Below are positions 1-64,000 of a stretch of 64,000 nucleotides of DNA, piece after piece. The stretch's first letter is position 1. Each line of letters starts with the position of its first letter. The position numbers and the translations under genes are program-made. The notes under the pieces were generated by a model. That model made no database searches. It was not told where the DNA came from and worked only from the letters and a program-made list of their open reading frames with translations. The DNA comes from Bradyrhizobium sp. CCGB12 (GTDB lineage Bacteria; Pseudomonadota; Alphaproteobacteria; Rhizobiales; Xanthobacteraceae), in NCBI RefSeq assembly GCF_024199845.1, contig NZ_JANADO010000001.1, positions 62,001 to 126,000 on the forward strand. Direction: 5' to 3'.

Positions 1-2
1 GC

Positions 3-737
3 AATCTGGATCCGACGGCGGCCGTCATTGCCGGTCCACCCGGCCCGGCGTCCTATTCGTCGAAGAGCTCGATCGTGGCCTACAACAATATCGGCCAGGC
101 CGTGACGCTTGACGTCTATATGTCCCACACCGCGACGGCCGCCGGCTCGGACACCTGGCAGGTCCAGGTCTATGACTCCGCGACAGGTACGTCGCTCGGC
201 GCTGCCACCACGTTCACCTTCGACACCACGGCGGCCGGCAAGGGCGCGCTGGCGGCGGCGAGTCCGACGGGCCTCACCGTGACCGTCCCGGGCGGTGCGG
301 CGCTGACCATGGACCTGTCGAACATGACGCAGGTCGGAACCGACTTCAGCTTCAAGGCCACCGTCAATGGCAGCGTCCCCGCGGCCATCGACAAGGTCGA
401 TGTCAACGAGGCCGGCCACGTGACGGCCATTCTCAAGAACGGGCAGCAGTTGACGCTCTACACGATCATGCTTGCCGACGTCGCGAGCCCCGACAATCTG
501 ACGCCCGAGCCGGGTAACGTCTATTCGACCAACATGAACTCCGGCAATGCGCAGGCCGGGAACGCCGGCGCCGGCGGGCTCGGCACGATCCAGTCCGGCG
601 CCTTGGAAGACTCCAATGTCGATCTTGCCGACGAGCTCACCGGAATGATCGAAGCGCAGCGCGGCTTCACCGCGAACTCGAAATCGTTCCAGACGGGTGC
701 CGACCTGCTCGACGTCGTCGTCAACCTGAAGCGCTGA
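3..737 (+). CDS. flgE: Flagellar hook protein FlgE, C-terminal part (5' end outside window)
   Basis: The frame is already open at base 3, so the gene enters from outside and the visible 244 residues are its C-terminal part. The start codon-like GTG at 75 is internal. The early stretch NLDPTA and the end (EAQRGFTANSKSFQTGADLL, then a short Val/Leu-rich tail) match the C-terminal signature shared by hook, rod and hook-associated proteins, which forms the inner coiled-coil tube. FlgE polymerises into the flexible hook outside the cell. It is followed 34 bp later by flgK on the same strand, as in rhizobial flagellar operons. FlgE is the best call from gene order; another axial protein is unlikely. 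Confidence 0.88.
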   Translation, partial: NLDPTAAVIAGPPGPASYSSKSSIVAYNNIGQAVTLDVYMSHTATAAGSDTWQVQVYDSATGTSLGAATTFTFDTTAAGKGALAAASPTGLTVTVPGGAALTMDLSNMTQVGTDFSFKATVNGSVPAAIDKVDVNEAGHVTAILKNGQQLTLYTIMLADVASPDNLTPEPGNVYSTNMNSGNAQAGNAGAGGLGTIQSGALEDSNVDLADELTGMIEAQRGFTANSKSFQTGADLLDVVVNLKR

Positions 738-771
738 ATCCTCGAGCGCTCATCCCGGGCAAGAGCAGATC

Positions 772-2250
772 ATGTCCCTTACCGCCGCTCTCGACTCCGC
801 TCGCGCCTCGCTCATGGCGTCGGGCATCCAGTCCTCGACGATCTCGCGCAACATCGCCGGTGCCAACGCGACCGGCTATTCGCGCAAGATCGCCGTGCTG
901 GACAATCTCCCCGGCACCGGCGTCTATGTCGCGGCGATCCAGCGCGCCGCGAGCGGAGGCCTTTTCACGAACGTTCTCACCGCGACGTCGGCGTCCGCCA
1001 AGCAGGGCGTGATCTATGACGGCCTCCAGAAGATCGCGGCCTCGACGGTGGACGATCCCGAGCTCGAGCAGTCGCCGACCGCCCAGCTCACCAAGCTGAA
1101 GCAGGCGCTCCAGCAATATGCGAACTCCACCGACAACGCGACCCTGGCGCAGGCCGCGGTGACGTCCGCCAAGGACATGGTGGCGAACCTCAACCAGGCG
1201 ACCAAGACCGTGCAGTCCGTCCGCGAGGGCGCGGACGCCGACATGGCGACGTCTGTCGCCAACATCAATCAGCTGCTCGCCCAGTTCGACAAGGTCAACA
1301 CCGCGATCGTGAAGGGGACGATCTCCGGTGACGACGTCACCGACTATCTCGACCAGCGCGACACGATCGTCTCGAAGCTGTCGCAGGAGGTCGGCGTTTC
1401 GATGTCGCTCCGCGCCAACGGCGATGCGGCGCTCTACACCGACAGCGGTGTCGTGCTGTTCGACAAGACGGCGCGGACGGTGAGCTTCGCGGCGACCAAC
1501 GTCTATACGCCCGGCACCACCGGCAATGCAGTCTATATCGACGGTGTCCCGGTGACTGGCGCAAATTCGGTGATGCCGATCAAGACGGGCAAGCTCGCGG
1601 GTCTCGCCGAATTGCGCGACAACGCCACGGTTACATACCAGAGCCAGCTCGACGAAATTGCGCGCGGCCTGATCGACGCCTTCAAGGAGAGCGATCAGTC
1701 AGCTACCCCCACGCTGGCCGACAGGCCGGGCCTCTTCACCTATCCCGGTGCGCCGGCGATGCCCGCGAGCGCCACCATTTCGGTGGGTCTCGCCGGAACG
1801 ATCAGCATCGCAGCCTCGGTCGATCCTGCGGCGGGCGGCAACCCGAACCTGCTGCGTGATGGCGCAATCAGCGGCAACGCTGCCTTCAACTACAACACCA
1901 CCGGCAATGCCGGCTTCTCCGCGCGGCTCCAGCAGCTCATCATCGAGATGGACGCGCCGCAGCCATTCGCCGTCGCGGCGCAGGCCAAGCCGAGCGGCAG
2001 CGTGATCGAGTTTGCCTCCTCCTCGGCGAGTTGGATCGAAAGCCAGCGCAAGACCGCGGACGACAGCGTCCAGTACCAGAACACGCTGCTCGACCGCAGC
2101 ACCGCGGCGCTGTCCAACGTCAACGGCGTCAACATGGACGACGAGATGTCGTTGATGCTCCAGGTCGAGCGCACCTATTCGGCATCGTCGAAGATCATTT
2201 CCACCGTCGACGAGATGTTGCAGAGCCTGCTGGCTGCCGTGGGGAACTAA
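772..2250 (+). CDS. flgK: Flagellar hook-associated protein 1, FlgK
   Basis: This 492-residue protein starts with the axial-protein motif (residues about 1-40, with SRNIAGANATGYSRK), where NxxGANATGYSR is diagnostic of the FlgE/FlgK group. It ends with a second amphipathic helix containing VNGVNMDDEMSLMLQVERTY, the typical FlgK C-terminus. FlgK is the first hook-filament junction protein; it is exported through the flagellar type III gate and joins hook to filament. Length is somewhat short compared with enterobacterial FlgK (about 550) but usual for alphaproteobacteria. flgL follows after 3 bp, so the two junction proteins are co-transcribed. Confidence 0.95.
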   Translation: MSLTAALDSARASLMASGIQSSTISRNIAGANATGYSRKIAVLDNLPGTGVYVAAIQRAASGGLFTNVLTATSASAKQGVIYDGLQKIAASTVDDPELEQSPTAQLTKLKQALQQYANSTDNATLAQAAVTSAKDMVANLNQATKTVQSVREGADADMATSVANINQLLAQFDKVNTAIVKGTISGDDVTDYLDQRDTIVSKLSQEVGVSMSLRANGDAALYTDSGVVLFDKTARTVSFAATNVYTPGTTGNAVYIDGVPVTGANSVMPIKTGKLAGLAELRDNATVTYQSQLDEIARGLIDAFKESDQSATPTLADRPGLFTYPGAPAMPASATISVGLAGTISIAASVDPAAGGNPNLLRDGAISGNAAFNYNTTGNAGFSARLQQLIIEMDAPQPFAVAAQAKPSGSVIEFASSSASWIESQRKTADDSVQYQNTLLDRSTAALSNVNGVNMDDEMSLMLQVERTYSASSKIISTVDEMLQSLLAAVGN

Positions 2251-2253
2251 GTC

Positions 2254-3300
2254 ATGATGAGCGCGAACTACATCTCGACCCTGATGCTGTCCTCGGCCTT
2301 GAGGTCCTCGATCACGAACAACCAGGCCGCCCTGAGCAAGGCCTCGAAGGAGGCGACCACCGGCCGTTTCGCCGATGTCGGCCTCGAGCTCGGCACGGGC
2401 ACGGGCCGCGACGTGAGCCTGCGCGCCGAATTCAACTTCGCCGACCAGCTCGTCGATACCAACGAGCTCGTCGCGGGCCGGCTCGACGTGACGCAGAACC
2501 GGATCACCCAGCTCGGCACGACCGCGTCGGAATTCCTCAAGAACCTGATCGCGGCCCGCGATGCCGACAGCGGTGCAAAGATCATCCTGCCGAGCGCTTC
2601 AGCGAACCTTCAGGATCTGATCGGTGCGCTCAACGTCTCCTACAATGGGGCGTACCTGTTCGGCGGCATCAATACGCAGACCGTGCCGGTCACGAACTAC
2701 ACGGCCGGCTCGGCCAGCAAGAACCAGGTCGATGCCGACTTCCTGGCGAGCTTCGGCTTCTCGCAGTCGTCGGCCAGCGTGAGCACAATCACGCCGGCGC
2801 AAATGCAGAATTTCCTCGACAACACCCTCGATAGCGAGTTCGCGAGCCCGGCCTGGAACACCAACTGGTCGTCGGCCACCGACCAGACGCTGTCGAGCCG
2901 CATCTCCACGACCGAGGTCGTCGACAGCTCCGTCAGCGCCAACCAGCCCGGCTTCCGCAAGCTGGCCGAGGCCTACACCATGCTGACCGATCTCGGCAAC
3001 ACGAGCCTGAGCAAGGATACGTTCCAGGTCGTCGTCGACAAGGCCATCAGCCTCGTCAGCGGTGCGATCAACGATCTCGCCGTGCTCGGAGGCACCGTCG
3101 GATCGATCCAGCAACGGGTCACCGGCGCAACCGAGAAGCTGAAGATCCAGAAGGACATCCTCAACGACCAGATCGTCAAGATGGAAGCGGTCGACCCGAC
3201 CGAGGCCTCGGTCCGGGTCAACACCTTGCAGACCCAGATCCAGACGGCGCTCGCGCTCACCTCGCAGCTCCAGAAGATCAGCCTCATCAACTATCTCTGA
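2254..3300 (+). CDS. flgL: Flagellar hook-associated protein 3, FlgL
   Basis: A 348-residue flagellin-like protein. The N-terminal helix (ALRSSITNNQAALSKASKEA, then TTGRFADVG) and the C-terminal helix (EASVRVNTLQTQIQTALALT) are the conserved flagellin/FlgL D0-D1 regions, while the middle is variable. FlgL is the second junction protein, sitting between FlgK and the filament. Two adjacent ATG codons (2254 and 2257) could start it; the first is used here. It lies 3 bp after flgK and 78 bp before flaF, the order found in rhizobia. Confidence 0.93.
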   Translation: MMSANYISTLMLSSALRSSITNNQAALSKASKEATTGRFADVGLELGTGTGRDVSLRAEFNFADQLVDTNELVAGRLDVTQNRITQLGTTASEFLKNLIAARDADSGAKIILPSASANLQDLIGALNVSYNGAYLFGGINTQTVPVTNYTAGSASKNQVDADFLASFGFSQSSASVSTITPAQMQNFLDNTLDSEFASPAWNTNWSSATDQTLSSRISTTEVVDSSVSANQPGFRKLAEAYTMLTDLGNTSLSKDTFQVVVDKAISLVSGAINDLAVLGGTVGSIQQRVTGATEKLKIQKDILNDQIVKMEAVDPTEASVRVNTLQTQIQTALALTSQLQKISLINYL

Positions 3301-3378
3301 GCCAAAGCTCGCCGGCAAGGCTCGCTGGCAAGGCTCGCAACCTTCGTCTTGTTATTCGGTCTCCTGTGAGTGATTCAG

Positions 3379-3723
3379 ATGACGTTTGAAGCCTATGAAG
3401 CGGTCGTCGACGAGAGCGGTCATGAGGCGCGGGGCCGCGAGCGGCAGGCGCTCAGCCTCGGCATCGACCGGCTCGAGCGGATTCAGCGAGGTGGATTCCG
3501 CCTCGAGGATCTGGTCGAGAGCCTGCTCTATGTGCGGCGGCTGTGGACGATCTTTATCGAAGATCTCTCGCACCCGGAGAACGGACTTCCGGACAAGCTG
3601 CGAGCCGACATCATCTCGATCGGCTTGTGGGTCGTCAAGGAAGCCGACCGCCTTCGCGAAGAGAAATCGAACGACGTGATGCAGCTCATCGAAATCAACC
3701 GTTTGATCCGAGACGCTCTTTGA
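3379..3723 (+). CDS. flaF: Flagellar biosynthesis regulator FlaF
   Basis: A 114-residue FlaF-family protein. The start MTFEAYEAV and the helix-rich body containing LWTIFIEDLSHPENGLPDKL and GLWVVKEADRLREEKSND are typical of FlaF. In alphaproteobacteria FlaF works against FlbT in controlling flagellin synthesis and also helps flagellin secretion. An in-frame GTG lies 9 bp upstream at 3370, but the ATG at 3379 gives the usual family N-terminus. The stop codon overlaps the flbT start by one base (TGATG), suggesting translational coupling of this regulatory pair. Confidence 0.92.
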   Translation: MTFEAYEAVVDESGHEARGRERQALSLGIDRLERIQRGGFRLEDLVESLLYVRRLWTIFIEDLSHPENGLPDKLRADIISIGLWVVKEADRLREEKSNDVMQLIEINRLIRDAL

Positions 3724-4133
3724 TGAAAATCTCCTTGCGGGCGGGTGAACGGATCTACATCAACGGTGCGGTGCTGCGCGTGGACCGCAAAGTCTCCGTC
3801 GAGCTCGTCAACGACGTGATGTTCCTGCTCGAAGGGCAGGTCATGCAGGCACCTGACGCCACCACGGCGATGCGGCAGCTCTATTTCATCGTGCAGCTGA
3901 TGCTGATGAACCCGACCGACGTCAAGGACGCATCAGTGCTCTACGCCCAGCATCACGCCGCCCTGCTGGTGGTGTGCGAGAACCGCGAGATGATCGACGG
4001 GCTTGCCGCGATCGACGAGCTGGTCGAGACGACCCGCTACTTCGAGGCGCTCAAGCGGATCCGGGCGCTGTTCCCGGTGGAGCAGGCCATCCTGGCCGGC
4101 GCCGCCACCGTTTCCCCATTCGAGGCTGCCTGA
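3723..4133 (+). CDS. flbT: Flagellin synthesis repressor/regulator FlbT
   Basis: A 136-residue FlbT-family protein starting MKISLRAGERIYINGAVLRV, the hallmark N-terminus. FlbT binds the 5' untranslated region of flagellin mRNA and adjusts its stability: in Caulobacter it represses, and in Bradyrhizobium the lateral-flagellum copy is reported to promote flagellin expression. The open frame extends further upstream, but the ATG at 3723 overlaps the flaF stop and gives the family N-terminus, so longer forms are rejected. flgD follows after 15 bp. Confidence 0.93.
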   Translation: MKISLRAGERIYINGAVLRVDRKVSVELVNDVMFLLEGQVMQAPDATTAMRQLYFIVQLMLMNPTDVKDASVLYAQHHAALLVVCENREMIDGLAAIDELVETTRYFEALKRIRALFPVEQAILAGAATVSPFEAA

Positions 4134-4148
4134 CAGCGGAGAGGCCAC

Positions 4149-4568
4149 ATGAACGTCACCAGCGCGACCGACACGACCGGCAATTCCAGTTCGACCAGTT
4201 CCACGACGACCACGTCGAGCAACAGTGTCGATTACAACACGTTTCTTCAGCTCCTCGTCGCCGAGATGAAGAACCAGGATCCGACCAATCCGATGGATAC
4301 CTCGCAATACATGAGCCAGTTCGCGCAGCTCTCGACGGTCGAGCAGGCCATGCAGACCAATTCGAAGCTCGACGCGCTGCTGTCCTCGCAGTCGCTGTCG
4401 CAGGCCAACGGGCTGATCGGGAAGACCGTCAGCTTCACCGATTCGACCGGCGCGAACTTCAGCGGCAAGGTCGTCTCCGTCTCCATCAACAGCGACGGCT
4501 CCATCGCGACCCTCGAAAACGGCACGAAAGTCGCGGTCGGCCCCGGACTCACGATCAGCCAGTCATGA
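4149..4568 (+). CDS. flgD: Flagellar hook assembly (capping) protein FlgD
   Basis: A 139-residue short-form FlgD. The diagnostic stretch is FLQLLVAEMKNQDPTNPMD followed by TSQYMSQFAQLSTVEQAMQT (residues about 36-75). FlgD is the scaffold that caps the growing hook and lets FlgE subunits insert. It carries a Ser/Thr-rich unstructured start and a small beta-rich C-terminal piece (GKTVSFTDSTGANFSGKVVS) but no extended C-terminal FnIII-type domain, as is common in rhizobia. SD-like GGAGAGG precedes the ATG. Its stop overlaps the fliQ start (ATGA). Confidence 0.95.
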   Translation: MNVTSATDTTGNSSSTSSTTTTSSNSVDYNTFLQLLVAEMKNQDPTNPMDTSQYMSQFAQLSTVEQAMQTNSKLDALLSSQSLSQANGLIGKTVSFTDSTGANFSGKVVSVSINSDGSIATLENGTKVAVGPGLTISQS

Positions 4569-4831
4569 ACGAGCGGGACGCCCTCGACATCGTCCAGGCC
4601 GCGATCTGGACCATCATCGTCGCTTCCGGGCCCGCGGTCGGGGCCGCGATGCTGGTCGGCACCGTCATTGCGCTGATCCAGGCCCTGACCCAGATTCAGG
4701 AGGTGACGCTGACCTTCGTTCCCAAGATCATCGTCATTCTCCTGGTCGTCGCCGTTTCAGGCTCGTTCATCGGCGCCCATCTCTCCACCTTCACCGAGAT
4801 GGTCTATTCGCGGATCGAGCACGGCTTCTGA
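4565..4831 (+). CDS. fliQ: Flagellar export gate protein FliQ
   Basis: An 88-residue inner-membrane protein with two hydrophobic segments (residues about 15-40 and 50-75). It starts MNERDALDIVQAAIWTII and contains IALIQALTQIQEVTLTFVPK, the FliQ/SctS signature. FliQ forms part of the FliPQR pore of the flagellar type III secretion system. The ATG at 4565 overlaps the flgD stop codon, so the two are probably translationally coupled; the longer open frame upstream is a shadow of flgD. Confidence 0.95.
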   Translation: MNERDALDIVQAAIWTIIVASGPAVGAAMLVGTVIALIQALTQIQEVTLTFVPKIIVILLVVAVSGSFIGAHLSTFTEMVYSRIEHGF

Positions 4832-4900
4832 TCGCCGCGGCCACCACCCTCGCGTAAGCTTTGCGCGGCAGATTGCGACCCGGACCTCTGCCGGTGACCC

Positions 4901-6982
4901 ATGGCCGATACGTTAGCTGCTAGCCTGCCCAGCCCGCGCCGCCTCGGGGCGGACGCCTTCTTTGCAGCCGGTATCGTGACCATGCTCACGATCCTGTTCC
5001 TGCCGATACCGCCGATCCTGATCGACCTCGGCCTTGCCTTCTCCATCGCGCTGTCGGCACTGATCCTGATGGTCGCGCTGTGGATCCAGCGGCCGCTCGA
5101 CTTCTCGGCCTTCCCGACCGTGCTGCTGATCGCGACCATCCTGCGCCTTGCGCTGAACATTGCGACAACACGCCTGATCCTGTCGCGGGGCGGGGAGGGC
5201 GAACAGGCCGCGGGCTACGTCGTTGCCGGCTTCTCCAAATTCGTCATGGGCGGCGACTTCGTCATCGGCCTGATCATCTTCGCGATCCTGGTCACGGTGA
5301 ATTTCGTCGTGATCACCAAGGGTGCGACGCGTATCGCGGAAGTCGGCGCCCGTTTCACCCTCGACGCCATCCCCGGCAAGCAGATGGCGATCGACGCGGA
5401 TCTGTCCGCCGGCCTGATCGACGACAAGGAAGCCCAGCGCCGTCGCCGCGAGCTCGAAGAGGAGAGCGCGTTCTTCGGTGCCATGGACGGTGCATCGAAA
5501 TTCGTTCGGGGCGATGCCATCGCCGGCCTGCTCATCACCGCGATCAACATTTTCGGCGGCATCATCATCGGCGTCACCCATCACGGGCTGACTTTGTCGC
5601 GTGCCGCCGACGTCTACACGAAGCTCTCCGTCGGCGACGGTCTGGTGTCGCAGATGCCGGCGCTGATCGTGTCGCTGTCGGCGGGCCTGCTGGTCTCCAA
5701 GGGCGGCACCAGGGGCTCGGCGGAGCAGGCGGTGCTGCGACAGCTCGGCGGCTATCCGCGCGCGGTGTCGGCCGCCGCGCTGATGATGTTCGTGCTCGCC
5801 TTGATGCCGGGATTGCCGATGGCGCCGTTCCTGCTGCTCGGCGGCGTCATGGCTTTCGTCGGCTACTCGCTGCCGAAGCGGCAGGCGGCGCTGAAGCAGA
5901 AGGAGGATGCGCGCAAGGCCGACGAGCGTGCCCAGGCCGAGGCCAAGGAATCGGTCAAGGAACAGCTCAAGACTGCGGAAATCGAGCTGGCGCTCGGCGG
6001 CCATCTTTCGGTCCATCTGCTGGGCTCGCGCAACGAGCTTGCGCACCGCGTCGCCAAGATCCGCAAGAAGTTCGCCAAGCAGTACGGCTTCGTGATCCCT
6101 GAGATCAAGCTCAGCGACAATCTGTCGATCGGCCTCAAGGGCTACCAGATCCGGATCCACGATACCCGCGTCGCCCATGGCGAGCTCAGGCTCGGCGAGG
6201 TACTGGTGCTGGTCGACAAGGACGGCAAGCCCGACGTCCCCGGCGAAGAGGTGATCGAGCCCGCCTTCGGTATGAAGGCGCTATGGGTGACAGAAGCCTT
6301 CACCGACGAAGTCAAGCGTCAGGGCTGCAAGCCGGTCGACAATCTGTCGGTGCTGCTCACGCATCTCAGCGAGGTGATCCGGGCGAACCTCGCCCAGCTG
6401 TTGTCCTACAAGGACATGCGCGGACTGCTCGACCGGCTCGATCCCGAATACAAGCGCCTGGTCGAGGATCTCTGTCCCTCCCAGATCTCCTATTCGGGCC
6501 TGCTGGCGATCCTGAAGATCCTGCTGGCCGAACGAGTCTCCATTCGCAACCTTCACCTCATCCTGGAGGCGATCGCCGAGATCGCGCCGCATGTGCGGCG
6601 CTCCGAGCAGGTCGCAGAGCATGTGCGGACGCGTCTTGCCCAGCAGATCTGTGGCGACCTCTCCGACAACGGCGTGCTCAACGTCGTCAGGCTCGGTAAT
6701 CGCTGGGACCTCGCTTTCCATCAGAGCCTGAAGCGCGATGCCAAGGGCGACGTCGTCGAGTTCGACGCCGATCCGCGCCTGATCGAGCAGTTCGCGACCG
6801 AGGCCAGCGCCGCAATCCGCAAGTTCACCGAGAACGGCACCAGCGTGGTGCTGGCGGTGACTCCCGAGGCTCGTCCCTATGTCCGGATGATCCTGGAGCG
6901 GGTGTTTCCGACCTTGCCGATCCTGTCGCATGTCGAGGTCGCGCGCAGCGCCGAGATCAGGGCGCTCGGAGCCGTATCGTGA
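4901..6982 (+). CDS. flhA: Flagellar export gate protein FlhA
   Basis: A 693-residue FlhA, matching the usual family length of about 690-700. About eight membrane segments fill the first 330 residues, including the FHIPEP-family stretches [13 protein letters not shown] and [19 protein letters not shown] charged linker (about 330-360) leads to the cytosolic export platform, which binds chaperone-substrate complexes. FlhA is the largest subunit of the flagellar type III export gate and couples proton flow to export. A 69 bp gap separates it from fliQ. The end overlaps the fliR start codon (GTGA). Confidence 0.97.
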
Positions 6983-7731
6983 TCTCTGGTCTCGCCGACA
7001 GCGTGCTGGTGACGTTCATCGTGTTCTGCCGCATCGGTGCCTGCCTGATGCTGGTGCCCGGCTACTCCAGCGTCAACGTTCCGGCCCAGGTCCGCCTCTT
7101 CGTCGCGCTGGTCACGACGTTTGCGCTGACGCCGATCCTGATCGCCGTCCTGAAACCGCTCACGGACAACGCAGCGCCGCTGACGCTGGCGCTCTTGATT
7201 TGCTCCGAGCTCGTGGTCGGCAGCGTCATCGGGCTCGGCGGGCGCGTGTTCTTTCTCGCACTCCAGACCATGGCGACGGTGATGGCGAGTGCGATCGGGC
7301 TGAGCAACATCCCGGGTACTCCGGTCGGCGACACCGACCCGGCGCCGGCCCTGGTGCCGCTGATCATGGCGGCCGTCACCACGCTGTTCTTCATGACCGA
7401 CCAACACTGGCAGGTCCTGCGCGGCCTGATGAACTCCTACGACGTTTGGCACCCCGGCAACAGGCTCGGCGGCAGCATGGCGCTCGACCAGCTCGTCGGC
7501 CGCCTCTCGGAGGCATTCGTGCTGACGCTGCGGATCACGAGCCCCTTCATCGTCTATTCGGTTATCGTCAACCTTGCGGTCGGCCTGATCAACAAGCTGA
7601 CGCCGGCAATTCCGGTCTATTTCATCTCGGTGCCCTTCGTGCTGTTCGGCGGCTTCCTGCTGCTCTATCTCACCAGCGACGAGCTCCTGACGCAGTTCAT
7701 GCTCGGTGTCTCGTCGTGGCTCGCGGAGTGA
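6979..7731 (+). CDS. fliR: Flagellar export gate protein FliR
   Basis: A 250-residue protein with about six hydrophobic segments, close to the normal FliR length of 250-260. Typical features are the [20 protein letters not shown] start, the central [17 protein letters not shown], and the ending [17 protein letters not shown]. FliR assembles with FliP and FliQ into the export pore in the basal body centre. The start is a GTG overlapping the flhA stop. The next gene begins 6 bp later. Confidence 0.95.
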
Positions 7732-7737
7732 TCGGCC

Positions 7738-8157
7738 ATGACGTCGCGCGCTGACAAGCTCGGCCGGATGGTCTCGCTGGTGAAGCTCCAGCTCCGGCTG
7801 TCCGAATGGCAGCTCGCGCAACTGCGACAGCAGGAGCGCAGCTTGCAGGACGAGCAGCAATGGCTGATCGGGGCCCTGAACGAAGGAAAGCCGCCAGTGG
7901 GGTCGTCGAGTGAATCGATCTCGCGACGCCTCAACAGGACGAGCGTCGGCGCCCGCGCCGTGGAGGAGCAGGCCTCGCGGCAGCTCGACCAGGTTCGCGT
8001 CGAGACCCGCCGTGTGAAACAGCTCGAGGAAGTGGCCAAGGCGGCGCTTGCGGACAAGCTTCGTGACGCTGAAAAGCGATCGCTCGAGGAAATGACGGGT
8101 ACAAGCCCAGCCGTGCGCGAGTGGACGCCGCGGTCAGCCAGCCGGAACAAGACATGA
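7738..8157 (+). CDS. Small coiled-coil flagellar-cluster protein, FliJ-like in layout
   Basis: A 139-residue charged, helix-rich soluble protein. Two long helices (about 5-50 and 70-125) are rich in Glu, Gln, Arg and Lys with heptad spacing, separated by a Ser/Gly-rich turn (GKPPVGSSSESI). No signal or membrane segment is present. Size and all-helical character resemble FliJ-type export chaperones, and the place after fliR would suit that, but I see no specific FliJ motif, so this is inference. The stop overlaps the start of the next gene (ATGA), tying it to the flagellar operon. Confidence 0.6.
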   Translation: MTSRADKLGRMVSLVKLQLRLSEWQLAQLRQQERSLQDEQQWLIGALNEGKPPVGSSSESISRRLNRTSVGARAVEEQASRQLDQVRVETRRVKQLEEVAKAALADKLRDAEKRSLEEMTGTSPAVREWTPRSASRNKT

Positions 8158-8633
8158 TCGTGACCGCGACACCCGACCTCGTCCTCGACGTCCTCGAAGC
8201 CGCCGATCCCGTGGCGCAGCGCGCGGCGACCGCGAAGCTCGATGCGCTGAAATCGGCGGACGTCGATTTCGCCGCCACGATGGAGGCGGAGGTCGGCAAG
8301 GCCAAGGCGTCGACTGCCGACCAATCCGCGGCGAAGGTTTTCGACGCGCAGTCGGGTGCGGTGAACGGCGCACCGGTGCAGGTGATCAAGGCGCCGGCCT
8401 CCGGCGAGGTGTACCGGAAGTTCGAGGCCTTCATCCTCCAGACCTTCGTCGAGACCATGCTGCCGAAGGAGTCCGAGGAGGTCTTTGGCAAAGGCACCGC
8501 CGGCGGCGTCTGGAAGTCGATGCTGGCGGAGCAGCTCGGTAGCCAGCTGGCCAAGGGCAAGGGCATTGGCATTGCCAGGCAGCTCGCCGCCGCGCAGCCG
8601 GCAGGACCGGACGCTACGGGAAAAGCCGGATGA
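8154..8633 (+). CDS. Rod-binding FlgJ N-domain-like protein
   Basis: A 159-residue protein whose second half carries the rod-binding domain found at the N-terminus of FlgJ: FEAFILQTFVETMLPKESEEVFGKG, then GGVWKSMLAEQLGSQLAKGKGIGIA (split here by short text). No muramidase domain follows, so this is the single-domain form usual in alphaproteobacteria, where a separate lytic enzyme opens the peptidoglycan. The ATG at 8154 overlaps the previous stop; an in-frame upstream GTG at 8121 would add 11 residues but loses that coupling. It should act in the periplasm as rod scaffold, although no signal peptide is evident. Confidence 0.72.
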   Translation: MIVTATPDLVLDVLEAADPVAQRAATAKLDALKSADVDFAATMEAEVGKAKASTADQSAAKVFDAQSGAVNGAPVQVIKAPASGEVYRKFEAFILQTFVETMLPKESEEVFGKGTAGGVWKSMLAEQLGSQLAKGKGIGIARQLAAAQPAGPDATGKAG

Positions 8634-8675
8634 CGATCCGGGAATGGGTGACAGACGTTGAAGGGTGAATCTCCT

Positions 8676-9185
8676 ATGCAGGCACAAGAAGGCGCAGCGG
8701 CCGTGGTGATGGAACAGCCGGTCGCGGACATCGGGGCGATGACGGAAGCAGCAGCAGGCAATGCGCTGTTGCCCGCGCTCCTGCCGAATCCCGGCGTCGA
8801 GGCGGTGATCGAGGGCACCGACGCGGCGAGATCGGACGAGATGCGCGGCCTGCTGGCGGCGATCCGCCGGCTCGAAAGCATCGTCGAGGAGGAGACGGTT
8901 GCGCTTACGACCGGAAAGAAGATCGATTTCGACGATTTCAGCGCCCGGAAGAGCCGGAGCATGCTCGAATTCGTTCGCCTGATGCGGGCACGGATGCATC
9001 TCGGTGGCGAGATCGAGATCACCGCGGAGATCCAGCGGTTGCGCGAGAAGCTGGAGCGAAATCGCTCCGTCCTCGAAATGCACTATGACGCGGTGCGCGA
9101 GGTCGCGGCCATCATCGTCAAGGCGGTCAGGGATGCCGAGTCGGACGGCACCTATACCGGCCGCGCAGCACAGGATGGAAAATGA
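8676..9185 (+). CDS. FlgN-like flagellar protein
   Basis: A 169-residue protein. After a low-complexity Ala-rich start, residues about 50-150 form long helices (MRGLLAAIRRLESIVEEETV, KSRSMLEFVRLMRARM, LREKLERNRSVLEMHY). This resembles FlgN-type chaperones, which escort the junction proteins FlgK and FlgL to the export gate. Both of those are encoded in this operon, which supports the idea but does not prove it. The ATG at 8676 is preceded by GAAGGGTG at good spacing; a TTG at 8658 is less likely. Its end overlaps the next gene by four bases. Confidence 0.55.
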   Translation: MQAQEGAAAVVMEQPVADIGAMTEAAAGNALLPALLPNPGVEAVIEGTDAARSDEMRGLLAAIRRLESIVEEETVALTTGKKIDFDDFSARKSRSMLEFVRLMRARMHLGGEIEITAEIQRLREKLERNRSVLEMHYDAVREVAAIIVKAVRDAESDGTYTGRAAQDGK

Positions 9186-9640
9186 TCAGGCTGGTGCTGG
9201 CCGGGCTCTGGGTATGCATTCTCACCGCGGGCACGAGCTATGCCGTGGCCTATTGGAAGGAAAACGGCAGCCTGCTGCCGGCGAAGGACGAATATCTCGA
9301 CGGGCTACAATATCAGAAGACGCGGGCGCTGAGCGTGCCCATGGTCGAGAACGGCAACGTGCAGGGCTACATCGTCGCGCGCTTCGTCTATACGGTTGAG
9401 GCGCGGACCATGCACCAGCTCAACGTTCCGCCGGAGCCGTTCGTCGTCGACGAGGCCTTCCGCAGGATCTACGCTGACGACCGGCTCGATTTCAGGAAGC
9501 TCGCCCGCTACGACCTCTCCGTGCTCACGACGGCCATCAAGCAGCGCGTCAACGAGCGGATGCAGGCCGATGTGGTCCAGGACGTCCTGATCGAGGACTT
9601 CAACTACGTGTCGAAGGAAGAATTCCTACAGAAGCCATAG
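9182..9640 (+). CDS. Membrane-anchored flagellar-cluster protein with FliL-like layout
   Basis: A 152-residue protein with one N-terminal membrane segment (residues about 3-25) and a soluble, probably periplasmic domain. The C-terminal half contains PPEPFVVDEAFRRIY and AIKQRVNERMQADVVQDVL followed by IEDFNYV. A single anchor plus a domain ending in an amphipathic helix and a V-[KQ]-DVL strand resembles FliL, which supports stators, but the match is loose and could be chance. It is the last gene before the terminator hairpin at 9711 and overlaps the previous gene, so it belongs to the flagellar operon. Confidence 0.55.
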   Translation: MIRLVLAGLWVCILTAGTSYAVAYWKENGSLLPAKDEYLDGLQYQKTRALSVPMVENGNVQGYIVARFVYTVEARTMHQLNVPPEPFVVDEAFRRIYADDRLDFRKLARYDLSVLTTAIKQRVNERMQADVVQDVLIEDFNYVSKEEFLQKP

Positions 9641-9710
9641 CTCGGTCTTTGCCGCCGCGTTGCGGCGCTTCGCCGCCATCCCTGCCGCTTCCGTGACCCT
9701 TAAAAACACG

Positions 9711-9742
9711 CCGGCCTCTGCGGGTATCTCCGCAGAGGCCGG
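9711..9742 (-). terminator. Rho-independent terminator for the ftcR-like gene
   Basis: A perfect 13-bp stem (9711-9723 with 9730-9742, arm CCGGCCTCTGCGG) with a 6-base loop. On the minus strand it is followed within four bases by TTTTT, giving a classical intrinsic terminator for the minus-strand regulator gene. On the plus strand the hairpin may also stop the flagellar operon, but no T run follows there. Confidence 0.8.
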
Positions 9743-9760
9743 ACTCGTATCGTTGCCGCG

Positions 9761-10531
9761 CTAGTTACCTGCCGGATACGCCGCCGGAGCGGCGTGCGCC
9801 CTGTTCAGGAGGATGCCGACCTCGTCGAGCTCCTGCATCGGAACGTCGAGGGTCTCGCCGGCCGGGATGTTGAGACGATATCCGACGTAGCGCCGGGCCA
9901 CGATCGCGTCGAAGCCGAGGCGGTCGCGGAGTTTCTTGCGCAGCTTGCTGACGTGGCTCTCGATCACGCTCTCGTCGAAGGTCGACTCGAAGATGCCGTA
10001 GACCGCGTTGAAGATCTGCGTCTTGGTGATCCACTTGCCGTGGTTGCTCACCATATATTCGAGAATGCGCAGCTCACGGCGGGGCAGGGTGAGGGCGTGG
10101 CCCGCAATCTCGGGGTCACGACCGTTGAAGAAGACCTGGATCCTGGTCTCGCAGGGCCTCGGCAGTTCGCCGACCCGGCGGCGCGCGATCGCGGCCGTTC
10201 GGGCGAGAATTTCGCGCAGGTGAATCGGCACGTGCACGACGTCGTCGACGCCCGATTCGAACAGCTCCAGCGTGTTCTTGAGCATCTTCTGGCCGCTCAT
10301 GGCGATGATGGGAGCCGAGGAGCGCTTGCGCATCGCCCGCGGCAGGCTTCCGCGGGCATCGCAGTCCCCGAGCAGGAAGGCGTCCACCGCCGCCAGATCC
10401 GATTCACTCGCAGATTGCAGCCAGTCCCAGAATTCTCCCGAGGAGAAGCCGATCGACGATATGCCTTCGCGAACGAGCCCTCCGACGTAGCTGTTCGCGA
10501 CGCTCTCGCGATCATCAACGATAATATACAT
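9761..10531 (-). CDS. ftcR: FtcR/Rem/LafR-type flagellar response regulator
   Basis: A 256-residue protein with an N-terminal receiver-like domain (1-115) and an OmpR-type winged-helix domain (about 150-230, with SHVSKLRKKLRDRL and RYVGYRL). It begins MYIIVDDRE, as the FtcR/Rem orphan regulators of rhizobia and Brucella do. These switch on hook, junction and filament genes. The receiver is atypical: the usual Lys-Pro switch near residue 105 reads VP (in VVHVPIHLRE), so phosphorylation may not be the signal. The internal ATG at 10531, with GGGGCGAAAG upstream, gives the family start; the longer frame to 10597 is not supported. It points towards the flagellar operon from downstream, whereas in Sinorhizobium rem lies upstream of flgE. 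Confidence 0.85.
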   Translation of the reverse strand: MYIIVDDRESVANSYVGGLVREGISSIGFSSGEFWDWLQSASESDLAAVDAFLLGDCDARGSLPRAMRKRSSAPIIAMSGQKMLKNTLELFESGVDDVVHVPIHLREILARTAAIARRRVGELPRPCETRIQVFFNGRDPEIAGHALTLPRRELRILEYMVSNHGKWITKTQIFNAVYGIFESTFDESVIESHVSKLRKKLRDRLGFDAIVARRYVGYRLNIPAGETLDVPMQELDEVGILLNRAHAAPAAYPAGN

Positions 10532-11349
10532 CAGTCTTTCGCCCCTGTTTCGCACTTGTTGCGGCCGGTTGGTTGTTGTGATGCCCCGGCTCGGCAACGA
10601 TGCTGTTTGACGACATTCCTTCCCGCGAACCGTTGTTATGGTTTCGATATTCGCGGGCAGCCCTACGCATTCAGTGCCTGCGTCTCGCAGGCCTGCTACT
10701 TCGACTCGATACTGAACGCTTACTGCGTGGCCCGGCGGGTGTCTTACGGATCACCTCGCGGAGCGGATTGAGAAACGACCTAGAACAGTTGCGCCAAGTT
10801 GCTCATCGCGTCCGAACACTACTGAAGCTCTGTCGATCTCCTCGCCAACTGGCGAGAATCACTTGATTAGGACCGTAACGATTGCCGATTTCCGATCAAG
10901 CGTGCGCCACAAAGCGATTGCTACGTGTGCTTGATGCTGTTGGTTTGTTTCGAGTTGTTTCTTTGTATATCCAATCGCATCAGTTGATTTGGAAATTGAA
11001 CTAGTTCTGCATCGTAGCGATTCTAAAATTCCGCATCCCCGTACAATTACAGCCATTTTGGGTGGTGCCGCTCGTCATGCAAGTCGAGGGATTTTCAACC
11101 CGGGATTGACTCCTGCCATGCTGTCTCCACGTGCGACAATTCGACTCATGTGTGGCCGCGAGTCTCCGGCGTGGTGAAATCTTGGCGAGTGTGTGTCTTT
11201 CGAGTCGCACTCTCGCCACGTCTGTGACGCGTTCGACTCGTGTGACGTCGCATCGTGCGCGGTGAAAAGTTTTCGATGCGCACGTTTCAGGCAAGCTTCG
11301 ACGAATAACGTTGCCGTTCGACGGATCGAACCGAACGGAGCATTGCCAC
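10532..11349. other. 818-bp intergenic region, divergent promoters
   Basis: This is the longest non-coding gap. It separates the minus-strand ftcR-like gene from the plus-strand membrane protein gene at 11350. Short open frames here have no codon pattern or recognisable protein. The part 10870-11060 is clearly more AT-rich than the surroundings. Two near-identical copies of TTCGACTCRTGTG occur at 11140-11152 and 11232-11244, which may be regulator sites. Both gene starts presumably have their promoters here, but none could be placed with confidence. Confidence 0.5.
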
Positions 11350-12288
11350 ATGTTGTCCGATGGACAAGCTCGTCCCAACGCGACCGCGGATGCTTCGGCG
11401 GCGGCGAAGCCGGCTCCGGAGGCGCGCGATACAAGGGACAATGCGGCACGAGCGACCAAGCCCGCTGCGAGCGCAAAGCGTGTTGCGGCGAGTGACGAGG
11501 CTCTGGCGAAAGAGGCGCTCGAGGGGCTGAAGCGTATTCGCGCCAAGGCGCGCCTCGACAAGATGGCAATACCCAAGCCCGCGCCGGCCGTGATCAAGCC
11601 GGCCGTGATCGTGGCCAAGCCGCCGCCGCCGCGCCCGAATTGGGTCGTGCCGCTCGCAACACTGGCGGTCGCCGTCATCCTGGTGGTCTGCGCCTGCACC
11701 GGCGTGATCGCCTATCTCACCACGACGCAACCCGTCCAGAGCAACGTTGCGGCCAACACCGAGATCAGGAATCTGCGCGAGACGGTCGCGCAGCTCCGCA
11801 AGCAGGTGTCGGGCGTGTCCGAGAATCTCGACGGCCTGCGCACCGCGGTCGATCAATCGAGCAAGGCGACCAATGACCGCTTCGGCAGGTTTGCCGAGAA
11901 CCTGGACCGCATCGAGCGGGTGAGTTCGTCCTCCACAGTGAAGCTCGACAAGCTCGCCCAGGCTCAGGTGCAGGCTCCGGCGCCGGCAAGCGTCGCATCG
12001 CAGCCGTCGTCGTCGCAGGCAATGCCGATGCTGGCCTCGGTCGCTGCACCCGAGGTCACGGGCTCGGTTCCTCCGTCGGCGCCGCGCAAGGTGATCAAGG
12101 GTTGGTCGGTCCGCCAAGCCTATGAAGGAATTGCGATCCTGCAAAGCCCGAACGGCGTCATCGAAGCCGTGCTGGGACAGCAGGTGCCCGGGCTCGGCCG
12201 TATCGAGGACATCAGGAACGAAGACGGGCGTCTGGTGGTGGAGTCGAGCGGAGGCGTCGTCTATTCGTCGCGCAGGGCGGCGCCGTGA
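11350..12288 (+). CDS. Single-pass membrane protein with coiled coil, unknown function
   Basis: A 312-residue protein I do not recognise by name. Residues 1-97 are Ala/Pro/Lys-rich and probably cytoplasmic. A single membrane segment spans about 98-122 (PLATLAVAVILVVCACTGVI). A coiled coil follows (about 133-200, with LRETVAQLRKQV), then an Ala/Ser/Pro/Gln-rich linker. A compact C-terminal domain (about 245-312) contains GWSVRQAYEGIAILQ, GQQVPGLGRIEDI and GGVVYSSR. This tripartite layout suggests a bitopic protein with a periplasmic domain. The start ATG at 11350 has CGGAG about 10 bases upstream; an in-frame upstream ATG at 11311 is possible. It converges on the MarR gene with a 13-bp gap. 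Confidence 0.75.
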   Translation: MLSDGQARPNATADASAAAKPAPEARDTRDNAARATKPAASAKRVAASDEALAKEALEGLKRIRAKARLDKMAIPKPAPAVIKPAVIVAKPPPPRPNWVVPLATLAVAVILVVCACTGVIAYLTTTQPVQSNVAANTEIRNLRETVAQLRKQVSGVSENLDGLRTAVDQSSKATNDRFGRFAENLDRIERVSSSSTVKLDKLAQAQVQAPAPASVASQPSSSQAMPMLASVAAPEVTGSVPPSAPRKVIKGWSVRQAYEGIAILQSPNGVIEAVLGQQVPGLGRIEDIRNEDGRLVVESSGGVVYSSRRAAP

Positions 12289-12301
12289 TCGAGACGGCCT
12301 T

Positions 12302-12880
12302 CTATTGACGGTGATGTTCGAAGCTGGTGCATAGCAGATCGACTTCCGTCTCCGCGATCGGTGCGCGAAACAGGCGGCAGCTGAACTCCACCGTTGTCTT
12401 GCTGTCCGTGGTGGTGCGATCCTCCCGGAGGAAGATGCATCGCCTGCAAACGTCGGTGTGGTGCCGCTGCTCGGCCGCGTCAGACTGCTTCAGCACGTGC
12501 CGGAACGTATCGCGAAAGCGGATCTTGACGTCGTCGTCGAGGACGGCAATCGCCTCGACGAGAACGTTGACGGGGTCGCGCACCAGGAACTTCTTGCCCT
12601 GCTGCGTCACGCTCAGCGTCACCGAGCGCTTGTCCTTGGTCGAGCGCTTTCGCTCGAGATAACCGTGCCGCTCGAGTTCGCCGATGATGAAAGAGGCGGT
12701 GCCGCGCGTGGTGCCAACGTAACTCGCCAGCGCCGAAGGTGTCCGGGAGAACGGGTTGGCCCGGGAGAGGAATCGCAGCGCCATCCACTCGCGGTCGCGC
12801 AATCCGTGCTTGGTGCCTTCGAACCACAGGATGCGCGCGACCTGCTCCAGCAGTTCAATCGATTCGCGAGCCAAGTTCAT
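12302..12880 (-). CDS. MarR-type winged-helix regulator with a four-cysteine C-terminal extension
   Basis: A 192-residue protein. Residues about 28-105 form a MarR-like winged helix: recognition region PSALASYVGTTRGTASFIIG, wing LERKRSTKDKRSVTLSVT. The C-terminal part is longer than in a plain MarR protein and holds Cys145 and Cys148 (CRRC) with nearby His140/His141, then Cys168 and Cys184. These could bind zinc or a cluster, or sense oxidants; that is inference. It probably represses itself: two palindromes sit just upstream of its start, at 12897 and 12909. The target may be the divergent transporter gene at 13357. Confidence 0.82.
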   Translation of the reverse strand: MNLARESIELLEQVARILWFEGTKHGLRDREWMALRFLSRANPFSRTPSALASYVGTTRGTASFIIGELERHGYLERKRSTKDKRSVTLSVTQQGKKFLVRDPVNVLVEAIAVLDDDVKIRFRDTFRHVLKQSDAAEQRHHTDVCRRCIFLREDRTTTDSKTTVEFSCRLFRAPIAETEVDLLCTSFEHHRQ

Positions 12881-13356
12881 TTCAATTCCAGGTCGGATAA
12901 AGCTTTATTCAATTGAGCCATGAGCAAGCGCAATCTAGGGACGAGAATGAAGCACTCGGGCAACCCTTCGCCCTGGCCGGACGGCAGATCGCGCCGGGAA
13001 GAACGCGTCTCGGTTTCCGGAGATGGAACTTCCGGCCGTGGAACTAGGGCGTCACGAAGAAAGTTCGAGTAAATCGCCCGGCTCAACTTCTCTGAAAAGT
13101 TCAATCAAATGCCGATGGCTTCCGTGCGGATTGACGATGATGTGCGATGACAGAGCAACATGATGTGTCATTGTCGCCACTGCGGTGCCCATTTGTTGCG
13201 GTCGAAGCGTCCGAAAGCGCGAACCGGCGCATCGCCGGCAACGCCGAGGGGCATGACCGGCCGGGAGAGAACCGTCTTTCTCGGTTAATGGATGTTGCGA
13301 TGCAGTGCAGCTAGACGGTTAAGTCCGGCGCACGAGCGCTTGCGGGGAATGTCAGA
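12881..13356. other. 476-bp divergent intergenic region with palindromes
   Basis: The gap between the minus-strand MarR gene and the plus-strand transporter gene. It holds a perfect 12-bp palindrome ATAAAGCTTTAT (12897-12908) and next to it TCAATTGA (12909-12916), 17 and 29 bases upstream of the MarR start; these are good operator candidates. Short frames in the rest show no recognisable protein. No promoter could be assigned firmly. Confidence 0.5.
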
Positions 13357-14655
13357 GTGTCGTTGGGAATCGAGCAAGCCGCGCCGTTCAACATCAAACG
13401 CGCAGCGCTCGCAGCCACCATCGGCAATATGCTCGAGTTCTACGACTTCATCACCTACAGCTTCTTCGCCATCCAGATCGGCCACACTTTCTTTCCGACT
13501 GGAAGCGAGTACGGCAGCCTGATGCTGTCTCTGGCGACTTTCGGCGCCGGCTTCGTGACGCGGCCGATTGGCGGGATCGTGCTCGGCATCTACTCCGACC
13601 GGATCGGCCGGCGGCCCGCCATGCTGCTCAGTTTTGCCCTGATGGGGCTATCGATTCTGACGATCGCACTCACGCCATCCTATCGATCGATCGGCCTTGC
13701 CGCGCCCATCATCGTGATCGCGGCGCGCATGGCGCAGGGTTTCGCGCTCGGCGGGGAAGTCGGGCCGACGACTGCCTATCTCATCGAGATCGCCCCGCCC
13801 GCGCATCGGGCGCTGGTCGTGGCCTGGCAGCCAGCGAGCCAGGAGATCGCGGCGACCGCGGGCGCGCTGGTCGGCGTCATCCTGAGTAAAGCCATGGCGC
13901 CGGAGATGCTGGACTCCTATGGCTGGCGCGTGGCGTTCCTGATCGGGGCCGTCTGCCTGCCGTTCGGGCTCTGGATGCGGCGGACGCTGCCGGAGACGAT
14001 CCCGCACGCCAAAGCCGGCACCGCGGCCAAGGAAAGCGGGGGCCACCTCTCGCAGGCCAGGCGTCACCTCGGCCTCATCGCGCTGGCGTTGATGATTCTG
14101 GCGAGCGGCACGATCTCGACTTATGTCACGCAATACATGACGACCTACGCGCAGAGCACTCTGCATGTGTCGTCGACGCTTGCCTTTGCGGTGTCGCTGG
14201 TCAGCAACGGCATTCAGTTCGTCGGCGCACTTGTCGGCGGATGGCTCGCCGATCGCGTGGGTCGCAACCCGATCATGATCTGGCCGCAGCTCGCAACGCT
14301 CCTGCTCACCTATCCAACCTTCCTGTGGATCGTCCACGCACCGGGTGCCCTGTCGCTTCTGGTCGGCTTCGGCGTGCTATCGATCATCGGTTCGCTGCCG
14401 TTTACGGCGTTCTATGCGACCTTCACCGAGGCGCTGCCACAGAACATCCGCGGCGGCGTGTTTGCGACCGTCTATGCGGTGGCGATCGCGAGCTTCGGCG
14501 GCACGGCGCAGCTCGTGGTCACCTGGCTCCTCCACGTCACCGGCAATCCGCTGGCGCCGGCCTGGTATCTCCTGCTGGCGGCAATCGTCGGACTTGTCGC
14601 GATGAACCTGATGCCCGAGACGGCACCGGTGAAACAGCGCCAGCGGCGGGCCTGA
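13357..14655 (+). CDS. MFS transporter, metabolite:H+ symporter (MHS) type
   Basis: A 432-residue transporter with about 12 hydrophobic segments. The MHS subgroup signature ATIGNMLEFYDFITYSFFA lies near residue 20, and the loop 2-3 motif LGIYSDRIGRRPAML near residue 80. Members carry organic acids or osmolytes (citrate, ketoglutarate, proline/betaine, shikimate) with protons. The start is a GTG at 13357 with no strong ribosome site. The gene lies downstream of the MarR promoter region and upstream of a dienelactone hydrolase gene on the same strand (98 bp gap), so its substrate may be an aromatic-derived acid. This is the first of three MHS-type carriers in the window. Confidence 0.88.
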   Translation: MSLGIEQAAPFNIKRAALAATIGNMLEFYDFITYSFFAIQIGHTFFPTGSEYGSLMLSLATFGAGFVTRPIGGIVLGIYSDRIGRRPAMLLSFALMGLSILTIALTPSYRSIGLAAPIIVIAARMAQGFALGGEVGPTTAYLIEIAPPAHRALVVAWQPASQEIAATAGALVGVILSKAMAPEMLDSYGWRVAFLIGAVCLPFGLWMRRTLPETIPHAKAGTAAKESGGHLSQARRHLGLIALALMILASGTISTYVTQYMTTYAQSTLHVSSTLAFAVSLVSNGIQFVGALVGGWLADRVGRNPIMIWPQLATLLLTYPTFLWIVHAPGALSLLVGFGVLSIIGSLPFTAFYATFTEALPQNIRGGVFATVYAVAIASFGGTAQLVVTWLLHVTGNPLAPAWYLLLAAIVGLVAMNLMPETAPVKQRQRRA

Positions 14656-14753
14656 AGGCGGCGTGCTCGCAGGCTGGTGATTTGCGTTTCGCCCGCAATT
14701 ATTGGCGAATGCGGCGCCCCTGGGGGCACGACATAGGCAGCAGGAAGGGATAG

Positions 14754-15644
14754 ATGATGAGTTTCGAAACCACCATGACATCCGACGTCGTCGGGCTGAC
14801 GAAAGTCGCGCCGGTCTCGCGCCGCGGATTCATGAGCGCCACCGCGGCCGTGGCTGCCGGCTACACGCTTGCAGCCGGGCCCGTGCGCGCCGAGGTGATC
14901 ACGACCGACACCAACGGCCTCCAGGCCGGCGACGCCAAGATCAAGGTCGGCTCCGAAGAGATGCCTGCCTATTTTGCCCGCCCCGCCGGCAACACCAAGG
15001 CACCGGTGATCATCGTGGCGATGGAGATTTTTGGCCTGCACGAGTACATCAAGGACGTGACGCGACGCCTTGCCAAGCTTGGTGCATTTGCCGTCGCGCC
15101 CGACTATTACTTCCGCAAGGGCGTCGATCTGACCAAGGTCACCGAGATCAAGGACCTGCTGCAGGTCGTCAATGCCAAGCCGGACGCCGAGCTATTCTCC
15201 GACCTCGACGCGACGGCGGCATGGGCTGGATCGCAAGGCGGCGATACCACGAGGCTCGGCATCATCGGCTTCTGCCGCGGCGGCCGCACCGTCTGGGAAT
15301 ATGCCGCCCATAGCGGCACCCTCAAGGCGGGCGTTGCCTTCTACGGTACTCTGGTCGATCCCGCCAATCCGCTGTGGCCGAAGAGCCCGATGCAGCTCGC
15401 ACCCGAAATGAAGGCGCCGGTGCTCGGCCTCTATGGCGGCGCCGATACCGGCATCTCCGTCGCGCAGGTCGAGCAGATGAAGGCCGCACTCGCGCAGAAC
15501 AAGAAGACCGACGAGTTCAAGATCTATCCCGAAGCGCCGCATGGCTTCCATGCCGACTATCGCGGTAGCTACCGCAAGGACGCCGCGGAAGATGCCTGGA
15601 AGCAGGGGCAGGCCTGGTTCAGGAAATACGGCGTCCTGAGCTGA
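14754..15644 (+). CDS. Dienelactone hydrolase family protein, Tat-exported
   Basis: A 296-residue alpha/beta hydrolase. The N-terminus carries a twin-arginine signal (SRRGFMS, residues 22-28, followed by an Ala-rich segment to about 45), pointing to export of a folded enzyme. The catalytic triad fits dienelactone hydrolase: Cys174 in GFCRGG, Asp231 in YGGADTGI, and His263 in APHGFHAD. Cytoplasmic family members open dienelactone in the chlorocatechol route; the exported version here probably acts on another lactone or ester. An ATG at 14754 is followed by a second one (14757). A terminator hairpin follows at 15655. Confidence 0.88.
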   Translation: MMSFETTMTSDVVGLTKVAPVSRRGFMSATAAVAAGYTLAAGPVRAEVITTDTNGLQAGDAKIKVGSEEMPAYFARPAGNTKAPVIIVAMEIFGLHEYIKDVTRRLAKLGAFAVAPDYYFRKGVDLTKVTEIKDLLQVVNAKPDAELFSDLDATAAWAGSQGGDTTRLGIIGFCRGGRTVWEYAAHSGTLKAGVAFYGTLVDPANPLWPKSPMQLAPEMKAPVLGLYGGADTGISVAQVEQMKAALAQNKKTDEFKIYPEAPHGFHADYRGSYRKDAAEDAWKQGQAWFRKYGVLS

Positions 15645-15654
15645 CGCAAATTCC

Positions 15655-15681
15655 AAAGGGCGGCCCGATCGGCCGCCCTTT
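15655..15681. terminator. Bidirectional intrinsic terminator
   Basis: An 11-bp perfect stem (15655-15665 with 15671-15681; arm AAAGGGCGGCC) and a 5-base loop. A T run closes the plus-strand side, and the A run on the other side serves the minus strand. It sits between two convergent genes and can terminate both. Confidence 0.85.
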
Positions 15682-15700
15682 TGATGTCGGCGCAACGAAC

Positions 15701-16969
15701 TCACCTCACCATCGCGCCATAGACGATGTCCTGGACCTGCTCGCGATAGTATTTCCTGAGTTCGCCCGGCGCCGCCGTTCCCACCACCACGACGAGACGC
15801 TCCTTGGGATCGCAGAAGAATTGCGTGCCGTAGGCGCCGTTCCAGGTGAACTCGCCGGGATTGCCGGGGACCGATGACAGGCCCTCGCTGGTGCGGACCG
15901 CAACCGCAAGGCCAAAGCCGAAGCCGCCGCGATGCGGCTCGACATTGGCCACGTTGTTCTTGATCTCGGGACCGAGATGGTTGGTCGTCATGTGGTGCAC
16001 GGTCTTCGGTCCGAGAATGCGCTGGCCGTCGAGCTCGCCGCCATTGAGCAGCATCTGTCCGAAGCGGAGGTAGTCGCCGATCGTCGCGAACGAGCAGGCG
16101 CCGCCGCAGTCGAACTTGGTCGGCGTGTCCAGCAGCTTGATCGCCTGCGGCTTGCCGGTCAGCGGATCATTGGCAAAGGGACGGGCGAGGCGAGGGCGCT
16201 GCGCGTCGGTCGGGTGAAAGGTTGCATCCTTCATGCCGAGCGGCTGCCACACATTGGCGGCGAGATAGTCGCCGAGCTTATGCTCGCTCACCTTCTCGAT
16301 CACAGCACCAAGCACGTCGATCGAAAAGCCGTATTCGAACTCGGTCGAGGGCTGGTGGGCCAGCGGCAGTTTGGTGATGCGATCGATGAAGGCCTCGGTG
16401 TCGCCTTCGATCGCCGGTGCAATGCCGTCAGGATATTGCCGCGCCACCGGGCTAGAGCTGTCGGGGCGGCCGCCATACATCAGGCCGGACGTGTGGCGAT
16501 AGAGATCGTGGATGAAGATCGGCGAGGCCTGCGGTTCGAGCTTGAGTGATCCGTCTGCCTGGGGCACGCCGACCTTCATGTTCGCAAAGGCGGGATAATA
16601 GTCGGACAGCTTGGCCTGCAGAGGCAGCCGGCCCTGCTCCATCAGCGTCAGGCCAGCGACCGCCGCCATCGGCTTGGTCATTGAGGCCAGCGCGAAGATC
16701 GCGTCGATTGGCATCGGCGTGCCCTTGTCCGGATCGAGCATGCCATAAGCCTTGTAGTGCACGAGCTTGCCGTCGCGCGCGACCGCGACGACCGCGCCGG
16801 GCACGCGCTTGGCGGCGATCTCGCGAGCAAAGAAATTGTCGAGGCGCGCGAGCCCCTGCTTGGAGAATCCGGCGTCGTCGGGATTGGCTTCGGGCAGCGG
16901 CGCGGCGCTGGCCGCACCAAATGCGATGACGGCAACCGCCGCAGCGATCATGGTGATCGTCTTCTTCAT
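15701..16969 (-). CDS. Secreted serine hydrolase, class C beta-lactamase / family VIII esterase fold
   Basis: A 422-residue protein with a signal peptide (MKKTITMIAA start, cleavage likely near ASAA at residue 23). The catalytic SxxK motif is S96-M-T-K99 and the Tyr motif is around Tyr213 (EYGFS). The third motif region reads FTWNGAYGTQFF, i.e. a WxG-type box as in family VIII esterases rather than the KTG box of true class C lactamases. Esterase or peptidase activity is therefore more likely than antibiotic resistance. The start at 16969 has a good AGGAGG-type site upstream; the longer frame to 17017 lacks a signal at its front. Neighbours give no pathway. Confidence 0.85.
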   Translation of the reverse strand: MKKTITMIAAAVAVIAFGAASAAPLPEANPDDAGFSKQGLARLDNFFAREIAAKRVPGAVVAVARDGKLVHYKAYGMLDPDKGTPMPIDAIFALASMTKPMAAVAGLTLMEQGRLPLQAKLSDYYPAFANMKVGVPQADGSLKLEPQASPIFIHDLYRHTSGLMYGGRPDSSSPVARQYPDGIAPAIEGDTEAFIDRITKLPLAHQPSTEFEYGFSIDVLGAVIEKVSEHKLGDYLAANVWQPLGMKDATFHPTDAQRPRLARPFANDPLTGKPQAIKLLDTPTKFDCGGACSFATIGDYLRFGQMLLNGGELDGQRILGPKTVHHMTTNHLGPEIKNNVANVEPHRGGFGFGLAVAVRTSEGLSSVPGNPGEFTWNGAYGTQFFCDPKERLVVVVGTAAPGELRKYYREQVQDIVYGAMVR

Positions 16970-17092
16970 TAAGTCCTCCCAAGGCGCGAGCTCGTTGTGC
17001 AGTGGCTCGCTGACCACCTAGATCACGATCGCACCGCTGCGAAGTCAAGCGCGGGTAGGACATGTCTGGGAAGTGCCGGGCGCGGCTGAGCC

Positions 17093-17941
17093 CTATCGTC
17101 CTTCGCCCGCGCGCCACAGCGCATCCAGACCGTGCCGATAGGTCGGGCAGGACAGCGTGACGCCGAGCTCGCGCCTCAGTTTCGCGTTGGAGACGCGGGC
17201 GCTGCTGGCATAGAAGCTGCGGGCCATCGCCGACATCTTGGCGGTCGCGAACGGTTCTTCGGGCGGCGGTGCAACGCCCATCAGCTGCGCGGCATAGGCG
17301 ATCACGTCCTGCGGCGGCGCGGGCTCGTCGTCGCACACGTTCCAGGTGCCGCCGCCTCGATGACGAACCGCGGCCATGATCGCGCTCGCGATGTCGTCGA
17401 CGTGGATGCGATTGAAGACCTGTCCGGGCTTGACGATGCGCCGGGCCGTTCCAGCGCGCAGCGTCGCCAGCGCGTTGCGGCCGGGTCCGTAGATGCCCGC
17501 AAGCCTGAGGATCGCGGCATCGCCGCCTGTCGCATCCGCCCAGGCTTGCTCCGCCGCGATCCGCATTTGCGTGCGCGCGAGCGCAGCCTGCGGCGGCGTG
17601 CTCTCGTCCACCCATCCGCCGCCGTGGTCGCCATAGACGCCGATGGTCGAGAGATAGACGACCTTGCGTCGGCCTGCTGCGAGCACGTTGCCGAACGTCG
17701 CAAGCGCGGGGTCGCCGGCGCTGCCGGGCGGGATCGAGATGAGAAGGACATCGGCGTCGCTGACACGTTCGACAGTCGTGCGATGCGGATCACTCCCGGA
17801 AAAGGGATGCACCTCGATGCCGGCAAGATCATCCCGCTGCGCGGGATCGCGCACGGTGCCGGCGACGTGCGAGAAAGCGCCGCCGAATCTGCGGACGAAG
17901 TGCCTGGCACTATAGCCGAAGCCAAGAATGAAGAGCCGCAT
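17093..17941 (-). CDS. NAD(P)-dependent epimerase/dehydratase-like SDR protein
   Basis: A 282-residue extended short-chain dehydrogenase-like protein, similar in layout to the YeeZ group. The dinucleotide-binding start reads MRLFILGFGYSARHF; a later strand holds VVYLSTIGVYGDHGG, and a typical epimerase piece is IYGPGRNALATLR. The YxxxK pair is not obvious, so catalytic status is uncertain. It is transcribed away from the phosphatase gene at 18097, with 155 bp between the starts. Substrate unknown. Confidence 0.78.
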   Translation of the reverse strand: MRLFILGFGYSARHFVRRFGGAFSHVAGTVRDPAQRDDLAGIEVHPFSGSDPHRTTVERVSDADVLLISIPPGSAGDPALATFGNVLAAGRRKVVYLSTIGVYGDHGGGWVDESTPPQAALARTQMRIAAEQAWADATGGDAAILRLAGIYGPGRNALATLRAGTARRIVKPGQVFNRIHVDDIASAIMAAVRHRGGGTWNVCDDEPAPPQDVIAYAAQLMGVAPPPEEPFATAKMSAMARSFYASSARVSNAKLRRELGVTLSCPTYRHGLDALWRAGEGR

Positions 17942-18096
17942 GCCTCTGCCGTGCTGGTCGGAGTTCCCGTCGCGCTGGCTGCGCGTCCCCGCTCATAAGA
18001 GATTTTTGGGTCCGGCAAAAGATATTGCGATTTGTCTCGCCCGCGGCCTCGGGCGATGGTTGCCCGTCGAGAAAGCCATGCCGCCGGGAGCATCCA

Positions 18097-18825
18097 TTGC
18101 AGACGTCGTTACCGACCGCGTCGGCCGTGCCGTTGGAGGCTGAGGCCGCCGACCTGATCCGGCAGGCCGCCGCGCTCATCTTCGACGTCGACGGCACCCT
18201 TGCGGAGACGGAGGAACTGCACCGGCTGGCCTTCAATCATGCCTTCTCGCGCCATGGTCTCGGCTGGGAGTGGGACCGCGCCGTCTACAAGGACCTGCTG
18301 CGGGTGACCGGGGGCAAGGAACGCATGCGCGCCTACCATGCAAGGCAGCTGATCGCCCGGCCATTGACGGACGAGGACATCGCGGAGCTTCACCGCATCA
18401 AGACCGCGCATTATGCCGGGCTGATCGAGACCGGCTGCTGTTCCTTACGGCCGGGCGTGGCGGAACTGCTGGCCGCCGCAAAGGCGCGCGGCCAGCGACT
18501 TGCGATCGCAACCACCACCTCGCACGGCAATATCGATGCGCTGCTCTCGCAGACGCTCGGGACGCGCTGGGCTAAAGATTTCGATGCGATCGTCGCCGGC
18601 GACGATATCAGGCACAAGAAGCCCGCGCCGGACGTCTATCTCGAAGTGCTGGCGCGCCTGAGGCTTGACGCGTCCGACTGCGTTGCGATCGAGGATTCCG
18701 CCAACGGGCTGATCGCGGCCTCGCGGGCGAACATTCCGGTTCTCATCACGCGCAGCATGTTCTTCCGGGATGATGATTTCAGCGATGCGCGGGTCGTGCT
18801 GGAGGATTTGTCGGGGCTTGGGTGA
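18097..18825 (+). CDS. HAD-superfamily phosphatase, CbbY-like
   Basis: A 242-residue HAD hydrolase, subfamily with the small helical cap. Motif I is IFDVDGTLAETEE (nucleophile Asp and acid Asp), motif II is ATTTSHGN, and motif III/IV are HKKPAPDVYLEVL and CVAIEDSANGL. CbbY enzymes clear misfire sugar bisphosphates such as xylulose-1,5-bisphosphate made by Rubisco; bradyrhizobia often carry such genes, but no Calvin-cycle gene lies nearby. The open frame starts at 18025, yet the TTG at 18097 has CGGGAG just upstream and gives a sensible length, so it is preferred. Confidence 0.82.
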   Translation: MQTSLPTASAVPLEAEAADLIRQAAALIFDVDGTLAETEELHRLAFNHAFSRHGLGWEWDRAVYKDLLRVTGGKERMRAYHARQLIARPLTDEDIAELHRIKTAHYAGLIETGCCSLRPGVAELLAAAKARGQRLAIATTTSHGNIDALLSQTLGTRWAKDFDAIVAGDDIRHKKPAPDVYLEVLARLRLDASDCVAIEDSANGLIAASRANIPVLITRSMFFRDDDFSDARVVLEDLSGLG

Positions 18826-18891
18826 GGTGCCCAACAAAAAATGAAAAAACAACCCCATGCACAGTAGATCACGCCGGCGTGACCGCCATCT

Positions 18892-19299
18892 TCAGTGAAC
18901 GCGGTGACTTGTTCTATCGTCCTCTGATTGCTCGACAATCTGCGCGATCGGACTCGACTGGTGATGCACCAGGCGCCAGTCGTCGCCGACGCGACGGAAA
19001 TGGTTCGCCGCGGCCAAAGCAGTGCCGTCGACGATCTCGATGCAGAGCACGCGCGCGCTGTCGCCGTCGACGATCGCCTGCGGCTCGGCACACACGATCT
19101 GCGGCCGTTCCGGGTTCTGCAGGATGTCGCGCCAGCTTCCGATCACCGTGGCCCGCCCGATAATGGCTGGCCAGCCGGGATGGATGCAGGAAATGGTGTC
19201 GTCATCCGCCCACATCCGTTCCATTTCGTCGAAATTGCCGGTCGAAAAGGCGGCGTAGAAGGCCGCGTTCGCGGCGATGACCTTGCTGTCCTTTGCCAT
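18892..19299 (-). CDS. NTF2-like (SnoaL-type) small protein
   Basis: A 135-residue protein with the fold signature of the NTF2/SnoaL group: helix start NAAFYAAFSTGNFDEMERMWADDD, then SCIHPGWPAIIGRATVIGSW and the beta-rich end NHFRRVGDDWRLVHHQSSP (given in pieces). Such proteins are small cone-shaped dimers, often isomerases or binding domains; the function here is unknown. The ATG at 19299 gives the normal family length; the longer frame upstream has no recognisable sequence. It converges on the phosphatase gene, with a T-rich minus-strand stretch just downstream but no clear hairpin. Confidence 0.78.
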   Translation of the reverse strand: MAKDSKVIAANAAFYAAFSTGNFDEMERMWADDDTISCIHPGWPAIIGRATVIGSWRDILQNPERPQIVCAEPQAIVDGDSARVLCIEIVDGTALAAANHFRRVGDDWRLVHHQSSPIAQIVEQSEDDRTSHRVH

Positions 19300-19393
19300 G
19301 CCTCTCGGGTGCGGCAATGACAGGCAAAAATCAAGCGCGACTTCCGTCGACTTTGACCGCAATGCAGCATTCAAGATGCTGCCCGCTTTGTGG

Positions 19394-20878
19394 TCACGCC
19401 GAGACGTGCGTCGCCACCGCCCGCCGCGCGCCATCCTTGTAGAGACGGCCGAGCGCTGTGGTGACGGCTTCGCGCAGCCGCGGCTCGGCACCAAGCGGCC
19501 CGAACACCTTCGCGACTCCGAGCAGTGCGGGCGCGAGCCGCTCGGCGACGGGACCCGCCTCGCGCGCCAGCGTGGCGAATTCAGCGGCGAGCGGATCGCG
19601 CACGTCGATCGCGCGACCCTGCTCATCTGTTGCGGTGACGTAGCGCATCCAGCCGGCCACCGCGAGTGCATGGGTGGCGATCGGCAAATCCTTGCGCAGG
19701 CGATCCTGCATCGCACCGAGCAGGCGCTGCGGAAGCTTTTGCGAGCCGTCCATCGCGATCTGCCAGGTGCGGTGATGCAGCGCCGGATTGGCGAAGCGCG
19801 TCAGCAGCGAGGCGCGGTAAGCGGCGAGGTCCGTGCCAACAGGCATTGTCAGCGTCACCGCGGCCTCCTCCATCACCTGCGCGGCGAGGCGCGCGAAATG
19901 CGGATCCTGCATGGTGTTGGCGATGGTCTCATAGCCCGAGAGATAACCGAGATAGGCGAGGGCGGAATGGCTGGCGTTGAGCAGCCGCAGCTTCATCAGC
20001 TCGAAAGGCTTGACGTCGCTGACGAGCTCGACGCCTGCGGCGGCAAGATCGGGCCGGTCCGCCGTGAAGCGGTCCTCGACCACCCATTGCGTGAAGGGCT
20101 CGGTCATCACGGGCCATACGTCGCGCATGCCCAGCGCCGATGACACCGCATCCCGGTCGGCATCCGTGGTCTCCGGTACGATGCGGTCGACCATGGTCGA
20201 GGGGAAGGCGGCCGTATCCGCAATCCACTTGCCGAGATCCTTGGATCGTAGCGCGGCGAATTGCGTCACGATCCGCTGCACGGTGTGGCCGTTGGCGGCG
20301 AGATTGTCGCAGCACACCACGGTAAAGGGCGAAAGCCCCTGCGCACGCCGGCGTGCCAGCGCAGCCACGATGAAGCCGGGCGCCGAGCGCGGCGCGTCAA
20401 AATTGTTGAGGTCGTGCACGATATCAGGGTGCCGCTCGTCGAGGTCGCCGGTCTGCGGCGTGTGGCAATAGCCCTTCTCGGTGACGGTCAGGGAGACGAT
20501 GCGAATGGCGGGATCGGCCATCCGTTCGACCAGCGCTGCCGGCTTCTCACGCGCGACGACGCTGTCGAGCAGCGCGCCGATGACGCGGTGCTCGGTGCCT
20601 TCGGCCGAACGTATGGCAACGGTGTAGAGATGGTCCTGCGGGGCGAGGGCATCGCGCGTATCCGGGCTGCGCAGGCTCGCGCCGACGATGCCCCAGGACG
20701 AGCTGCCGGCGGAAAGGCAATCGTCGATGATCACGGCCTGATGCGCGCGATGAAACGCCCCCAGGCCCAGATGCACGACGCCGGGCGTGACGCGCGAACG
20801 GTCATAGGCCGGGCGGCGGATTGCCGGCGGCAACCGGTCGAGATTGGCGCTGGCAAGACGCACTGAACCTGGGCGCAT
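19394..20878 (-). CDS. uxuB: D-mannonate oxidoreductase / fructuronate reductase (mannitol dehydrogenase family)
   Basis: A 494-residue long-chain polyol dehydrogenase. The N-terminal Rossmann region reads VVHLGLGAFHRAHQAVIIDD, and the C-terminal domain has the family signature KLRLLNASHSALAYLGYLSG (catalytic Lys and Asn). UxuB reduces D-fructuronate to D-mannonate with NADH. The pathway call rests on uxuA and the TRAP transporter in the opposite-strand operon; mannitol or arabinitol dehydrogenase is the alternative. It shares a control region with the divergent FadR-type regulator, whose likely operator lies at 20943-20957. Confidence 0.82.
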   Translation of the reverse strand: MRPGSVRLASANLDRLPPAIRRPAYDRSRVTPGVVHLGLGAFHRAHQAVIIDDCLSAGSSSWGIVGASLRSPDTRDALAPQDHLYTVAIRSAEGTEHRVIGALLDSVVAREKPAALVERMADPAIRIVSLTVTEKGYCHTPQTGDLDERHPDIVHDLNNFDAPRSAPGFIVAALARRRAQGLSPFTVVCCDNLAANGHTVQRIVTQFAALRSKDLGKWIADTAAFPSTMVDRIVPETTDADRDAVSSALGMRDVWPVMTEPFTQWVVEDRFTADRPDLAAAGVELVSDVKPFELMKLRLLNASHSALAYLGYLSGYETIANTMQDPHFARLAAQVMEEAAVTLTMPVGTDLAAYRASLLTRFANPALHHRTWQIAMDGSQKLPQRLLGAMQDRLRKDLPIATHALAVAGWMRYVTATDEQGRAIDVRDPLAAEFATLAREAGPVAERLAPALLGVAKVFGPLGAEPRLREAVTTALGRLYKDGARRAVATHVSA

Positions 20879-20942
20879 GGACGTCTCCCCTTTGCTTTGC
20901 CGCTGCTTGACATGGCGCCCGTATCAGGTCAATGCTCCGGTC

Positions 20943-20970
20943 AATTGGTAAGACCAATTTTCCAAAATTG
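20943..20970. promoter_or_regulatory. FadR/UxuR-type operator with a second overlapping palindrome
   Basis: ATTGGTAAGACCAAT (20943-20957) is a perfect inverted repeat and contains TGGTNNNACCA, the classic recognition pattern of FadR-subfamily GntR regulators. Overlapping it, CCAATTTT-CC-AAAATTGG (20953-20970) forms a second palindrome with 8-bp arms. The site lies between the start of uxuB and that of the GntR gene, so it likely controls both directions. Confidence 0.7.
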
Positions 20971-21022
20971 GCCGGTCGCGGGTGCTCGAGGCGCCTGGAC
21001 GACCCTTTCAGGAGGAACCAGC

Positions 21023-21835
21023 GTGCCGCTGGAAGCTGTGGAGGCGAGACGGCTTTATCGCCAGGTCGCCGATCAATTGCGAGGCCTGATCGACGGCGGC
21101 GAGTACGCGGTCGGCAGCCGCCTGCCGACCGAGCGCGAGCTCGCCGAGCAGCTCAAGGTGTCGCGGCCGACGGTGCGCGAAGCCCTGATCGCGCTCGAGG
21201 TCGAGGGCCGCCTCCGCATCCGCGTCGGTTCCGGAATCTATGTGATCGAGCCCGCCGTCGTTGCCGCGCCCGCGCCTGCGTCCGTCATCGAGGGGCCGTT
21301 CGAGCTGCTGCGCGCCCGCGAATTCCTGGAAGGCGCCATCGCCGAAGAGGCCGCGCGCGTGGCGACCAGGAACGATGTCGCCCGCATCGATGCGTCCCTT
21401 GTCGCGATGGGGAATGTTGAACATCCCGGCGAAGCCTCGATGGTCCACGACCGCGCGTTCCACGTCGCGATCGCCGGAAGCCTCGGCAACGCCGTTCTGG
21501 TGCGCGTGGTCGGCGAGCTATTCGACCAGCGTCTCAATCCCTATTTTGCGCAGCTTGCGCATTATTTCGAGAGCCCGGGCACGTGGCGCACGGCGCTGGA
21601 CGAGCATCGCGCCGTGCGCGACGCGATCGTGGCGCATGATCCGGACGCCGCGCGCGATGCGATGCGCGAGCATCTGGCGCGCTCCCAGGAGCGCTTTGCG
21701 CAGAATTTTGGCGCCGAGGGCGCGACTGCATCACCAGTCGGGCGGGGCCGGGTCGCGCGATCTCCGGCCAAGCCGGCAAAAACCAAGAGAGCACCAAAGA
21801 CGCTGGCCAAGAATGGCAGCGCGCGGCGCCGATGA
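21023..21835 (+). CDS. GntR-family regulator, FadR/FCD subfamily (UxuR-like)
   Basis: A 270-residue regulator. The GntR winged helix is at about 8-75: RLYRQVADQLRGLIDGGEY, then LPTERELAEQLKVSRPTVRE. The FCD effector domain follows (about 90-230), with conserved Arg, Asp and His positions in LLRAREFLEGAIAEEAA, DRAFHVAIA and DEHRAVRDAI. The last 35 residues are a basic Lys/Ala/Pro tail. A GTG at 21023 preceded by AGGAGG with 7-base spacing is the clear start; the frame opened at 20897 is too long. It probably senses a hexuronate or aldonate and represses uxuB, itself and the transporter operon. Confidence 0.87.
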   Translation: MPLEAVEARRLYRQVADQLRGLIDGGEYAVGSRLPTERELAEQLKVSRPTVREALIALEVEGRLRIRVGSGIYVIEPAVVAAPAPASVIEGPFELLRAREFLEGAIAEEAARVATRNDVARIDASLVAMGNVEHPGEASMVHDRAFHVAIAGSLGNAVLVRVVGELFDQRLNPYFAQLAHYFESPGTWRTALDEHRAVRDAIVAHDPDAARDAMREHLARSQERFAQNFGAEGATASPVGRGRVARSPAKPAKTKRAPKTLAKNGSARRR

Positions 21836-21906
21836 GATTGGACGGCTTGTCCCGGCTTTGGGACGGGCGAACAAGAAGCAGACTTTAGTCAGTGGAGGAT
21901 AAGTCA

Positions 21907-22884
21907 GTGTTGAAGAAGATGACCATGGTGCTGGCGACTTCGGTCGCGGCAATGTTCGCGGCGACCAATCCCGGCATGGCGCAGACCAAGCTCAAATGGG
22001 CCCACGTCTACGAGACCTCGGAGCCGTTCCACACCGCCTCGGTCTGGGCCGCGCAGGAGATCGGCAAGCGTACCAACGGGCGCTACCAGATCGAGGTCTA
22101 TCCGGCCTCCCAGCTCGGCAAGGAAGCCGACATCAACCAGGGCCTTGCGCTCGGCTCGGTCGACATCATCATCTCCGGCTCGAGCTTCGCGGCCAAGAGC
22201 TTCCCGCCGATCGGCGTCACCTACTATCCGTACACTTTCCGCGACGCCGATCATCTGCTCGCCTACACCAAGAGCGACATCTTCAAGGAGCTCGCCAAGG
22301 GCTATGAGGACAAGAGCGGCCACCACATCGTCGCGGTGACCTATTACGGCGTGCGCCAGACCTCGTCGAACAAGCCGATCAAGACCTGCGCCGACATGAA
22401 GGGCCTGAAGATGCGCGTGCCGGACGTGCCGGCTTACCTCGCGATGCCGCGCGCCTGCGGCGCCAACACCGCGCCGATCGCCTTCGCCGAGGTCTACCTC
22501 GCGCTCCAGAACGGCACCGTCGAGGCGCAGGAGAACCCGCTGACCACGATCGAGGCCAAGAAGTTCTACGAGGTGCAGAAGCACATCGTGTTGACCGGCC
22601 ATATCGTCGATCACCTCAACACCGTGATCGCCGGCGCGCTGTGGAAGAAGCTCAGCGACGAGGACAAGAAGATCTTCACCGACGTCGCCCAGGAGGCCGC
22701 CGCCAAGGCCACCGGGGAGATCAAGCAGAACGAGGCCAAGCTGGTCGCCTTCTTTAGGGAGAAAGGCCTGTCGGTGACCGAGGTCGACAAGAACGAGTTC
22801 CGCGACACCGTGCTGAAGAACGTCGCGTTCGAGACGTTCGGTTACCGCAAGGCCGACTGGGAGCGGATCCAGGCGGTGAAGTGA
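21907..22884 (+). CDS. dctP: TRAP transporter substrate-binding protein (DctP family)
   Basis: A 325-residue periplasmic binding protein. A signal peptide (residues 1-25, ending GMAQ) is followed by TKLKWAHVYETSEPFHTASV. The TRAP signature is clear: GVRQTSSNKPIKTCADMKGLK, then MRVPDVPAYL with the Arg that binds the substrate carboxylate, and NGTVEAQENPLTTI. The GTG start has GGAGG at 8 bases. Ligand is likely a sugar acid, judging from the uxu and dehydrogenase genes in the same operon. A palindromic repeat element (22894-22976) lies between this gene and the next one. Confidence 0.93.
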   Translation: MLKKMTMVLATSVAAMFAATNPGMAQTKLKWAHVYETSEPFHTASVWAAQEIGKRTNGRYQIEVYPASQLGKEADINQGLALGSVDIIISGSSFAAKSFPPIGVTYYPYTFRDADHLLAYTKSDIFKELAKGYEDKSGHHIVAVTYYGVRQTSSNKPIKTCADMKGLKMRVPDVPAYLAMPRACGANTAPIAFAEVYLALQNGTVEAQENPLTTIEAKKFYEVQKHIVLTGHIVDHLNTVIAGALWKKLSDEDKKIFTDVAQEAAAKATGEIKQNEAKLVAFFREKGLSVTEVDKNEFRDTVLKNVAFETFGYRKADWERIQAVK

Positions 22885-22893
22885 CGACGTAGT

Positions 22894-22976
22894 CGTCATC
22901 CCGGGGCGGTCCGTAGGACCGAACCCGGGATCTCGAGGTTCCGGGTTCGACGCTGACGCGTCGCCCCGGAACGACG
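22894..22976. repeat. GC-rich palindromic repeat element inside the TRAP operon
   Basis: Outer arms 22894-22908 and 22962-22976 pair with two mismatches. Inside are a small hairpin around 22908-22920, a longer one with arms GAACCCGG/CCGGGTTC (22921-22928 and 22941-22948), and another around 22949-22963. The whole 83 bp folds into a multi-stem structure. Sequences of this type (starting CGTCATCCCGGGG) are dispersed repeats in Bradyrhizobium. Here it separates the binding-protein gene from the membrane-subunit genes. Confidence 0.75.
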
Positions 22977-22996
22977 ATTTGGAGAGAGGTACACCC

Positions 22997-23575
22997 ATGT
23001 CGACCGCCGAAATACACCGGCAGATCACCGCGGATGAGATCGCCCATACTTTCGAGGAAGAGGCGGCACCGAAGGTCGATCTCGGCGTCTACGCTTTCGA
23101 AGACTGGCTGGCGCTGGTGATCTTCTGGGTGATGGCGCTCGCCGTCTTCCTCCAGTTCTTCACCCGTTACGTGCTCAACGACAGCTACGCCTGGACCGAG
23201 GAGATCGCGACTTACTGCCTGATCGGCGTGGTCTTCATCGGCTCCTCGATGTGCGTGCGGCTGTCGCGGCACATCCAGGTCGATCTGATCTATCGCTATC
23301 TGCCGCGTATCGTAGCCCGCACGCTGTCGACTGCAATCGACCTGATCCGGGTCGCCTTCTTCGGCTACGCCATCAAGCTGGTCTGGGTCTACATCCAGAT
23401 CATCGGCGACGAATCCATGACCACGATCAATCTTCCCAAGGACTACGTCTATTACGCCGTGCTGCTCGGCTTCGTGCTGATGTTCGCACGCTCGGTGCAG
23501 GTGGCGGTGCAGAACTGGCGGCAAGGCTACTCGGTCCTCGAACGTCCCGGCGCCTACGACGGATCGGAAGGATAG
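22997..23575 (+). CDS. dctQ: TRAP transporter small membrane subunit (DctQ family)
   Basis: A 192-residue protein with four hydrophobic segments (about 40-60, 75-95, 115-135 and 155-172). Typical DctQ stretches are VLNDSYAWTEEIATYCLIG and FIGSSMCVRLSRHIQVDL. It pairs with the large subunit to form the sodium-driven importer. ATG at 22997 with GGAGAGAGG at good spacing; the upstream TTG at 22979 is rejected. The next gene starts 4 bp after the stop. Confidence 0.92.
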   Translation: MSTAEIHRQITADEIAHTFEEEAAPKVDLGVYAFEDWLALVIFWVMALAVFLQFFTRYVLNDSYAWTEEIATYCLIGVVFIGSSMCVRLSRHIQVDLIYRYLPRIVARTLSTAIDLIRVAFFGYAIKLVWVYIQIIGDESMTTINLPKDYVYYAVLLGFVLMFARSVQVAVQNWRQGYSVLERPGAYDGSEG

Positions 23576-23579
23576 GACC

Positions 23580-24986
23580 ATGCTGCTGTTGCTCGGAGGC
23601 TTTCTCGTTCTCATGCTGCTCGGCGTTCCCGTGGCGATTGCCATGGCCGCGTCGTCGCTGCTCTACATCCTGGTCAGCGGCGTGACGCCCGACGTCACGC
23701 TGGCGCAGCGCATGATCGCCGGCGTCGAGAGCTTTCCGCTGCTCGCCGTTCCCTTTTTCATCCTGGCCGGCAATCTCATGAACATCGCCGGCGTGACCGG
23801 CCGCATCTACAAGTTCGCCGTCGCGCTGGTCGGCTGGATGCGCGGCGGCCTCGGCCACGTCAACATCATCGGCTCGGTGATCTTCTCCGGCATGTCCGGC
23901 ACCGCCATTGCAGACGCTGCCGGTCTCGGCACCATCGAGATCAAGGCGATGAAGGACCACGGCTACTCCACCGAGTTCTCGGTCGGCGTCACCGCGGCCT
24001 CGGCTACGCTCGGACCGATCATCCCGCCGTCGCTGCCCTTCGTGATCTACGGCATGATGGCGAACGTCTCGATCGGCGCGCTGTTCCTCGGCGGCGTCAT
24101 TCCGGGCATCGTCCTGACACTGTTCATGATGGCCACCGTCACCTACTTCGCGCACAAGAACAAATGGGGCAGCGACACGCCGTTCTCGTGGCCGCAGCTC
24201 GGTTCGGCCGGCCTCGAGATCGCCGTCGTGCTCGCGTTCCCGCTCGCGATCTGGCTGATGGTGATGGCCGGCATGTCGACCAACATGGCCGTCGTCATCG
24301 GCCTCGGCACGCTGCTGATCATCGACTGGTACTTCGATTTCTCGGCGGTGATGGCGCTGATGGCGCCGGTGATCCTGATCGGCGGCATGACGCTCGGCTG
24401 GTTCACGCCGACGGAAGCCGCGGTCGCCGCCGTGATCTGGTCGCTGTTCCTCGGCCTCGTCCGTTACCGCACCATGACGCTGAAGACGGTGGCGAAGGCG
24501 ACCTTCGACACCATCGAGACCACGGCTTCGGTGCTGTTCATCGTCACGGCAGCCTCGATCTTCGCCTGGCTGCTCACTGTGTCGCAGGCGGCCCAGATGT
24601 TGTCGGACTGGATGCTCAGCATCACCCACAACAAATGGGTGTTCCTGGCACTCGCCAACATCCTGATCCTGTTCGTCGGCTGCTTCATCGACACTACGGC
24701 CGCGATCACCATCCTGGTGCCGATCCTGCTGCCGATCGTGCTCAAGCTCGGCATCGATCCCATTCATTTCGGCCTCATCATGACGCTGAATCTGATGATC
24801 GGCCTGTTGCATCCACCGCTCGGCATGGTGTTGTTCGTGCTCGCGCGCGTGGCAAAACTCTCGGTCGAGCGCACGACGGTGGCGATCCTGCCCTGGCTGG
24901 TACCGCTGCTGCTCGCGCTGATCGCGATCACCTACATTCCCGACCTGACCCTCTGGCTGCCGAAATACATGGGACTTTCCAAATGA
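23580..24986 (+). CDS. dctM: TRAP transporter large membrane subunit (DctM family)
   Basis: A 468-residue protein with 12 or more hydrophobic segments. DctM signatures: AVPFFILAGNLMNIAGVTGR, SGMSGTAIADAAGLGTIE, SATLGPIIPPSLPFVIYGMM and the C-terminal MTLNLMIGLLHPPLGMVLFV. It is the ion-coupled translocation subunit. The stop overlaps the start of the zinc dehydrogenase gene (ATGA), so transport and catabolism are translationally coupled. Confidence 0.94.
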   Translation: MLLLLGGFLVLMLLGVPVAIAMAASSLLYILVSGVTPDVTLAQRMIAGVESFPLLAVPFFILAGNLMNIAGVTGRIYKFAVALVGWMRGGLGHVNIIGSVIFSGMSGTAIADAAGLGTIEIKAMKDHGYSTEFSVGVTAASATLGPIIPPSLPFVIYGMMANVSIGALFLGGVIPGIVLTLFMMATVTYFAHKNKWGSDTPFSWPQLGSAGLEIAVVLAFPLAIWLMVMAGMSTNMAVVIGLGTLLIIDWYFDFSAVMALMAPVILIGGMTLGWFTPTEAAVAAVIWSLFLGLVRYRTMTLKTVAKATFDTIETTASVLFIVTAASIFAWLLTVSQAAQMLSDWMLSITHNKWVFLALANILILFVGCFIDTTAAITILVPILLPIVLKLGIDPIHFGLIMTLNLMIGLLHPPLGMVLFVLARVAKLSVERTTVAILPWLVPLLLALIAITYIPDLTLWLPKYMGLSK

Positions 24987-26032
24987 CCTCCAAAGCTCTG
25001 GCCGCAACGCTGTTCGGCCCTGAAGATCTGCGCATGATCGAGCATCCGCTCGACAAGCTCGCACACGGCATGGTGCGCGTCCGCTTCGGCGCGGGCGGCA
25101 TCTGCGGCTCGGACATGCACTACTTCCGCCATGCCCGCACCGGCGATTTCGTGGTGAAGTCGCCGCTGGTGCTCGGTCACGAGATCTCGGGCGAGGTGGT
25201 GGAGATCGCAGGGTCCGCTGCGAACCTGAAGGTCGGCGACCGCGTCGCTGTCAACCCGTCGCGCTGGTGTGGTCATTGCGTTGCCTGCCGCGAGGGCCGG
25301 CCGAACCTCTGCGAGAACATCTATTTCATGGGCTCGGCCTCGAAGACCCCGCACATGCAGGGCGGCTTCGCCAATTATTTTGACGCGATCCCGGCGCAGT
25401 GCGTGAAGATCCCGGACCACGTGTCGTATCAAGCCGCAGCGCTGGCCGAGCCGCTCGCGGTCTGCCTGCACGCGGTCGCGCGCGCCGGCAACATCGAGGG
25501 CAAGCGCGGCATCATTTTCGGCGCCGGCCCGATCGGGCTCCTGACCATGCTGGCCGCGCACCGTGCCGGTATGGCTAACATTACGGTGGCCGACATCGCT
25601 CCGGCGCCGCTCGCCTTTGCGACCCGGCTCGGCGCCTCGCATGTCGAGAACGTTTCGGCCGGTGAAGACGGGCTGAAGGCGCAGGCGGCGTCGCGCCCCT
25701 ACGACGTCGCGTTTGAGGTCTCCGGTACGGCGGCGGGCCTTGCCAGCGCGATCGGCATCGTCAGGCGCGGCGGCATCGTGGTGCAGATCGGCAATCTGCC
25801 GGGCGGGCAGATCCCGACGCCGTCGAATGCGGTGATGGCCAAGGAGATCGACCTGCGCGGCTCGTTCCGCTTCGGCCTGGAGTTCATGACGGCGGTGGAA
25901 CTGATTGCCGACGGCAGCGTCGACGTGCTGTCGCTGGTGACCGCCGAGCGGCCGCTGTCGACCGCGCCGGACGCGCTGCGGCTGGCGCTCGACCGCTCGC
26001 AGAGCGTCAAGGTCGTGTTGACTGCCAACTGA
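24983..26032 (+). CDS. Zinc-dependent medium-chain dehydrogenase, L-idonate/L-gulonate 5-dehydrogenase type
   Basis: A 349-residue MDR enzyme. Catalytic zinc ligands are visible in GICGSDMHY (Cys) and GHEISGEVV (His-Glu). The structural zinc loop is CGHCVACREGRPNLC, with four cysteines. The NAD-binding motif is IIFGAGPIGLLTM. The closest named type is L-idonate 5-dehydrogenase, which shares the fold with L-gulonate 5-dehydrogenase; the latter makes D-fructuronate, exactly the UxuB substrate. Which substrate it takes cannot be decided from sequence. It is coupled to dctM upstream and followed by uxuA. Confidence 0.85.
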   Translation: MTSKALAATLFGPEDLRMIEHPLDKLAHGMVRVRFGAGGICGSDMHYFRHARTGDFVVKSPLVLGHEISGEVVEIAGSAANLKVGDRVAVNPSRWCGHCVACREGRPNLCENIYFMGSASKTPHMQGGFANYFDAIPAQCVKIPDHVSYQAAALAEPLAVCLHAVARAGNIEGKRGIIFGAGPIGLLTMLAAHRAGMANITVADIAPAPLAFATRLGASHVENVSAGEDGLKAQAASRPYDVAFEVSGTAAGLASAIGIVRRGGIVVQIGNLPGGQIPTPSNAVMAKEIDLRGSFRFGLEFMTAVELIADGSVDVLSLVTAERPLSTAPDALRLALDRSQSVKVVLTAN

Positions 26033-26045
26033 TTCTTGTTTTGAC

Positions 26046-26089
26046 GCGTTTTCTTTACGCGAACCGGTACCCACTTCGCTCGAAAACGC
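26046..26089. repeat. Short palindromic intergenic element
   Basis: Eight-base arms GCGTTTTC (26046-26053) and GAAAACGC (26082-26089) flank an internal GAACCGGTAC core. Similar sequences recur between genes of bradyrhizobia. It lies in the 72-bp gap between the zinc dehydrogenase and uxuA genes. Confidence 0.5.
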
Positions 26090-26104
26090 TTTAGGAGAAC
26101 GCGC

Positions 26105-27295
26105 ATGATGCTCGAGGGATGGCGCTGGTACGGGCCGGATGATCCCGTCTCGCTCGATGATGTCAGGCAGGCCGGGGCGAGCGATATCGTCTCGGCGCTG
26201 CATCAGGTGCCGATCGGGGAGGCCTGGACGCGCAAGGCCGTCGAGGAACGCAAGAATTTCATCGAGAACGGCCAGCCGGGCCGCTCGCAACTGACCTGGT
26301 CGGTGGTGGAATCGATTCCGATCCCCGACGACGTCAAGCGTCTCGGGGCCAAGGCGACGAAATCCATCGAGGCGTGGATCGCGAGCCTGGAAGCAGTCGC
26401 CGCGTCCGGTATCAAGATCATCTGCTACAATTTCATGCCTGTCGTGGACTGGTGCCGCACGGACCTCGAGTGGGAGCTGCCGAACGGCGCCCGCGCCATG
26501 CGCTTCGACCAGGACCGCTTTGCCGCGTTCGAGCTGCATATCCTCAAACGCCCGGCCGCCGTGCAGGACTATTCGCCGGAAACGCAGGCGCGCGCGAAAG
26601 TGCTGTTCGAGCAGATGAGCCAGGCCGATATCGACTATCTCGTCATGGTCATCGCCAGCGCGCTGCCCGGTTCGACCACCGAGCCGATGACCATCCCGCA
26701 GTTCCGCGACCGGCTCGAGACCTATCGCGACATCACGCCAAAAATCCTGCGGCAGCATCTCGCTGAATTCCTCGCGCGTGTCGCGCCCGTGGCAGAGCAG
26801 TTAGGCGTGTCCCTGACGCTGCACCCGGACGATCCGCCGCGGCCGCTATTCGGCCTGCCGCGGATTGCCTCCAGCGCGGACGATTATCAGGCACTGTTCG
26901 ACGCGGTGCCGTCGAAAGCGAACGGCATCTGCCTGTGCACGGGCTCGCTCGGCGTGCGCGCGGAGAACGATCTTCCGGCGATGGCTGAACGCTTCGGTCC
27001 CCGTATCGCCTTTGCCCATCTGCGCGCCACCAAGCGCGAGGCCGATGGACTGTCGTTCTACGAATCGGATCATCTCGACGGCGACGTCGACATGGTCGCG
27101 GTGCTCAAGGCGCTGTTGAAGGAGAACGCGCGGCGTGCGCCCGACAAGAGGATCGTGTTCCGTCCCGATCACGGCCATCGCATGCTCGACGATCTCGCCG
27201 CGACCAAGCGCACCAATCCCGGCTACACCGCCATCGGCCGCCTGCGCGGTCTCGCCGAGCTCCGTGGCGCGATCAGGGCGATCGAGCACGGGTAG
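26105..27295 (+). CDS. uxuA: Mannonate dehydratase
   Basis: A 396-residue TIM-barrel enzyme starting MMLEGWRWYGPDDPVSLDDV and containing GIKIICYNFMPVVDW, both typical of UxuA, along with the metal-site regions LTLHPDDPPRP (His, Asp), ICLCTGSLG and VFRPDHGHRM. It removes water from D-mannonate to give 2-keto-3-deoxygluconate. Length is normal (about 395). The ATG has AGGAGA upstream. It closes the operon; the KDG kinase and aldolase are not in the window. A strong hairpin element follows. Confidence 0.95.
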   Translation: MMLEGWRWYGPDDPVSLDDVRQAGASDIVSALHQVPIGEAWTRKAVEERKNFIENGQPGRSQLTWSVVESIPIPDDVKRLGAKATKSIEAWIASLEAVAASGIKIICYNFMPVVDWCRTDLEWELPNGARAMRFDQDRFAAFELHILKRPAAVQDYSPETQARAKVLFEQMSQADIDYLVMVIASALPGSTTEPMTIPQFRDRLETYRDITPKILRQHLAEFLARVAPVAEQLGVSLTLHPDDPPRPLFGLPRIASSADDYQALFDAVPSKANGICLCTGSLGVRAENDLPAMAERFGPRIAFAHLRATKREADGLSFYESDHLDGDVDMVAVLKALLKENARRAPDKRIVFRPDHGHRMLDDLAATKRTNPGYTAIGRLRGLAELRGAIRAIEHG

Positions 27296-27306
27296 GGTGG
27301 TTTCGT

Positions 27307-27403
27307 CTCTCCACACCGTCATTGCGAGCGCAGCGAAGCAATCCAGAATCTTTCCGCGGAAAGACCCTGGATTGCTTCGCTGCGCTCGCAATGACGTGGA
27401 GAG
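27307..27403. repeat. Long palindromic repeat with perfect 29-bp arms
   Basis: Arms 27317-27345 and 27368-27396 are perfect inverted repeats of 29 bp. The loop holds a perfect 14-bp palindrome CTTTCCGCGGAAAG, and beyond a 2-base interruption the pairing continues with CTCTCCAC/GTGGAGAG. A related, more decayed copy lies at 58726-58812. It sits between the convergent uxuA and LysR genes and can act as a strong transcription barrier. This family (CGTCATTGCGAGCG...) is a dispersed Bradyrhizobium repeat. Confidence 0.85.
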
Positions 27404-27415
27404 AGCAACGCCCCC

Positions 27416-28354
27416 TCAATAGCATGCCGCCATCGCGCCGAGCTTCGGGTAGAGCCGGTCGATCGCGGCGATCTCGCTTTTCATCTGCGCGATGATCCAG
27501 TCGCGGATCTCGGCCGCGATGGGGCGCATCGGCCGGTTGCGTGGCGGCAGGAACTCGCAGATGCGGCGCGTGGTGGTGAGCCTGTCGGAGGCCGGGACCA
27601 GTGCGCCGGTGAGGAGCCAGTGCGAGGCGACCGTCAGCCAGCCGAGCGCGATGCCCTGGCCGAGCAGCGCGGCCTGCATCACCACGGCGTAATCGGTGAA
27701 GCTCAGCCCCTTGGCCGCGCCGCGGCGCCCGGTGAGAAGCGATGCATAATCCGCGGCCCAGTCGCCCGGCGTTTCGGCAAGGCGGATGATGGTGTTGCCT
27801 TCGCCGGGATCGGTCTCGCCGAGATAGCCGGGGCTGCACATCGGCAGCATCACTTCCTTCATCACCAGCGTGCCGCCGGACGACGGCTCGTCGCGGTCGC
27901 GGAAGCGCATGCCGAGGTCGACATTCTCCACCGGCCCGCGCAGCGCGCCGGAGATGAGCTGGAAGCGCAGATCGACCTGCGGAAACTGTTTCTGGAGCTT
28001 GTCGATGCGCGGCATCAGCCAGTGCGTGGTGAAGGCGGAGGAGACCGACAACGTTACCGTCTCGGTGCCCTTGCGGCGCCGCTCGATCTCGATGAGACCG
28101 TTCTCGATGCTGCGAAAGCCTTCGAGCACGCGGCGATAGAGTAATTCGCCTTCCTCGGTGAGCACGGCGCGGCCGGCCTTGCGGTCGAACAGGCGGACGC
28201 CGAGATGCTCCTCGAATTGGCCGAGCATGCGGCTCACGGCCGGCTGCGTGACGTTCAGTTCAGCGGCTGCCGCGGTGAAGCTGCCATTGCGCGCCGCTGC
28301 GTCGAAGACGAACAGGGCGTTACTGGAAGGCAGCATCCGGCGTAGCTCGGGCAT
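27416..28354 (-). CDS. LysR-family transcriptional regulator (GcvA-like)
   Basis: A 312-residue LTTR. The helix-turn-helix is at about 20-45 (GSFTAAAAELNVTQPAVSRM), followed by the linker helix and a type 2 periplasmic fold effector domain (about 95-300). It starts with ATG at 28354 or 28336; the first is used. It is divergent from the ABC transporter ATPase gene, and a perfect 7-bp inverted repeat lies between them at 28383-28406, so it likely controls the importer cluster. Confidence 0.88.
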   Translation of the reverse strand: MPELRRMLPSSNALFVFDAAARNGSFTAAAAELNVTQPAVSRMLGQFEEHLGVRLFDRKAGRAVLTEEGELLYRRVLEGFRSIENGLIEIERRRKGTETVTLSVSSAFTTHWLMPRIDKLQKQFPQVDLRFQLISGALRGPVENVDLGMRFRDRDEPSSGGTLVMKEVMLPMCSPGYLGETDPGEGNTIIRLAETPGDWAADYASLLTGRRGAAKGLSFTDYAVVMQAALLGQGIALGWLTVASHWLLTGALVPASDRLTTTRRICEFLPPRNRPMRPIAAEIRDWIIAQMKSEIAAIDRLYPKLGAMAACY

Positions 28355-28382
28355 AACGCCATGTTATGAGTGCGGTGAGAAT

Positions 28383-28406
28383 TTGGCAATTGCCGAGTTT
28401 TGCCAA
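28383..28406. promoter_or_regulatory. Candidate LysR operator
   Basis: TTGGCAA (28383-28389) and TTGCCAA (28400-28406) are perfect inverted arms spaced by ten bases; within the left half, GGCAATTGCC (28385-28394) is itself a palindrome. It lies 29 bp upstream of the LysR gene start and in front of the divergent importer operon, where LTTR sites normally are. Confidence 0.5.
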
Positions 28407-28517
28407 GTCTGTTGTCATTGGCATGACAGCCTAAAGACAGGGCTTGCGAGAGAAGAGATGGTGCGGTGCACGCTTCGATCGCGATTGCGTCAGCTTTCCT
28501 GTCTATAAAGCAGGCTT

Positions 28518-29645
28518 ATGGCGCGCAGTGAGGCACGCCATTCCAGGGAGAGGCGAGGTCGATCGTTGGATAAACGAGCGGAAAGCGTCGAGATCAGGTC
28601 CGCGAGCAAGGCGTATGGCGCCGTTCGTGCTCTTGACGACGTCTCCCTCAATGTCAGCGCCGGTGAGTTCGTCTCGCTGCTCGGGCCCTCCGGCTCCGGC
28701 AAGACCACGCTGCTCGGCATCCTCGGCGGCTTCATCCTGCCATCGTCGGGCACGATCCTGTTCGGCGGCCGCGACGTCACCTGGATGCCGCCGCACCAGC
28801 GTGACATCGGCGTGGTGTTCCAGAACTACGCGCTGTTCCCGCATATGAGCGTCGGCGAGAACGTCGCCTTCCCCTTGCGCGCGCGGCGCCTGCCGAAAGC
28901 GAGCTGGCCCGACAAGGTGCGCGCGGCGCTCAGCATGGTCGGCCTTGCCGGATATGAAGAGCGCGGCATCGCGCAGCTTTCCGGCGGCCAGCGCCAGCGT
29001 GTGGCGCTGGCGCGCGCCATGATCTTCGAGCCGCGCCTGATCCTGATGGACGAGCCGCTCTCCGCGCTCGACAAGCAGCTGCGCGAATCCATGCAGATCG
29101 AGCTGCGCGCACTGCACCGGCGCATCGGCGCCACCATCATCTACGTCACCCACGACCAGCGCGAGGCGCTGACCATGAGCGACCGCGTCGCGGTGATGAA
29201 GGACGGCCGGCTGATCCAGATCGACGCGCCCGAGCGGCTGCACGATCATCCCGCCGATTCCTTCGTGGCGAGCTTCATCGGCGAGGCGACGATGCTGCCG
29301 GTCCGCCGCGTCGATGCCTCCAGCGTCGCGCTCGGCAATGCGTTGCTGCGCAGCGCCCGCGCCATTCCCACTGGCGATGCGCTGATGCTCGCCGTGCACA
29401 GCGAGAAGCTTCTGATCGACGACGGCGCGCAGGATGCCGCTTGCAACCGCCTGACCGGCACCGTTACCGACATCGTCTATCAGGGCGAGAGCCTGCGCAT
29501 CTTTATGGCGCTCACTGACGGCGTCTCGCTCAGCCTGCGGCAGCCGAGCTACCACCAGGCCTACAGCCGCATCCCGCCGCTCGGCGGCAGCCTCACCGTC
29601 ACCCTTCACCCCGAGGACACCATCGTCGTGCCCAGGGTGGACTGA
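28518..29645 (+). CDS. ABC transporter ATPase, polyamine/spermidine type
   Basis: A 375-residue ATPase with Walker [11 protein letters not shown]-loop [18 protein letters not shown], signature LSGGQRQR, Walker [13 protein letters not shown] and switch His in [12 protein letters not shown]-terminal TOBE-type regulatory domain (about 290-375) places it in the PotA/FbpC group. A TTG at 28566 is an alternative start that removes a 16-residue basic leader. It powers the importer encoded by 31745-34636; two enzyme genes lie in between on the same strand. Confidence 0.92.
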
Positions 29646-29681
29646 ACTCAAGCCTTGTTCAACCGAGAGAAGAAGCCAAAA

Positions 29682-30398
29682 ATGTCGTCAGCAGCCTCGT
29701 TCAGCAATTTCAAGGTTCTCACCTTCGACGTCGTCGGCACCTTGATCGATTTCGAGACCGGCGTGCTCTCCGCGGTGCGCAAGATCTCGGGCAAGACGCC
29801 GGCCGAGCTCAGTGACGAGCAGATTTTCGAGCCCTACAAGCGCGGCCGCGACAAGCATTACGAGCGCTCGAGCGAGGTGATGTTCCACGTCTATCGCCAT
29901 CTCGCGACGGAGCTGGGACTGCCCGCCGATGATGCGGCCTGCGAAATGTTCCAGCTTTCGGTGCTGCGCTGGGGGCCGTTCGCGGATTCGGTCGAGGCGC
30001 TGAAGCGCCTGCGCACGAAGTTTCGGCTCGTGGCGATGACCAATGCCGACCGTGTCGCGTTGTCCTGCTACGCGCACGCGCTCGGCAATCCCTTCGACGA
30101 CACAGTCTGCGCCGACGATACCGGTGTCGCCAAACCCAATCCGGAGTTCTTCGCCTACAACAAGGGCCGCCAGTCCGCATTCGGCTACAAGCAATCCGAC
30201 ATCCTGCACGTCGCGCAGAGCCAGTATCACGACATCGGGATCGCGCGGAAACTCGGCTACAAGGTGTGCTGGATCGAGCGCCGCCAGGGCATCGCCGGCT
30301 TTGGCGGCACGCCCGCGGTGGAGACGCTGACCAAGCCGGACTTCCACTATCCGACGCTGAAGGCGCTTGCCGACGCAGCCATCGGGCCGGCGGCGTAA
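29682..30398 (+). CDS. HAD-superfamily hydrolase, haloacid dehalogenase type II-like
   Basis: A 238-residue HAD protein. Motif I is LTFDVVGTLIDFETG; Val replaces the usual second Asp (DxD to DVV), as in haloacid dehalogenases and not phosphatases, which normally have DxD. Motif II is VAMTNADR, motif III has the Lys in GVAKPNPEFF, and motif IV is HVAQSQYHDIGIA. A C-X bond hydrolase is therefore more likely than a phosphatase. The ATG at 29682 has GAGAGAAG upstream. It is inside an amine-type importer operon; a role on the imported compound is inference. Confidence 0.82.
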   Translation: MSSAASFSNFKVLTFDVVGTLIDFETGVLSAVRKISGKTPAELSDEQIFEPYKRGRDKHYERSSEVMFHVYRHLATELGLPADDAACEMFQLSVLRWGPFADSVEALKRLRTKFRLVAMTNADRVALSCYAHALGNPFDDTVCADDTGVAKPNPEFFAYNKGRQSAFGYKQSDILHVAQSQYHDIGIARKLGYKVCWIERRQGIAGFGGTPAVETLTKPDFHYPTLKALADAAIGPAA

Positions 30399-30414
30399 TT
30401 TCGTGAGCGCGGGC

Positions 30415-31722
30415 ATGACACGGGACTGGAGCGCGCTGCCATCGGCCAACTCGCTGTGGGCTGCCACGGCCGAGCCGGCGCGCGACTTTCCCGTGCTGTC
30501 GGGCGAGCGCCAGGCGGATGTGGTGATCATCGGCGCGGGCTACACCGGTCTGTCCGCCGCGCACCACATTGCCAAGAGTGGCCTCGCGCCGGTCGTGCTG
30601 GAAGCCAACCGCCCCGGTTGGGGCGCGAGTGGGCGCAATGGCGGCGTGATCACCGCAAAGTTCCGCCTCTCGTTCCGCGAGATCGACGCCGCGCATGGCC
30701 GCGCCATGGCGCAGCGTATGTACGAGATCGCACATGAATCGACCAACATGGTCGAGGAACTGGTGTCGGAGTTCGGCATCACCAGCGCGAATCTGACGCG
30801 CACCGGCCAGGTCAAGGCCGCGCATAACGAGACGACGCTTAAGGCTGCGATCGACGAAGCCAACTGGATGACGCGCGAGATGGGCTCTGCCGAGGTCCGC
30901 ATCCTCGACAAGCGCGGCGTGCGGGAGGAGACCGGCTCCGACATCTTCGTCGGCGGCGTGCTCAATCCCGGTTCGGGCGGTATCCATCCGCTGAACTACC
31001 TGCGGGGCCTCGCCGATGGCGTCGCGCGCCGCGGTGTTGCCATCTTCCAGGAATCGCCGGTGATAAAGCTGCGGCGCGAGAACGGCGGCATCGTCGCGGA
31101 GACGCCGCGAGGTGCGGTGCGCGCAAAGCAGGCGATCATCGCCACCAACAGCTATTCCGATCTGACCGATGCGACCGCCCACATGCAGCGCACGCTGATC
31201 CCGTTCCGCAGTGCCATGGTTGCCACCGAACAATTGCCGCGCAATCTCGCGGGAAAGCTGATGCCAACCGGGCGCACCTACACCGAGACCAAGCGCATGA
31301 TGCGCTGGTTCCGCATGGTCGACAACCGCGTCATCTTCGGCGGCCGCGGCGCCTTCGGCAAGCAGGACTCCGAAGCCGCCTTCGATGCCTTGCGCAAGGC
31401 GATGGTCGGCATCTTCCCCGATCTTGCCGATGTGCCGCTCGCCTACAAATGGTCGGGCCTTGTGGCGATGACCTTGGATTCGGTGCCGCATATTGGCCGG
31501 CTCGACGACCGCACGTTGTTCTCGATGGGCTACAACGGCGCCGGCGTTGCGATGTCGAGCCTGATGGGCCGCTATCTCGCCGCCTTCGTGCGCGGCGAGA
31601 CGCCTGATGTCGGCCTGCTCGATGCTAAGCGCATGAAGACGATTCCGTTCTATCCGCTGCGCGAGCCCGCGGTGCGCATGGTCGCCGGCTGGTACCAGTT
31701 TCTCGATGCGATCGGTCAGTGA
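30415..31722 (+). CDS. FAD-dependent amine oxidoreductase (DAO fold, PuuB-like)
   Basis: A 435-residue DAO-family flavoprotein. The FAD motif is VVIIGAGYTGLSAAHHIA, followed by GWGASGRNGGVIT, which is typical of gamma-glutamylputrescine oxidase (PuuB) and relatives. The C-terminal part has GYNGAGVAMSSLMGRYLA. These enzymes oxidise primary or secondary amines with oxygen. A GTG 12 bases upstream (30403) is a possible start. Position in the operon between ATPase and binding protein suggests it acts on the imported substrate. Confidence 0.86.
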   Translation: MTRDWSALPSANSLWAATAEPARDFPVLSGERQADVVIIGAGYTGLSAAHHIAKSGLAPVVLEANRPGWGASGRNGGVITAKFRLSFREIDAAHGRAMAQRMYEIAHESTNMVEELVSEFGITSANLTRTGQVKAAHNETTLKAAIDEANWMTREMGSAEVRILDKRGVREETGSDIFVGGVLNPGSGGIHPLNYLRGLADGVARRGVAIFQESPVIKLRRENGGIVAETPRGAVRAKQAIIATNSYSDLTDATAHMQRTLIPFRSAMVATEQLPRNLAGKLMPTGRTYTETKRMMRWFRMVDNRVIFGGRGAFGKQDSEAAFDALRKAMVGIFPDLADVPLAYKWSGLVAMTLDSVPHIGRLDDRTLFSMGYNGAGVAMSSLMGRYLAAFVRGETPDVGLLDAKRMKTIPFYPLREPAVRMVAGWYQFLDAIGQ

Positions 31723-31744
31723 GATCTATTTGGAGGAGGTGAGG

Positions 31745-32791
31745 ATGACGATGAAGCAGAATTTTGGATTGGGCTGCGCGCTGCTGGGCGCAATCGGATT
31801 GAGCACCGCGGCGAACGCCGCAGAACAGATCACGTTCGTCTCGCAAGGCGGCGCCTATCAGCAGGCGCAGACGGTCGCGATCCTCGATCCCTCCGCCAAG
31901 AAGCTCGGCATCACCATCAACCAGGACTCCATTCCAGATGCCTGGCCGGCGATCAAGACCCAGGTCGGTAGCGGCAAGCCGATCTGGGACGTCGTGGACA
32001 CCCCGACCGGCAACTGCCTGCGCGGCGGCGAGCAGGGGCTGATCGAGAAGCTCGACTTCTCGAAGATTCCAAACGGAGCAGCGATGCCGGAGTCCTATCG
32101 CAGTCCCTATTCTGTCTCCTATGAGTTCTATTCCAGCGTGCTGGCCTACAGCCAGAAGACCTTCCCGAAGGATGCGCCGAACAGCTGGGCCGATTTCTGG
32201 GACGTCAAGAAATTCCCTGGCCGCCGCGCGCTGCGCAACCATCCGTTTGCAACGTTAGAGGCGGCGCTGATGGCGGACGGCGTTGCGCCCGACAAGCTCT
32301 ATCCGCTCGACGTCGACCGTGCCTTCAAGAAGCTGGAGGAGATCAAGCCGCACATCACGGTGTGGTGGACCTCGGGCGCGCAATCGGCGCAGCTGCTCAA
32401 CGACGGCGAGGTCGACATGGAGATGGCCTGGAACGGCCGCGTCAGCGCGGTGGCCAAGGAAGGCGCCAAGGTCGCTTTCACCTACAACCAAGGCATCCTG
32501 CAAAGCACCTCGCTCTGCATCCTCAAGGGCGCGCCGAATCTCGCGACGGCGGTCAAATTCATCAACGAGGCCGTCGATCCCGTGCACCAGGCCAATCTGC
32601 CGCTGCACATCGACTACGGCCCGGGCAATCCGAAGGCGTTCGAGACCAATGTGATCAAGCCCGAGCGCGCCGCGCAATTGCCGAGCGAGCCGTCCAATGC
32701 GGCCAAACAGGCCCTGATGTCCTATGCCTGGTGGTCCTCGCCGGCCGGCGAGGCCGCCGAGAAGCGCTGGGCGTCCTTCATGCAGAAGTGA
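31745..32791 (+). CDS. ABC transporter substrate-binding protein, polyamine-type (PotD-like)
   Basis: A 348-residue periplasmic protein with signal peptide (about residues 1-25, ending ANAAE). The mature start EQITFVSQGGAYQQAQTVAI and the later VWWTSGAQSAQLLNDGEVDM are typical of the spermidine/putrescine binding-protein family. The GGAGGAGG ribosome site is 5 bases before the ATG at 31745; a second ATG at 31751 would also work. The substrate is likely a cationic amine or related compound. A repeat element separates it from the first permease gene. Confidence 0.9.
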   Translation: MTMKQNFGLGCALLGAIGLSTAANAAEQITFVSQGGAYQQAQTVAILDPSAKKLGITINQDSIPDAWPAIKTQVGSGKPIWDVVDTPTGNCLRGGEQGLIEKLDFSKIPNGAAMPESYRSPYSVSYEFYSSVLAYSQKTFPKDAPNSWADFWDVKKFPGRRALRNHPFATLEAALMADGVAPDKLYPLDVDRAFKKLEEIKPHITVWWTSGAQSAQLLNDGEVDMEMAWNGRVSAVAKEGAKVAFTYNQGILQSTSLCILKGAPNLATAVKFINEAVDPVHQANLPLHIDYGPGNPKAFETNVIKPERAAQLPSEPSNAAKQALMSYAWWSSPAGEAAEKRWASFMQK

Positions 32792-32991
32792 GCGAGGCGG
32801 CGTTGAACTCAGATCGTACCACGGCCGACGCTGCGCTCCCTCCCCCGCTTGCGGGGGAGGGCTGGGGAGAGGGTGTCTCGACAACGAGGACTCCCCAAGA
32901 GGACAGAACCCTCACCCGGATCGCTTTCGCGATCCGACCTCTCCCGCAAGCGGGAGAGGTGCAGCAACTGAGACCGGCGAGGCGGCGTTGA
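32792..32991. repeat. Palindromic element flanked by 15-bp direct repeats
   Basis: The 15-mer GCGAGGCGGCGTTGA occurs at 32792-32806 and again at 32977-32991. Between the copies are three strong hairpins: CCCTCCCCCGC/GCGGGGGAGGG (32838-32861), CGGATCGC-TTTC-GCGATCCG (32918-32937) and ACCTCTCCCGC/GCGGGAGAGGT (32937-32960). The layout looks like a small non-coding mobile element with duplicated target. It lies between the binding-protein and first permease genes and overlaps the likely start of the latter. Confidence 0.7.
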
Positions 32992-33857
32992 CGACATCCG
33001 TGTCCGATCCATCGCAAAGGCATCAGCGCCGCGAGCACGGCCTGATGCTGGCGCTGGTGTCGCCGGCGCTGCTCGTCATTCTGCTCCTGATCGTGCTGCC
33101 GGTCGGCTGGCTGGCCTGGCAATCGATCTATCATGACGGCTTCACGCTGGAGAACTACCGCCGCGTCTTCACGGAAGACATCTACTGGCGCAGCTTTGCG
33201 CTGACATTCGAGATCAGCCTCGCGGTCACGCTGATCGCGCTGCTGCTCGGCTATCCCGTGGCCTACCTCGCCAATTCGTTGCCGAAAGGCTGGAGCATCC
33301 TCATCCTCGCGCTGGTGGTGCTGCCGTTCTGGACCAGCGTGCTGGTCCGCGCCTATGCCTGGCTGGCGCTGCTGCAACGCAGCGGCGTGATCAACCAGTT
33401 TCTGCGTTATCTCGATGTGATCTCGGAGCCGCTCGCGCTGGTCCACAACACGTTCGGCACGGTGGTCGCGACGGTGCACATCCTGCTGCCGTTCATGGTG
33501 CTGCCGCTCTATGCCACCATGCAGAAGATCCCCGGCGATTTGATGCAGGCCGGCGCCAGTCTCGGCGCCAGCCCATCGCTCACCTTCGTCCGCGTGTTCC
33601 TGCCGCTGTCGCTGCCGGGCGTGCTCGCCGGCTGCACCATGGTGTTCGTGCTCTGCCTCGGCTTCTACATCACGCCGGAATTGCTCGGCGGCGGCCGCAC
33701 GGTGATGGTGTCGATGCTGGTGAGCCGCAATGTCGAGCTCTACAACCAGTTTGGCGCCGCGAGCGCCGTCGCCGTCGTTCTGCTTGCCAGCGTGCTCGCG
33801 ATCTTCTTCGTCGTCAGCCGCTTCATCTCGCTCGACCGTGTGCTGGGGCAGAAATGA
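32988..33857 (+). CDS. ABC transporter permease, PotB-like
   Basis: A 289-residue inner-membrane protein with six hydrophobic segments. The permease loop is GASLGASPSLTFVRVFLPLSLPG (EAA-like motif); the first segment is LVSPALLVILLLIVLPVGWL. The frame is open upstream through the repeat element, but the TTG at 32988 or GTG at 33000 are the sensible starts; the TTG lies in the right-hand direct repeat. The stop overlaps the next permease gene (ATGA). Confidence 0.9.
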   Translation: MTTSVSDPSQRHQRREHGLMLALVSPALLVILLLIVLPVGWLAWQSIYHDGFTLENYRRVFTEDIYWRSFALTFEISLAVTLIALLLGYPVAYLANSLPKGWSILILALVVLPFWTSVLVRAYAWLALLQRSGVINQFLRYLDVISEPLALVHNTFGTVVATVHILLPFMVLPLYATMQKIPGDLMQAGASLGASPSLTFVRVFLPLSLPGVLAGCTMVFVLCLGFYITPELLGGGRTVMVSMLVSRNVELYNQFGAASAVAVVLLASVLAIFFVVSRFISLDRVLGQK

Positions 33858-34636
33858 TGCGCGCCTCGCCCGCACGGATTGCCCTGTACGTGATCAGCGC
33901 GCTGGTGCTGATCTATCTGATCCTGCCCGTGCTGATCATCGCGCCGATCTCGTTCTCCAGCGCGCGCTTTTTGACCTTCCCGCCGCCGTCGTTCTCGCTG
34001 CGCTGGTACCAGCAATATTTCGCCAATCCGGCCTGGATGCAGGCGACGCGGGTGACGCTGACGGTTGCGTTCCTGACCGTCCTGATCGCAACGCCGTTCG
34101 GCGTTGCCGCCGCCTATGCCATCAGCCAGTCGAAGCTGCGCATCATGCGCGTCATCCACATGGCGTTGCTGCTGCCGCTGGTGGTGCCGATCATCATCAC
34201 CGCGGTCGGTATCTTCTTCGTCTACGCCAAAGTCGGCCTGGTCGCGACCATGCCCGGCCTCGTGCTGGCGAACGTGATGCTGGGCCTGCCTTACGTCGTC
34301 ATCTCGGTACTGGCGGGCCTGCAGAGCTTCGATCCGGCGCAGGAGATGGTGGCGCGCAGCCTCGGCATGAACCGCCTGCGCAGCTTCTTCGCGGTGACGC
34401 TGCCGCAGATCAAGTCGAGCGTGGTCGCGGGCGGCATCTTCGCCTTCATCTCGGCGATGGACGAGACCATCGTCGCGCTGTTCATCTCCGGCGGCCAATA
34501 CCAGCCGCTGACCAAGCGCATGTTCACCGCGCTCCGCGACGAGATCGACCCGACCATCGCCGCGATCTCGACGCTGATGACGGTGGCCTCCTTCATGCTG
34601 GTGCTGCTGGCGAGTGCACGGCAGAAGGGCAGGTGA
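33854..34636 (+). CDS. ABC transporter permease, PotC-like
   Basis: A 260-residue inner-membrane permease with six hydrophobic segments and the EAA-type loop EMVARSLGMNRLRSFFAVTLP. It forms the channel with the preceding permease. The start ATG overlaps the previous stop codon. It is the last gene of the importer cluster; a small hairpin at 34645 follows and the TetR gene converges. Confidence 0.92.
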   Translation: MMRASPARIALYVISALVLIYLILPVLIIAPISFSSARFLTFPPPSFSLRWYQQYFANPAWMQATRVTLTVAFLTVLIATPFGVAAAYAISQSKLRIMRVIHMALLLPLVVPIIITAVGIFFVYAKVGLVATMPGLVLANVMLGLPYVVISVLAGLQSFDPAQEMVARSLGMNRLRSFFAVTLPQIKSSVVAGGIFAFISAMDETIVALFISGGQYQPLTKRMFTALRDEIDPTIAAISTLMTVASFMLVLLASARQKGR

Positions 34637-34644
34637 GGATTATC

Positions 34645-34670
34645 GTCGTCCTGGCCTTCGCGAGGACGAC
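34645..34670. repeat. Short hairpin repeat between convergent genes
   Basis: Arms GTCGTCCT (34645-34652) and AGGACGAC (34663-34670). It is related to the hairpin at 54764-54783, which shares GTCCTGGC and the inner TTTCGC/TTCGC stretch. Both copies lie between convergent genes and may serve as transcription barriers. Confidence 0.55.
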
Positions 34671-34720
34671 ACTGAATATGTAGCGACCGTTTTCGATTGC
34701 GGCGCGCAATCGCCGCTCCT

Positions 34721-35368
34721 TCACTCCTTCGCCAGCCACGCCAAAATCATCTCCACGATCTGCGCGCGGCTCTTGGCCAGCACCTTCGGTTCGCTGAGGT
34801 CGCGGTCGAACAGCGCGCCGAAGGTGTGGCGGTTGGCGACGCGGAAGAAGCAGTAGGAGGAGATGGCCAGGTGCAGGTCGATGGCGTCGATGTCGTCGCG
34901 GAAGACGCCTTCCGCGCGGCCGCGCTTGAGGATGCCGTCGAGGGTTGCGATCACGCTGGCGTTGAGCTGGCGCAGCTGCAGATTCTGCTTCAGATGCTTG
35001 CCGTGGTGGATGTTCTCGATGCTGACGAGGCGGATGAAGTTCGGGTTGCGCTCGTCATGGTCGAAGGTCGCCTCGATCAGCCGGCGCAATCCTTCGCGGG
35101 TGTCGCAGCTTTCGATGTCGAGCTGGTCCTCCAGCGCGCGGATGCTGCGATAGGCCTCCTCCAGCACCGCGAGGTAGAGCTGCTCCTTGCCGCCGAAATA
35201 GTAATAGATCATCCGCTTCGATGTGCGGGTCCGGGCGGCGATCGCATCGACGCGCGCGCCGGAATAGCCTTCCGAGGCGAATTCGGCCATCGCCACTTCG
35301 AGGATGTCGCGCTTGGTGCGCTCGGGGTCGTTGGTGCGCTTTGATGGAGGCGGCATGCGCTCGAGCAT
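34721..35368 (-). CDS. TetR-family transcriptional regulator
   Basis: A 215-residue repressor. The N-terminal TetR helix-turn-helix spans about 15-60: ILEVAMAEFASEGYSGARVD, then AIAARTRTSKRMIYYYFGGK. The C-terminal ligand domain resembles the TetR_C group of RutR-like proteins. ATG at 35368 has GGGAGA at 8 bases; a longer frame to 35506 reads through the control region. It is divergent from an MHS transporter and two carboxylesterases, which it probably represses. Confidence 0.88.
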   Translation of the reverse strand: MLERMPPPSKRTNDPERTKRDILEVAMAEFASEGYSGARVDAIAARTRTSKRMIYYYFGGKEQLYLAVLEEAYRSIRALEDQLDIESCDTREGLRRLIEATFDHDERNPNFIRLVSIENIHHGKHLKQNLQLRQLNASVIATLDGILKRGRAEGVFRDDIDAIDLHLAISSYCFFRVANRHTFGALFDRDLSEPKVLAKSRAQIVEMILAWLAKE

Positions 35369-35452
35369 CGCTGTTTCTCCCGCCAGATTCCACGGATCAC
35401 CTTGAAGGTGAAGGCAAATTTCAGCCGTTGCTGCAATGATCCAACGCGTATT

Positions 35453-35481
35453 GCATAAACGTACTAGTTCGTACATTATGC
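35453..35481. promoter_or_regulatory. Candidate TetR operator
   Basis: GCATAA (35453-35458) and TTATGC (35476-35481) flank a near-palindrome CGTACTAGTTCG (35460-35471, one symmetric mismatched pair). It lies in the divergent gap between the TetR and transporter genes, where a repressor site is expected. Confidence 0.45.
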
Positions 35482-35574
35482 GCCGAGACCAAGGCCGCGG
35501 CAACAAAAACGAAAAAACGCGCGTGAGGCGGACAGCCAGACGCGAACCGCACCGGACACATGGGGAGGAATTTC

Positions 35575-36915
35575 ATGACGTTGACGTCAACCGCACCACT
35601 GCGCGCTTCATCCAGCACAGAGGCCACGCCGAACAAGCTGCCGAAGCGCGCCGCGCTGGTCAGCTTTGTCGGCAGCATGCTCGAATACTACGACTTCTTC
35701 ATCTACGGCACCGCGGCGGCGCTGATCTTCCCAAAAGTGTTCTTCGCCAATGTCGATCCCTCGACCGCGACGCTGCTTGCGCTCTTGAGCTTCGGCATCG
35801 GCTATATCGCGCGCCCCGTCGGTGCGGTCATCCTCGGTCATTTCGGTGACCGTATCGGCCGCAAGTCGGTGCTGCTGTTCACGCTGGTGCTGATGGGCGG
35901 CTCGACGCTCGCGATCGGCCTGTTGCCGGATGCCAGGACGATCGGCAACGCCGCGCCTGTTATCCTGACGCTGCTGCGCCTGTTGCAGGGTCTCTCGGCG
36001 GCCGGTGAGCAGAGCGGAGCAAACTCCCTGACGCTGGAGCACTCCGCCAATTCCAACCGCGCCTTCTTCACGAGCTGGACCCTCAGCGGCACCCAGGCCG
36101 GCGCAATCCTGGCGACGCTGGTGTTCATCCCTGTGTCGAGCCTGCCGGAAGACCAGCTCCTGAGCTGGGGCTGGCGCATTCCATTCCTGCTCTCATTCTT
36201 CGTGCTGATCGTCGCCTATCTCGTCCGGCGGACCATGCGTGAGACCCCTGTGTTTGAGGACATCAAGGACAAGGCGCAGGTCGCGCGCTTCCCGGTGATC
36301 GCGCTGCTGCGCGACTACTGGCCCGACGTGCTGCGCGTGATCGTCTGCGCGCTGATCGCCACCGTGAGCACGATGACCGCCGTGTTCGCGCTCGGCTATG
36401 CCACCAGCAAGTTCGGCGTGGCGCGCCCGACCATGCTGTGGGCCGGCGTGCTCGGCAATGTCACCGCGCTGATCACCCAGCCGCTGTGGGCCCTGCTCGC
36501 CGATAAGATCGGACGTAAGCCGGTGTTCATCGGCGGCGTGCTCGGCTGCGCCGCGCTGGTATTCCCCTATTTCATGCTGGTGACCTCTGGGAATACGCTC
36601 GCGATCTTCGCCGCCGCGATGATCCTCTCGGGCATCATCTACGCCGCGCCGAACGCGATCTGGCCGTCCTTCTATGCCGAGATGTTCGAGGCGCGCGTGC
36701 GCTATTCCGGCACCGCGATCGGCACCCAGCTCGGCTTCCTCGCCGCCGGCTTCACGCCGCTGGTGAGCGCGAGCCTGGTCGGCGAGGGGCCGAACGGCTG
36801 GCTTCCCGTCGCGATCTTCGTCGCCTGTTGCTGCGTGATCTCGGCGGCATCGGCGGCCACCGCGCGTGAAACCCACACCGTCGACATCGCCGATCTCGGC
36901 AAGCGGCGCGGCTGA
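35575..36915 (+). CDS. MFS transporter, metabolite:H+ symporter (MHS) type
   Basis: A 446-residue transporter with about 12 hydrophobic segments. The MHS start signature FVGSMLEYYDFFIYGTAAAL and the loop motif GHFGDRIGRKSVLLF are present, with a second loop motif ADKIGRKPVF in the C-terminal half. ATG at 35575 follows GGGGAGGA. It is divergent from the TetR gene and followed 19 bp later by two esterase genes, suggesting import of an ester-derived organic acid or of the ester itself. Confidence 0.9.
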   Translation: MTLTSTAPLRASSSTEATPNKLPKRAALVSFVGSMLEYYDFFIYGTAAALIFPKVFFANVDPSTATLLALLSFGIGYIARPVGAVILGHFGDRIGRKSVLLFTLVLMGGSTLAIGLLPDARTIGNAAPVILTLLRLLQGLSAAGEQSGANSLTLEHSANSNRAFFTSWTLSGTQAGAILATLVFIPVSSLPEDQLLSWGWRIPFLLSFFVLIVAYLVRRTMRETPVFEDIKDKAQVARFPVIALLRDYWPDVLRVIVCALIATVSTMTAVFALGYATSKFGVARPTMLWAGVLGNVTALITQPLWALLADKIGRKPVFIGGVLGCAALVFPYFMLVTSGNTLAIFAAAMILSGIIYAAPNAIWPSFYAEMFEARVRYSGTAIGTQLGFLAAGFTPLVSASLVGEGPNGWLPVAIFVACCCVISAASAATARETHTVDIADLGKRRG

Positions 36916-36934
36916 GAGCAGAGGCAAGTTGGGC

Positions 36935-38431
36935 ATGTTGACGAAAGCAGTTTCGACCACGAGCGGGCCGGTGACCGGCGTTGGGCAGAACGGCATATCC
37001 GCCTTCAAGGGCGTGCCTTATGCCACCGCGCGGCGCTTCGCGAAGGCGGTGCCGCCGAAAGCGTGGACGGAGCCGCGCCAATGCACGGACTACGGCGCTT
37101 ACGCGCCGCAGCCCGGTCATCTCGATCATGCGGACGAGCCAGCCTGTCTCAACCTCAACATCTGGGCGCCGGCAGCGATCGATCGCCCGCTGCCGGTGCT
37201 GTTCTTCATTCACGGCGGCGCCTTCGTCACCGGCGGCGGCGCCGATTATGACGGCGGATTCCTCGCCAAGCACGGCCCGGCGGTGATCGTCACCATCAAC
37301 TACCGGCTCGGCCCGCTCGGCTTCCTGCAACTGCATCGTCATGGCTTGGGCGAGGCGAACAACCTCGCGATCTCGGACGCGTTCGCGGCGCTCGACTGGG
37401 TGCATGCCAACATCGCAAACTTCGGCGGCGATCCGAATGCGATTACGCTCTCCGGCCAGTCGGCCGGCGCCTCCATGGTCATTGCGCTCGCAACGCTGCC
37501 GCAGGCCAAGGGCAAGTTCATTCGCGTCCACGCGCTCAGCGCGCCGGGGCGGAATATCATGAGCGCCGATCATGCCGACGAGGTCGCGCGCCGTGTACTC
37601 GACGAGCTCGAGCTGGCGCGCGATCCAGCCGCAATCACAACCGTCCCGTTGCCAAAGCTCTTCGCGGCGGTGGAGCGCGTCGGCCGCATGATCGCGGACG
37701 AGACTGATACCGGCACCGTGTTCGGCCCGGTGCTCGACGGCACCGTGATCGCGCGTGAGCCGCGCGATGTCTTCGCCGACGGGTCCTTGCGCGACATTCC
37801 GCTCTGGCTCGGCTCCTGCCGCGACGAGATGGTGATGTTCCTGAAGAGCACGCCACCGGCCGCGATGATCCGCACCACCGAACGGCAGGTACGCGCGACT
37901 TTCGGCGATGCCGGCTGGGAGCGCCTACTGTCCTGCTATCGCGGCACGGCGCGTCCTGACGAGGATCCGTACGAGGCTCTGCTATCGGATGCGTTCTGGC
38001 ATCGCCCGATGGCCGATCTCGCGCGAAGCCACGCAGCCGCGGGCGGCGCGGTGTGGTTGAGCCGGTTCGACCATCGACCCACGCTGGAGCCTTTTTTGTC
38101 GCAGGGACCGACCCACGGCGCCGACAATGCCTGCTTCTGGGCGCATCTGCCAGATTTCATTGATCGCCCGATCCTGAAACGAAAGGGCGGGCCGATGGCG
38201 CCTGCCGATATTGATGTCGCCGCGCGGTTTCAAACAAGCTTGCTGCGATTCGTTACGTCGGGCAGGCCGGATGTCGCGGAAGCCTGGCCGCAGTTCGATC
38301 TGGCCAGGGAGCCTCTCGCCATCTTCGGCCAGCCGTTCCATATTGTGCCGCTCAATGAAGGCGTGCGCTCCCGCCTGTGGACGGAATTGAGCGCGAGCAA
38401 TAACGACAAAAAAATGAGGGAGGCCGGATGA
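36935..38431 (+). CDS. Type-B carboxylesterase, cytoplasmic form
   Basis: A 498-residue alpha/beta hydrolase of the carboxylesterase type-B family. Oxyanion motif FFIHGGAF (His93-Gly-Gly), nucleophile Ser176 in GQSAG, conserved DEPACLNLNIWAP. No signal peptide is seen. Catalytic acid and His are expected in the last half (His in THGADNACFW is a candidate). The open frame begins inside the transporter gene; ATG at 36935 is chosen. The stop overlaps the next esterase start (ATGA), so the pair is coupled. Confidence 0.87.
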   Translation: MLTKAVSTTSGPVTGVGQNGISAFKGVPYATARRFAKAVPPKAWTEPRQCTDYGAYAPQPGHLDHADEPACLNLNIWAPAAIDRPLPVLFFIHGGAFVTGGGADYDGGFLAKHGPAVIVTINYRLGPLGFLQLHRHGLGEANNLAISDAFAALDWVHANIANFGGDPNAITLSGQSAGASMVIALATLPQAKGKFIRVHALSAPGRNIMSADHADEVARRVLDELELARDPAAITTVPLPKLFAAVERVGRMIADETDTGTVFGPVLDGTVIAREPRDVFADGSLRDIPLWLGSCRDEMVMFLKSTPPAAMIRTTERQVRATFGDAGWERLLSCYRGTARPDEDPYEALLSDAFWHRPMADLARSHAAAGGAVWLSRFDHRPTLEPFLSQGPTHGADNACFWAHLPDFIDRPILKRKGGPMAPADIDVAARFQTSLLRFVTSGRPDVAEAWPQFDLAREPLAIFGQPFHIVPLNEGVRSRLWTELSASNNDKKMREAG

Positions 38432-40107
38432 GCATCTTGGATGGAAACGCCGCGCGCATTCAGTGGCGGTCTGCGATTCCGATCATCTCGCTGGTTGGCG
38501 CATTCGCGATGCTTGCGACCTCATCCGCGCCGGCGCAGATCGTCGCGACGCCTGTCCCCGGAGATCCTGTCGGCATCGATAGTGGTGCCGTCTCCGGCAA
38601 GGTGCTGCCGTCGGGCGTCAAAGCCTATTTCGGCATTCCCTTTGCCGCGCCGCCGGTCGGTGACCTGCGCTGGCGCGCGCCGCAGAAGGTTGAGGCCTGG
38701 AGGGGCGTCTATCATGCCGACCGGCTGGCACCGGAATGCATTCAGGTGCTGCGCCGGCACAATCTAAATCACTATTTCGGCGAAGAGGCGACCAGCGAGA
38801 ACTGCCTCTATCTGAACATCTGGGCGAGCCCCGTTTCGAATCCGGACGCAAAGCTGCCGGTGGTGGTCTGGATCTATGGCGGCGGCTTCACACTCGGCTC
38901 CAGCGGCATGGCGATGTATGACGGCGAGAACGTCGCGAGGAAGGGTACGATCTTCGTCAGCTTCAACTACCGTGTCGGCATTTTGGGCAATCTCGCCCAT
39001 CCCGAGCTGACCGCGGAATCGCCGCACCATGCCTCCGGCAATTACGGCCTGATGGACCAGGTCGCGGCGCTGCAATGGGTGAAGCGCAACATCGCGCAGT
39101 TCGGCGGCGACCCTGATAACGTTACCATCACCGGGCAGTCGGCCGGCGCCATGTCGGTGTCGGCGCTCGAAGCGAGCCCGTTGGCGAAGGGCCTGTTCCA
39201 TCGCGGTTTTGCGATGAGTCTGAGCATGTTCGACAACCGCTTCAAATTCCCTGTGCTGCCGGCGGCGGAGAAGATCGGCCTCGAGGTGCAGACGGCGCTC
39301 GGTGCGTCCTCGCTCGCAGAGATGCGCCTGATCCAGGCTGACAAGATCCTCGCCATCCAGAAGGATTGCCAGCTCGGCTGCGCCGGCTCGATCTCCGTCA
39401 CGCCCGATATCGACGGGCACGTGCTGCCCGACACCGTCCCGAACATCTTTGCGGCCGGCAAGCAGAACGATGTCGCTACCGTCGCGGGCTTCACGCGCGA
39501 CGAGAGCTCCAATGACCTGCGCACCGCCGGAACGGTTGACGCCTATGTCGCCGCTGCGCGAAAACTCTATGGTGATCAAGCCGAGCGTTTCCTCGCGCTC
39601 TATCCTGTCAGGACCGACGACGAGGCGAAGGTCATGGGCCTGCTCGCCGCGCGCGAGGGGCTGGTCGAGGTCGGCACGCGCAACTGGGCGGTCGCGCAGA
39701 GCAAGACCGGCAAGGCGCCGTTCTACATGTATATGTTCTCGCGTGTGCATCCGTTCGCATCCGGTGTCGAGTTCTTCGACAGCCCGCAGAAGATCGGCGC
39801 CTATCACACCTCCGACGTGCCCTATTGGTTCGGCACGCAGGATGTCTTCAACAAATTCCGTACCACGCGGGTCTGGACCGAGTTCGACCGCGCACTGTCC
39901 GATCGCATGATGGATACGCTGGTCACCTTCGCGCGCACGGGAAATCCCGCCACGCCGGCAACGCCGTGGCCGCAATGGGTCGAGGGGACGCAGCACTATG
40001 TCGAGTTCGGCGACGACAGCGGCGTGCGCGAGGAGAACCGCGCGCGCCTCGACTTCCACACGCCGGCGAACGTCACGCCATCGACGCCGCGGGTCTCGCG
40101 GGACTAG
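38428..40107 (+). CDS. Type-B carboxylesterase, exported form
   Basis: A 559-residue carboxylesterase with an N-terminal hydrophobic signal (about 13-37, ending APAQ), so it is likely periplasmic or secreted. Family features are SENCLYLNIWASP, GGGF (151-154, with Gly where the neighbour has His), nucleophile Ser238 in GQSAG and AYHTSDVPYWFG near the catalytic His. Together with the coupled cytoplasmic esterase and the transporter it suggests two-stage ester use: outside cleavage, uptake, then inside cleavage. That model is inference. Confidence 0.88.
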   Translation: MSILDGNAARIQWRSAIPIISLVGAFAMLATSSAPAQIVATPVPGDPVGIDSGAVSGKVLPSGVKAYFGIPFAAPPVGDLRWRAPQKVEAWRGVYHADRLAPECIQVLRRHNLNHYFGEEATSENCLYLNIWASPVSNPDAKLPVVVWIYGGGFTLGSSGMAMYDGENVARKGTIFVSFNYRVGILGNLAHPELTAESPHHASGNYGLMDQVAALQWVKRNIAQFGGDPDNVTITGQSAGAMSVSALEASPLAKGLFHRGFAMSLSMFDNRFKFPVLPAAEKIGLEVQTALGASSLAEMRLIQADKILAIQKDCQLGCAGSISVTPDIDGHVLPDTVPNIFAAGKQNDVATVAGFTRDESSNDLRTAGTVDAYVAAARKLYGDQAERFLALYPVRTDDEAKVMGLLAAREGLVEVGTRNWAVAQSKTGKAPFYMYMFSRVHPFASGVEFFDSPQKIGAYHTSDVPYWFGTQDVFNKFRTTRVWTEFDRALSDRMMDTLVTFARTGNPATPATPWPQWVEGTQHYVEFGDDSGVREENRARLDFHTPANVTPSTPRVSRD

Positions 40108-40116
40108 ACGGCCGGT

Positions 40117-40215
40117 CTAGGACGTGGACTCATTAACGCGCAGCCAAAGCCTGATTGACGCAAGCTGGACGAAGGCAAGATAGTTCGCAGCGATCTTGGC
40201 TGAGTTCGCGTTTCG
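40117..40215 (-). pseudogene. C-terminal remnant of an IS5-family transposase
   Basis: The minus strand encodes a 32-codon open stretch ending in TAG: ...AKIAANYLAFVQLASIRLWL, then RVNESTS. This matches the usual end of IS5-group transposases (…NYLAFIKLASIRIWLRVNEST). Only the tail survives; no catalytic DDE region is nearby. It marks an old insertion or deletion junction just after the esterase operon and just before the GrpB gene. Confidence 0.7.
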
Positions 40216-40230
40216 GCATATTATTGAGAC

Positions 40231-40731
40231 ATGTCTCTCACCAGCCCCATCAAGCCTTATGATCCGACTTGGCCGGAGCAGTACTCGATAGAAGCGGCGC
40301 GACTAAAACCGATTTTCGGTTCCGCGTTGATCGGCATTCATCACGTTGGGAGCACCGCTGTACCCGAATTGGCGGCCAAAGGAGAAATCGACGTGCTCGC
40401 CGTGGTGAAGTCAGACGGTGGGCTGGAGGATTGGAGCGGATCATTGGTAGCGCTAGGTTATCGTCGCGGGGGCGACCTCTCCTCAGGCCACTATTTCTTC
40501 AAGCGGGACGTGAACGGCGTTCGCACTCACAAGCTTCATGTGTGCTTAGATGGCCACGGACAGATTGCGCGGATGCTGAAATTTCGAGACCACTTGCGCA
40601 AGCATGCAGGGGACCGCTCGAGATATCAGGAGTTGAAGCTAAGGCTGGAGCGCGAAAATACCTCGGGTATTCAGCAGTACCTGTTAGCCAAAGAGCCGTT
40701 TATCCGAGGCATTCTAGCCAACCTTGACTGA
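40231..40731 (+). CDS. GrpB-family (UPF0157) nucleotidyltransferase-fold protein
   Basis: A 166-residue GrpB/UPF0157 protein. Start IKPYDPTWPEQYSIEAARLK, then HHVGSTAVPELAAKGEIDVL, which is the family box with the Gly-Ser and Asp of a nucleotidyltransferase fold. The biochemical role of this family is not established. Base composition is visibly less GC-rich and codon use less biased than in the neighbours, and a transposase tail lies 16 bp upstream, so recent acquisition is likely. Confidence 0.85.
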   Translation: MSLTSPIKPYDPTWPEQYSIEAARLKPIFGSALIGIHHVGSTAVPELAAKGEIDVLAVVKSDGGLEDWSGSLVALGYRRGGDLSSGHYFFKRDVNGVRTHKLHVCLDGHGQIARMLKFRDHLRKHAGDRSRYQELKLRLERENTSGIQQYLLAKEPFIRGILANLD

Positions 40732-40876
40732 TTGCTCCTGGCCCATCGCGTCATTTGCTGTCCCAGCACAATGTAGTCGTATCGGAGCCAAGCGGGCATG
40801 CTTTATGAGTACGCGCCCTAGAATAGCACTTCGCTTGGGATGGCCTCGACGCGAATATCTATGTTGGTAGACCGGC

Positions 40877-41038
40877 TCAAGTCGCCAACAGAATCCAGGC
40901 CAGCGATGCGAAGAGACTGACGAACCAGGCAGCCAGAACCAGGAACAGCCAGTCGTCCCTGGTCATGGTGCCGAAAGCCGATTCCCAGGATTCGCAACAG
41001 CGAGATGCAAGTTCAGCCAAAAGCTTGTTTGAACGCAT
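40877..41038 (-). CDS. Small predicted membrane protein, 53 residues
   Basis: A 53-codon frame starting MRSNKLLAELASRC and ending with one hydrophobic segment (DDWLFLVLAAWFVSLFASLA), giving a positively charged head and a C-terminal membrane anchor. It lies downstream of the AraC-family gene on the same strand (76 bp gap). No clear ribosome site is visible, so it may be spurious. I do not recognise a family. Confidence 0.3.
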   Translation of the reverse strand: MRSNKLLAELASRCCESWESAFGTMTRDDWLFLVLAAWFVSLFASLAWILLAT

Positions 41039-41114
41039 GGCATAGGTCTAGCGGACTATGATCCGCGAGGTCTTGCTCGTCTGTGCCAGGGATTTGAGGC
41101 TTTGTGCCAGCGTT

Positions 41115-42212
41115 TCAGCGAACTCGGTTCGAACTGCGGTACGTCTTTGGCGTGACGCCGGCCCAGCGAACGAAAGCGTGAGTGAAGGAGCTGACCTCAC
41201 TGTAGCCCAGCAACCATGCGATCTCGGAAATCGGCAATTCCTCTTCCATGAGGTAACGGCGCGCAAGCGCATTTCGGAATGCTTCGAGGACGTTCAAGAA
41301 TCCAACGCCTTCGGACGATAACGCCCGAGCGAGCGTTCTCCGGCTCATGCCGAGACGGTGCGCGATCTCTGCGGCGTTGACTTGGCCATGCGGAAGCAGT
41401 TGGGCAATCTGATCTTCGACGCGAGATCGTATGCTGGCCCGTCGCGAGGGCCGATTGGTCAAAGCTTCATCGGCGTAGTGAAGTAGCATCTTGTTGAGGT
41501 GAAGATCAGCTCCAACGAGTGGCAACACGCCGATCTGCGAGGGAAACAGCACCTCGTCTCGGTCGGCCGAAAATTCGATGTCGCATCCCAGCTGGGATCG
41601 GACATCCGGAGGCGTCTCGCGTCTGTCGTGCTTCAATTTGATCTGCCTTGGCGCCAGCCTGGCGTCGGTCAATGCGCGACAGATGCGAACAAGCGCCATC
41701 AGCCAGAATTCCATATGGTGCCGATCCGCTCGTCGATCGAGGTTGATATACTCTAATCCAATCGCAAATCCCTGCTCCAGGGACGTCCGCAGCCGTACTC
41801 CCTCGTTGTTGATCGCGCAGTAGCGTTCTCCAGTGCGCAGTGCGTCGACGAGCCGCTCCGATGACGCCATCACGTAGTACAGAAGTCCAATCTCCCCCGG
41901 CTCGAAGCCTTGAGCCAGATGAAATCCGAAGCAGTCGTCTTGCAATTCCTTCGCGGCGAGCTCGAGGAGCGTTATTTGCGCGCTCGCAACAATGCGGCGC
42001 TTGGGGTTCTCAATGTCCTCGATCGCCAAGCCCGCGGCCGAGAGAATCGGAGCAGGGTCAACCCTCGCATCCCGAAGTTGGGCACATGCGAGGCGAGCTA
42101 TCCCCCCGGTACAGCTCGGGATCAATGGCAAGCCGCTTGTCGGGGGGTTGGCGGTTCTCATTCGACACCGAGTTATGGTCTCGGCAAACGTCGGCAGCTG
42201 AGAGGGCCGCAT
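41115..42212 (-). CDS. AraC-family regulator with arabinose-binding-like N-domain (OruR-like)
   Basis: A 365-residue regulator. The first 240 residues carry the Arabinose_bd-type domain common to OruR/ArgR-like AraC proteins (FGFHLAQGFEPGEIGLLYYV). The C-terminal double helix-turn-helix contains VNAAEIAHRLGMSRRTLARA, then ISEIAWLLGYSEVSSFTHAF and RWAGVTPKTYR. An ATG at 42161 is an alternative start that drops 17 residues. It lies in a stretch of lower GC. The target is unknown; the nearby small ORF is the only co-directional neighbour. Confidence 0.88.
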   Translation of the reverse strand: MRPSQLPTFAETITRCRMRTANPPTSGLPLIPSCTGGIARLACAQLRDARVDPAPILSAAGLAIEDIENPKRRIVASAQITLLELAAKELQDDCFGFHLAQGFEPGEIGLLYYVMASSERLVDALRTGERYCAINNEGVRLRTSLEQGFAIGLEYINLDRRADRHHMEFWLMALVRICRALTDARLAPRQIKLKHDRRETPPDVRSQLGCDIEFSADRDEVLFPSQIGVLPLVGADLHLNKMLLHYADEALTNRPSRRASIRSRVEDQIAQLLPHGQVNAAEIAHRLGMSRRTLARALSSEGVGFLNVLEAFRNALARRYLMEEELPISEIAWLLGYSEVSSFTHAFVRWAGVTPKTYRSSNRVR

Positions 42213-42388
42213 CTTGACCTATGTCAAAGCCTGAAGCGCCGAGGCAAGCCGGTGTGAGCATAATTCGCAATCAATTGGCCCAGGATCACAAGACATGACG
42301 GACGCAATCATCTAGCCGATTGCTTTGCGCCGGCCGCTTTTCCGCATTGGCCGACAGCGGATGTCTCCAGCTGGGCGCACGGGGGCGA

Positions 42389-42574
42389 ATGCAGATAAAG
42401 GACATGATCGCGCATCAAGAAAAGCTTTGGGCTGACGCAGCCGAATGCGCGCTGACCAGGTATTCCGACAAGGTGAAACGCGAGCTGTACTCGCGTCCTG
42501 CTGAACCCCTCAAGTCATTGGCTGGTGGGGCGGAGCGGGTGATCGCCGCCGAGGCGAAGGACCAGACAGGCTAG
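42389..42574 (+). CDS. Small hypothetical protein, 61 residues
   Basis: A 61-residue helical, charged protein (MQIKDMIAHQEKLWADAAEC, then ALTRYSDKVKREL). No membrane segment or known motif is visible. The open frame begins at 42320, but the ATG at 42389 gives the more coherent protein. Its stop lies only 3 bp before an ATG that starts the next, possibly frameshifted, gene, which hints at a two-gene unit. Confidence 0.45.
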   Translation: MQIKDMIAHQEKLWADAAECALTRYSDKVKRELYSRPAEPLKSLAGGAERVIAAEAKDQTG

Positions 42575-42577
42575 GTC

Positions 42578-43074
42578 ATGGCTGGCAAGCAACCTGGTCG
42601 ACAGAGCGGCATTCATCGGTCAATTCATTTCCTGGTCACCGAAACCGGGGAGTACGGGATCTGGGATACCGTTTTCGTGTCGGCACTCGCGACTTCTCGG
42701 GCAAGGTGCAGGCTATCCTTGGGCTGCTGGCGGCACGCCGCGTCAAGATGAAGATCGACCGCGCGTTAGCGCGAGATGCGTCAAGAGAAGCACCTGTTGA
42801 CGTCGTGGCGAAACCGGATGCCTCCCTCGAACCGATCCCGCTTGCACGCGAGAGGTGTAGTCACCCAGAGTTGGGGCCTGAAAGAGCCGCTTACCCCAAG
42901 ACCGTGGCGTTCACCTGTGAAGCCTGCAAGGCCGTCTACGAGGCGATGCAGCTTCTCGTTCCGGCTAAGGGGATCTTCCGCTGTACCGTGTGTTTTTGGC
43001 CGGTCCATCAATGGGACGGTAGGCATGATTATTCTCGCTGGCGCCGGCTCGGCGAGAAACCGCGCCGTTCATGA
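42578..43074 (+). pseudogene. Zinc-ribbon protein gene, probably with a frameshift
   Basis: The C-terminal part (in frame from a GTG at 42706, 122 residues) carries two CxxC pairs, Cys71/Cys74 and Cys93/Cys96 (FTCEACKAVYEA and FRCTVCFWPVHQW), a zinc-ribbon layout. The frame that starts at ATG 42578, 3 bp after the previous stop, reads sensibly up to EYGIWDTVF. A missing base in the TTTT run at 42672-42675 would join it directly to RVGTRDFSGKVQAIL in the zinc-ribbon frame. Either this is one frameshifted gene or a 122-residue gene with a GTG start and a chance upstream frame. Function unknown. Confidence 0.45.
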
Positions 43075-43086
43075 GTGCGAGCCCCG

Positions 43087-43161
43087 TCAGAATTGCACTT
43101 CGCCGGGAATGTCGTCCGCGCTGAGACCGACGGCCTCAAACCCCTTCAACATCCATTCGCG
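43087..43161 (-). pseudogene. Tail fragment of an amino acid ABC binding-protein gene
   Basis: The minus strand encodes REWMLKGFEAVGLSADDIPG then EVQF and stop. This equals the last 24 residues of the complete binding protein at 45809-46648 with two substitutions (Thr to Ser, Leu to Ile). Upstream sequence is unrelated. It is therefore a truncated duplicate, left by a rearrangement that placed the stress-protein segment between the two copies. Confidence 0.8.
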
Positions 43162-43240
43162 GCAGCATGCGCCGCTGCCAGCGGCCGGCCATGCTTGTTG
43201 TGAGATCCGGATTGTCGCGCGTTTCAAAGTGCAATGTTTC

Positions 43241-43693
43241 TCAGTGCACGACCAGCACGGGTACGCTTCCGTCCGCCAGGACTTCTGATGTTTGGCTCCC
43301 AAGGAATAGCTTCTTGAGACCCCGGCGCCCGTGAGAGCCCATGACGATCAAGTCGCAAGCCGCGGACTTTGCTGTTGCGATAATCGTGCTGGCCGGATGC
43401 GCATTTGGAACATGCATGAGCTCGACAGATATCCCAGTCTGCTCCGCCATCGCGCGGGCCTCACCGAGGAATTTGTCCGCACGCTCCCTGGAGGCAGCAT
43501 CGAAGGCATCGATTTCCTGCTGCGAGGGTATCCAGCCTGAGGCATGTCCGCTGCCGTAGTCGATCGGCAGCGATTCCGTGACGGCAATGACTGTCACCCT
43601 CGCCCCTAGGGCCTTGGCCAATGCAATTCCATGCTTGAGACCGTTTCGCGCGACATCCGATCCATCCGTGCTCAAGAGAATATGGGCGTACAT
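43241..43693 (-). CDS. Universal stress protein (UspA family)
   Basis: A 150-residue single UspA domain. It begins MYAHILLSTDGSDVARNGLK and ends with the ATP-binding motif GSHGRRGLKKLFLGS, i.e. G-x2-G-x9-G-S, so it probably binds ATP. ATG at 43693 has GGGAG 8 bases upstream; a TTG two codons earlier is possible. Paired with a second Usp gene 75 bp upstream on the same strand. Such proteins aid survival under starvation, low oxygen or oxidative stress. Confidence 0.92.
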   Translation of the reverse strand: MYAHILLSTDGSDVARNGLKHGIALAKALGARVTVIAVTESLPIDYGSGHASGWIPSQQEIDAFDAASRERADKFLGEARAMAEQTGISVELMHVPNAHPASTIIATAKSAACDLIVMGSHGRRGLKKLFLGSQTSEVLADGSVPVLVVH

Positions 43694-43768
43694 TTGCAAG
43701 CTCCCTTCTCGGCGACAATGTCTCTATCTCACGGCGCGCAGGTCTGGTCTCGATGCGGGCCTATATGT

Positions 43769-44197
43769 TTAGGGGCAGACCAGCACGGGTATCTTCGCGT
43801 GCGACAGCACCTTGCTCGTCACGCTGCCGATGAGAAGCGCGGCAACTCCGCTGCGTCCGTGCGACGACATGACGATGAGATCACATCCCTTATCCGCGGC
43901 TGCGGCGATGATGGCCTGATGGGGGTGTCCGCTCTCCACCTGAATCGTCTGGCAGGAGACACCGGCTGTCTTGGCCTCATTTGCCACGGCATCGAGCACG
44001 CTCGCAGCCTGCTGCTTGCGGAACTCGACATAGGCGACGACGGCTTCCAGGAACCGGCTCGACACTTCAGAAAATGGTTCCACGACGAAGATGACGGATA
44101 CGGTGGCTCCAAGAGATTTCGCCAGCGTCAATCCGTGCGCCACCCCGCGCTCCGCGAGCTCAGATCCATCCGTCGGAATGAGAATATGACGATACAT
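43769..44197 (-). CDS. Universal stress protein (UspA family)
   Basis: A 142-residue UspA domain starting MYRHILIPTDGSELAERGVA. The nucleotide motif is MSSHGRSGVAALLIGS: the first Gly of G-x2-G-x9-GS is Ser here, so ATP binding may be altered. GGGAGGT precedes the ATG. It lies upstream of the other Usp gene and probably shares its transcript. The two proteins are only moderately alike, so they are not a recent duplication. Confidence 0.92.
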   Translation of the reverse strand: MYRHILIPTDGSELAERGVAHGLTLAKSLGATVSVIFVVEPFSEVSSRFLEAVVAYVEFRKQQAASVLDAVANEAKTAGVSCQTIQVESGHPHQAIIAAAADKGCDLIVMSSHGRSGVAALLIGSVTSKVLSHAKIPVLVCP

Positions 44198-44365
44198 GCT
44201 TTACCTCCCGAATTGTCCGGACGTATCGCTGTCTTGCGGAGGTAAGCTCGGCTCGCCTTTCGGATGTAGTCTTGAGATAGATCAAGCCCTATAGATGGCA
44301 GCAATCGGCCTGATCGGCGCTGCCTTGATCTGCGTGCGGGTTTGGCTGACGCGGGTCGCGCGCCC

Positions 44366-45136
44366 CTAATGCGGCTCGTGAAACCTGCTCAGGAACGCCT
44401 TCAGCCGCTCGCTGCGCGGCTGGCGGATGGTCTCCTCGGGCGTCCCGATCTCGGCCATGACGCCATCGTTCATGAAGCCGACGCGGGTGGAGACGTCGGC
44501 AGCGAATGCCATCTCGTGCGTGACCAGCACCATGGTCATGCCTTCGGCGGCGAGGCTGCGGATGACGGACAGCACCTCGCCGACGAGCTCGGGATCGAGC
44601 GCCGAGGTCGGCTCATCGAACAGCATCACGCCGGGCTTCATCGCGAGTGCGCGGGCGATCGCGACGCGCTGCTTCTGGCCGCCGGACAGGCGGCTCGGAA
44701 AGGCGTCGGCCTTGTCGGCGAGGCCGACCTTGGCGAGCAGGTCGCGGCCGAGTTCGTTGGCTTCGCTCTGCGTCATGCCCTTCACCTGCACCGGACCCTC
44801 GGTGATATTGCCGAGCACCGACATATGCGGGAACAGATTGAAATGCTGAAACACCATGCCGACGCTGCGGCGAAGTAGCGCCAGCTGCGCATCGCCCGCG
44901 GCGCGCACGCCTTTGCCGAAGGCGAATTTGTGCGCGCCGATCGCGAGCTCGCCCTGCTGCGGCATTTCCAGCAAATTCAGGCAGCGCAGGAAGGTGGACT
45001 TGCCCGAGCCGGAGGCGCCGATCAGGGTGACGACCTCGCCGCGTGCGACCGAGAGCGATACGCCCTTGAGGACCTCGTGATCGCCGAATGCCTTGTGGAT
45101 GTTATCAGCGGCCAGCGTCGCGCCGTTCGCGTTCAT
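44366..45136 (-). CDS. Polar amino acid ABC transporter ATPase
   Basis: A 256-residue ATPase: Walker [11 protein letters not shown]-loop [18 protein letters not shown], signature LSGGQKQR, Walker [21 protein letters not shown], switch THEMAFA. Length and the [16 protein letters not shown] block are typical of GlnQ/HisP-type importers. ATG at 45136 overlaps the permease stop codon; a much longer open frame upstream is a shadow of the permease gene. It is the last gene of a three-gene minus-strand unit. Confidence 0.94.
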
Positions 45137-45795
45137 CGATGCGCTCCCATCTTCAGCTCGACGCGGTCCGCGACCAGCGTCAGCGGGAACAGCACGACGA
45201 AATAGAGCACGGCGATCGTGGTGTAGACCTCGAGCGGCTTGTAGCTCGTCGCCGTGATCACCGAGCCCTGGTAAAGGAGATCGCCGACCGCGACCACCGA
45301 CACCAGCGAGGTGTTCTTGAGCTGCATGATGGTCTGGTTGATGAAGGAGGGAATCATCACCTGGGTTGCCTGCGGCAGCACGATGCGGCGGAAGATCTTG
45401 CCGCGGCGCATGCCGATGGCACGCCCGGCCTCCCACTGGCCAGTGTCGACGGCCTCGATGCCGCCGCGAAAGATTTCGGCGTAGAACGAGCCGGCATAGA
45501 GCGACAGCGCGATGAAGCAGGCCATCGCCGGCGACATGTCGACGCCGATCAGGACGGGCAGGGCGTAGTACATCCAGACCAGCTGCACCAGGAGCGGCGT
45601 GCAGCGGAACACCTCGATGTAGAGACGCAGCGGCACCGAGACCCAGCGCGGTGCCGTCGTGCGCAGGATGCCGACGATCAGTCCGATCACGAGGCCCGCG
45701 GCTACCGTGATCACCGTGTAGAACAATGTGACCAGGAGCCCTTGCCAGATCAGGCCCCAATACGGCTTGAGCGCCGCGAACTCCCAGACATACAT
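45133..45795 (-). CDS. Polar amino acid ABC transporter permease
   Basis: A 220-residue HisM/GlnP-type permease with about five hydrophobic segments. The motifs [20 protein letters not shown] and [20 protein letters not shown], then VLPQA, are the family signatures. Only one permease gene is present, so it probably forms a homodimer. It follows the binding-protein gene by 13 bp and is coupled to the ATPase gene. Confidence 0.94.
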
Positions 45796-45808
45796 CGTCG
45801 AACGGCCG

Positions 45809-46648
45809 TCAGAACTGCACTTCGCCCGGAAGGTCGTCCGCGGTGAGGCCGACCGCCTCGAAGCCCTTGAGCATCCATTCGCGGGTCTGGCCCATCGAAC
45901 GATTGTAGTCGGCCCAGGCGCTCAGGAAATCCCTGTAGCGGCGGTCGCTCTCGGCGCGGATGCCCATGTTGGTCGGCAGCGTCAGCAGCGGGCGCGGGAT
46001 CGCGAGATCGCCGAGGTTCGGATTCTTCTTCAACGTCGAGACCGAGAGCACCGCCAGCGAGACATTGCAGTCCGCGCGGCCGGTCGCGACCGCGAGGATC
46101 GCCTCGTCGCGGTTCTTGAAGCCGAGGATGTTCGCCTTCGGACAGTAGCGGCGCGCGATCGTCTCGTGCGTCGAGCCGATGTCGACGGCGATCTTGACCT
46201 CGGGCTTGTTGAGCTCGGCCCAGGTCTGCGGCTTGGCAAAGCCCTTCTTGGTGATGACGGTGAAGGAGTGCACTAGGATCGGCGTCGAGAAGTCGATGAC
46301 GAGCGCGCGCTCCGGCGTCGGGTTCACGGCGAAAGCGAGGTCGACCTTGTCCGCCTGGAGGTCGAGGATCTGGTTGCCCCAGGTCGATTCCAGAGTCTCG
46401 ACCTTGGCGCCGAGCTTGCCGGCGATGTCCTTGGCCATCTCGATGCAGGCGCCCGACCACTCGTTGGTGGCGAGATCCTTGTGGAAGTAGGGCTCCTGGC
46501 CGACGATCACGGCGATCCGCAGCACGCCATTCTTCTTGATGCGGTCGAGCGTGGAGGTCGGTGCGGTGTCGGCCTTGGCCGAGCTGCTCGCGGCGGCAAT
46601 TGCTGCGCCTGCCAGCGCGACGGTGGTGAGAGCGTCCCTGCGATTCAT
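45809..46648 (-). CDS. Polar amino acid ABC transporter substrate-binding protein
   Basis: A 279-residue SBP_bac_3-type protein. The signal has a twin-Arg start (MNRRDALTTVALAG) and likely cleavage near SAKAD. Mature features: IKKNGVLRIAVIVGQEPYFH, FAVNPTPERALVIDFSTPIL, and VDIGSTHETIARRYCP with ligand-contact Thr/Ser region. Divergent from the 2-hydroxyacid dehydrogenase gene with a shared control region holding paired TGTATTCAG sites. The ligand is probably the amino acid broken down by the divergent enzymes. Confidence 0.93.
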   Translation of the reverse strand: MNRRDALTTVALAGAAIAAASSSAKADTAPTSTLDRIKKNGVLRIAVIVGQEPYFHKDLATNEWSGACIEMAKDIAGKLGAKVETLESTWGNQILDLQADKVDLAFAVNPTPERALVIDFSTPILVHSFTVITKKGFAKPQTWAELNKPEVKIAVDIGSTHETIARRYCPKANILGFKNRDEAILAVATGRADCNVSLAVLSVSTLKKNPNLGDLAIPRPLLTLPTNMGIRAESDRRYRDFLSAWADYNRSMGQTREWMLKGFEAVGLTADDLPGEVQF

Positions 46649-46701
46649 GGTCTCTGTCTCCCTGGCATTTGGGTCGGATCGTCTCCGGCCGCTGGACTAT
46701 T

Positions 46702-46846
46702 CCTGTATTCAGGATAAAATGCAATACGGTATTTCACGCTGCTGACCATTTGTGCGGCAAGGCAAAGATGAGCCCAATATCTTGGCAGGATTGCGCAAAA
46801 TTCGGTGGCAGCAGGGGTTGTCAATGGCATGCAAGTCTGAATACAA
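46702..46846. promoter_or_regulatory. Divergent control region with paired operator-like repeats
   Basis: The 9-mer TGTATTCAG occurs at 46704-46712 (inside CCTGTATTCAGG) and, inverted, at 46837-46845 (inside the 17-base AGTCTGAATACAAGACT, which has 5-bp inverted arms). An 11-base palindrome AATACGGTATT lies at 46723-46733. The sites face both the importer and the enzyme operon; the GntR/FCD regulator encoded at 53185 is the obvious candidate to bind them. Confidence 0.5.
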
Positions 46847-46885
46847 GACTGAACGCAATTATTTCTTGATCTGAAGGAGAGGCCT

Positions 46886-47803
46886 GTGCGCGCTCTATTC
46901 GTCGATGCGAACGAGACCCTGGCGGCGGTGACCGACAAGCTGCTGGGCATCGACAATCTGCCTGTTGCCATCAACCGCGATCCCTCGATCAAGCCCGACG
47001 ATCTGCCCGGCCTGCTCGGCGATTCCGAGATCATGATCGTCGATCACACGGCGGTGCCGACCGCGATTGCCGCAAAGTGCGCCAAGCTGAAGCACATCGT
47101 CTTCCTCGGCACCGGCGCGCGCAGCTACATGAATCCGGAAGAGCTCGCTGAGCGCGGTATCGCCGTTCACACCATCAAGGGTTATGGCGACACGGCCGTC
47201 GCCGAATGCGCGATCGCGCTGATGTGGGCCTCCGCGCGAAACTTTGGCGAGATGGACCGCGGCATGCGCGAGGGCAATTGGTTGCGCCGCGACGCGATGC
47301 AGCTCACCGGCAAGACCCTAGGCCTGATCGGCTTCGGCGGCATCGCCGCGGAAGCCGCCCGCATGGCGGCGGGTTGCGGCATGAAGGTGATCGCCTGGAA
47401 CAGGACACCGAAGACCCATCCCGGCGTCGAGTTCGTTTCGCTGGAGAAGCTGCTTGCCGAGAGCCACGTCATCTCGCTGCATCTGCTCCTCAACGACGAG
47501 ACCAAAGGCTTCCTATCGCGAGAGCGCATCGCGCAGATGCGACCCGGCAGCATCTTGATCAACACCGCGCGCGGAGCCGTCGTCGACGAGGACGCGATGC
47601 TCGATGCGCTCCGCTCCGGTCACATTGCGCACGCAGGCCTCGACGTCTTCACCGTCGAGCCACTGCCGGCTGGCCATGCCCTGACAAAACTGCCGAACGT
47701 GACGCTGTCGGCGCATTCGGCGTTCCGCACGCCGGAGGCAAGCGACAACCTCATCGGTGCCGCGCTCGACCACTGCCGCCGCATCATCGCCACCGGCAAG
47801 TAA
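46886..47803 (+). CDS. D-isomer-specific 2-hydroxyacid dehydrogenase
   Basis: A 305-residue NAD-dependent dehydrogenase. The nucleotide-binding motif is GLIGFGGIAAEAARM; the catalytic residues are Arg in NTARGAVVDEDAM, Glu in FTVEPLPAGH and His in LSAHSAFRTPE. It reduces a 2-oxo acid or oxidises a D-2-hydroxy acid. The GTG start has AAGGAGAGG upstream. It is the first gene of the long plus-strand run and could act on the 2-oxo acid made by the later oxidase or aminotransferase. Confidence 0.9.
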   Translation: MRALFVDANETLAAVTDKLLGIDNLPVAINRDPSIKPDDLPGLLGDSEIMIVDHTAVPTAIAAKCAKLKHIVFLGTGARSYMNPEELAERGIAVHTIKGYGDTAVAECAIALMWASARNFGEMDRGMREGNWLRRDAMQLTGKTLGLIGFGGIAAEAARMAAGCGMKVIAWNRTPKTHPGVEFVSLEKLLAESHVISLHLLLNDETKGFLSRERIAQMRPGSILINTARGAVVDEDAMLDALRSGHIAHAGLDVFTVEPLPAGHALTKLPNVTLSAHSAFRTPEASDNLIGAALDHCRRIIATGK

Positions 47804-47819
47804 AGCATAAGGACATCCC

Positions 47820-48173
47820 ATGTCGGATATCACCCGCATCGACCAGAACGCCCGCCGCAGCCGCGCTTCCGTGTTCGGCGATCTCGTCTTCCTCGCGGGA
47901 CAGGTGGCGGACACCAAGACCGCCGACATCACCCAGCAGACGAAAGAGGCGCTGGCCAAGGTCGATGACATGCTGGCGCGCGCCGGCACCGACAAGTCGC
48001 GCCTGCTCAGCGTGCAGGTCTGGCTCAAGACCATGGACGATTTCGACGCCATGAACGCGGTCTATGATGCCTGGGTCGTGCCTGATAACACGCCGACCCG
48101 CGCCTGCGGCAAGGTCGAGCTCGCCGATCCCGCCTTCCGCATCGAAGTGATCGCGATCGCCGCGCGCAAGTAA
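47820..48173 (+). CDS. RidA-family imine deaminase-like protein
   Basis: A 117-residue RidA/YjgF-like protein (VFGDLVFLAGQVADTKTADI, VDDMLARAGTDKSRLLSVQV, and PTRACGKVELADPAFRIEV near the end, where the conserved Arg sits). RidA proteins hydrolyse 2-imino acids released by flavin amino acid oxidases and PLP enzymes. Both kinds of enzymes are encoded downstream, so it fits well here as a detoxifying partner. It lies 16 bp after the dehydrogenase gene. Confidence 0.92.
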   Translation: MSDITRIDQNARRSRASVFGDLVFLAGQVADTKTADITQQTKEALAKVDDMLARAGTDKSRLLSVQVWLKTMDDFDAMNAVYDAWVVPDNTPTRACGKVELADPAFRIEVIAIAARK

Positions 48174-48183
48174 GGGCTCGGCC

Positions 48184-49410
48184 GTGACCGTCCAGGCTCC
48201 CGCATCGACCTTCCGCCCCGCACAGCGTATCAGCGCGATCGGCGTCTCCGAGATCCTCAAGATCGGCGCGGTCGCGCAGCGGCTGAAGCGCGAGGGACGG
48301 CCGGTGATCGTGCTGGGCGCCGGCGAGCCTGATTTCGACACGCCTGACCATGCCAAGGACGCGGCCGAGCGCGCCATCCGCGCCGGCCAGACCAAATACA
48401 CGATCTTGGACGGCACGCCGGAATTGAAGGCGGCAGTCGCCGAGAAATTCCGCCGCGAGAACGATCTCGTCTATGCCGCGGACGAGATCACCGCCGGCGC
48501 CGGCGCCAAGCAGGTGATCCACAACGCCTTCATGGCGACGCTCAGCCCCGGCGACGAGGTCATCCTCGCCGCGCCCTACTGGACCAGCTATGCCGACATG
48601 GTGCGCATTGCCGACGGCACGCCCGTCGACGTGCTCTGCCGTGAGGAGAACGGCTTTCGCTTGGATGCAGCCGATCTCGAACGCGCGATCACGCCGAAGA
48701 CGCGCTGGCTGCTTTTGAACTCACCGTCCAACCCGACCGGTGCGGCCTATTCGGCGGCACAGCTTCGCCCGATCCTGGACGTGCTGACGCGGCATCCGCA
48801 TGTCTGGCTGATGGCTGACGATATCTACGAGCACCTGATCTATGACGGAATGCCGTTCGTCACGGCCGCAGCGCTCGAACCGAGCCTGAAATCGCGCACG
48901 CTGACCGTCAACGGGGTCTCCAAGGCCTATGCCATGACCGGCTGGCGCGTCGGCTATGGCGGCGGTCCGCGCGAGCTGATCGCGGCGATGGCCGTGGTCC
49001 AGAGCCAGAGCACGACCAATCCGTCATCCGTGAGCCAGGCCGCGGCGATCGCTGCGCTGACCGGACCGCAGGACGTGCTGGTCGAGCGCCGCGCCGCGTT
49101 CCAGCGGCGCCGGAACATCGTGGTCGATGCGCTCAATGCCATCGACGGCGTCACCTGCCGACGGCCGGAAGGCGCGTTCTATACCTATGCGAGCTGCGCC
49201 GGCCTGATCGGACGCCGCACGCCGGATGGTGCCGCCATCGACAGCGATGCTGCGTTCTGCCGCTTTCTGCTGGAGAGACATGACGTGGCCGTGGTGCCGG
49301 GCAGCTGTTTCGGCCTTGCACCTTATTTCCGCCTGTCCTACGCCACCTCGGAACAAAACTTGCGCGAGGCCGTGATGCGCATCGCCAAAGCCTGCAGGGA
49401 GCTGTCATGA
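48184..49410 (+). CDS. Class I/II aminotransferase (aspartate aminotransferase-like)
   Basis: A 408-residue fold-type I PLP enzyme. Visible marks: LGAGEPDFDTPDH, TAGAGAKQVIHNAFMA, NSPSNPTGAAYS, then the Schiff-base Lys in NGVSKAYAMTGWRVGYGGGP and the carboxylate-binding Arg in YFRLSYATS. It starts with GTG at 48184 and ends overlapping the ThDP enzyme start (ATGA). The amino donor is unknown; in this context it may act on the imported amino acid itself. Confidence 0.92.
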   Translation: MTVQAPASTFRPAQRISAIGVSEILKIGAVAQRLKREGRPVIVLGAGEPDFDTPDHAKDAAERAIRAGQTKYTILDGTPELKAAVAEKFRRENDLVYAADEITAGAGAKQVIHNAFMATLSPGDEVILAAPYWTSYADMVRIADGTPVDVLCREENGFRLDAADLERAITPKTRWLLLNSPSNPTGAAYSAAQLRPILDVLTRHPHVWLMADDIYEHLIYDGMPFVTAAALEPSLKSRTLTVNGVSKAYAMTGWRVGYGGGPRELIAAMAVVQSQSTTNPSSVSQAAAIAALTGPQDVLVERRAAFQRRRNIVVDALNAIDGVTCRRPEGAFYTYASCAGLIGRRTPDGAAIDSDAAFCRFLLERHDVAVVPGSCFGLAPYFRLSYATSEQNLREAVMRIAKACRELS

Positions 49411-51068
49411 CCATTCGCAACACCCGCACCGGGGGCCAGATCCTGATCGATCAGCTCGTCGCGCAAGGCGTCGAGCGCGTCACCTGCGTGCCCGGTGAGA
49501 GCTATCTGGCCGCGCTCGATGCGCTGCATGACAGCCCGATCGACGTCGTGATCTGCCGCGCCGAAGGTGGTGCTGCGATGATGGCCGAAGCCTATGGCAA
49601 GCTCACCGGCCGGCCTGGCGTCTGCTTCGTCACCCGCGGCCCGGGCGCGACCAATGCCAGCCATGGCGTCCACATCGCGATGCAGGATTCGACGCCGATG
49701 ATCCTGTTCGTCGGCCAGGTCGACACCGGCATGCGCGAGCGCGAGGCCTTTCAGGAGCTCGACTACAAGGCGGTGTTCGGTACCATGGCGAAATGGGCGG
49801 TCGAGATCGATCGCCCCGACCGCATTCCGGAGCTGGTGGCGCGCGCCTTCCGTGTCGCGATGCAGGGCCGCCCCGGTCCGGTGGTGATCGCGCTGTCGGA
49901 GAACATGCTGACCGAGACCGCCGCCGTCGCCGATGCGATGCGCATCGAGCCCGCCGTGAGCTGGCCGGCGCCTGCCGACATCGAAAAGCTCGGCTCCATG
50001 CTTGCAGGCGCCAAGGCGCCATTGGTCATCCTCGGCGGTTCGCGCTGGACCGATGACGCCACCAGGAGCATCGCACGCTTTGCCGAGCGGTTCGACCTGC
50101 CGGTCGCCACCTCGTTCCGCCGGGCGTCGCTGATCGATGCCGATCACTCGCATTATGCCGGCGATCTCGGCATCGGGCCCAGCCCGGGCCTGAAGGCGCG
50201 CATCGAGGGCGCCGATGTCATCCTGCTGATCGGCGGCCGCATGTCGGAGATGCCGTCCTCGTCCTACACGCTGCTGGACATTCCGACCCCGCAGCAGAAG
50301 CTGATCCACGTGCATCCGGGCTCGGAAGAGCTTGGCCGGGTCTATCAACCGGCGCTGGCGATCCAGGCGACGCCGGCCGCCTTCGCCGCCGCGGTCGAGA
50401 CGCTGAAGCCTACCGGCGCGGTTGCATGGAAGGGCGAGGCCGCCAAGGCGCATGCCGACTACCTTGCCTGGACCGACAAGGCACGCGAGCTGCCGGGCAC
50501 GTTCCAGTACGGCCAGGTCATGACCTGGCTGCGCGATCGGCTGCCGAAGGACGCCATCGTCTGCAACGGTGCCGGCAACTATGCCGGCTGGATCCATCGC
50601 CATCACCGCTTCCACAGCTTTGCCGCGCAGCTCGCGCCGACCTCGGGGTCGATGGGCTACGGCGTGCCGGCGGGTGTGCTGGCCAAGCGGCAATATCCCG
50701 ATCGCGTCGTCGTCGCCTTTGCCGGTGACGGCTGCTTCCTGATGAATGGCCAGGAATTCGCGACCGCCGTGCAGTATGATGCCCCGCTGGTCGTTATCGT
50801 CGTCGACAATTCGCAATACGGCACCATCCGCATGCACCAGGAGCGCGACTATCCCGGTCGGGTCGTCGGTACCCAGCTCAAGAACCCGGATTTTGCGATG
50901 TACGCAAAAGCATTCGGCGGCCATGGCGAGCGGGTCGAGCGCACCGAACAGTTCGCGCCGGCCTTCGAGCGTGCGCTCGCCTCGGGCAAGCCGTCGATCC
51001 TGCACTGCATCATCGATCCGCGCGCGATGTCGGTCGGCAAGGATTTTGCCCGAGCGGTGAAGGCCTGA
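49407..51068 (+). CDS. Thiamine diphosphate-dependent enzyme, acetolactate synthase-like
   Basis: A 553-residue three-domain ThDP enzyme. The proton-relay Glu is in ICRAEGGAAMMAEAYGKLTG, and the cofactor motif is GDGCFLMNGQEFATAVQYDA followed by VDNSQYGTI. It is like the catalytic subunit of acetolactate synthase, but such paralogues in catabolic clusters often decarboxylate a 2-oxo acid. No regulatory small subunit is present, which argues against branched-chain biosynthesis. Coupled to the aminotransferase gene and 3 bp before the oxidase gene. Confidence 0.9.
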   Translation: MTIRNTRTGGQILIDQLVAQGVERVTCVPGESYLAALDALHDSPIDVVICRAEGGAAMMAEAYGKLTGRPGVCFVTRGPGATNASHGVHIAMQDSTPMILFVGQVDTGMREREAFQELDYKAVFGTMAKWAVEIDRPDRIPELVARAFRVAMQGRPGPVVIALSENMLTETAAVADAMRIEPAVSWPAPADIEKLGSMLAGAKAPLVILGGSRWTDDATRSIARFAERFDLPVATSFRRASLIDADHSHYAGDLGIGPSPGLKARIEGADVILLIGGRMSEMPSSSYTLLDIPTPQQKLIHVHPGSEELGRVYQPALAIQATPAAFAAAVETLKPTGAVAWKGEAAKAHADYLAWTDKARELPGTFQYGQVMTWLRDRLPKDAIVCNGAGNYAGWIHRHHRFHSFAAQLAPTSGSMGYGVPAGVLAKRQYPDRVVVAFAGDGCFLMNGQEFATAVQYDAPLVVIVVDNSQYGTIRMHQERDYPGRVVGTQLKNPDFAMYAKAFGGHGERVERTEQFAPAFERALASGKPSILHCIIDPRAMSVGKDFARAVKA

Positions 51069-51071
51069 GCG

Positions 51072-52337
51072 ATGGCGACCGGCCGCCACGTCGCGATCAT
51101 CGGTGCCGGCGCGGTCGGCGTGATCAGCGCCATCGAGGCGCTGCGCGAAGGGCATCGCGTCACGCTGATCGATCCGGGCGAGCCCGGCGGCGAACAGGCG
51201 GCGAGTTACGGCAATGCCGGCTGGCTCTCTTCGCATTCGGTGATCCCGCCGGCCGAGCCAGGCATCTGGAAGAAAGTGCCGGGCTATCTCTTGGATCCGC
51301 TCGGTCCGCTCGCGATCCGCTGGTCTTACTTGCCGAAGGCGCTGCCCTGGCTGGTCAAATACCTGCTCTCGGGCTGGACCGAGGCGCGGGTCGAAAAGAC
51401 GGCGTTTGCGCTGCGCGATCTCCTGAAGGACGCGCCGCTGCTGCACCGGAAGCTCGCCGAGGAGGCGGGCGTGCCCGAGCTGGTCGAGCGCAACGGTGTG
51501 ATGCATGTGTTCCCCGAGCGCGGCAATTTTGACAACGATCTCGGCTGGCGCCTGCGCAAGAAGGTTGGCGTCGAATGGCTTGAGCTGAACGCCGATGAGA
51601 TGCGTCAGCGCGAGCCGGATCTGCATCCGCGCTACAAGTTTGGTGTCGTCGTCGAAGAGGCCGGCCGCTGCCGCGATCCCGGTGCTTACGTTGCCGCCCT
51701 TGCCCAGCACGCACTCGCCAGCGGGGCCAAGCTGATTCGTGCCAAGGCGACGGGTCTCAAGCTGAACGGCGACAAGCTCGTCGCCGTCGTCACCGAGACC
51801 GCCGAGGTCCCTTGCGATGCCGTGGTGGTCGCCGCCGGCGCCCGCTCGAAGCAGCTCACCGCATCGGTCGGCGATCCCTTGCCGCTGGAGACCGAGCGCG
51901 GCTATCACGTCATGATCGAGAACCCGGAATCGGGTCCGCGCAGCTCCATGATGGCGTCGGATGCCAAGATGGTCGTGAACTGGACCGACAAGGGCCTGCG
52001 CGCGGCCGGTACCGTGGAGATCGCCGGCCTCGAGGCTGCGCCGAACTGGAAGCGCGCCGAGATCCTGCGCAACAACCTCTTCAGCATGTTCCCTAAACTG
52101 CCAAAGGACATTCCAGCCTCGCGCATCAAGACCTGGTTCGGTCATCGGCCGAGCATGCCGGATGGACTGCCCTGCATCGGCCATGCGCGCGCCTCGCGCG
52201 ACATCGTCTACGCCTTCGGCCACGGCCATGTCGGCCTGGTCGGCTCGGCCCGTACCGGCCGTCTCGTCGCGCAGCTCCTGAGCGGCAAGCAGCCGGAAAT
52301 TCCGCTCGCACCGTTCGCGCCCACTCGTTTCCTCTGA
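51072..52337 (+). CDS. DadA-like D-amino acid dehydrogenase (FAD)
   Basis: A 421-residue DAO-family flavoprotein. The FAD-binding start is HVAIIGAGAVGVISAIEALR, followed by ASYGNAGWLSSHSVIPP, typical of DadA. Later GHRPSMPDGLPCIGHARASR and GHGHVGLVGSARTGRLVA are conserved substrate and FAD contacts. It turns D-amino acids into 2-oxo acids plus ammonia, passing electrons to the respiratory chain. The racemase-like gene 9 bp downstream could supply the D-form. Confidence 0.92.
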   Translation: MATGRHVAIIGAGAVGVISAIEALREGHRVTLIDPGEPGGEQAASYGNAGWLSSHSVIPPAEPGIWKKVPGYLLDPLGPLAIRWSYLPKALPWLVKYLLSGWTEARVEKTAFALRDLLKDAPLLHRKLAEEAGVPELVERNGVMHVFPERGNFDNDLGWRLRKKVGVEWLELNADEMRQREPDLHPRYKFGVVVEEAGRCRDPGAYVAALAQHALASGAKLIRAKATGLKLNGDKLVAVVTETAEVPCDAVVVAAGARSKQLTASVGDPLPLETERGYHVMIENPESGPRSSMMASDAKMVVNWTDKGLRAAGTVEIAGLEAAPNWKRAEILRNNLFSMFPKLPKDIPASRIKTWFGHRPSMPDGLPCIGHARASRDIVYAFGHGHVGLVGSARTGRLVAQLLSGKQPEIPLAPFAPTRFL

Positions 52338-52346
52338 GATCGCACC

Positions 52347-53090
52347 ATGACCGCTTCAGCCAATTCGTCCTCCCGCATCGCCCGTGGCGGCAAGGCCATC
52401 TACGGCGCGCCGCTCGGCATTTTGATGCTGGAAGCGCGCTTCCCCCGCATTCCCGGTGACATGGGCAATGGCACGACCTGGCCTTTCCCGGTGCTCTATC
52501 GCGTGGTGAGCGGCGCCTCGCCGGAGAAGGTGGTGCTGAAGGGCGCGGCCGGCCTGCTGCCTGACTTCATCGATGCGGCGAAGGATCTGGTGCGGCTCGG
52601 GGCCGAGGCCATCACCACCAATTGCGGCTTTCTCTCACTGTTCCAGAAGGAGATCGCAGCGGCCGTCGGCGTTCCCGTCGCGACCTCGTCGCTGATGCAG
52701 GTGCCGTGGGTGCAGGCGACCTTGCCGCCGGGCAAGCGCGTCGGTCTCGTCACGGTGTCGGGGTCGACCTTGACGCCCGCCCATCTCGAAGGCGCCGGCG
52801 TGCCGCTCGACACGCCGCTGGTCGGAACCGAGAACGGCAATGAGTTTTTCCGCGTTCTGATCAAGGCCGAGAAGGACGACATGGACGTCGCGCAGGCCGA
52901 GCGTGACGTGGTCGAGGCCGGCAAGGAGCTCGTCGCCAAACATCCTGATGTCGGCGCCATCGTGCTCGAATGCACCAACATGCCGCCTTATGCGGCAGCC
53001 TTGCAGGCCGAAGTTGGCCTGCCGGTCTATGACATCTATTCCATGATCACCTGGTTTCATGCTGGACTGCGCCCGCGCACGTTCGCTTAA
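52347..53090 (+). CDS. Aspartate/glutamate/hydantoin racemase superfamily protein
   Basis: A 247-residue protein with the two catalytic cysteines of the cofactor-independent racemase fold: Cys93 in TTNCGFLSLF and Cys209 in LECTNMPPYA. Members include amino acid racemases, hydantoin racemase, maleate isomerase and arylmalonate decarboxylase. With both Cys residues present, racemisation is more likely than decarboxylation. Next to a DadA-like oxidase it most simply converts an L-amino acid to the D-form. Substrate unknown. Confidence 0.86.
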   Translation: MTASANSSSRIARGGKAIYGAPLGILMLEARFPRIPGDMGNGTTWPFPVLYRVVSGASPEKVVLKGAAGLLPDFIDAAKDLVRLGAEAITTNCGFLSLFQKEIAAAVGVPVATSSLMQVPWVQATLPPGKRVGLVTVSGSTLTPAHLEGAGVPLDTPLVGTENGNEFFRVLIKAEKDDMDVAQAERDVVEAGKELVAKHPDVGAIVLECTNMPPYAAALQAEVGLPVYDIYSMITWFHAGLRPRTFA

Positions 53091-53184
53091 GTCCGGCTGT
53101 CACGACGCTCTTCACAACCTCTGTTGTTGTTTGCATTGCAATCACTCCCACAGCCCCGGTATATTGGACTGTGTTCTGGTGTGA

Positions 53185-53898
53185 ATGCAGCCTATGAAGA
53201 GCAACGTGGAACTGGCTTCCGATAGTATCGTCGATCGCGTCTATGAACAGCTCAAGGCGATGGCCGTGAGCTATGAGTTCAAGCCGGGCGAACGGCTCAA
53301 CGAGGGCGAGCTGGCAAAACGCCTGGGCGTCAGCCGCACACCGCTGCGCGAGGCGCTCAACCGCCTCAACACCGAAGGCTTTCTGCGCTTCACGCCCGGC
53401 AAGGGCTTCTTCTGCCGCGAGCTCGACGCGCACGAGATCTTCGATCTCTACGAGCTGCGCAAGTCGATCGAGGTCGCCTCGATCCGCCTCGCCATCAAGC
53501 GCGCCAAGGATGAGGACATCGACGCGCTGCTGAAATTCCTCGAAGCCACCGGTCCCGATCCGGGCGAGCGCTCGTCTGTCGAACTGGTCGAGCTCGACGA
53601 GACCTTTCACGAGCGGCTGATGGCGATGTCTGACAATGCCGAGATGCTGCGCGTGCTGCGCAACGTCAACGCCCGCATCCGCTTCGTGCGCTGGATCGAC
53701 ATGGACCGCATCAATCGCTCCAACACGCAAGCCGAGCACCGCGCCGTCGTCGAAGGCCTAAAGGCGCGTGACGAAGAGGCTTGCGTCTCCGTTCTGGAGA
53801 AGCACATCGATCGCCGCCTCGACCGCATCACGTCCGCGATCAAGGAAGGCTACGCGCAGATCTACATGCCAGCCGCGGCGCGGTCGGCTGCGAATTGA
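53185..53898 (+). CDS. GntR-family regulator, FCD subfamily
   Basis: A 237-residue regulator. The winged helix is at about 10-75: DRVYEQLKAMAVSYEFKPGE, then LAKRLGVSRTPLREALNRLN. An FCD effector domain follows, with DETFHERLMAMSDNAEMLRV (Asp, His) and AEHRAVVEGLKARDEEACVS (His). ATG at 53185 or 53194; an imperfect inverted repeat CTGTGTTC/GAATGCAG (53169-53190) overlaps the first start, so the second may be used and the repeat may be an autoregulatory site. It probably controls the importer and enzyme genes around it. Confidence 0.9.
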   Translation: MQPMKSNVELASDSIVDRVYEQLKAMAVSYEFKPGERLNEGELAKRLGVSRTPLREALNRLNTEGFLRFTPGKGFFCRELDAHEIFDLYELRKSIEVASIRLAIKRAKDEDIDALLKFLEATGPDPGERSSVELVELDETFHERLMAMSDNAEMLRVLRNVNARIRFVRWIDMDRINRSNTQAEHRAVVEGLKARDEEACVSVLEKHIDRRLDRITSAIKEGYAQIYMPAAARSAAN

Positions 53899-53933
53899 CG
53901 CCCAGGCGGCGTCCTATTTCAGGAGGCGCAAGC

Positions 53934-54713
53934 ATGACGCTCAAGGACAAGGTTGCGGCTATCACCGGCGCGGCCCGCGGCATCGGCAAGGCCTGCGCGA
54001 AGAGATTCCTGGACGACGGCGTCAAGGTCGTGATCTCGGATGTCGATGCCGACGGCCTGGCGGCGACGGCCGCCGAGCTCGGGCGGCCGGATGCCTTGCG
54101 CACCGTCGTCGGCAATGTCGCCAAGCGCGCGGATGTGGACCAGTTCGTCGCGACCGCCGTGAAGGAGTTCGGTCGGCTCGACATCATGGTCAACAATGCC
54201 GGCGTCGCCCGTAACCGGGACATCCTCGAAATTTCCGAGGCGGAATTCGACGAAATCATCGGCATCAATTTGAAGGGCGCGTTCTTCGGCGTGCAAGCCG
54301 CAGCGAAGCAGATGATCGCGCAGGGTGGCGGCGGGGTCATCATCAACATGTCCTCGGTGAATGCGCTGCTGGCGATCCCGTCGCTGGCGACCTACGCCAT
54401 GTCCAAGGGCGGCATGAAGCAGCTCACCTCGGTCGCTGCTGTCGCGCTCGCCCCGCACAACATCCGCGTCGTCGCGGTCGGACCGGGCACGATCCTGACC
54501 GACATGGTGGCGTCGTCCATCTACACCTCCGAGGATGCCCGTAAGACCGTGATGTCGCGCACGCCAGCCGGCCGTGGCGGCGAGCCGAGCGAAGTCGCGT
54601 CGGTCGTAGCGTTCCTTGCCAGTGATGATGCGTCCTACATCACCGGACAGACGATCTATCCGGACGGTGGCCGGCTGATCCTGAACTACACGGTGCCGGT
54701 GAAGGAGAAGTAG
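53934..54713 (+). CDS. Short-chain dehydrogenase/reductase
   Basis: A 259-residue classical SDR: TGAARGIGKACAKRF (cofactor motif TGxxxGIG), NNAGV, catalytic Ser in INMSSVNALL, and YAMSKGG (YxxxK). The C-terminal GQTIYPDGGRLILNY is also typical. ATG at 53934 follows AGGAGG; the longer frame upstream overlaps the regulator. It is the last plus-strand gene of the amino acid block and may oxidise or reduce a downstream intermediate, but the 35-bp gap after the regulator also allows independent use. Confidence 0.93.
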   Translation: MTLKDKVAAITGAARGIGKACAKRFLDDGVKVVISDVDADGLAATAAELGRPDALRTVVGNVAKRADVDQFVATAVKEFGRLDIMVNNAGVARNRDILEISEAEFDEIIGINLKGAFFGVQAAAKQMIAQGGGGVIINMSSVNALLAIPSLATYAMSKGGMKQLTSVAAVALAPHNIRVVAVGPGTILTDMVASSIYTSEDARKTVMSRTPAGRGGEPSEVASVVAFLASDDASYITGQTIYPDGGRLILNYTVPVKEK

Positions 54714-54763
54714 GGGGCGCGAAAGCGCGGTGGGAACGAGGCTGCCGCTACGCTTTCGATGTC

Positions 54764-54783
54764 GTCCTGGCTTTCGCCAGGAC
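54764..54783. repeat. Short hairpin repeat between convergent genes
   Basis: Perfect 8-bp arms GTCCTGGC (54764-54771) and GCCAGGAC (54776-54783) with a TTTC loop. Related to the element at 34645-34670. It lies between the convergent SDR and IclR genes and can act as a terminator-like barrier. Confidence 0.6.
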
Positions 54784-54799
54784 AACGCAAAACTACCGC

Positions 54800-55594
54800 T
54801 CACTCCGCCGCGGCCGTCATGCCGTGGCCGAGCCGCTTCGAGATGCCGCCGGCGCAATCTCGCAAGGCGTGCGCGATCGGGCTGTCCCAGCGCGCGTCGA
54901 ACGTACCTTCCGGCCCCATCGCGGTGATGACCAGCGCGACATGGCCGGAATGGTCGAACACGGGCGCGGAGAACGCGTTGACGCCGGGCAGGGGATCGCC
55001 GAGCGCGCGGGCGAGGCCGTGCTTGCGCACCTCCGTGAGCATCTCGGCGACCTTCGCACCCTTGACGGCGCGCTTCGGGTTGTAGCCGACGCCGTGACGG
55101 TCGAGCCCGCTTTCGAGCGCGGCGCTGATCGTCTTGTCCGGCAGGAACGCCGCAAAGGCGCGGCCCGTGGCCGTCTCCAGCAACGCCATCACCGAGCCGG
55201 CGCGCATCACGATGTGGACGGGCTGGGCCGGCTCTTCGAGCTGCACCACGGTCGGACCGTGCGTGCCCCACACCGCCAGCGAGACCGCGTGCCCGATCTG
55301 GCTTGCCAGTGCGGCGATCTTGGGACGTGCGATGCGCACGCCGGAGAGCCGGCGCAGGCTGATCAGGCCGAGCTCCAGCGCCAGCGCACCGATCTCGTAG
55401 CGGCCGGTGCTCTCGTCCTGCTCGATCAGTCCGATGCGCGAGAAGCTGGCGAGATAAGGATGCGCCTTGGCCGGCGTCATGCCGGCTTCGCGGGCAAGAT
55501 CGCGCAGCATCATCGGCTCGCCGCTTCTGGCGAGCGCGCGAAGCAATTCTCCGCCGACCTCGATCGACTGGATGCCGCGGCTTTCCCTCTTCAT
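54800..55594 (-). CDS. IclR-family transcriptional regulator
   Basis: A 264-residue IclR protein. N-terminal winged helix: IEVGGELLRALARSGEPMML and DLAREAGMTPAKAHPYLASF. The C-terminal effector domain includes AVWGTHGPTVVQLEE and FDHSGHVALVITAMGPEGTF, a conserved IclR stretch. ATG at 55594 has AGGAGG close by. It is the third gene of a minus-strand unit with an FAD dehydrogenase and a binding protein, and probably responds to the substrate of that unit. Confidence 0.9.
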   Translation of the reverse strand: MKRESRGIQSIEVGGELLRALARSGEPMMLRDLAREAGMTPAKAHPYLASFSRIGLIEQDESTGRYEIGALALELGLISLRRLSGVRIARPKIAALASQIGHAVSLAVWGTHGPTVVQLEEPAQPVHIVMRAGSVMALLETATGRAFAAFLPDKTISAALESGLDRHGVGYNPKRAVKGAKVAEMLTEVRKHGLARALGDPLPGVNAFSAPVFDHSGHVALVITAMGPEGTFDARWDSPIAHALRDCAGGISKRLGHGMTAAAE

Positions 55595-55611
55595 GCGCCT
55601 CCTGGCGTACG

Positions 55612-57345
55612 CTACGCCGCGTTGCGCTTGGCGGCGCTGTCGGCAAGATGTCTGCCGGCAATGTAGCCGAAGGTCAGCGCCGGCCCAAGCGTGATGCCGG
55701 CGCCGGGATAGTTGCCACCCATGATGCTCGCCATGTCGTTGCCGGCGGCATAGAGCCCGGGAATGACGCGGTCTTCGGCGTCGAGCGCGCGGGCGTTCTC
55801 GTCGGTGACGATGCCGGCATAGGTGCCGAGATCGCCGATCACCATCTTGATGGCGTAGAACGGCCCGTTCTCGATCGGCGCGACGCAGGGGTTGGGACCG
55901 TGCAGCGCATCGCCCTGGTAGCGGTTATAGGCCTTCGAGCCCTTGCCGAAGGCGACGTCCTGTCCCAGCGGCGCGGTCGCATTGAATTGCCTGACGGTTT
56001 CGATGAACGCCTTCGCATCGATGCCGGCTTTCGCAGCCAGCGCCTCGAGCGTGTCGCCCCGCATGAGATAGCCGGTATTCAAATGATGGCCTGTTGGCAT
56101 CGGGAAGGGCGGCACGCAGCCAAGGCCGTACTTCCGCAGCGTCTTGTGATCGCAGACGAGATAGGCCGCGATCTCCTCGCCGGGCTTGGCCGCCTTGACC
56201 ATGGCCTGGACGAAGTCGTGATAGGAATTGCCTTCATTCGCAAAACGCCTGCCGTCGCGCATCACCGCGATCACGCCGGGTTTGGCGCGGTCGATGAAAT
56301 GCGGCATCACGCCCTTCGAGCCGTCCTTGCGCGTGGTCTGCGATACCGGCACCCAGGCCGCCGCGTTCGGCAGGCGATCCTCGACATGCCCGCCGGCGCT
56401 CTCCGCAAGGCGCAGGCCGTCACCGGTGTTGCCGGTGGGACCGGGCGAAAAATGCTCATTGCCGGTCGGCGCATGTGGAAACATCTTCTTGCGCCGCTCG
56501 ACGTCATGCGGAAAGCCGCCGCAGGCGAGCACGACACCCTGGCGCGCGCGGACTCGCACCTCGCGCCCCTCGCGCGAAACGATCGCGCCGGTGACGGTAC
56601 CGTTCTCGACCGTCAGCTCGCGCACCGGGGAGGATAGCCACATCGGAATCTTCAAATCCTGCGCCGACTTCGCGAGGCGCCCGGCGAGGGCATTGCCGTT
56701 GGTCAGTGTCATGCCACGGCCGTAGCGGAGCACGTCCATCAAATGCCGCGACAGACGCTTGGCGACATAGATCGCCGAGGTCAGCGATTTCGTCGCGCGC
56801 ATGAAATGGACGATATCCTTGCCTGAACCAAGCATCATGCCAAACACGGTCAGTTCAGGCAGGGGCATGCCGAGTGTCCCGATGTGGTCACCGAGCTCGC
56901 GTCCATCGAACGGGCGCGCCACCATCGAACGCCCGCCCTGGGTGCCGCCGGGCGCCTCCGAGTGGTAGTCGGGAAACACCAGCGGCATGTCGAAGCGGAG
57001 CGCTGTCTTGGTGGTAAAGAAATCGACCGCCTCGGGACCGGCGGTCAGGAACGCATCGACACGCGCAGCGTCGTAATTGTTGCCGGCCTCGTGACGCAAG
57101 TAAGTGCGGGCTTGCTCCGGCGTCTCCGTGATGCCGTAAGCCTTCGCCAGCGAGGTGCCGGGAATCCAGAGCCAGCCGCCGGAGCGGGCGGTGGTGCCGC
57201 CGAAGCGCGGCTCCTTCTCGACGATCAAGACGTCGAGGCCGCGATAGCGCGCGGTGATCGCGGCCGACATGCCGGAGGCGCCCGATCCGGCCACGAGCAC
57301 ATCGCACTCGTACGTCTCAATTGCGCTATGCTCGCTGCCGGTCAT
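55612..57345 (-). CDS. FAD-dependent dehydrogenase, fumarate reductase/3-ketosteroid dehydrogenase family
   Basis: A 577-residue flavoprotein of the FAD_binding_2 family. FAD motif: DVLVAGSGASGMSAAITARY, then FGGTTARSGGWLWIPG. The C-terminal end carries GLYAAGNDMASIMGGNYPGA and GITLGPALTFGYIAGRHLA, the usual second FAD contact. Relatives include 3-ketosteroid delta-1-dehydrogenase, urocanate reductase and tricarballylate dehydrogenase; the ending resembles the steroid-type group, but the substrate is open. It starts 7 bp after the binding-protein gene and is followed by the IclR gene, so the three form an operon. Confidence 0.87.
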   Translation of the reverse strand: MTGSEHSAIETYECDVLVAGSGASGMSAAITARYRGLDVLIVEKEPRFGGTTARSGGWLWIPGTSLAKAYGITETPEQARTYLRHEAGNNYDAARVDAFLTAGPEAVDFFTTKTALRFDMPLVFPDYHSEAPGGTQGGRSMVARPFDGRELGDHIGTLGMPLPELTVFGMMLGSGKDIVHFMRATKSLTSAIYVAKRLSRHLMDVLRYGRGMTLTNGNALAGRLAKSAQDLKIPMWLSSPVRELTVENGTVTGAIVSREGREVRVRARQGVVLACGGFPHDVERRKKMFPHAPTGNEHFSPGPTGNTGDGLRLAESAGGHVEDRLPNAAAWVPVSQTTRKDGSKGVMPHFIDRAKPGVIAVMRDGRRFANEGNSYHDFVQAMVKAAKPGEEIAAYLVCDHKTLRKYGLGCVPPFPMPTGHHLNTGYLMRGDTLEALAAKAGIDAKAFIETVRQFNATAPLGQDVAFGKGSKAYNRYQGDALHGPNPCVAPIENGPFYAIKMVIGDLGTYAGIVTDENARALDAEDRVIPGLYAAGNDMASIMGGNYPGAGITLGPALTFGYIAGRHLADSAAKRNAA

Positions 57346-57352
57346 CTCTGCC

Positions 57353-58567
57353 TCACTTCTTCAAGAGCGGACATTTGGATTCGGAGACCGGGCGAAAGGC
57401 GTCCTCGCCCTTCACGGTCTTGACGATCTCCAGATAGTCCCACGGTTCCTTGGACTGCTCGGGCGTTTTTACCTTGGCAAGATACATGTCGCGGATGACG
57501 CGGCCGTCCTCGCGCAACTTGCCGCCATGGACGAATGTATCCTCGATCGGCAGCTCGCGCATCTTGGCCATCACCTTGGCGGGATCGTCGGTTCCGGCGG
57601 CCTTGATGGCCTTGAGATAGTGCAGCACCGAACCGTAGACGCCGGTTTGGATCATGGTCGGCATCACCTTGGTGCGCTCATAGAATTTTTTCGACCAGGC
57701 CCGCGTCGCCTCGTCCATGTTCCAGTACGAGGCTGTCGTCATATAGGTGCCCTGCGCGGCCTTCAGGCCGATCGCGTGCACGTCGGTGTCGAACATCAAG
57801 AGGCCGACGAGCTTCTGGCCGCCCTGGACGAGGCCGAATTCGCCGGACTGCTTGATGGCGTTATCCGTGTCCTGGCCGGCATTGGCGAAGGCGACGACGT
57901 CGGATTTCGAGCTCTGCGCCTGGAGCGCGAAGGAGGAGAAGTCCGCGGTGTTGGTCGGGTGCTTGACGCCGCCGAGCACCTTGCCGCCCATCTCGTTGAT
58001 GAAGCGGGTGGCGTCCTTTTCGAGCTGCTGGCCGAAGGCGTAGTCGGCGGTGATGAAGTACCAGGATTTGCCGCCTTCCTTGATCACGGCGGAGGCCGTC
58101 ACCTTGGACAACGCATAGGTATCGTAGGTGAAGTGCACGGTGTTCGGGCTGCAAAGCTCGTCGGTCAGCGAGCTTGCGCCGGGGCCGGAGAGCAGGGCGA
58201 TCTTGTTGCGCTCGCGCACCATGTTGTGCACGGCGATCGCGATGCCGGAATTGGGGATGTCGACGACGGCGTCGACCTTGCCGTTGTCGAACCAGCCGCG
58301 CACGATCTGCACGCCGACGTCGGTCTTCATCTGGTGGTCGGCGCTGATGATCTCGATCGGCTTGCCGAGCACGGTCGGCCCAAACTCCTCCACCGCCATC
58401 TTCGCGGCTTCGACCGAGCCCGGCCCGCTGTTGTCGCGGCCCCAACTCGACAGATCCGTCAGCACCCCGATCCGCACTGCGTCATCGGAGACTTGCGCGG
58501 TCGCCGCCGATGTCATGGCTGCCGAAGTCATGGCCGCGAGCATGGCGCAGGCCAAAAGCCCTCTCAT
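57353..58567 (-). CDS. Branched-chain amino acid-type ABC binding protein (orphan)
   Basis: A 404-residue Peripla_BP_6 protein. Signal peptide MRGLLACAMLAAM then an ATSAAM-type tandem repeat, cleavage near TAQV. Mature start VRIGVLTDLSSWGRDNSGPG and later SWYFITADYAFGQQLEKDAT are typical of LivJ-like proteins, many of which bind aromatic acids rather than leucine. No permease or ATPase gene lies nearby, so it must borrow a membrane complex from elsewhere. ATG at 58567 with GAGAGGG upstream; the longer frame to 58621 is rejected. Confidence 0.9.
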   Translation of the reverse strand: MRGLLACAMLAAMTSAAMTSAATAQVSDDAVRIGVLTDLSSWGRDNSGPGSVEAAKMAVEEFGPTVLGKPIEIISADHQMKTDVGVQIVRGWFDNGKVDAVVDIPNSGIAIAVHNMVRERNKIALLSGPGASSLTDELCSPNTVHFTYDTYALSKVTASAVIKEGGKSWYFITADYAFGQQLEKDATRFINEMGGKVLGGVKHPTNTADFSSFALQAQSSKSDVVAFANAGQDTDNAIKQSGEFGLVQGGQKLVGLLMFDTDVHAIGLKAAQGTYMTTASYWNMDEATRAWSKKFYERTKVMPTMIQTGVYGSVLHYLKAIKAAGTDDPAKVMAKMRELPIEDTFVHGGKLREDGRVIRDMYLAKVKTPEQSKEPWDYLEIVKTVKGEDAFRPVSESKCPLLKK

Positions 58568-58725
58568 CGTCGTTCCCTCTCTTATTGGCCGCTTGGCGCG
58601 GCGGGCTATTTCTATACACAAATTAGATATTATAAAATTAGTTTGTCAATGGCGAATAAGGTGGGCGATGAGGTTCCGTGGCCGTCGAGACGATGTCGCG
58701 GAACATGCGCAACTGCCTCAACGCC

Positions 58726-58812
58726 CGTGATTGCGAGCGGAGCGAAGCAATCCAGACTATTTCCGCGGAGACACTCTGGATTGCTTCGTCGCAAGGGCTC
58801 CTCGCAATGACG
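58726..58812. repeat. Palindromic repeat, second copy of the 27307 family
   Basis: Left arm 58726-58756 and right arm 58776-58812 match the arms of the element at 27317-27396 (shared GCGAAGCAATCCAGA and TCTGGATTGCTTCG), with a TTTCCGCGGA core in the loop. The right arm carries an extra insertion and mismatches, so this copy is decayed. It lies between the divergent binding-protein and transporter genes. Confidence 0.75.
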
Positions 58813-58931
58813 GACGTGGGAGCAGCGGCGCGCAAATCTCGCGCAGTTATCCTGTGAGAGCTAACACCTCCACAGGTTGCAACCGCCGTCGCGATTGGTC
58901 ATGATCCCCTCAGGAATCTTTGGGGCGTGGC

Positions 58932-60233
58932 ATGACGGCAGCAACGGGGGTCTCCGCGGCGGCGGAGAGATCGACGACGGCGCGTGTGGTGTGGGCGAGC
59001 GCGCTTGGCACCGCGATCGAATGGTACGACTTCCTGATCTACGGCACCGCCGCGGCGCTCGTGTTCAACAAGCTGTTCTTCCCGAGCTTCGACCCCTTCG
59101 TCGGCACGCTTGCGGCGTTCTCGACCTATGCGGTCGGCTTCGTCGCGCGGCCGATCGGCGGTGCGATCATCGGACATTATGGCGACCGGCTTGGGCGCAA
59201 GGCCATGCTGGTCGCGACCATGATCGCGATGGGGCTCGGCACCTTCCTGATCGGCTGCCTGCCGACCTACAGCCAGATCGGCATCTGGGCGCCGATCTTT
59301 CTCGTCATCCTGCGCTTCATCCAGGGCATTGGCCTCGGGGGCGAATGGAGCGGCGCAGTCGTGATGGTGATCGAGCACGCCGGCAACCGCCGCGGCTTCT
59401 ACGGCAGCCTGGTGCAGATCGGCTTTCCAGTCGGCGTCGCCGCCTCCACCGGCATCTTCGGCCTGGTGACGCAATTGCCCGAGGCGGACTTCTTGAGCTG
59501 GGGTTGGCGGGTGCCGTTCCTGATCAGCATTTTGCTGGTCGGTGTTGGCTTCATCGTGCGGCTCAAGCTTGCGGAGACGCCGCACTTCAAGGAGGTGGTC
59601 GAGCGTAAGGAAGTGCTGGCGCAGCCGGTGCTTGAGGTGCTGCGCCGCGACTGGCGCAGCTGCCTGCTTGCGATCGGCATCACGGTCTCCGAAGTCGGCC
59701 TCGCTTATCTCCTCACCGTCTTCACGGTTGTTTACGCCACAACAAAACTCGGCCTGCCGCGGCAGGTGATCCTGAACGCGGTGGTCTATGCCGCGATCGT
59801 CGAGTTCGCGACGCTGCCGCTCGCCGGCTGGCTCTCCGACATTTTCGGCCGCAAGGCGCTGTATCTGGCCGGTGGCGTGTTCTCCGTGGCACTGGCGTTT
59901 CCGCTGTTCTGGTTCCTCGACACCCGGGAGCCGGCGCTGATCACCTTCGCGCTCGTCGTCACGATGACGCTGACCCACGCGCTGCTGTTCGGGCCGAAGG
60001 CGGCCTTCATGCCGGAGCTGTTCCGCACCCAGGTGCGCTACAGCGGTGCTTCGCTCGGCGCCAATGTCGCGGCCGCGCTCAGCGGCGGCTTCTCCCCGCT
60101 GATCGCGGCCGCGCTGCTCGCTTGGGCCGGCTCGTACTGGGCAGTGTCGGTCTACATCATCGCGCTGTCGATCGTCACGATCATCGCAACGCTGATGGCA
60201 CCCGAGACGGCGCGGGACGCGCTGAAATCCTGA
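58932..60233 (+). CDS. MFS transporter, metabolite:H+ symporter (MHS) type
   Basis: A 433-residue transporter with about 12 hydrophobic segments. MHS signature SALGTAIEWYDFLIYGTAAA near residue 25, loop motif GHYGDRLGRKAMLVATMI and IGLGGEWSGAVVMVIEHA, a shikimate/citrate-carrier-like stretch. ATG at 58932; an upstream GTG-type start at 58920 adds four residues. It is the third MHS carrier in the window. It is divergent from the orphan binding-protein operon and converges on the glycosidase-like gene with a 3-bp gap. Confidence 0.9.
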   Translation: MTAATGVSAAAERSTTARVVWASALGTAIEWYDFLIYGTAAALVFNKLFFPSFDPFVGTLAAFSTYAVGFVARPIGGAIIGHYGDRLGRKAMLVATMIAMGLGTFLIGCLPTYSQIGIWAPIFLVILRFIQGIGLGGEWSGAVVMVIEHAGNRRGFYGSLVQIGFPVGVAASTGIFGLVTQLPEADFLSWGWRVPFLISILLVGVGFIVRLKLAETPHFKEVVERKEVLAQPVLEVLRRDWRSCLLAIGITVSEVGLAYLLTVFTVVYATTKLGLPRQVILNAVVYAAIVEFATLPLAGWLSDIFGRKALYLAGGVFSVALAFPLFWFLDTREPALITFALVVTMTLTHALLFGPKAAFMPELFRTQVRYSGASLGANVAAALSGGFSPLIAAALLAWAGSYWAVSVYIIALSIVTIIATLMAPETARDALKS

Positions 60234-60236
60234 GCG

Positions 60237-61775
60237 TCAGAGGCAGGCGGGGTTGGCCGCGCTGGGGATGACGAAGAAGGTGATCGTCGCCGGCGCGAGA
60301 TCGATCGTGCCGGCTGCTGTTGGAATGCCCGCGATGTCAGGCCATCGGTCGCCAGCCGCAAGCGCCAGCGTTCTGCCGTTCAATTGCACCGTCGTGCTCT
60401 GGGGCCGCGCGGAATGAAGGGTGTAGCGCTCGGATGGAAGCGGCAGGGCCAGCGAGCGTGAGGCATCGCGCGAGATGTTGATCGCGAGTAGCGCGACCGC
60501 GCCGCGCGAGGTCGGGTGGCAATGTGCATAGACGTGCAGACCCGGCGCGGCGGCCGAACCCGTGTCGAGCACCGTCGTCCCCATCAAGCGATGCCAGAGC
60601 AGCGCGGCCCAGTAGTTCGCTCGGGGACGAAAGGTCCTCTCGTCCAGCAGACCGTAGTCGCTGGCGGCCAGCGTGTTCTGCATCACCACCTGGACGCCGG
60701 CTCGAGCCAGGCGTCCAAGCTGGTCGAGATAGCGGAACGTGTCAAGGAACGTGCTGTCCCAGCGATTGCCGCCGCAGGCCGCATCCGCCGTCTCCGTCAG
60801 CCAGATCGGCTTGCCTGGCTCGAACGCGTCACGCAAGTCGCGATAGATCGCCAGCGCCGCATCGCTGCGGGCGAGCCATTGCTCCGAAAGCGCCTGCGCC
60901 GGATCGTCACGGCCCCCGCAGCGCGGCGAGATCGAGTTGTAGTGATGATAGGAGAAGCGGTCGAGGCCAGGGCCGGATGCGGCGAGGAGATCGCGCGTGG
61001 TGATGCCTGATGTGGACGGGGCCGCCGTATCGCCGACGGAGCCGGGGCCGATGATCAGCATCTCCGGCGCGTTGTGCCGGATCCATTCGCGAAACTCCTT
61101 GACGTCTCGGCCATAGGCCTTCGCGTCGTATCCCGGTGGCGCGCCGTTCGTGGCCGCGAGCGTCGGCTCGTTCATGAACTCGGCAGCGCTGAGACGGCCG
61201 CCGAGTGAGCGCGTGAAATCGATCAGGCGTTGTGCCTGATCTGGCCGCCATGTGCCATCGCTACCGCGGCTGCCTGAACTGACGGCGAAGGAGGTGACGA
61301 TCTCCGCATCGACCGCGCGCGCGAAATCGATCACGCCGCGCCACTGCGCCCGGGTAAGCACGGAGCTGAAACCGGCCGGCGGCTGTATTGGGGCGAGCTC
61401 CGTGTCCGCGAAGAAAGTCGCATTGGCCCAGGTCCCGCTGATGCGAACATAGGCCGGCGACAGGGCGGCGGCGAGCATGCGCAGACGTCGGTTGGAAAGC
61501 TCAATCGGAGGCCTGTAGCTGTAACGATCGCGTTGATCGAAGGCGCGGTCACCGCGCGGATACGGTTTCCAGAACCGTCCGCCGGTCACTTCCACCATCT
61601 CGATATTGTAGGACTGAAAGCGCGGATCGATCGTGCCGATCGACCTTAGCTCCGCGGGCGCGATCGATACATCGTCCGAGTGTGCGGTGCTCGCCGTCAC
61701 GGTCGTGGCAAGGCTCGCCACCAGAATGCACCGCCAAAGCGGTCGGAGAAGCGATGCGGGCCGGGCCGCGATCAC
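60237..61775 (-). CDS. Exported clan-A glycoside hydrolase-like protein (GH79/GH39-like)
   Basis: A 512-residue protein. Residues about 8-34 form a signal peptide (ending STAHSD). The body looks like a TIM-barrel glycosidase: SAAEFMNEPTLAATNG holds an Asn-Glu acid/base pair, and KPIWLTETADAACGGNR holds the expected nucleophile Glu on a later strand. FSYHHYNSISP between them fits heparanase-like GH79. A beta-domain follows at the end. The start is a GTG at 61775 that overlaps the stop of the LysR gene; the much longer open frame upstream is a LysR shadow. The substrate is unknown and could be a plant or own-surface glycan. Confidence 0.7.
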   Translation of the reverse strand: MIAARPASLLRPLWRCILVASLATTVTASTAHSDDVSIAPAELRSIGTIDPRFQSYNIEMVEVTGGRFWKPYPRGDRAFDQRDRYSYRPPIELSNRRLRMLAAALSPAYVRISGTWANATFFADTELAPIQPPAGFSSVLTRAQWRGVIDFARAVDAEIVTSFAVSSGSRGSDGTWRPDQAQRLIDFTRSLGGRLSAAEFMNEPTLAATNGAPPGYDAKAYGRDVKEFREWIRHNAPEMLIIGPGSVGDTAAPSTSGITTRDLLAASGPGLDRFSYHHYNSISPRCGGRDDPAQALSEQWLARSDAALAIYRDLRDAFEPGKPIWLTETADAACGGNRWDSTFLDTFRYLDQLGRLARAGVQVVMQNTLAASDYGLLDERTFRPRANYWAALLWHRLMGTTVLDTGSAAAPGLHVYAHCHPTSRGAVALLAINISRDASRSLALPLPSERYTLHSARPQSTTVQLNGRTLALAAGDRWPDIAGIPTAAGTIDLAPATITFFVIPSAANPACL

Positions 61776-62734
61776 CGTGTCCGCGGCGCTGCGGTGGATT
61801 TTCCGGCCGGCCGGCCCTTGCGCACCGCATTCCAGAAATTTTCGGCGGCGCGGGTCATACGGGCGCGCGGCCGGAACAGGGAGACCGTGATGTCTATGGT
61901 CCAGTCCGCCCCGCCGGCGCGCATCAGGCGGCCACTGTCGAGATCGGCCTGAACCAGGCTCTGCGCGGCCCAGGTGATGCCGCGTCCTTCGCGCGCCATG
62001 TCGACCAGCAGCATGACCGGTGCGGCGAAGCTGGGAACGAGAAAGGCCGCCGGCTCCTGCACGGCGAGAAATGACGTGACGATGCGCCCGACGCCCGAGC
62101 CCGGGTGATAGGCAAGATAGGGCAGCGGCGCATCGGCCGTGCCGGGCAGGGCGTAGCGCGGCCTGGCCTTGCCGCGGCGCGCGCCGCGCGACGGCTTCGT
62201 CATCGGCGCGCTGATCGGGATCAGGAGATCGCTCGACAGCTCGAAGCGCTGGAAGCGCTCCATGTCGAGCCGCGTCGCTAGCGATGGATGATGATGAGCC
62301 AGCAGGAAGTGGGCCTGCGCATCCAGCAACAGTTTTTCGCAGCCCGCAAAATTGGAGGCCACGAGCTGCACGGCGGAGTCTGCCCGCGCGCTGTCGGAAT
62401 TGCGGATCCATTCCGGAAAGAAGGTCTGCGACAGCGCGTGCGTGGCCGCAAAGGTGATGGTCTCGGCCTTGAGCCGTGCCACCTCCAGAGCTTCCTCGCG
62501 TCCGACCAGAACTCTGCGCAGTACGTCTTCGGCAACGGGGCGAAAGCTCTCGCCGGCCGGTGTCAGCGTGATCGTGTGCGTCGAGCGTTCGAACAGCGGC
62601 GTGCCCAGCCACTCCTCGAGCGACCTGATGCGCCGGCTCAGTGCCGGCTGGGTCACATGTCGGCGCTGGGCGGCGCGTGAGAAACCGCCTTCCTCGGCGA
62701 TGGCAAGGAAATCCTCCAGCCAGACCAGGTCCAT
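61772..62734 (-). CDS. LysR-family transcriptional regulator
   Basis: A 320-residue LTTR starting MDLVWLEDFLAIAEEGGFSR, with the helix-turn-helix AAQRRHVTQPALSRRIRSLE. The effector domain is long and carries a Lys/Arg-rich insert (SRGARRGKARPRY). The end overlaps the glycosidase-like gene by four bases, so regulator and enzyme are translationally coupled. It is divergent from a DctA-type carrier gene at 62869 and may regulate that as well. Confidence 0.9.
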   Translation of the reverse strand: MDLVWLEDFLAIAEEGGFSRAAQRRHVTQPALSRRIRSLEEWLGTPLFERSTHTITLTPAGESFRPVAEDVLRRVLVGREEALEVARLKAETITFAATHALSQTFFPEWIRNSDSARADSAVQLVASNFAGCEKLLLDAQAHFLLAHHHPSLATRLDMERFQRFELSSDLLIPISAPMTKPSRGARRGKARPRYALPGTADAPLPYLAYHPGSGVGRIVTSFLAVQEPAAFLVPSFAAPVMLLVDMAREGRGITWAAQSLVQADLDSGRLMRAGGADWTIDITVSLFRPRARMTRAAENFWNAVRKGRPAGKSTAAPRTR

Positions 62735-62735
62735 G

Positions 62736-62771
62736 ATGCCGTTTCGTCCTCAAATCATACCGATACGGCAT
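62736..62771. promoter_or_regulatory. Inverted repeat in the LysR-dctA divergent gap
   Basis: ATGCCGT (62736-62742) and ACGGCAT (62765-62771) are perfect inverted 7-bp arms with 22 bases between. It lies immediately upstream of the LysR start, a possible autoregulatory site, though the spacing is long for a single LTTR dimer. Confidence 0.3.
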
Positions 62772-62868
62772 TAGCGCCTCGGGCGTCGCTGGTCCAATGT
62801 AAACGTCATCACAAAACCAGAACAAGGCGCCACGCCGCATGGCGCGACGATGCGTTGGAGGAAGTCAA

Positions 62869-64000
62869 TTGCAGATCGCCGCAGCTCCGCTGTCTGAGCC
62901 CATCTCGTCAAAGCCCATATCGAGCCCGGCTTCCGAACGGCGCCGCAAGCCGCTCTGGCGCGAGCAATATGTCCTGGTGGTCGCCGGTGCGGCGCTCGGT
63001 GCGCTGCTCGGCGCCCTGTTTCCGGCCTTTGCGGTCGAGCTCAAGCCGCTCGGCGATTGTTTCATCTCGCTGATCAAGATGACGATCGCGCCGCTGATCT
63101 TCCTGGTCGTGGTTACCGGTATCGCCCAGGTCGGCGACATGAAGGCTGTCGGTCGCATCGGCCTCAAGGCCTTCGCCTATTTCGAGGCCGTGACGACCGT
63201 CTGCCTGCTGATCAGCTTCGTCGTCGTGCGCTGGGTACAGCCGGGCGCGGGCGTGGCCCATGCCACCGCGCAGCAGGCCGAGACCGTCGCGCGCTATTCG
63301 CAGGCCCATGTCGGATCACTGTCCGCCTACATCCAGCACATGATCCCGGAGAGCTTTGTCGGCGCATTCGCGGCTGGCGACGTGCTCCAGGTGCTCGTGC
63401 TCGCGCTTCTGTGTGGTATCGGCCTGCTGCTGCTCGGCGAGAAGGCCGCGCCACTGCGGACGGGGCTGGAGCGGATCACCGAACTCGTGTTCAGCGTCGT
63501 CCATGTTGTCGTCGCGCTCGCACCGATCGGCGCGTTCGGCGCCATGGCCTTCACGGTCGCAAAATTTGGCGCCGCCACGCTCTATGCGCTGGCGCTGCTG
63601 GTCGGCACCGCCTGGGCGATGATGGCCTTCTTCATCTTCGTCATTCTCGGCACGATCTGCCGTCTCGCCGGCATCCGCCTGATGGACCTGCTGCGTCTGC
63701 TCCGCAACGAATTGCTCGTCGTGCTCGGTACCTCATCGTCGGAGACCGCGATCCCCGGCATGATGGAGAAGCTGCCGAAGGCGGGCGTCGGGCGCGCGGT
63801 CGCCGGTCTCGTCATTCCCTCCGGCTACTCCTTCAATCTCGACGGCGTCGCGCTGACGTTGCCGCTCTCGACGATGTTCGTCGCCCAGGTCTACGGCATC
63901 GAGCTGACGGCTGCGCAGCAATTGAGCCTGTTCGTGGTGATGCTGTTCACCAGCAAGGGCGCTGCCGGCGTCACAGGCGGCGCATTCGCTGCGCTGGCTG
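62869..64000 (+). CDS. dctA: DctA-type dicarboxylate:cation symporter (3' end outside window)
   Basis: An open frame of 377 codons runs off the window. It is a DAACS-family carrier: FISLIKMTIAPLIFLVVVTG, AIPGMMEKLPKAGVGRAVAG, the SSSETAIPG serine-rich re-entrant loop, and VIPSGYSFNLDGVALTL. DctA imports succinate, malate and fumarate and feeds nitrogen-fixing bacteroids in rhizobia; this could be that gene or a paralogue. The start is probably the TTG at 62869 with GGAGG seven bases before it. About 60 residues are missing at the end by family length. Confidence 0.9.
   Translation, partial: MQIAAAPLSEPISSKPISSPASERRRKPLWREQYVLVVAGAALGALLGALFPAFAVELKPLGDCFISLIKMTIAPLIFLVVVTGIAQVGDMKAVGRIGLKAFAYFEAVTTVCLLISFVVVRWVQPGAGVAHATAQQAETVARYSQAHVGSLSAYIQHMIPESFVGAFAAGDVLQVLVLALLCGIGLLLLGEKAAPLRTGLERITELVFSVVHVVVALAPIGAFGAMAFTVAKFGAATLYALALLVGTAWAMMAFFIFVILGTICRLAGIRLMDLLRLLRNELLVVLGTSSSETAIPGMMEKLPKAGVGRAVAGLVIPSGYSFNLDGVALTLPLSTMFVAQVYGIELTAAQQLSLFVVMLFTSKGAAGVTGGAFAALA

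Follow-up and report, generated by a model that had tools for sequence, protein, structure and literature searches.

The window, a 64,000-nucleotide stretch of the Bradyrhizobium sp. CCGB12 chromosome, carries a gene block that we tentatively read, at a probability of about 45%, as a regulated dad-type catabolic operon for an amino-acid-like carboxylate that most likely lacks a free primary α-ammonium group. We infer its reactions and substrate class from computed features: gene linkage, nested loss, importer exchange, active-site residues, the racemase fold, a missing ammonium clamp in the binding protein and a promoter footprint. An importer would bring the acid into the cell, a two-Cys protein of the racemase family would invert its α-carbon via proton transfer, a DadA-like enzyme (DAO) would oxidise the D-form to an imine, and RidA would accelerate hydrolysis of the imine to a 2-oxo acid. 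The latter could be decarboxylated or condensed by a ThDP enzyme, reduced by a 2-hydroxyacid dehydrogenase (HADH) or transaminated, and a GntR regulator would govern the divergent promoter. The grouping of an oxidase, RidA and a 2-oxo-acid hub, proposed in a preliminary description of the locus, reads coherently from these gene families.

Table 1. Features of the block (window coordinates).
Feature	Position	Strand	Assignment
ATP-binding protein, polar-amino-acid-type ABC importer	44366..45136	-	PF00005
Permease, HEQRo type	45133..45795	-	PF00528; TIGR01726 above cut-off
Family-3 solute-binding protein (SBP)	45809..46648	-	PF00497 (SBP_bac_3) and fold both match
Divergent promoter carrying the conserved footprint CTGTATTCAG	46649..46885	.	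candidate GntR operator
D-isomer-type 2-hydroxyacid dehydrogenase (HADH)	46886..47803	+	PF02826/PF00389; R229/E258/H277 present
RidA-family protein	47820..48173	+	PF01042; Arg94 present
Class I/II aminotransferase (AAT)	48184..49410	+	PF00155; PLP Lys247 present
ThDP enzyme, PRK08199 subfamily	49407..51068	+	NF006052; Glu53 and GDG...N motif present
DadA-like FAD oxidase/dehydrogenase (DAO)	51072..52337	+	PF01266
Two-Cys Asp/Glu/hydantoin-racemase-family protein	52347..53090	+	PF01177, PRK07475; Cys93, Cys209
Imperfect weak footprint copies 5' of gntR	53169..53190	.	two matches, 2 mismatches each
GntR/FCD-family regulator	53185..53898	+	PF07729, PF00392
SDR	53934..54713	+	assigned to right-hand module

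All eleven genes named in the preliminary description of this 10-kb block (44366–54713), from the importer to the SDR and GntR genes, are intact and confirmed in place. The packing is as tight as had been stated, with most gaps below 20 bp or overlapping (in order from the ATPase to the SDR gene: -4, 13, 237, 16, 10, -4, 3, 9, 94 and 35 bp); the 237-bp gap is the divergent promoter between the SBP and HADH genes. The ATPase starts at 45136, as the longer ORF 44366–45760 begins too early, and its best NCBIfam models (TcyN, GlnQ, EhuA and HisP) each score below their own cut-offs. The ThDP enzyme reaches 896.9 bits with NF006052 (PRK08199; cut-off 539), and RidA reaches 76.8 bits with PF01042 (cut-off 27.3) and 53.3 bits with TIGR00004, below the cut-off of 106.25. 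The DAO matches PF01266, and its best NCBIfam model, NF001933/PRK00711, scores 187.5 bits against a cut-off of 383; AAT scores 541.6 bits with PRK06107 against a cut-off of 617. We take R229, E258 and H277 of the HADH to be catalytic, and Arg94 of RidA is presumably functional.

The block consists of layers and is not one indivisible unit. Its lasting part in a sample of 98 Bradyrhizobium genomes is the ThDP–DAO pair, usually accompanied by the racemase; the importer, RidA, AAT and HADH are exchangeable or lost. A DAO orthologue at ≥75% is found in 62 of the 98 genomes and a racemase orthologue in 49, and ThDP and DAO genes form an adjacent pair in 61, which are all the genomes carrying both. 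The two-Cys racemase adjoins this pair in 48 of the 61 genomes, and its orthologue is missing from the other 13 (one of which, G083, keeps a broken racemase remnant), which implies that the inversion step can be dispensed with in some cases. Gene content was counted at 48 readable racemase loci. ThDP and DAO are present at every one of them, followed by nested counts for GntR (28), HADH (24), SBP (23) and RidA (17), and AAT, permease and ATPase share the identical 11 loci; GntR is present at all 24 HADH-bearing loci. The importer is not a fixed component, as its permease and ATPase occur in 11 of 48 loci and other importers take its place in other families. Free separation of the genes in relatives had been named as the outcome that would speak against a common system, and it is half borne out: the outer genes do vary and 13 pairs lack the racemase, but ThDP and DAO are adjacent in every Bradyrhizobium genome of the sample that has both.

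Some loci without an intact AAT gene retain 3' remnants of it. The core gene tree yields ten independent losses each for AAT, permease and ATPase, a figure that we discarded as a number of events, since an identical 145–147 bp junction with the AAT remnant is found in 7 of 13 loci examined. The shared junction argues for a small number of deletions that were passed on by descent or by recombination. Paralogues potentially backing up the permease and the aminotransferase are present in all six genomes tested.

Outside the genus, the order HADH–RidA–AAT–ThDP–DAO–racemase recurs at 4 of 56 racemase loci (Bosea, Nitratireductor, Plastoroseomonas and a Burkholderiaceae bin), where the racemase is close to the other five enzymes, which indicates that the linkage of these genes is more than chance. 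Partial enzyme sets occur at further loci, such as the HADH–DAO–racemase groups of Rhodomicrobium and Pararoseomonas, which lack ThDP, RidA and AAT; DAO is absent nearby at 24 of the 56 loci and ThDP at 49. A DAO homologue lies ≤8 kb from the racemase at 32 of 56 loci in one sample and 15 of 52 in another, whereas none of the 39 control windows centred on ThDP genes has one; including L092 makes this 1 of 40. This locus holds ThDP, DAO and racemase and is counted with the racemase loci unless restored to the controls; with L092 restored, Fisher tests give 3.5e-9 (32/56) and 7.1e-4 (15/52). The importers next to the four complete sets differ, being ABC, TAXI-TRAP or another family-3 SBP, and DctP-TRAP systems also take the importer's place in other families. 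A racemase scan of viral contigs gave seven pattern matches, none of them confirmed, and a plasmid scan gave annotated relatives but no named pathway (six regions inspected).

These data bear on whether there is one system at all. The ThDP–DAO pair, the racemase and an importer/HADH/RidA/AAT module might be mere neighbours without a common pathway, as the nested loss of the outer genes, the racemase-less pairs and the PRK08199 neighbourhoods elsewhere (no recurring partner gene at 40 selected loci) would suggest. We consider this very unlikely given the same gene order in four lineages outside the genus and the HADH–DAO–racemase sets of Rhodomicrobium and Pararoseomonas. The original claim of one catabolic system is partly supported: functional linkage of the genes is, a fixed full set is not, since the outer genes vary.

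The two-Cys protein scores 44.3 bits with PF01177 (cut-off 31) and 332.1 bits with PRK07475 (cut-off 231); two NCBIfam models match it, neither of them an allantoin or hydantoin racemase model. Cys93 and Cys209 are invariant across 34 aligned sequences and each is present in 41 of 42 sequences of another alignment. The presence of both catalytic-type cysteines and a racemase fold suggests that the protein is a racemase, in agreement with its initial assignment, the activity being predicted. Allantoin and hydantoin racemases head the list of folds compared with it, at 12–20% identity, but no allantoinase or hydantoinase is found among the block proteins. It is quite unlikely that this racemase-like protein is instead a decarboxylase or cis-trans isomerase, of the arylmalonate decarboxylase (AMDase) or maleate isomerase type, acting in a dicarboxylic acid pathway. 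AMDase has Gly at the first Cys position (PDB titles Gly74Cys), and allantoin, hydantoin and one aspartate racemase score 2–4 Z units above it, although glutamate racemases overlap AMDase. Such an activity would also leave the DAO and RidA without an amine.

The binding protein bears on the nature of the substrate. We take the Arg and Asp columns of SBP_bac_3 to be the α-carboxylate- and α-ammonium-binding residues, respectively. The Arg is retained in 35 of 35 distinct homologues. The Asp is Leu in the window SBP and is found in none of the 35, nine of which are gapped there. Because of this absence, the SBP is predicted not to be a canonical L-amino-acid receptor, and import of an ordinary L-amino acid, as first envisaged, loses ground; another residue may bind an amine. 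The substrate is most likely a carboxylate-bearing, amino-acid-like solute, probably without a free primary α-ammonium group, such as a cyclic imino or lactam acid or an N-substituted amino acid.

Among proteins of solved structure, the SBP is closest in sequence to the AncCDT-1/cyclohexadienyl dehydratase lineage, and AncCDT-1 also comes first in the fold comparison, tied with other amino acid receptors. We do not claim cyclohexadienyl dehydratase activity for the SBP despite this kinship; the Asp of AncCDT-1 is missing in it. Its best NCBIfam match is TIGR01096 (Lys/Arg/Orn receptor family), below the cut-off. The same model is the best for the family-3 SBP at L230, also below the cut-off; we take the L230 protein to be AapJ-like, which suits a common amino acid. 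Elsewhere, a paralogous operon (L038 and L040) adjoins HglS and, in L038, also an L-piperidine-6-carboxylate dehydrogenase, which points to lysine or pipecolate. Together with the binding of L-arginine by AncCDT-1 (accessible part of PMC7683729), these relationships favour the import, racemisation and oxidation of an ordinary L-amino acid of polar or basic type, or of lysine or pipecolate, with the SBP holding the ammonium group differently. We regard this as unlikely in view of the Asp missing from all homologues and of the exchange of the importer for TRAP systems, which are said to select on carboxylate (accessible part of PMC4646407).

Circumstantial clues favour the cyclic or N-substituted acid, alongside those that point to lysine or pipecolate. 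One is the resemblance of the two-Cys protein to allantoin and hydantoin racemases in fold. Two TRAP receptors compared from a distant system are closest to 6wgm, 2pfz and 2pfy, which presumably represent the pyroglutamate-binding DctP group. Such a receptor group is described in the accessible part of PMC5812351. Pyroglutamate itself cannot serve a DadA-type enzyme as substrate. For one molecule to fit both the TRAP receptors and the DAO, a ring-opening step would be required, and this is absent from the window. The racemase operon of L260 carries an extra Hydantoinase_A/B (5-oxoprolinase-type) gene, and that of L276 an AcnX pair, the one such pair. HyuA-type genes are not enriched near the racemase (L059, L156 and L260 versus control L099) and are operonic in L260 only; four further HyuA pattern matches are Bug-type receptors. 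AcnX was not found in the CCGB12 genome, which elsewhere has two HyuA/HyuB-like pairs, one HyuA with two in-frame stops. A bolder and doubtful proposal is that two-Cys PRK07475 proteins are non-PLP epimerases acting on cyclic imino or lactam acids (of pyroglutamate, hydroxyproline or pipecolate type), distinct from proline racemases and enolase-type epimerases, and that unrelated importers (clamp-less ABC receptor, DctP-TRAP, TAXI-TRAP) joined one common enzyme block to supply such solutes. If so, the clamp-less SBP subfamily would reveal the kind of ligand bound in the lineage between arginine receptors and cyclohexadienyl dehydratase.

The divergent promoter contains a candidate GntR operator, CTGTATTCAG, with an exact copy at 46703–46712 (+) and a copy with one mismatch at 46837–46846 (-). 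Exact copies occur in 22 of 24 loci with HADH versus 0 of 24 without it; the 2-mismatch class is overall at chance (20 found, 23.4 expected), as are promoter and terminator scans. The SDR, initially counted as a block member, follows the next module and probably belongs to it: it is found at 42 of 48 racemase loci, 18 of which lack the regulator and HADH, and in 16 its neighbours include a split, ComDE-like ThDP pair.

The block is a common and apparently unnamed catabolic gene set in Bradyrhizobium, with testable logic and an inventory of lasting and exchanged parts. One substrate question joins its racemase, ThDP and clamp-less SBP subfamilies. Several known systems share parts of it. AruH/AruI and DauA/DauB of the arginine transaminase pathway comprise an aminotransferase, an ALS-like ThDP decarboxylase and a DadA-like oxidase, classes also present in the block, but its ThDP enzyme is of the PRK08199 type and scores 239.5 bits with the AruI model (NF005712, 5-guanidino-2-oxopentanoate decarboxylase), below the cut-off of 500. 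The ligand of the clamp-less SBPs bears on the evolution of solute receptors into enzymes (accessible part of PMC7683729). Clustering of Rid genes with FAD-dependent amine oxidases, as in the block, is reported in PMC4433059, whose accessible part does not describe the racemase/ThDP set. L-hydroxyproline clusters likewise combine a cofactor-independent epimerase, a D-specific FAD dehydrogenase and an importer, and their dehydratases are of enolase or AcnX types, also found next to some relatives; their epimerase, unlike the two-Cys protein, is of the proline racemase family (accessible part of PMC5144071), of which there is no member among the ten scanned block proteins or in the SDR. The gene set is not described in the openly readable literature searched, including the accessible parts of PMC4433059, PMC9714295, PMC5144071 and PMC8184944. 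The full set is apparently unnamed, but its core logic is that of dadRAYX in Pseudomonas aeruginosa alanine catabolism, where a racemase forms the D-isomer, a DadA-type FAD enzyme converts it to an imine, and Rid hydrolyses the imine (accessible part of PMC9714295). dadRAYX uses a PLP racemase and an AsnC-type regulator, neither of which is in the block; the block has a two-Cys racemase family, GntR, ThDP, HADH, AAT and an importer. The block would be a form of this known logic built from other protein families and extended by additional branches.

All eleven genes of the block flagged in the preliminary description are present and intact; the genome has 9.4 Mb, and the window covers bases 62001–126000 of its contig 1. 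The thiamine diphosphate (ThDP) enzyme carries Glu53 and the GDG...N motif, the class I/II aminotransferase (AAT) the PLP lysine Lys247, the 2-hydroxyacid dehydrogenase R229/E258/H277, RidA Arg94, and the racemase Cys93 and Cys209, residues that we take to be required for catalysis. Among the matches listed, only the ThDP enzyme (PRK08199), the racemase (PRK07475), the SDR (PRK07231) and a subfamily domain of the permease exceed their NCBIfam cut-offs, and the matches of the remaining block proteins lie below them.

The gene set is real, linked and modular. In a sample of 98 Bradyrhizobium genomes, orthologues of the racemase (identity of at least 94%), the DadA-like FAD oxidase (DAO; at least 75%) and the ThDP enzyme (at least 83%) occur in 49, 62 and 61 genomes, respectively. 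The ThDP set equals the DAO set minus G016, in which the contig stops inside the locus. Of the 49 racemase loci fetched, one was too short and was left out; all 48 that were counted contain the ThDP, DAO and racemase genes. An SDR is present in 42 of them, an IclR regulator with an adjoining FAD gene in 40, a LivK-type binding protein in 37, a GntR regulator in 28, the dehydrogenase in 24, the family-3 binding protein (SBP) in 23 and RidA in 17, and a split ComDE-like ThDP pair precedes the SDR in 16. Permease, ATPase and AAT occur in the same 11 loci, which are nested within those with RidA, these within those with the dehydrogenase, and these in turn within those with GntR. Whether the genes separate freely in relatives, a point raised in the preliminary description, thus has a divided answer: the outer genes drop out, in nested order, but the ThDP and DAO genes adjoin on the same strand in all 61 genomes, as judged from their coordinates. 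Remnants of AAT indicate that the larger gene set is older and was later lost, and an identical junction of 145–147 bp in seven of 13 loci argues for few deletion events.

Features of the block, its surroundings and related loci
Feature	Position	Content
Block	window 44366-54713	eleven genes
Pair left of importer	window 43241-44197	two neighbouring proteins, presumably universal stress proteins; similar pair beside a few relatives
Promoter region with footprint	window 46649-46885	conserved motif between divergent SBP and dehydrogenase genes
Racemase	window 52347-53090	two-Cys protein
Right-hand module	window 54800-60233	IclR, FAD oxidoreductase (PRK06134 over cut-off), LivK-type SBP, MFS
L197, own genome	4025-8359 (C1 about 7.85 Mb)	second clamp-less SBP (without the Asp presumed to hold the alpha-ammonium), permease, ATPase, SDR, enolase-superfamily enzyme
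G083, Bradyrhizobium genome	C19 about 89.8-92.9 kb	intact ThDP and DAO genes; broken racemase remnants adjoin DAO
L222, Bosea thiooxidans		full enzyme order; same ABC system as window
L226, Burkholderiaceae bin (bins can be mixed)		full order; two racemase copies; TAXI-TRAP
L230, Plastoroseomonas hellenica		full order; another family-3 SBP, its gene between DAO and racemase
L275, Nitratireductor indicus		full order; TAXI-TRAP
L240, Bordetella genomosp. 4		every enzyme except ThDP, order changed; same ABC system
L228, Rhodomicrobium		DctP-TRAP adjoins dehydrogenase-DAO-racemase
L260		DctP-TRAP adjoins DAO-racemase-GntR
L236		another family-3 SBP as importer part
L276, Pseudooceanicola	4140-8717	consecutive AspDH-like gene, two-subunit AcnX pair, DAO, racemase
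L056	6191-7408	DoeA-like M24 enzyme (414 bits, below 613 cut-off) near TRAP-type system; 1.3-Mb genome

The ThDP–DAO pair occurs without a racemase orthologue in 13 of the 61 genomes (G003, G004, G005, G007, G009, G010, G042, G044, G049, G069, G070, G077 and G083). G005 and G009 carry only distant racemase relatives, elsewhere in the genome. Such strains may use the D-form only, or may rely on another racemase. In 14 of the 48 loci (L021, L023, L028, L029, L030, L035 and others), another type of racemase, which exceeds the TIGR00035 cut-off, lies near and divergent from ThDP–DAO–racemase; 13 of the 14 are without the SBP. In L031, L032 and L033 the importer genes end with a racemase-family paralogue (~40% identical), which the window does not have.

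Of the 24 loci that have the dehydrogenase, 22 carry the footprint CTGTATTCAG between the SBP and dehydrogenase genes; none of the 24 loci without the dehydrogenase has it. The footprint recurs in the Bosea locus and, in L260, 38 bases upstream of the ThDP start.

The SBP stands without permease or ATPase in 12 loci, none with internal stops, and is under purifying selection (median dN/dS of 0.113; with a neighbouring permease the value is 0.097, and one of those 11 SBP genes has an internal stop). A permease search (E up to 1e-45) of six genomes with a lone SBP, each in 1–3 contigs, returned only paralogues of 45–57% identity; AAT paralogues of at least 57% are present in all six. The lone SBP may therefore work with a borrowed permease or have a different role. 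No racemase lies within the 14.5 kb read around the second clamp-less SBP of the genome to which the window belongs.

The named loci are the best 80 of 575; 63 of them (L222–L284) lie outside Bradyrhizobium, and 56 of these 63 yielded the racemase gene. Within 8 kb of it lie DAO in 32, GntR in 16, the dehydrogenase in eight, ThDP in seven, RidA in six and AAT in five, and four loci (L222, L226, L230 and L275) have all five partner enzymes in the order of the window. The Pseudooceanicola locus is possibly a context clue for an uncharacterised AcnX type II class; a Gemmobacter bin (L282) has DAO–racemase in similar surroundings with the AcnX pair absent. On an Agrobacterium plasmid (L102), RidA and AspDH-domain genes adjoin a relative of the racemase, after which come genes for FAD, 2Fe-2S and NAD/FAD oxidoreductases; this is another oxidase type with similar partners.

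A class-wide sample, from which weaker matches were left out, comprises 52 racemase-family genes in 51 fetched loci (none recovered in five); DAO is near 15 of these genes, ThDP near 15 and both near 11. For comparison, 40 windows were taken around other PRK08199 genes. One of them (L092) has DAO and racemase and is counted among the racemase loci; in the other 39, the controls, DAO is found in none and a second ThDP gene in three. Fisher's test for DAO gives 9.6e-5 for the class-wide sample and 2.5e-10 for the named loci with this counting, or 7.1e-4 and 3.5e-9 with L092 returned to the controls, and for ThDP 0.016, or 0.028 without L092, all on phylogenetically dependent locus sets and with search profiles made from members of the same loci.

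A second, distant form groups a DctP-TRAP importer, DAO, an ALS-type ThDP enzyme (23–29% to that of the window) and a racemase in seven loci (L047, L050, L051, L052, L054, L056 and L058), with GntR in four and an enolase-superfamily gene in three. The PDB entries closest to both of two of its TRAP receptors are 6wgm, 2pfz and 2pfy, the latter two of which we take to be pyroglutamate-bound Bordetella DctP proteins. Pyroglutamate-bound structures are described for two such proteins (PMC5812351). A paralogous Bradyrhizobium operon (L038, L040) combines ThDP, a saccharopine-dehydrogenase-like enzyme, SBP, two racemase paralogues, an ABC importer and DAO.

The clues to the substrate conflict. Cyclic or lactam acids are suggested by the racemase fold, by the pyroglutamate-group TRAP receptors, by a 1208-aa Hydantoinase_A/B protein of L260, whose gene lies downstream of the racemase and overlaps gntR, and by the AcnX pair adjoining DAO–racemase in L276; the oxidase is unable to act on a lactam as such. 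L038 lies near HglS and L-piperidine-6-carboxylate dehydrogenase, and the HglS family also occurs in L040, which points to lysine or pipecolate, and the SBP of L230 points to common amino acids.

Searches of open-licence papers turned up no published account of this gene set. Its racemase would act first, followed by oxidation by DAO and hydrolysis by RidA, and the resulting 2-oxo acid would pass to the ThDP enzyme, the dehydrogenase and AAT. The first three steps would follow the same order as in the alanine scheme of P. aeruginosa, where racemisation, oxidation and Rid hydrolysis are an established route (PMC9714295).
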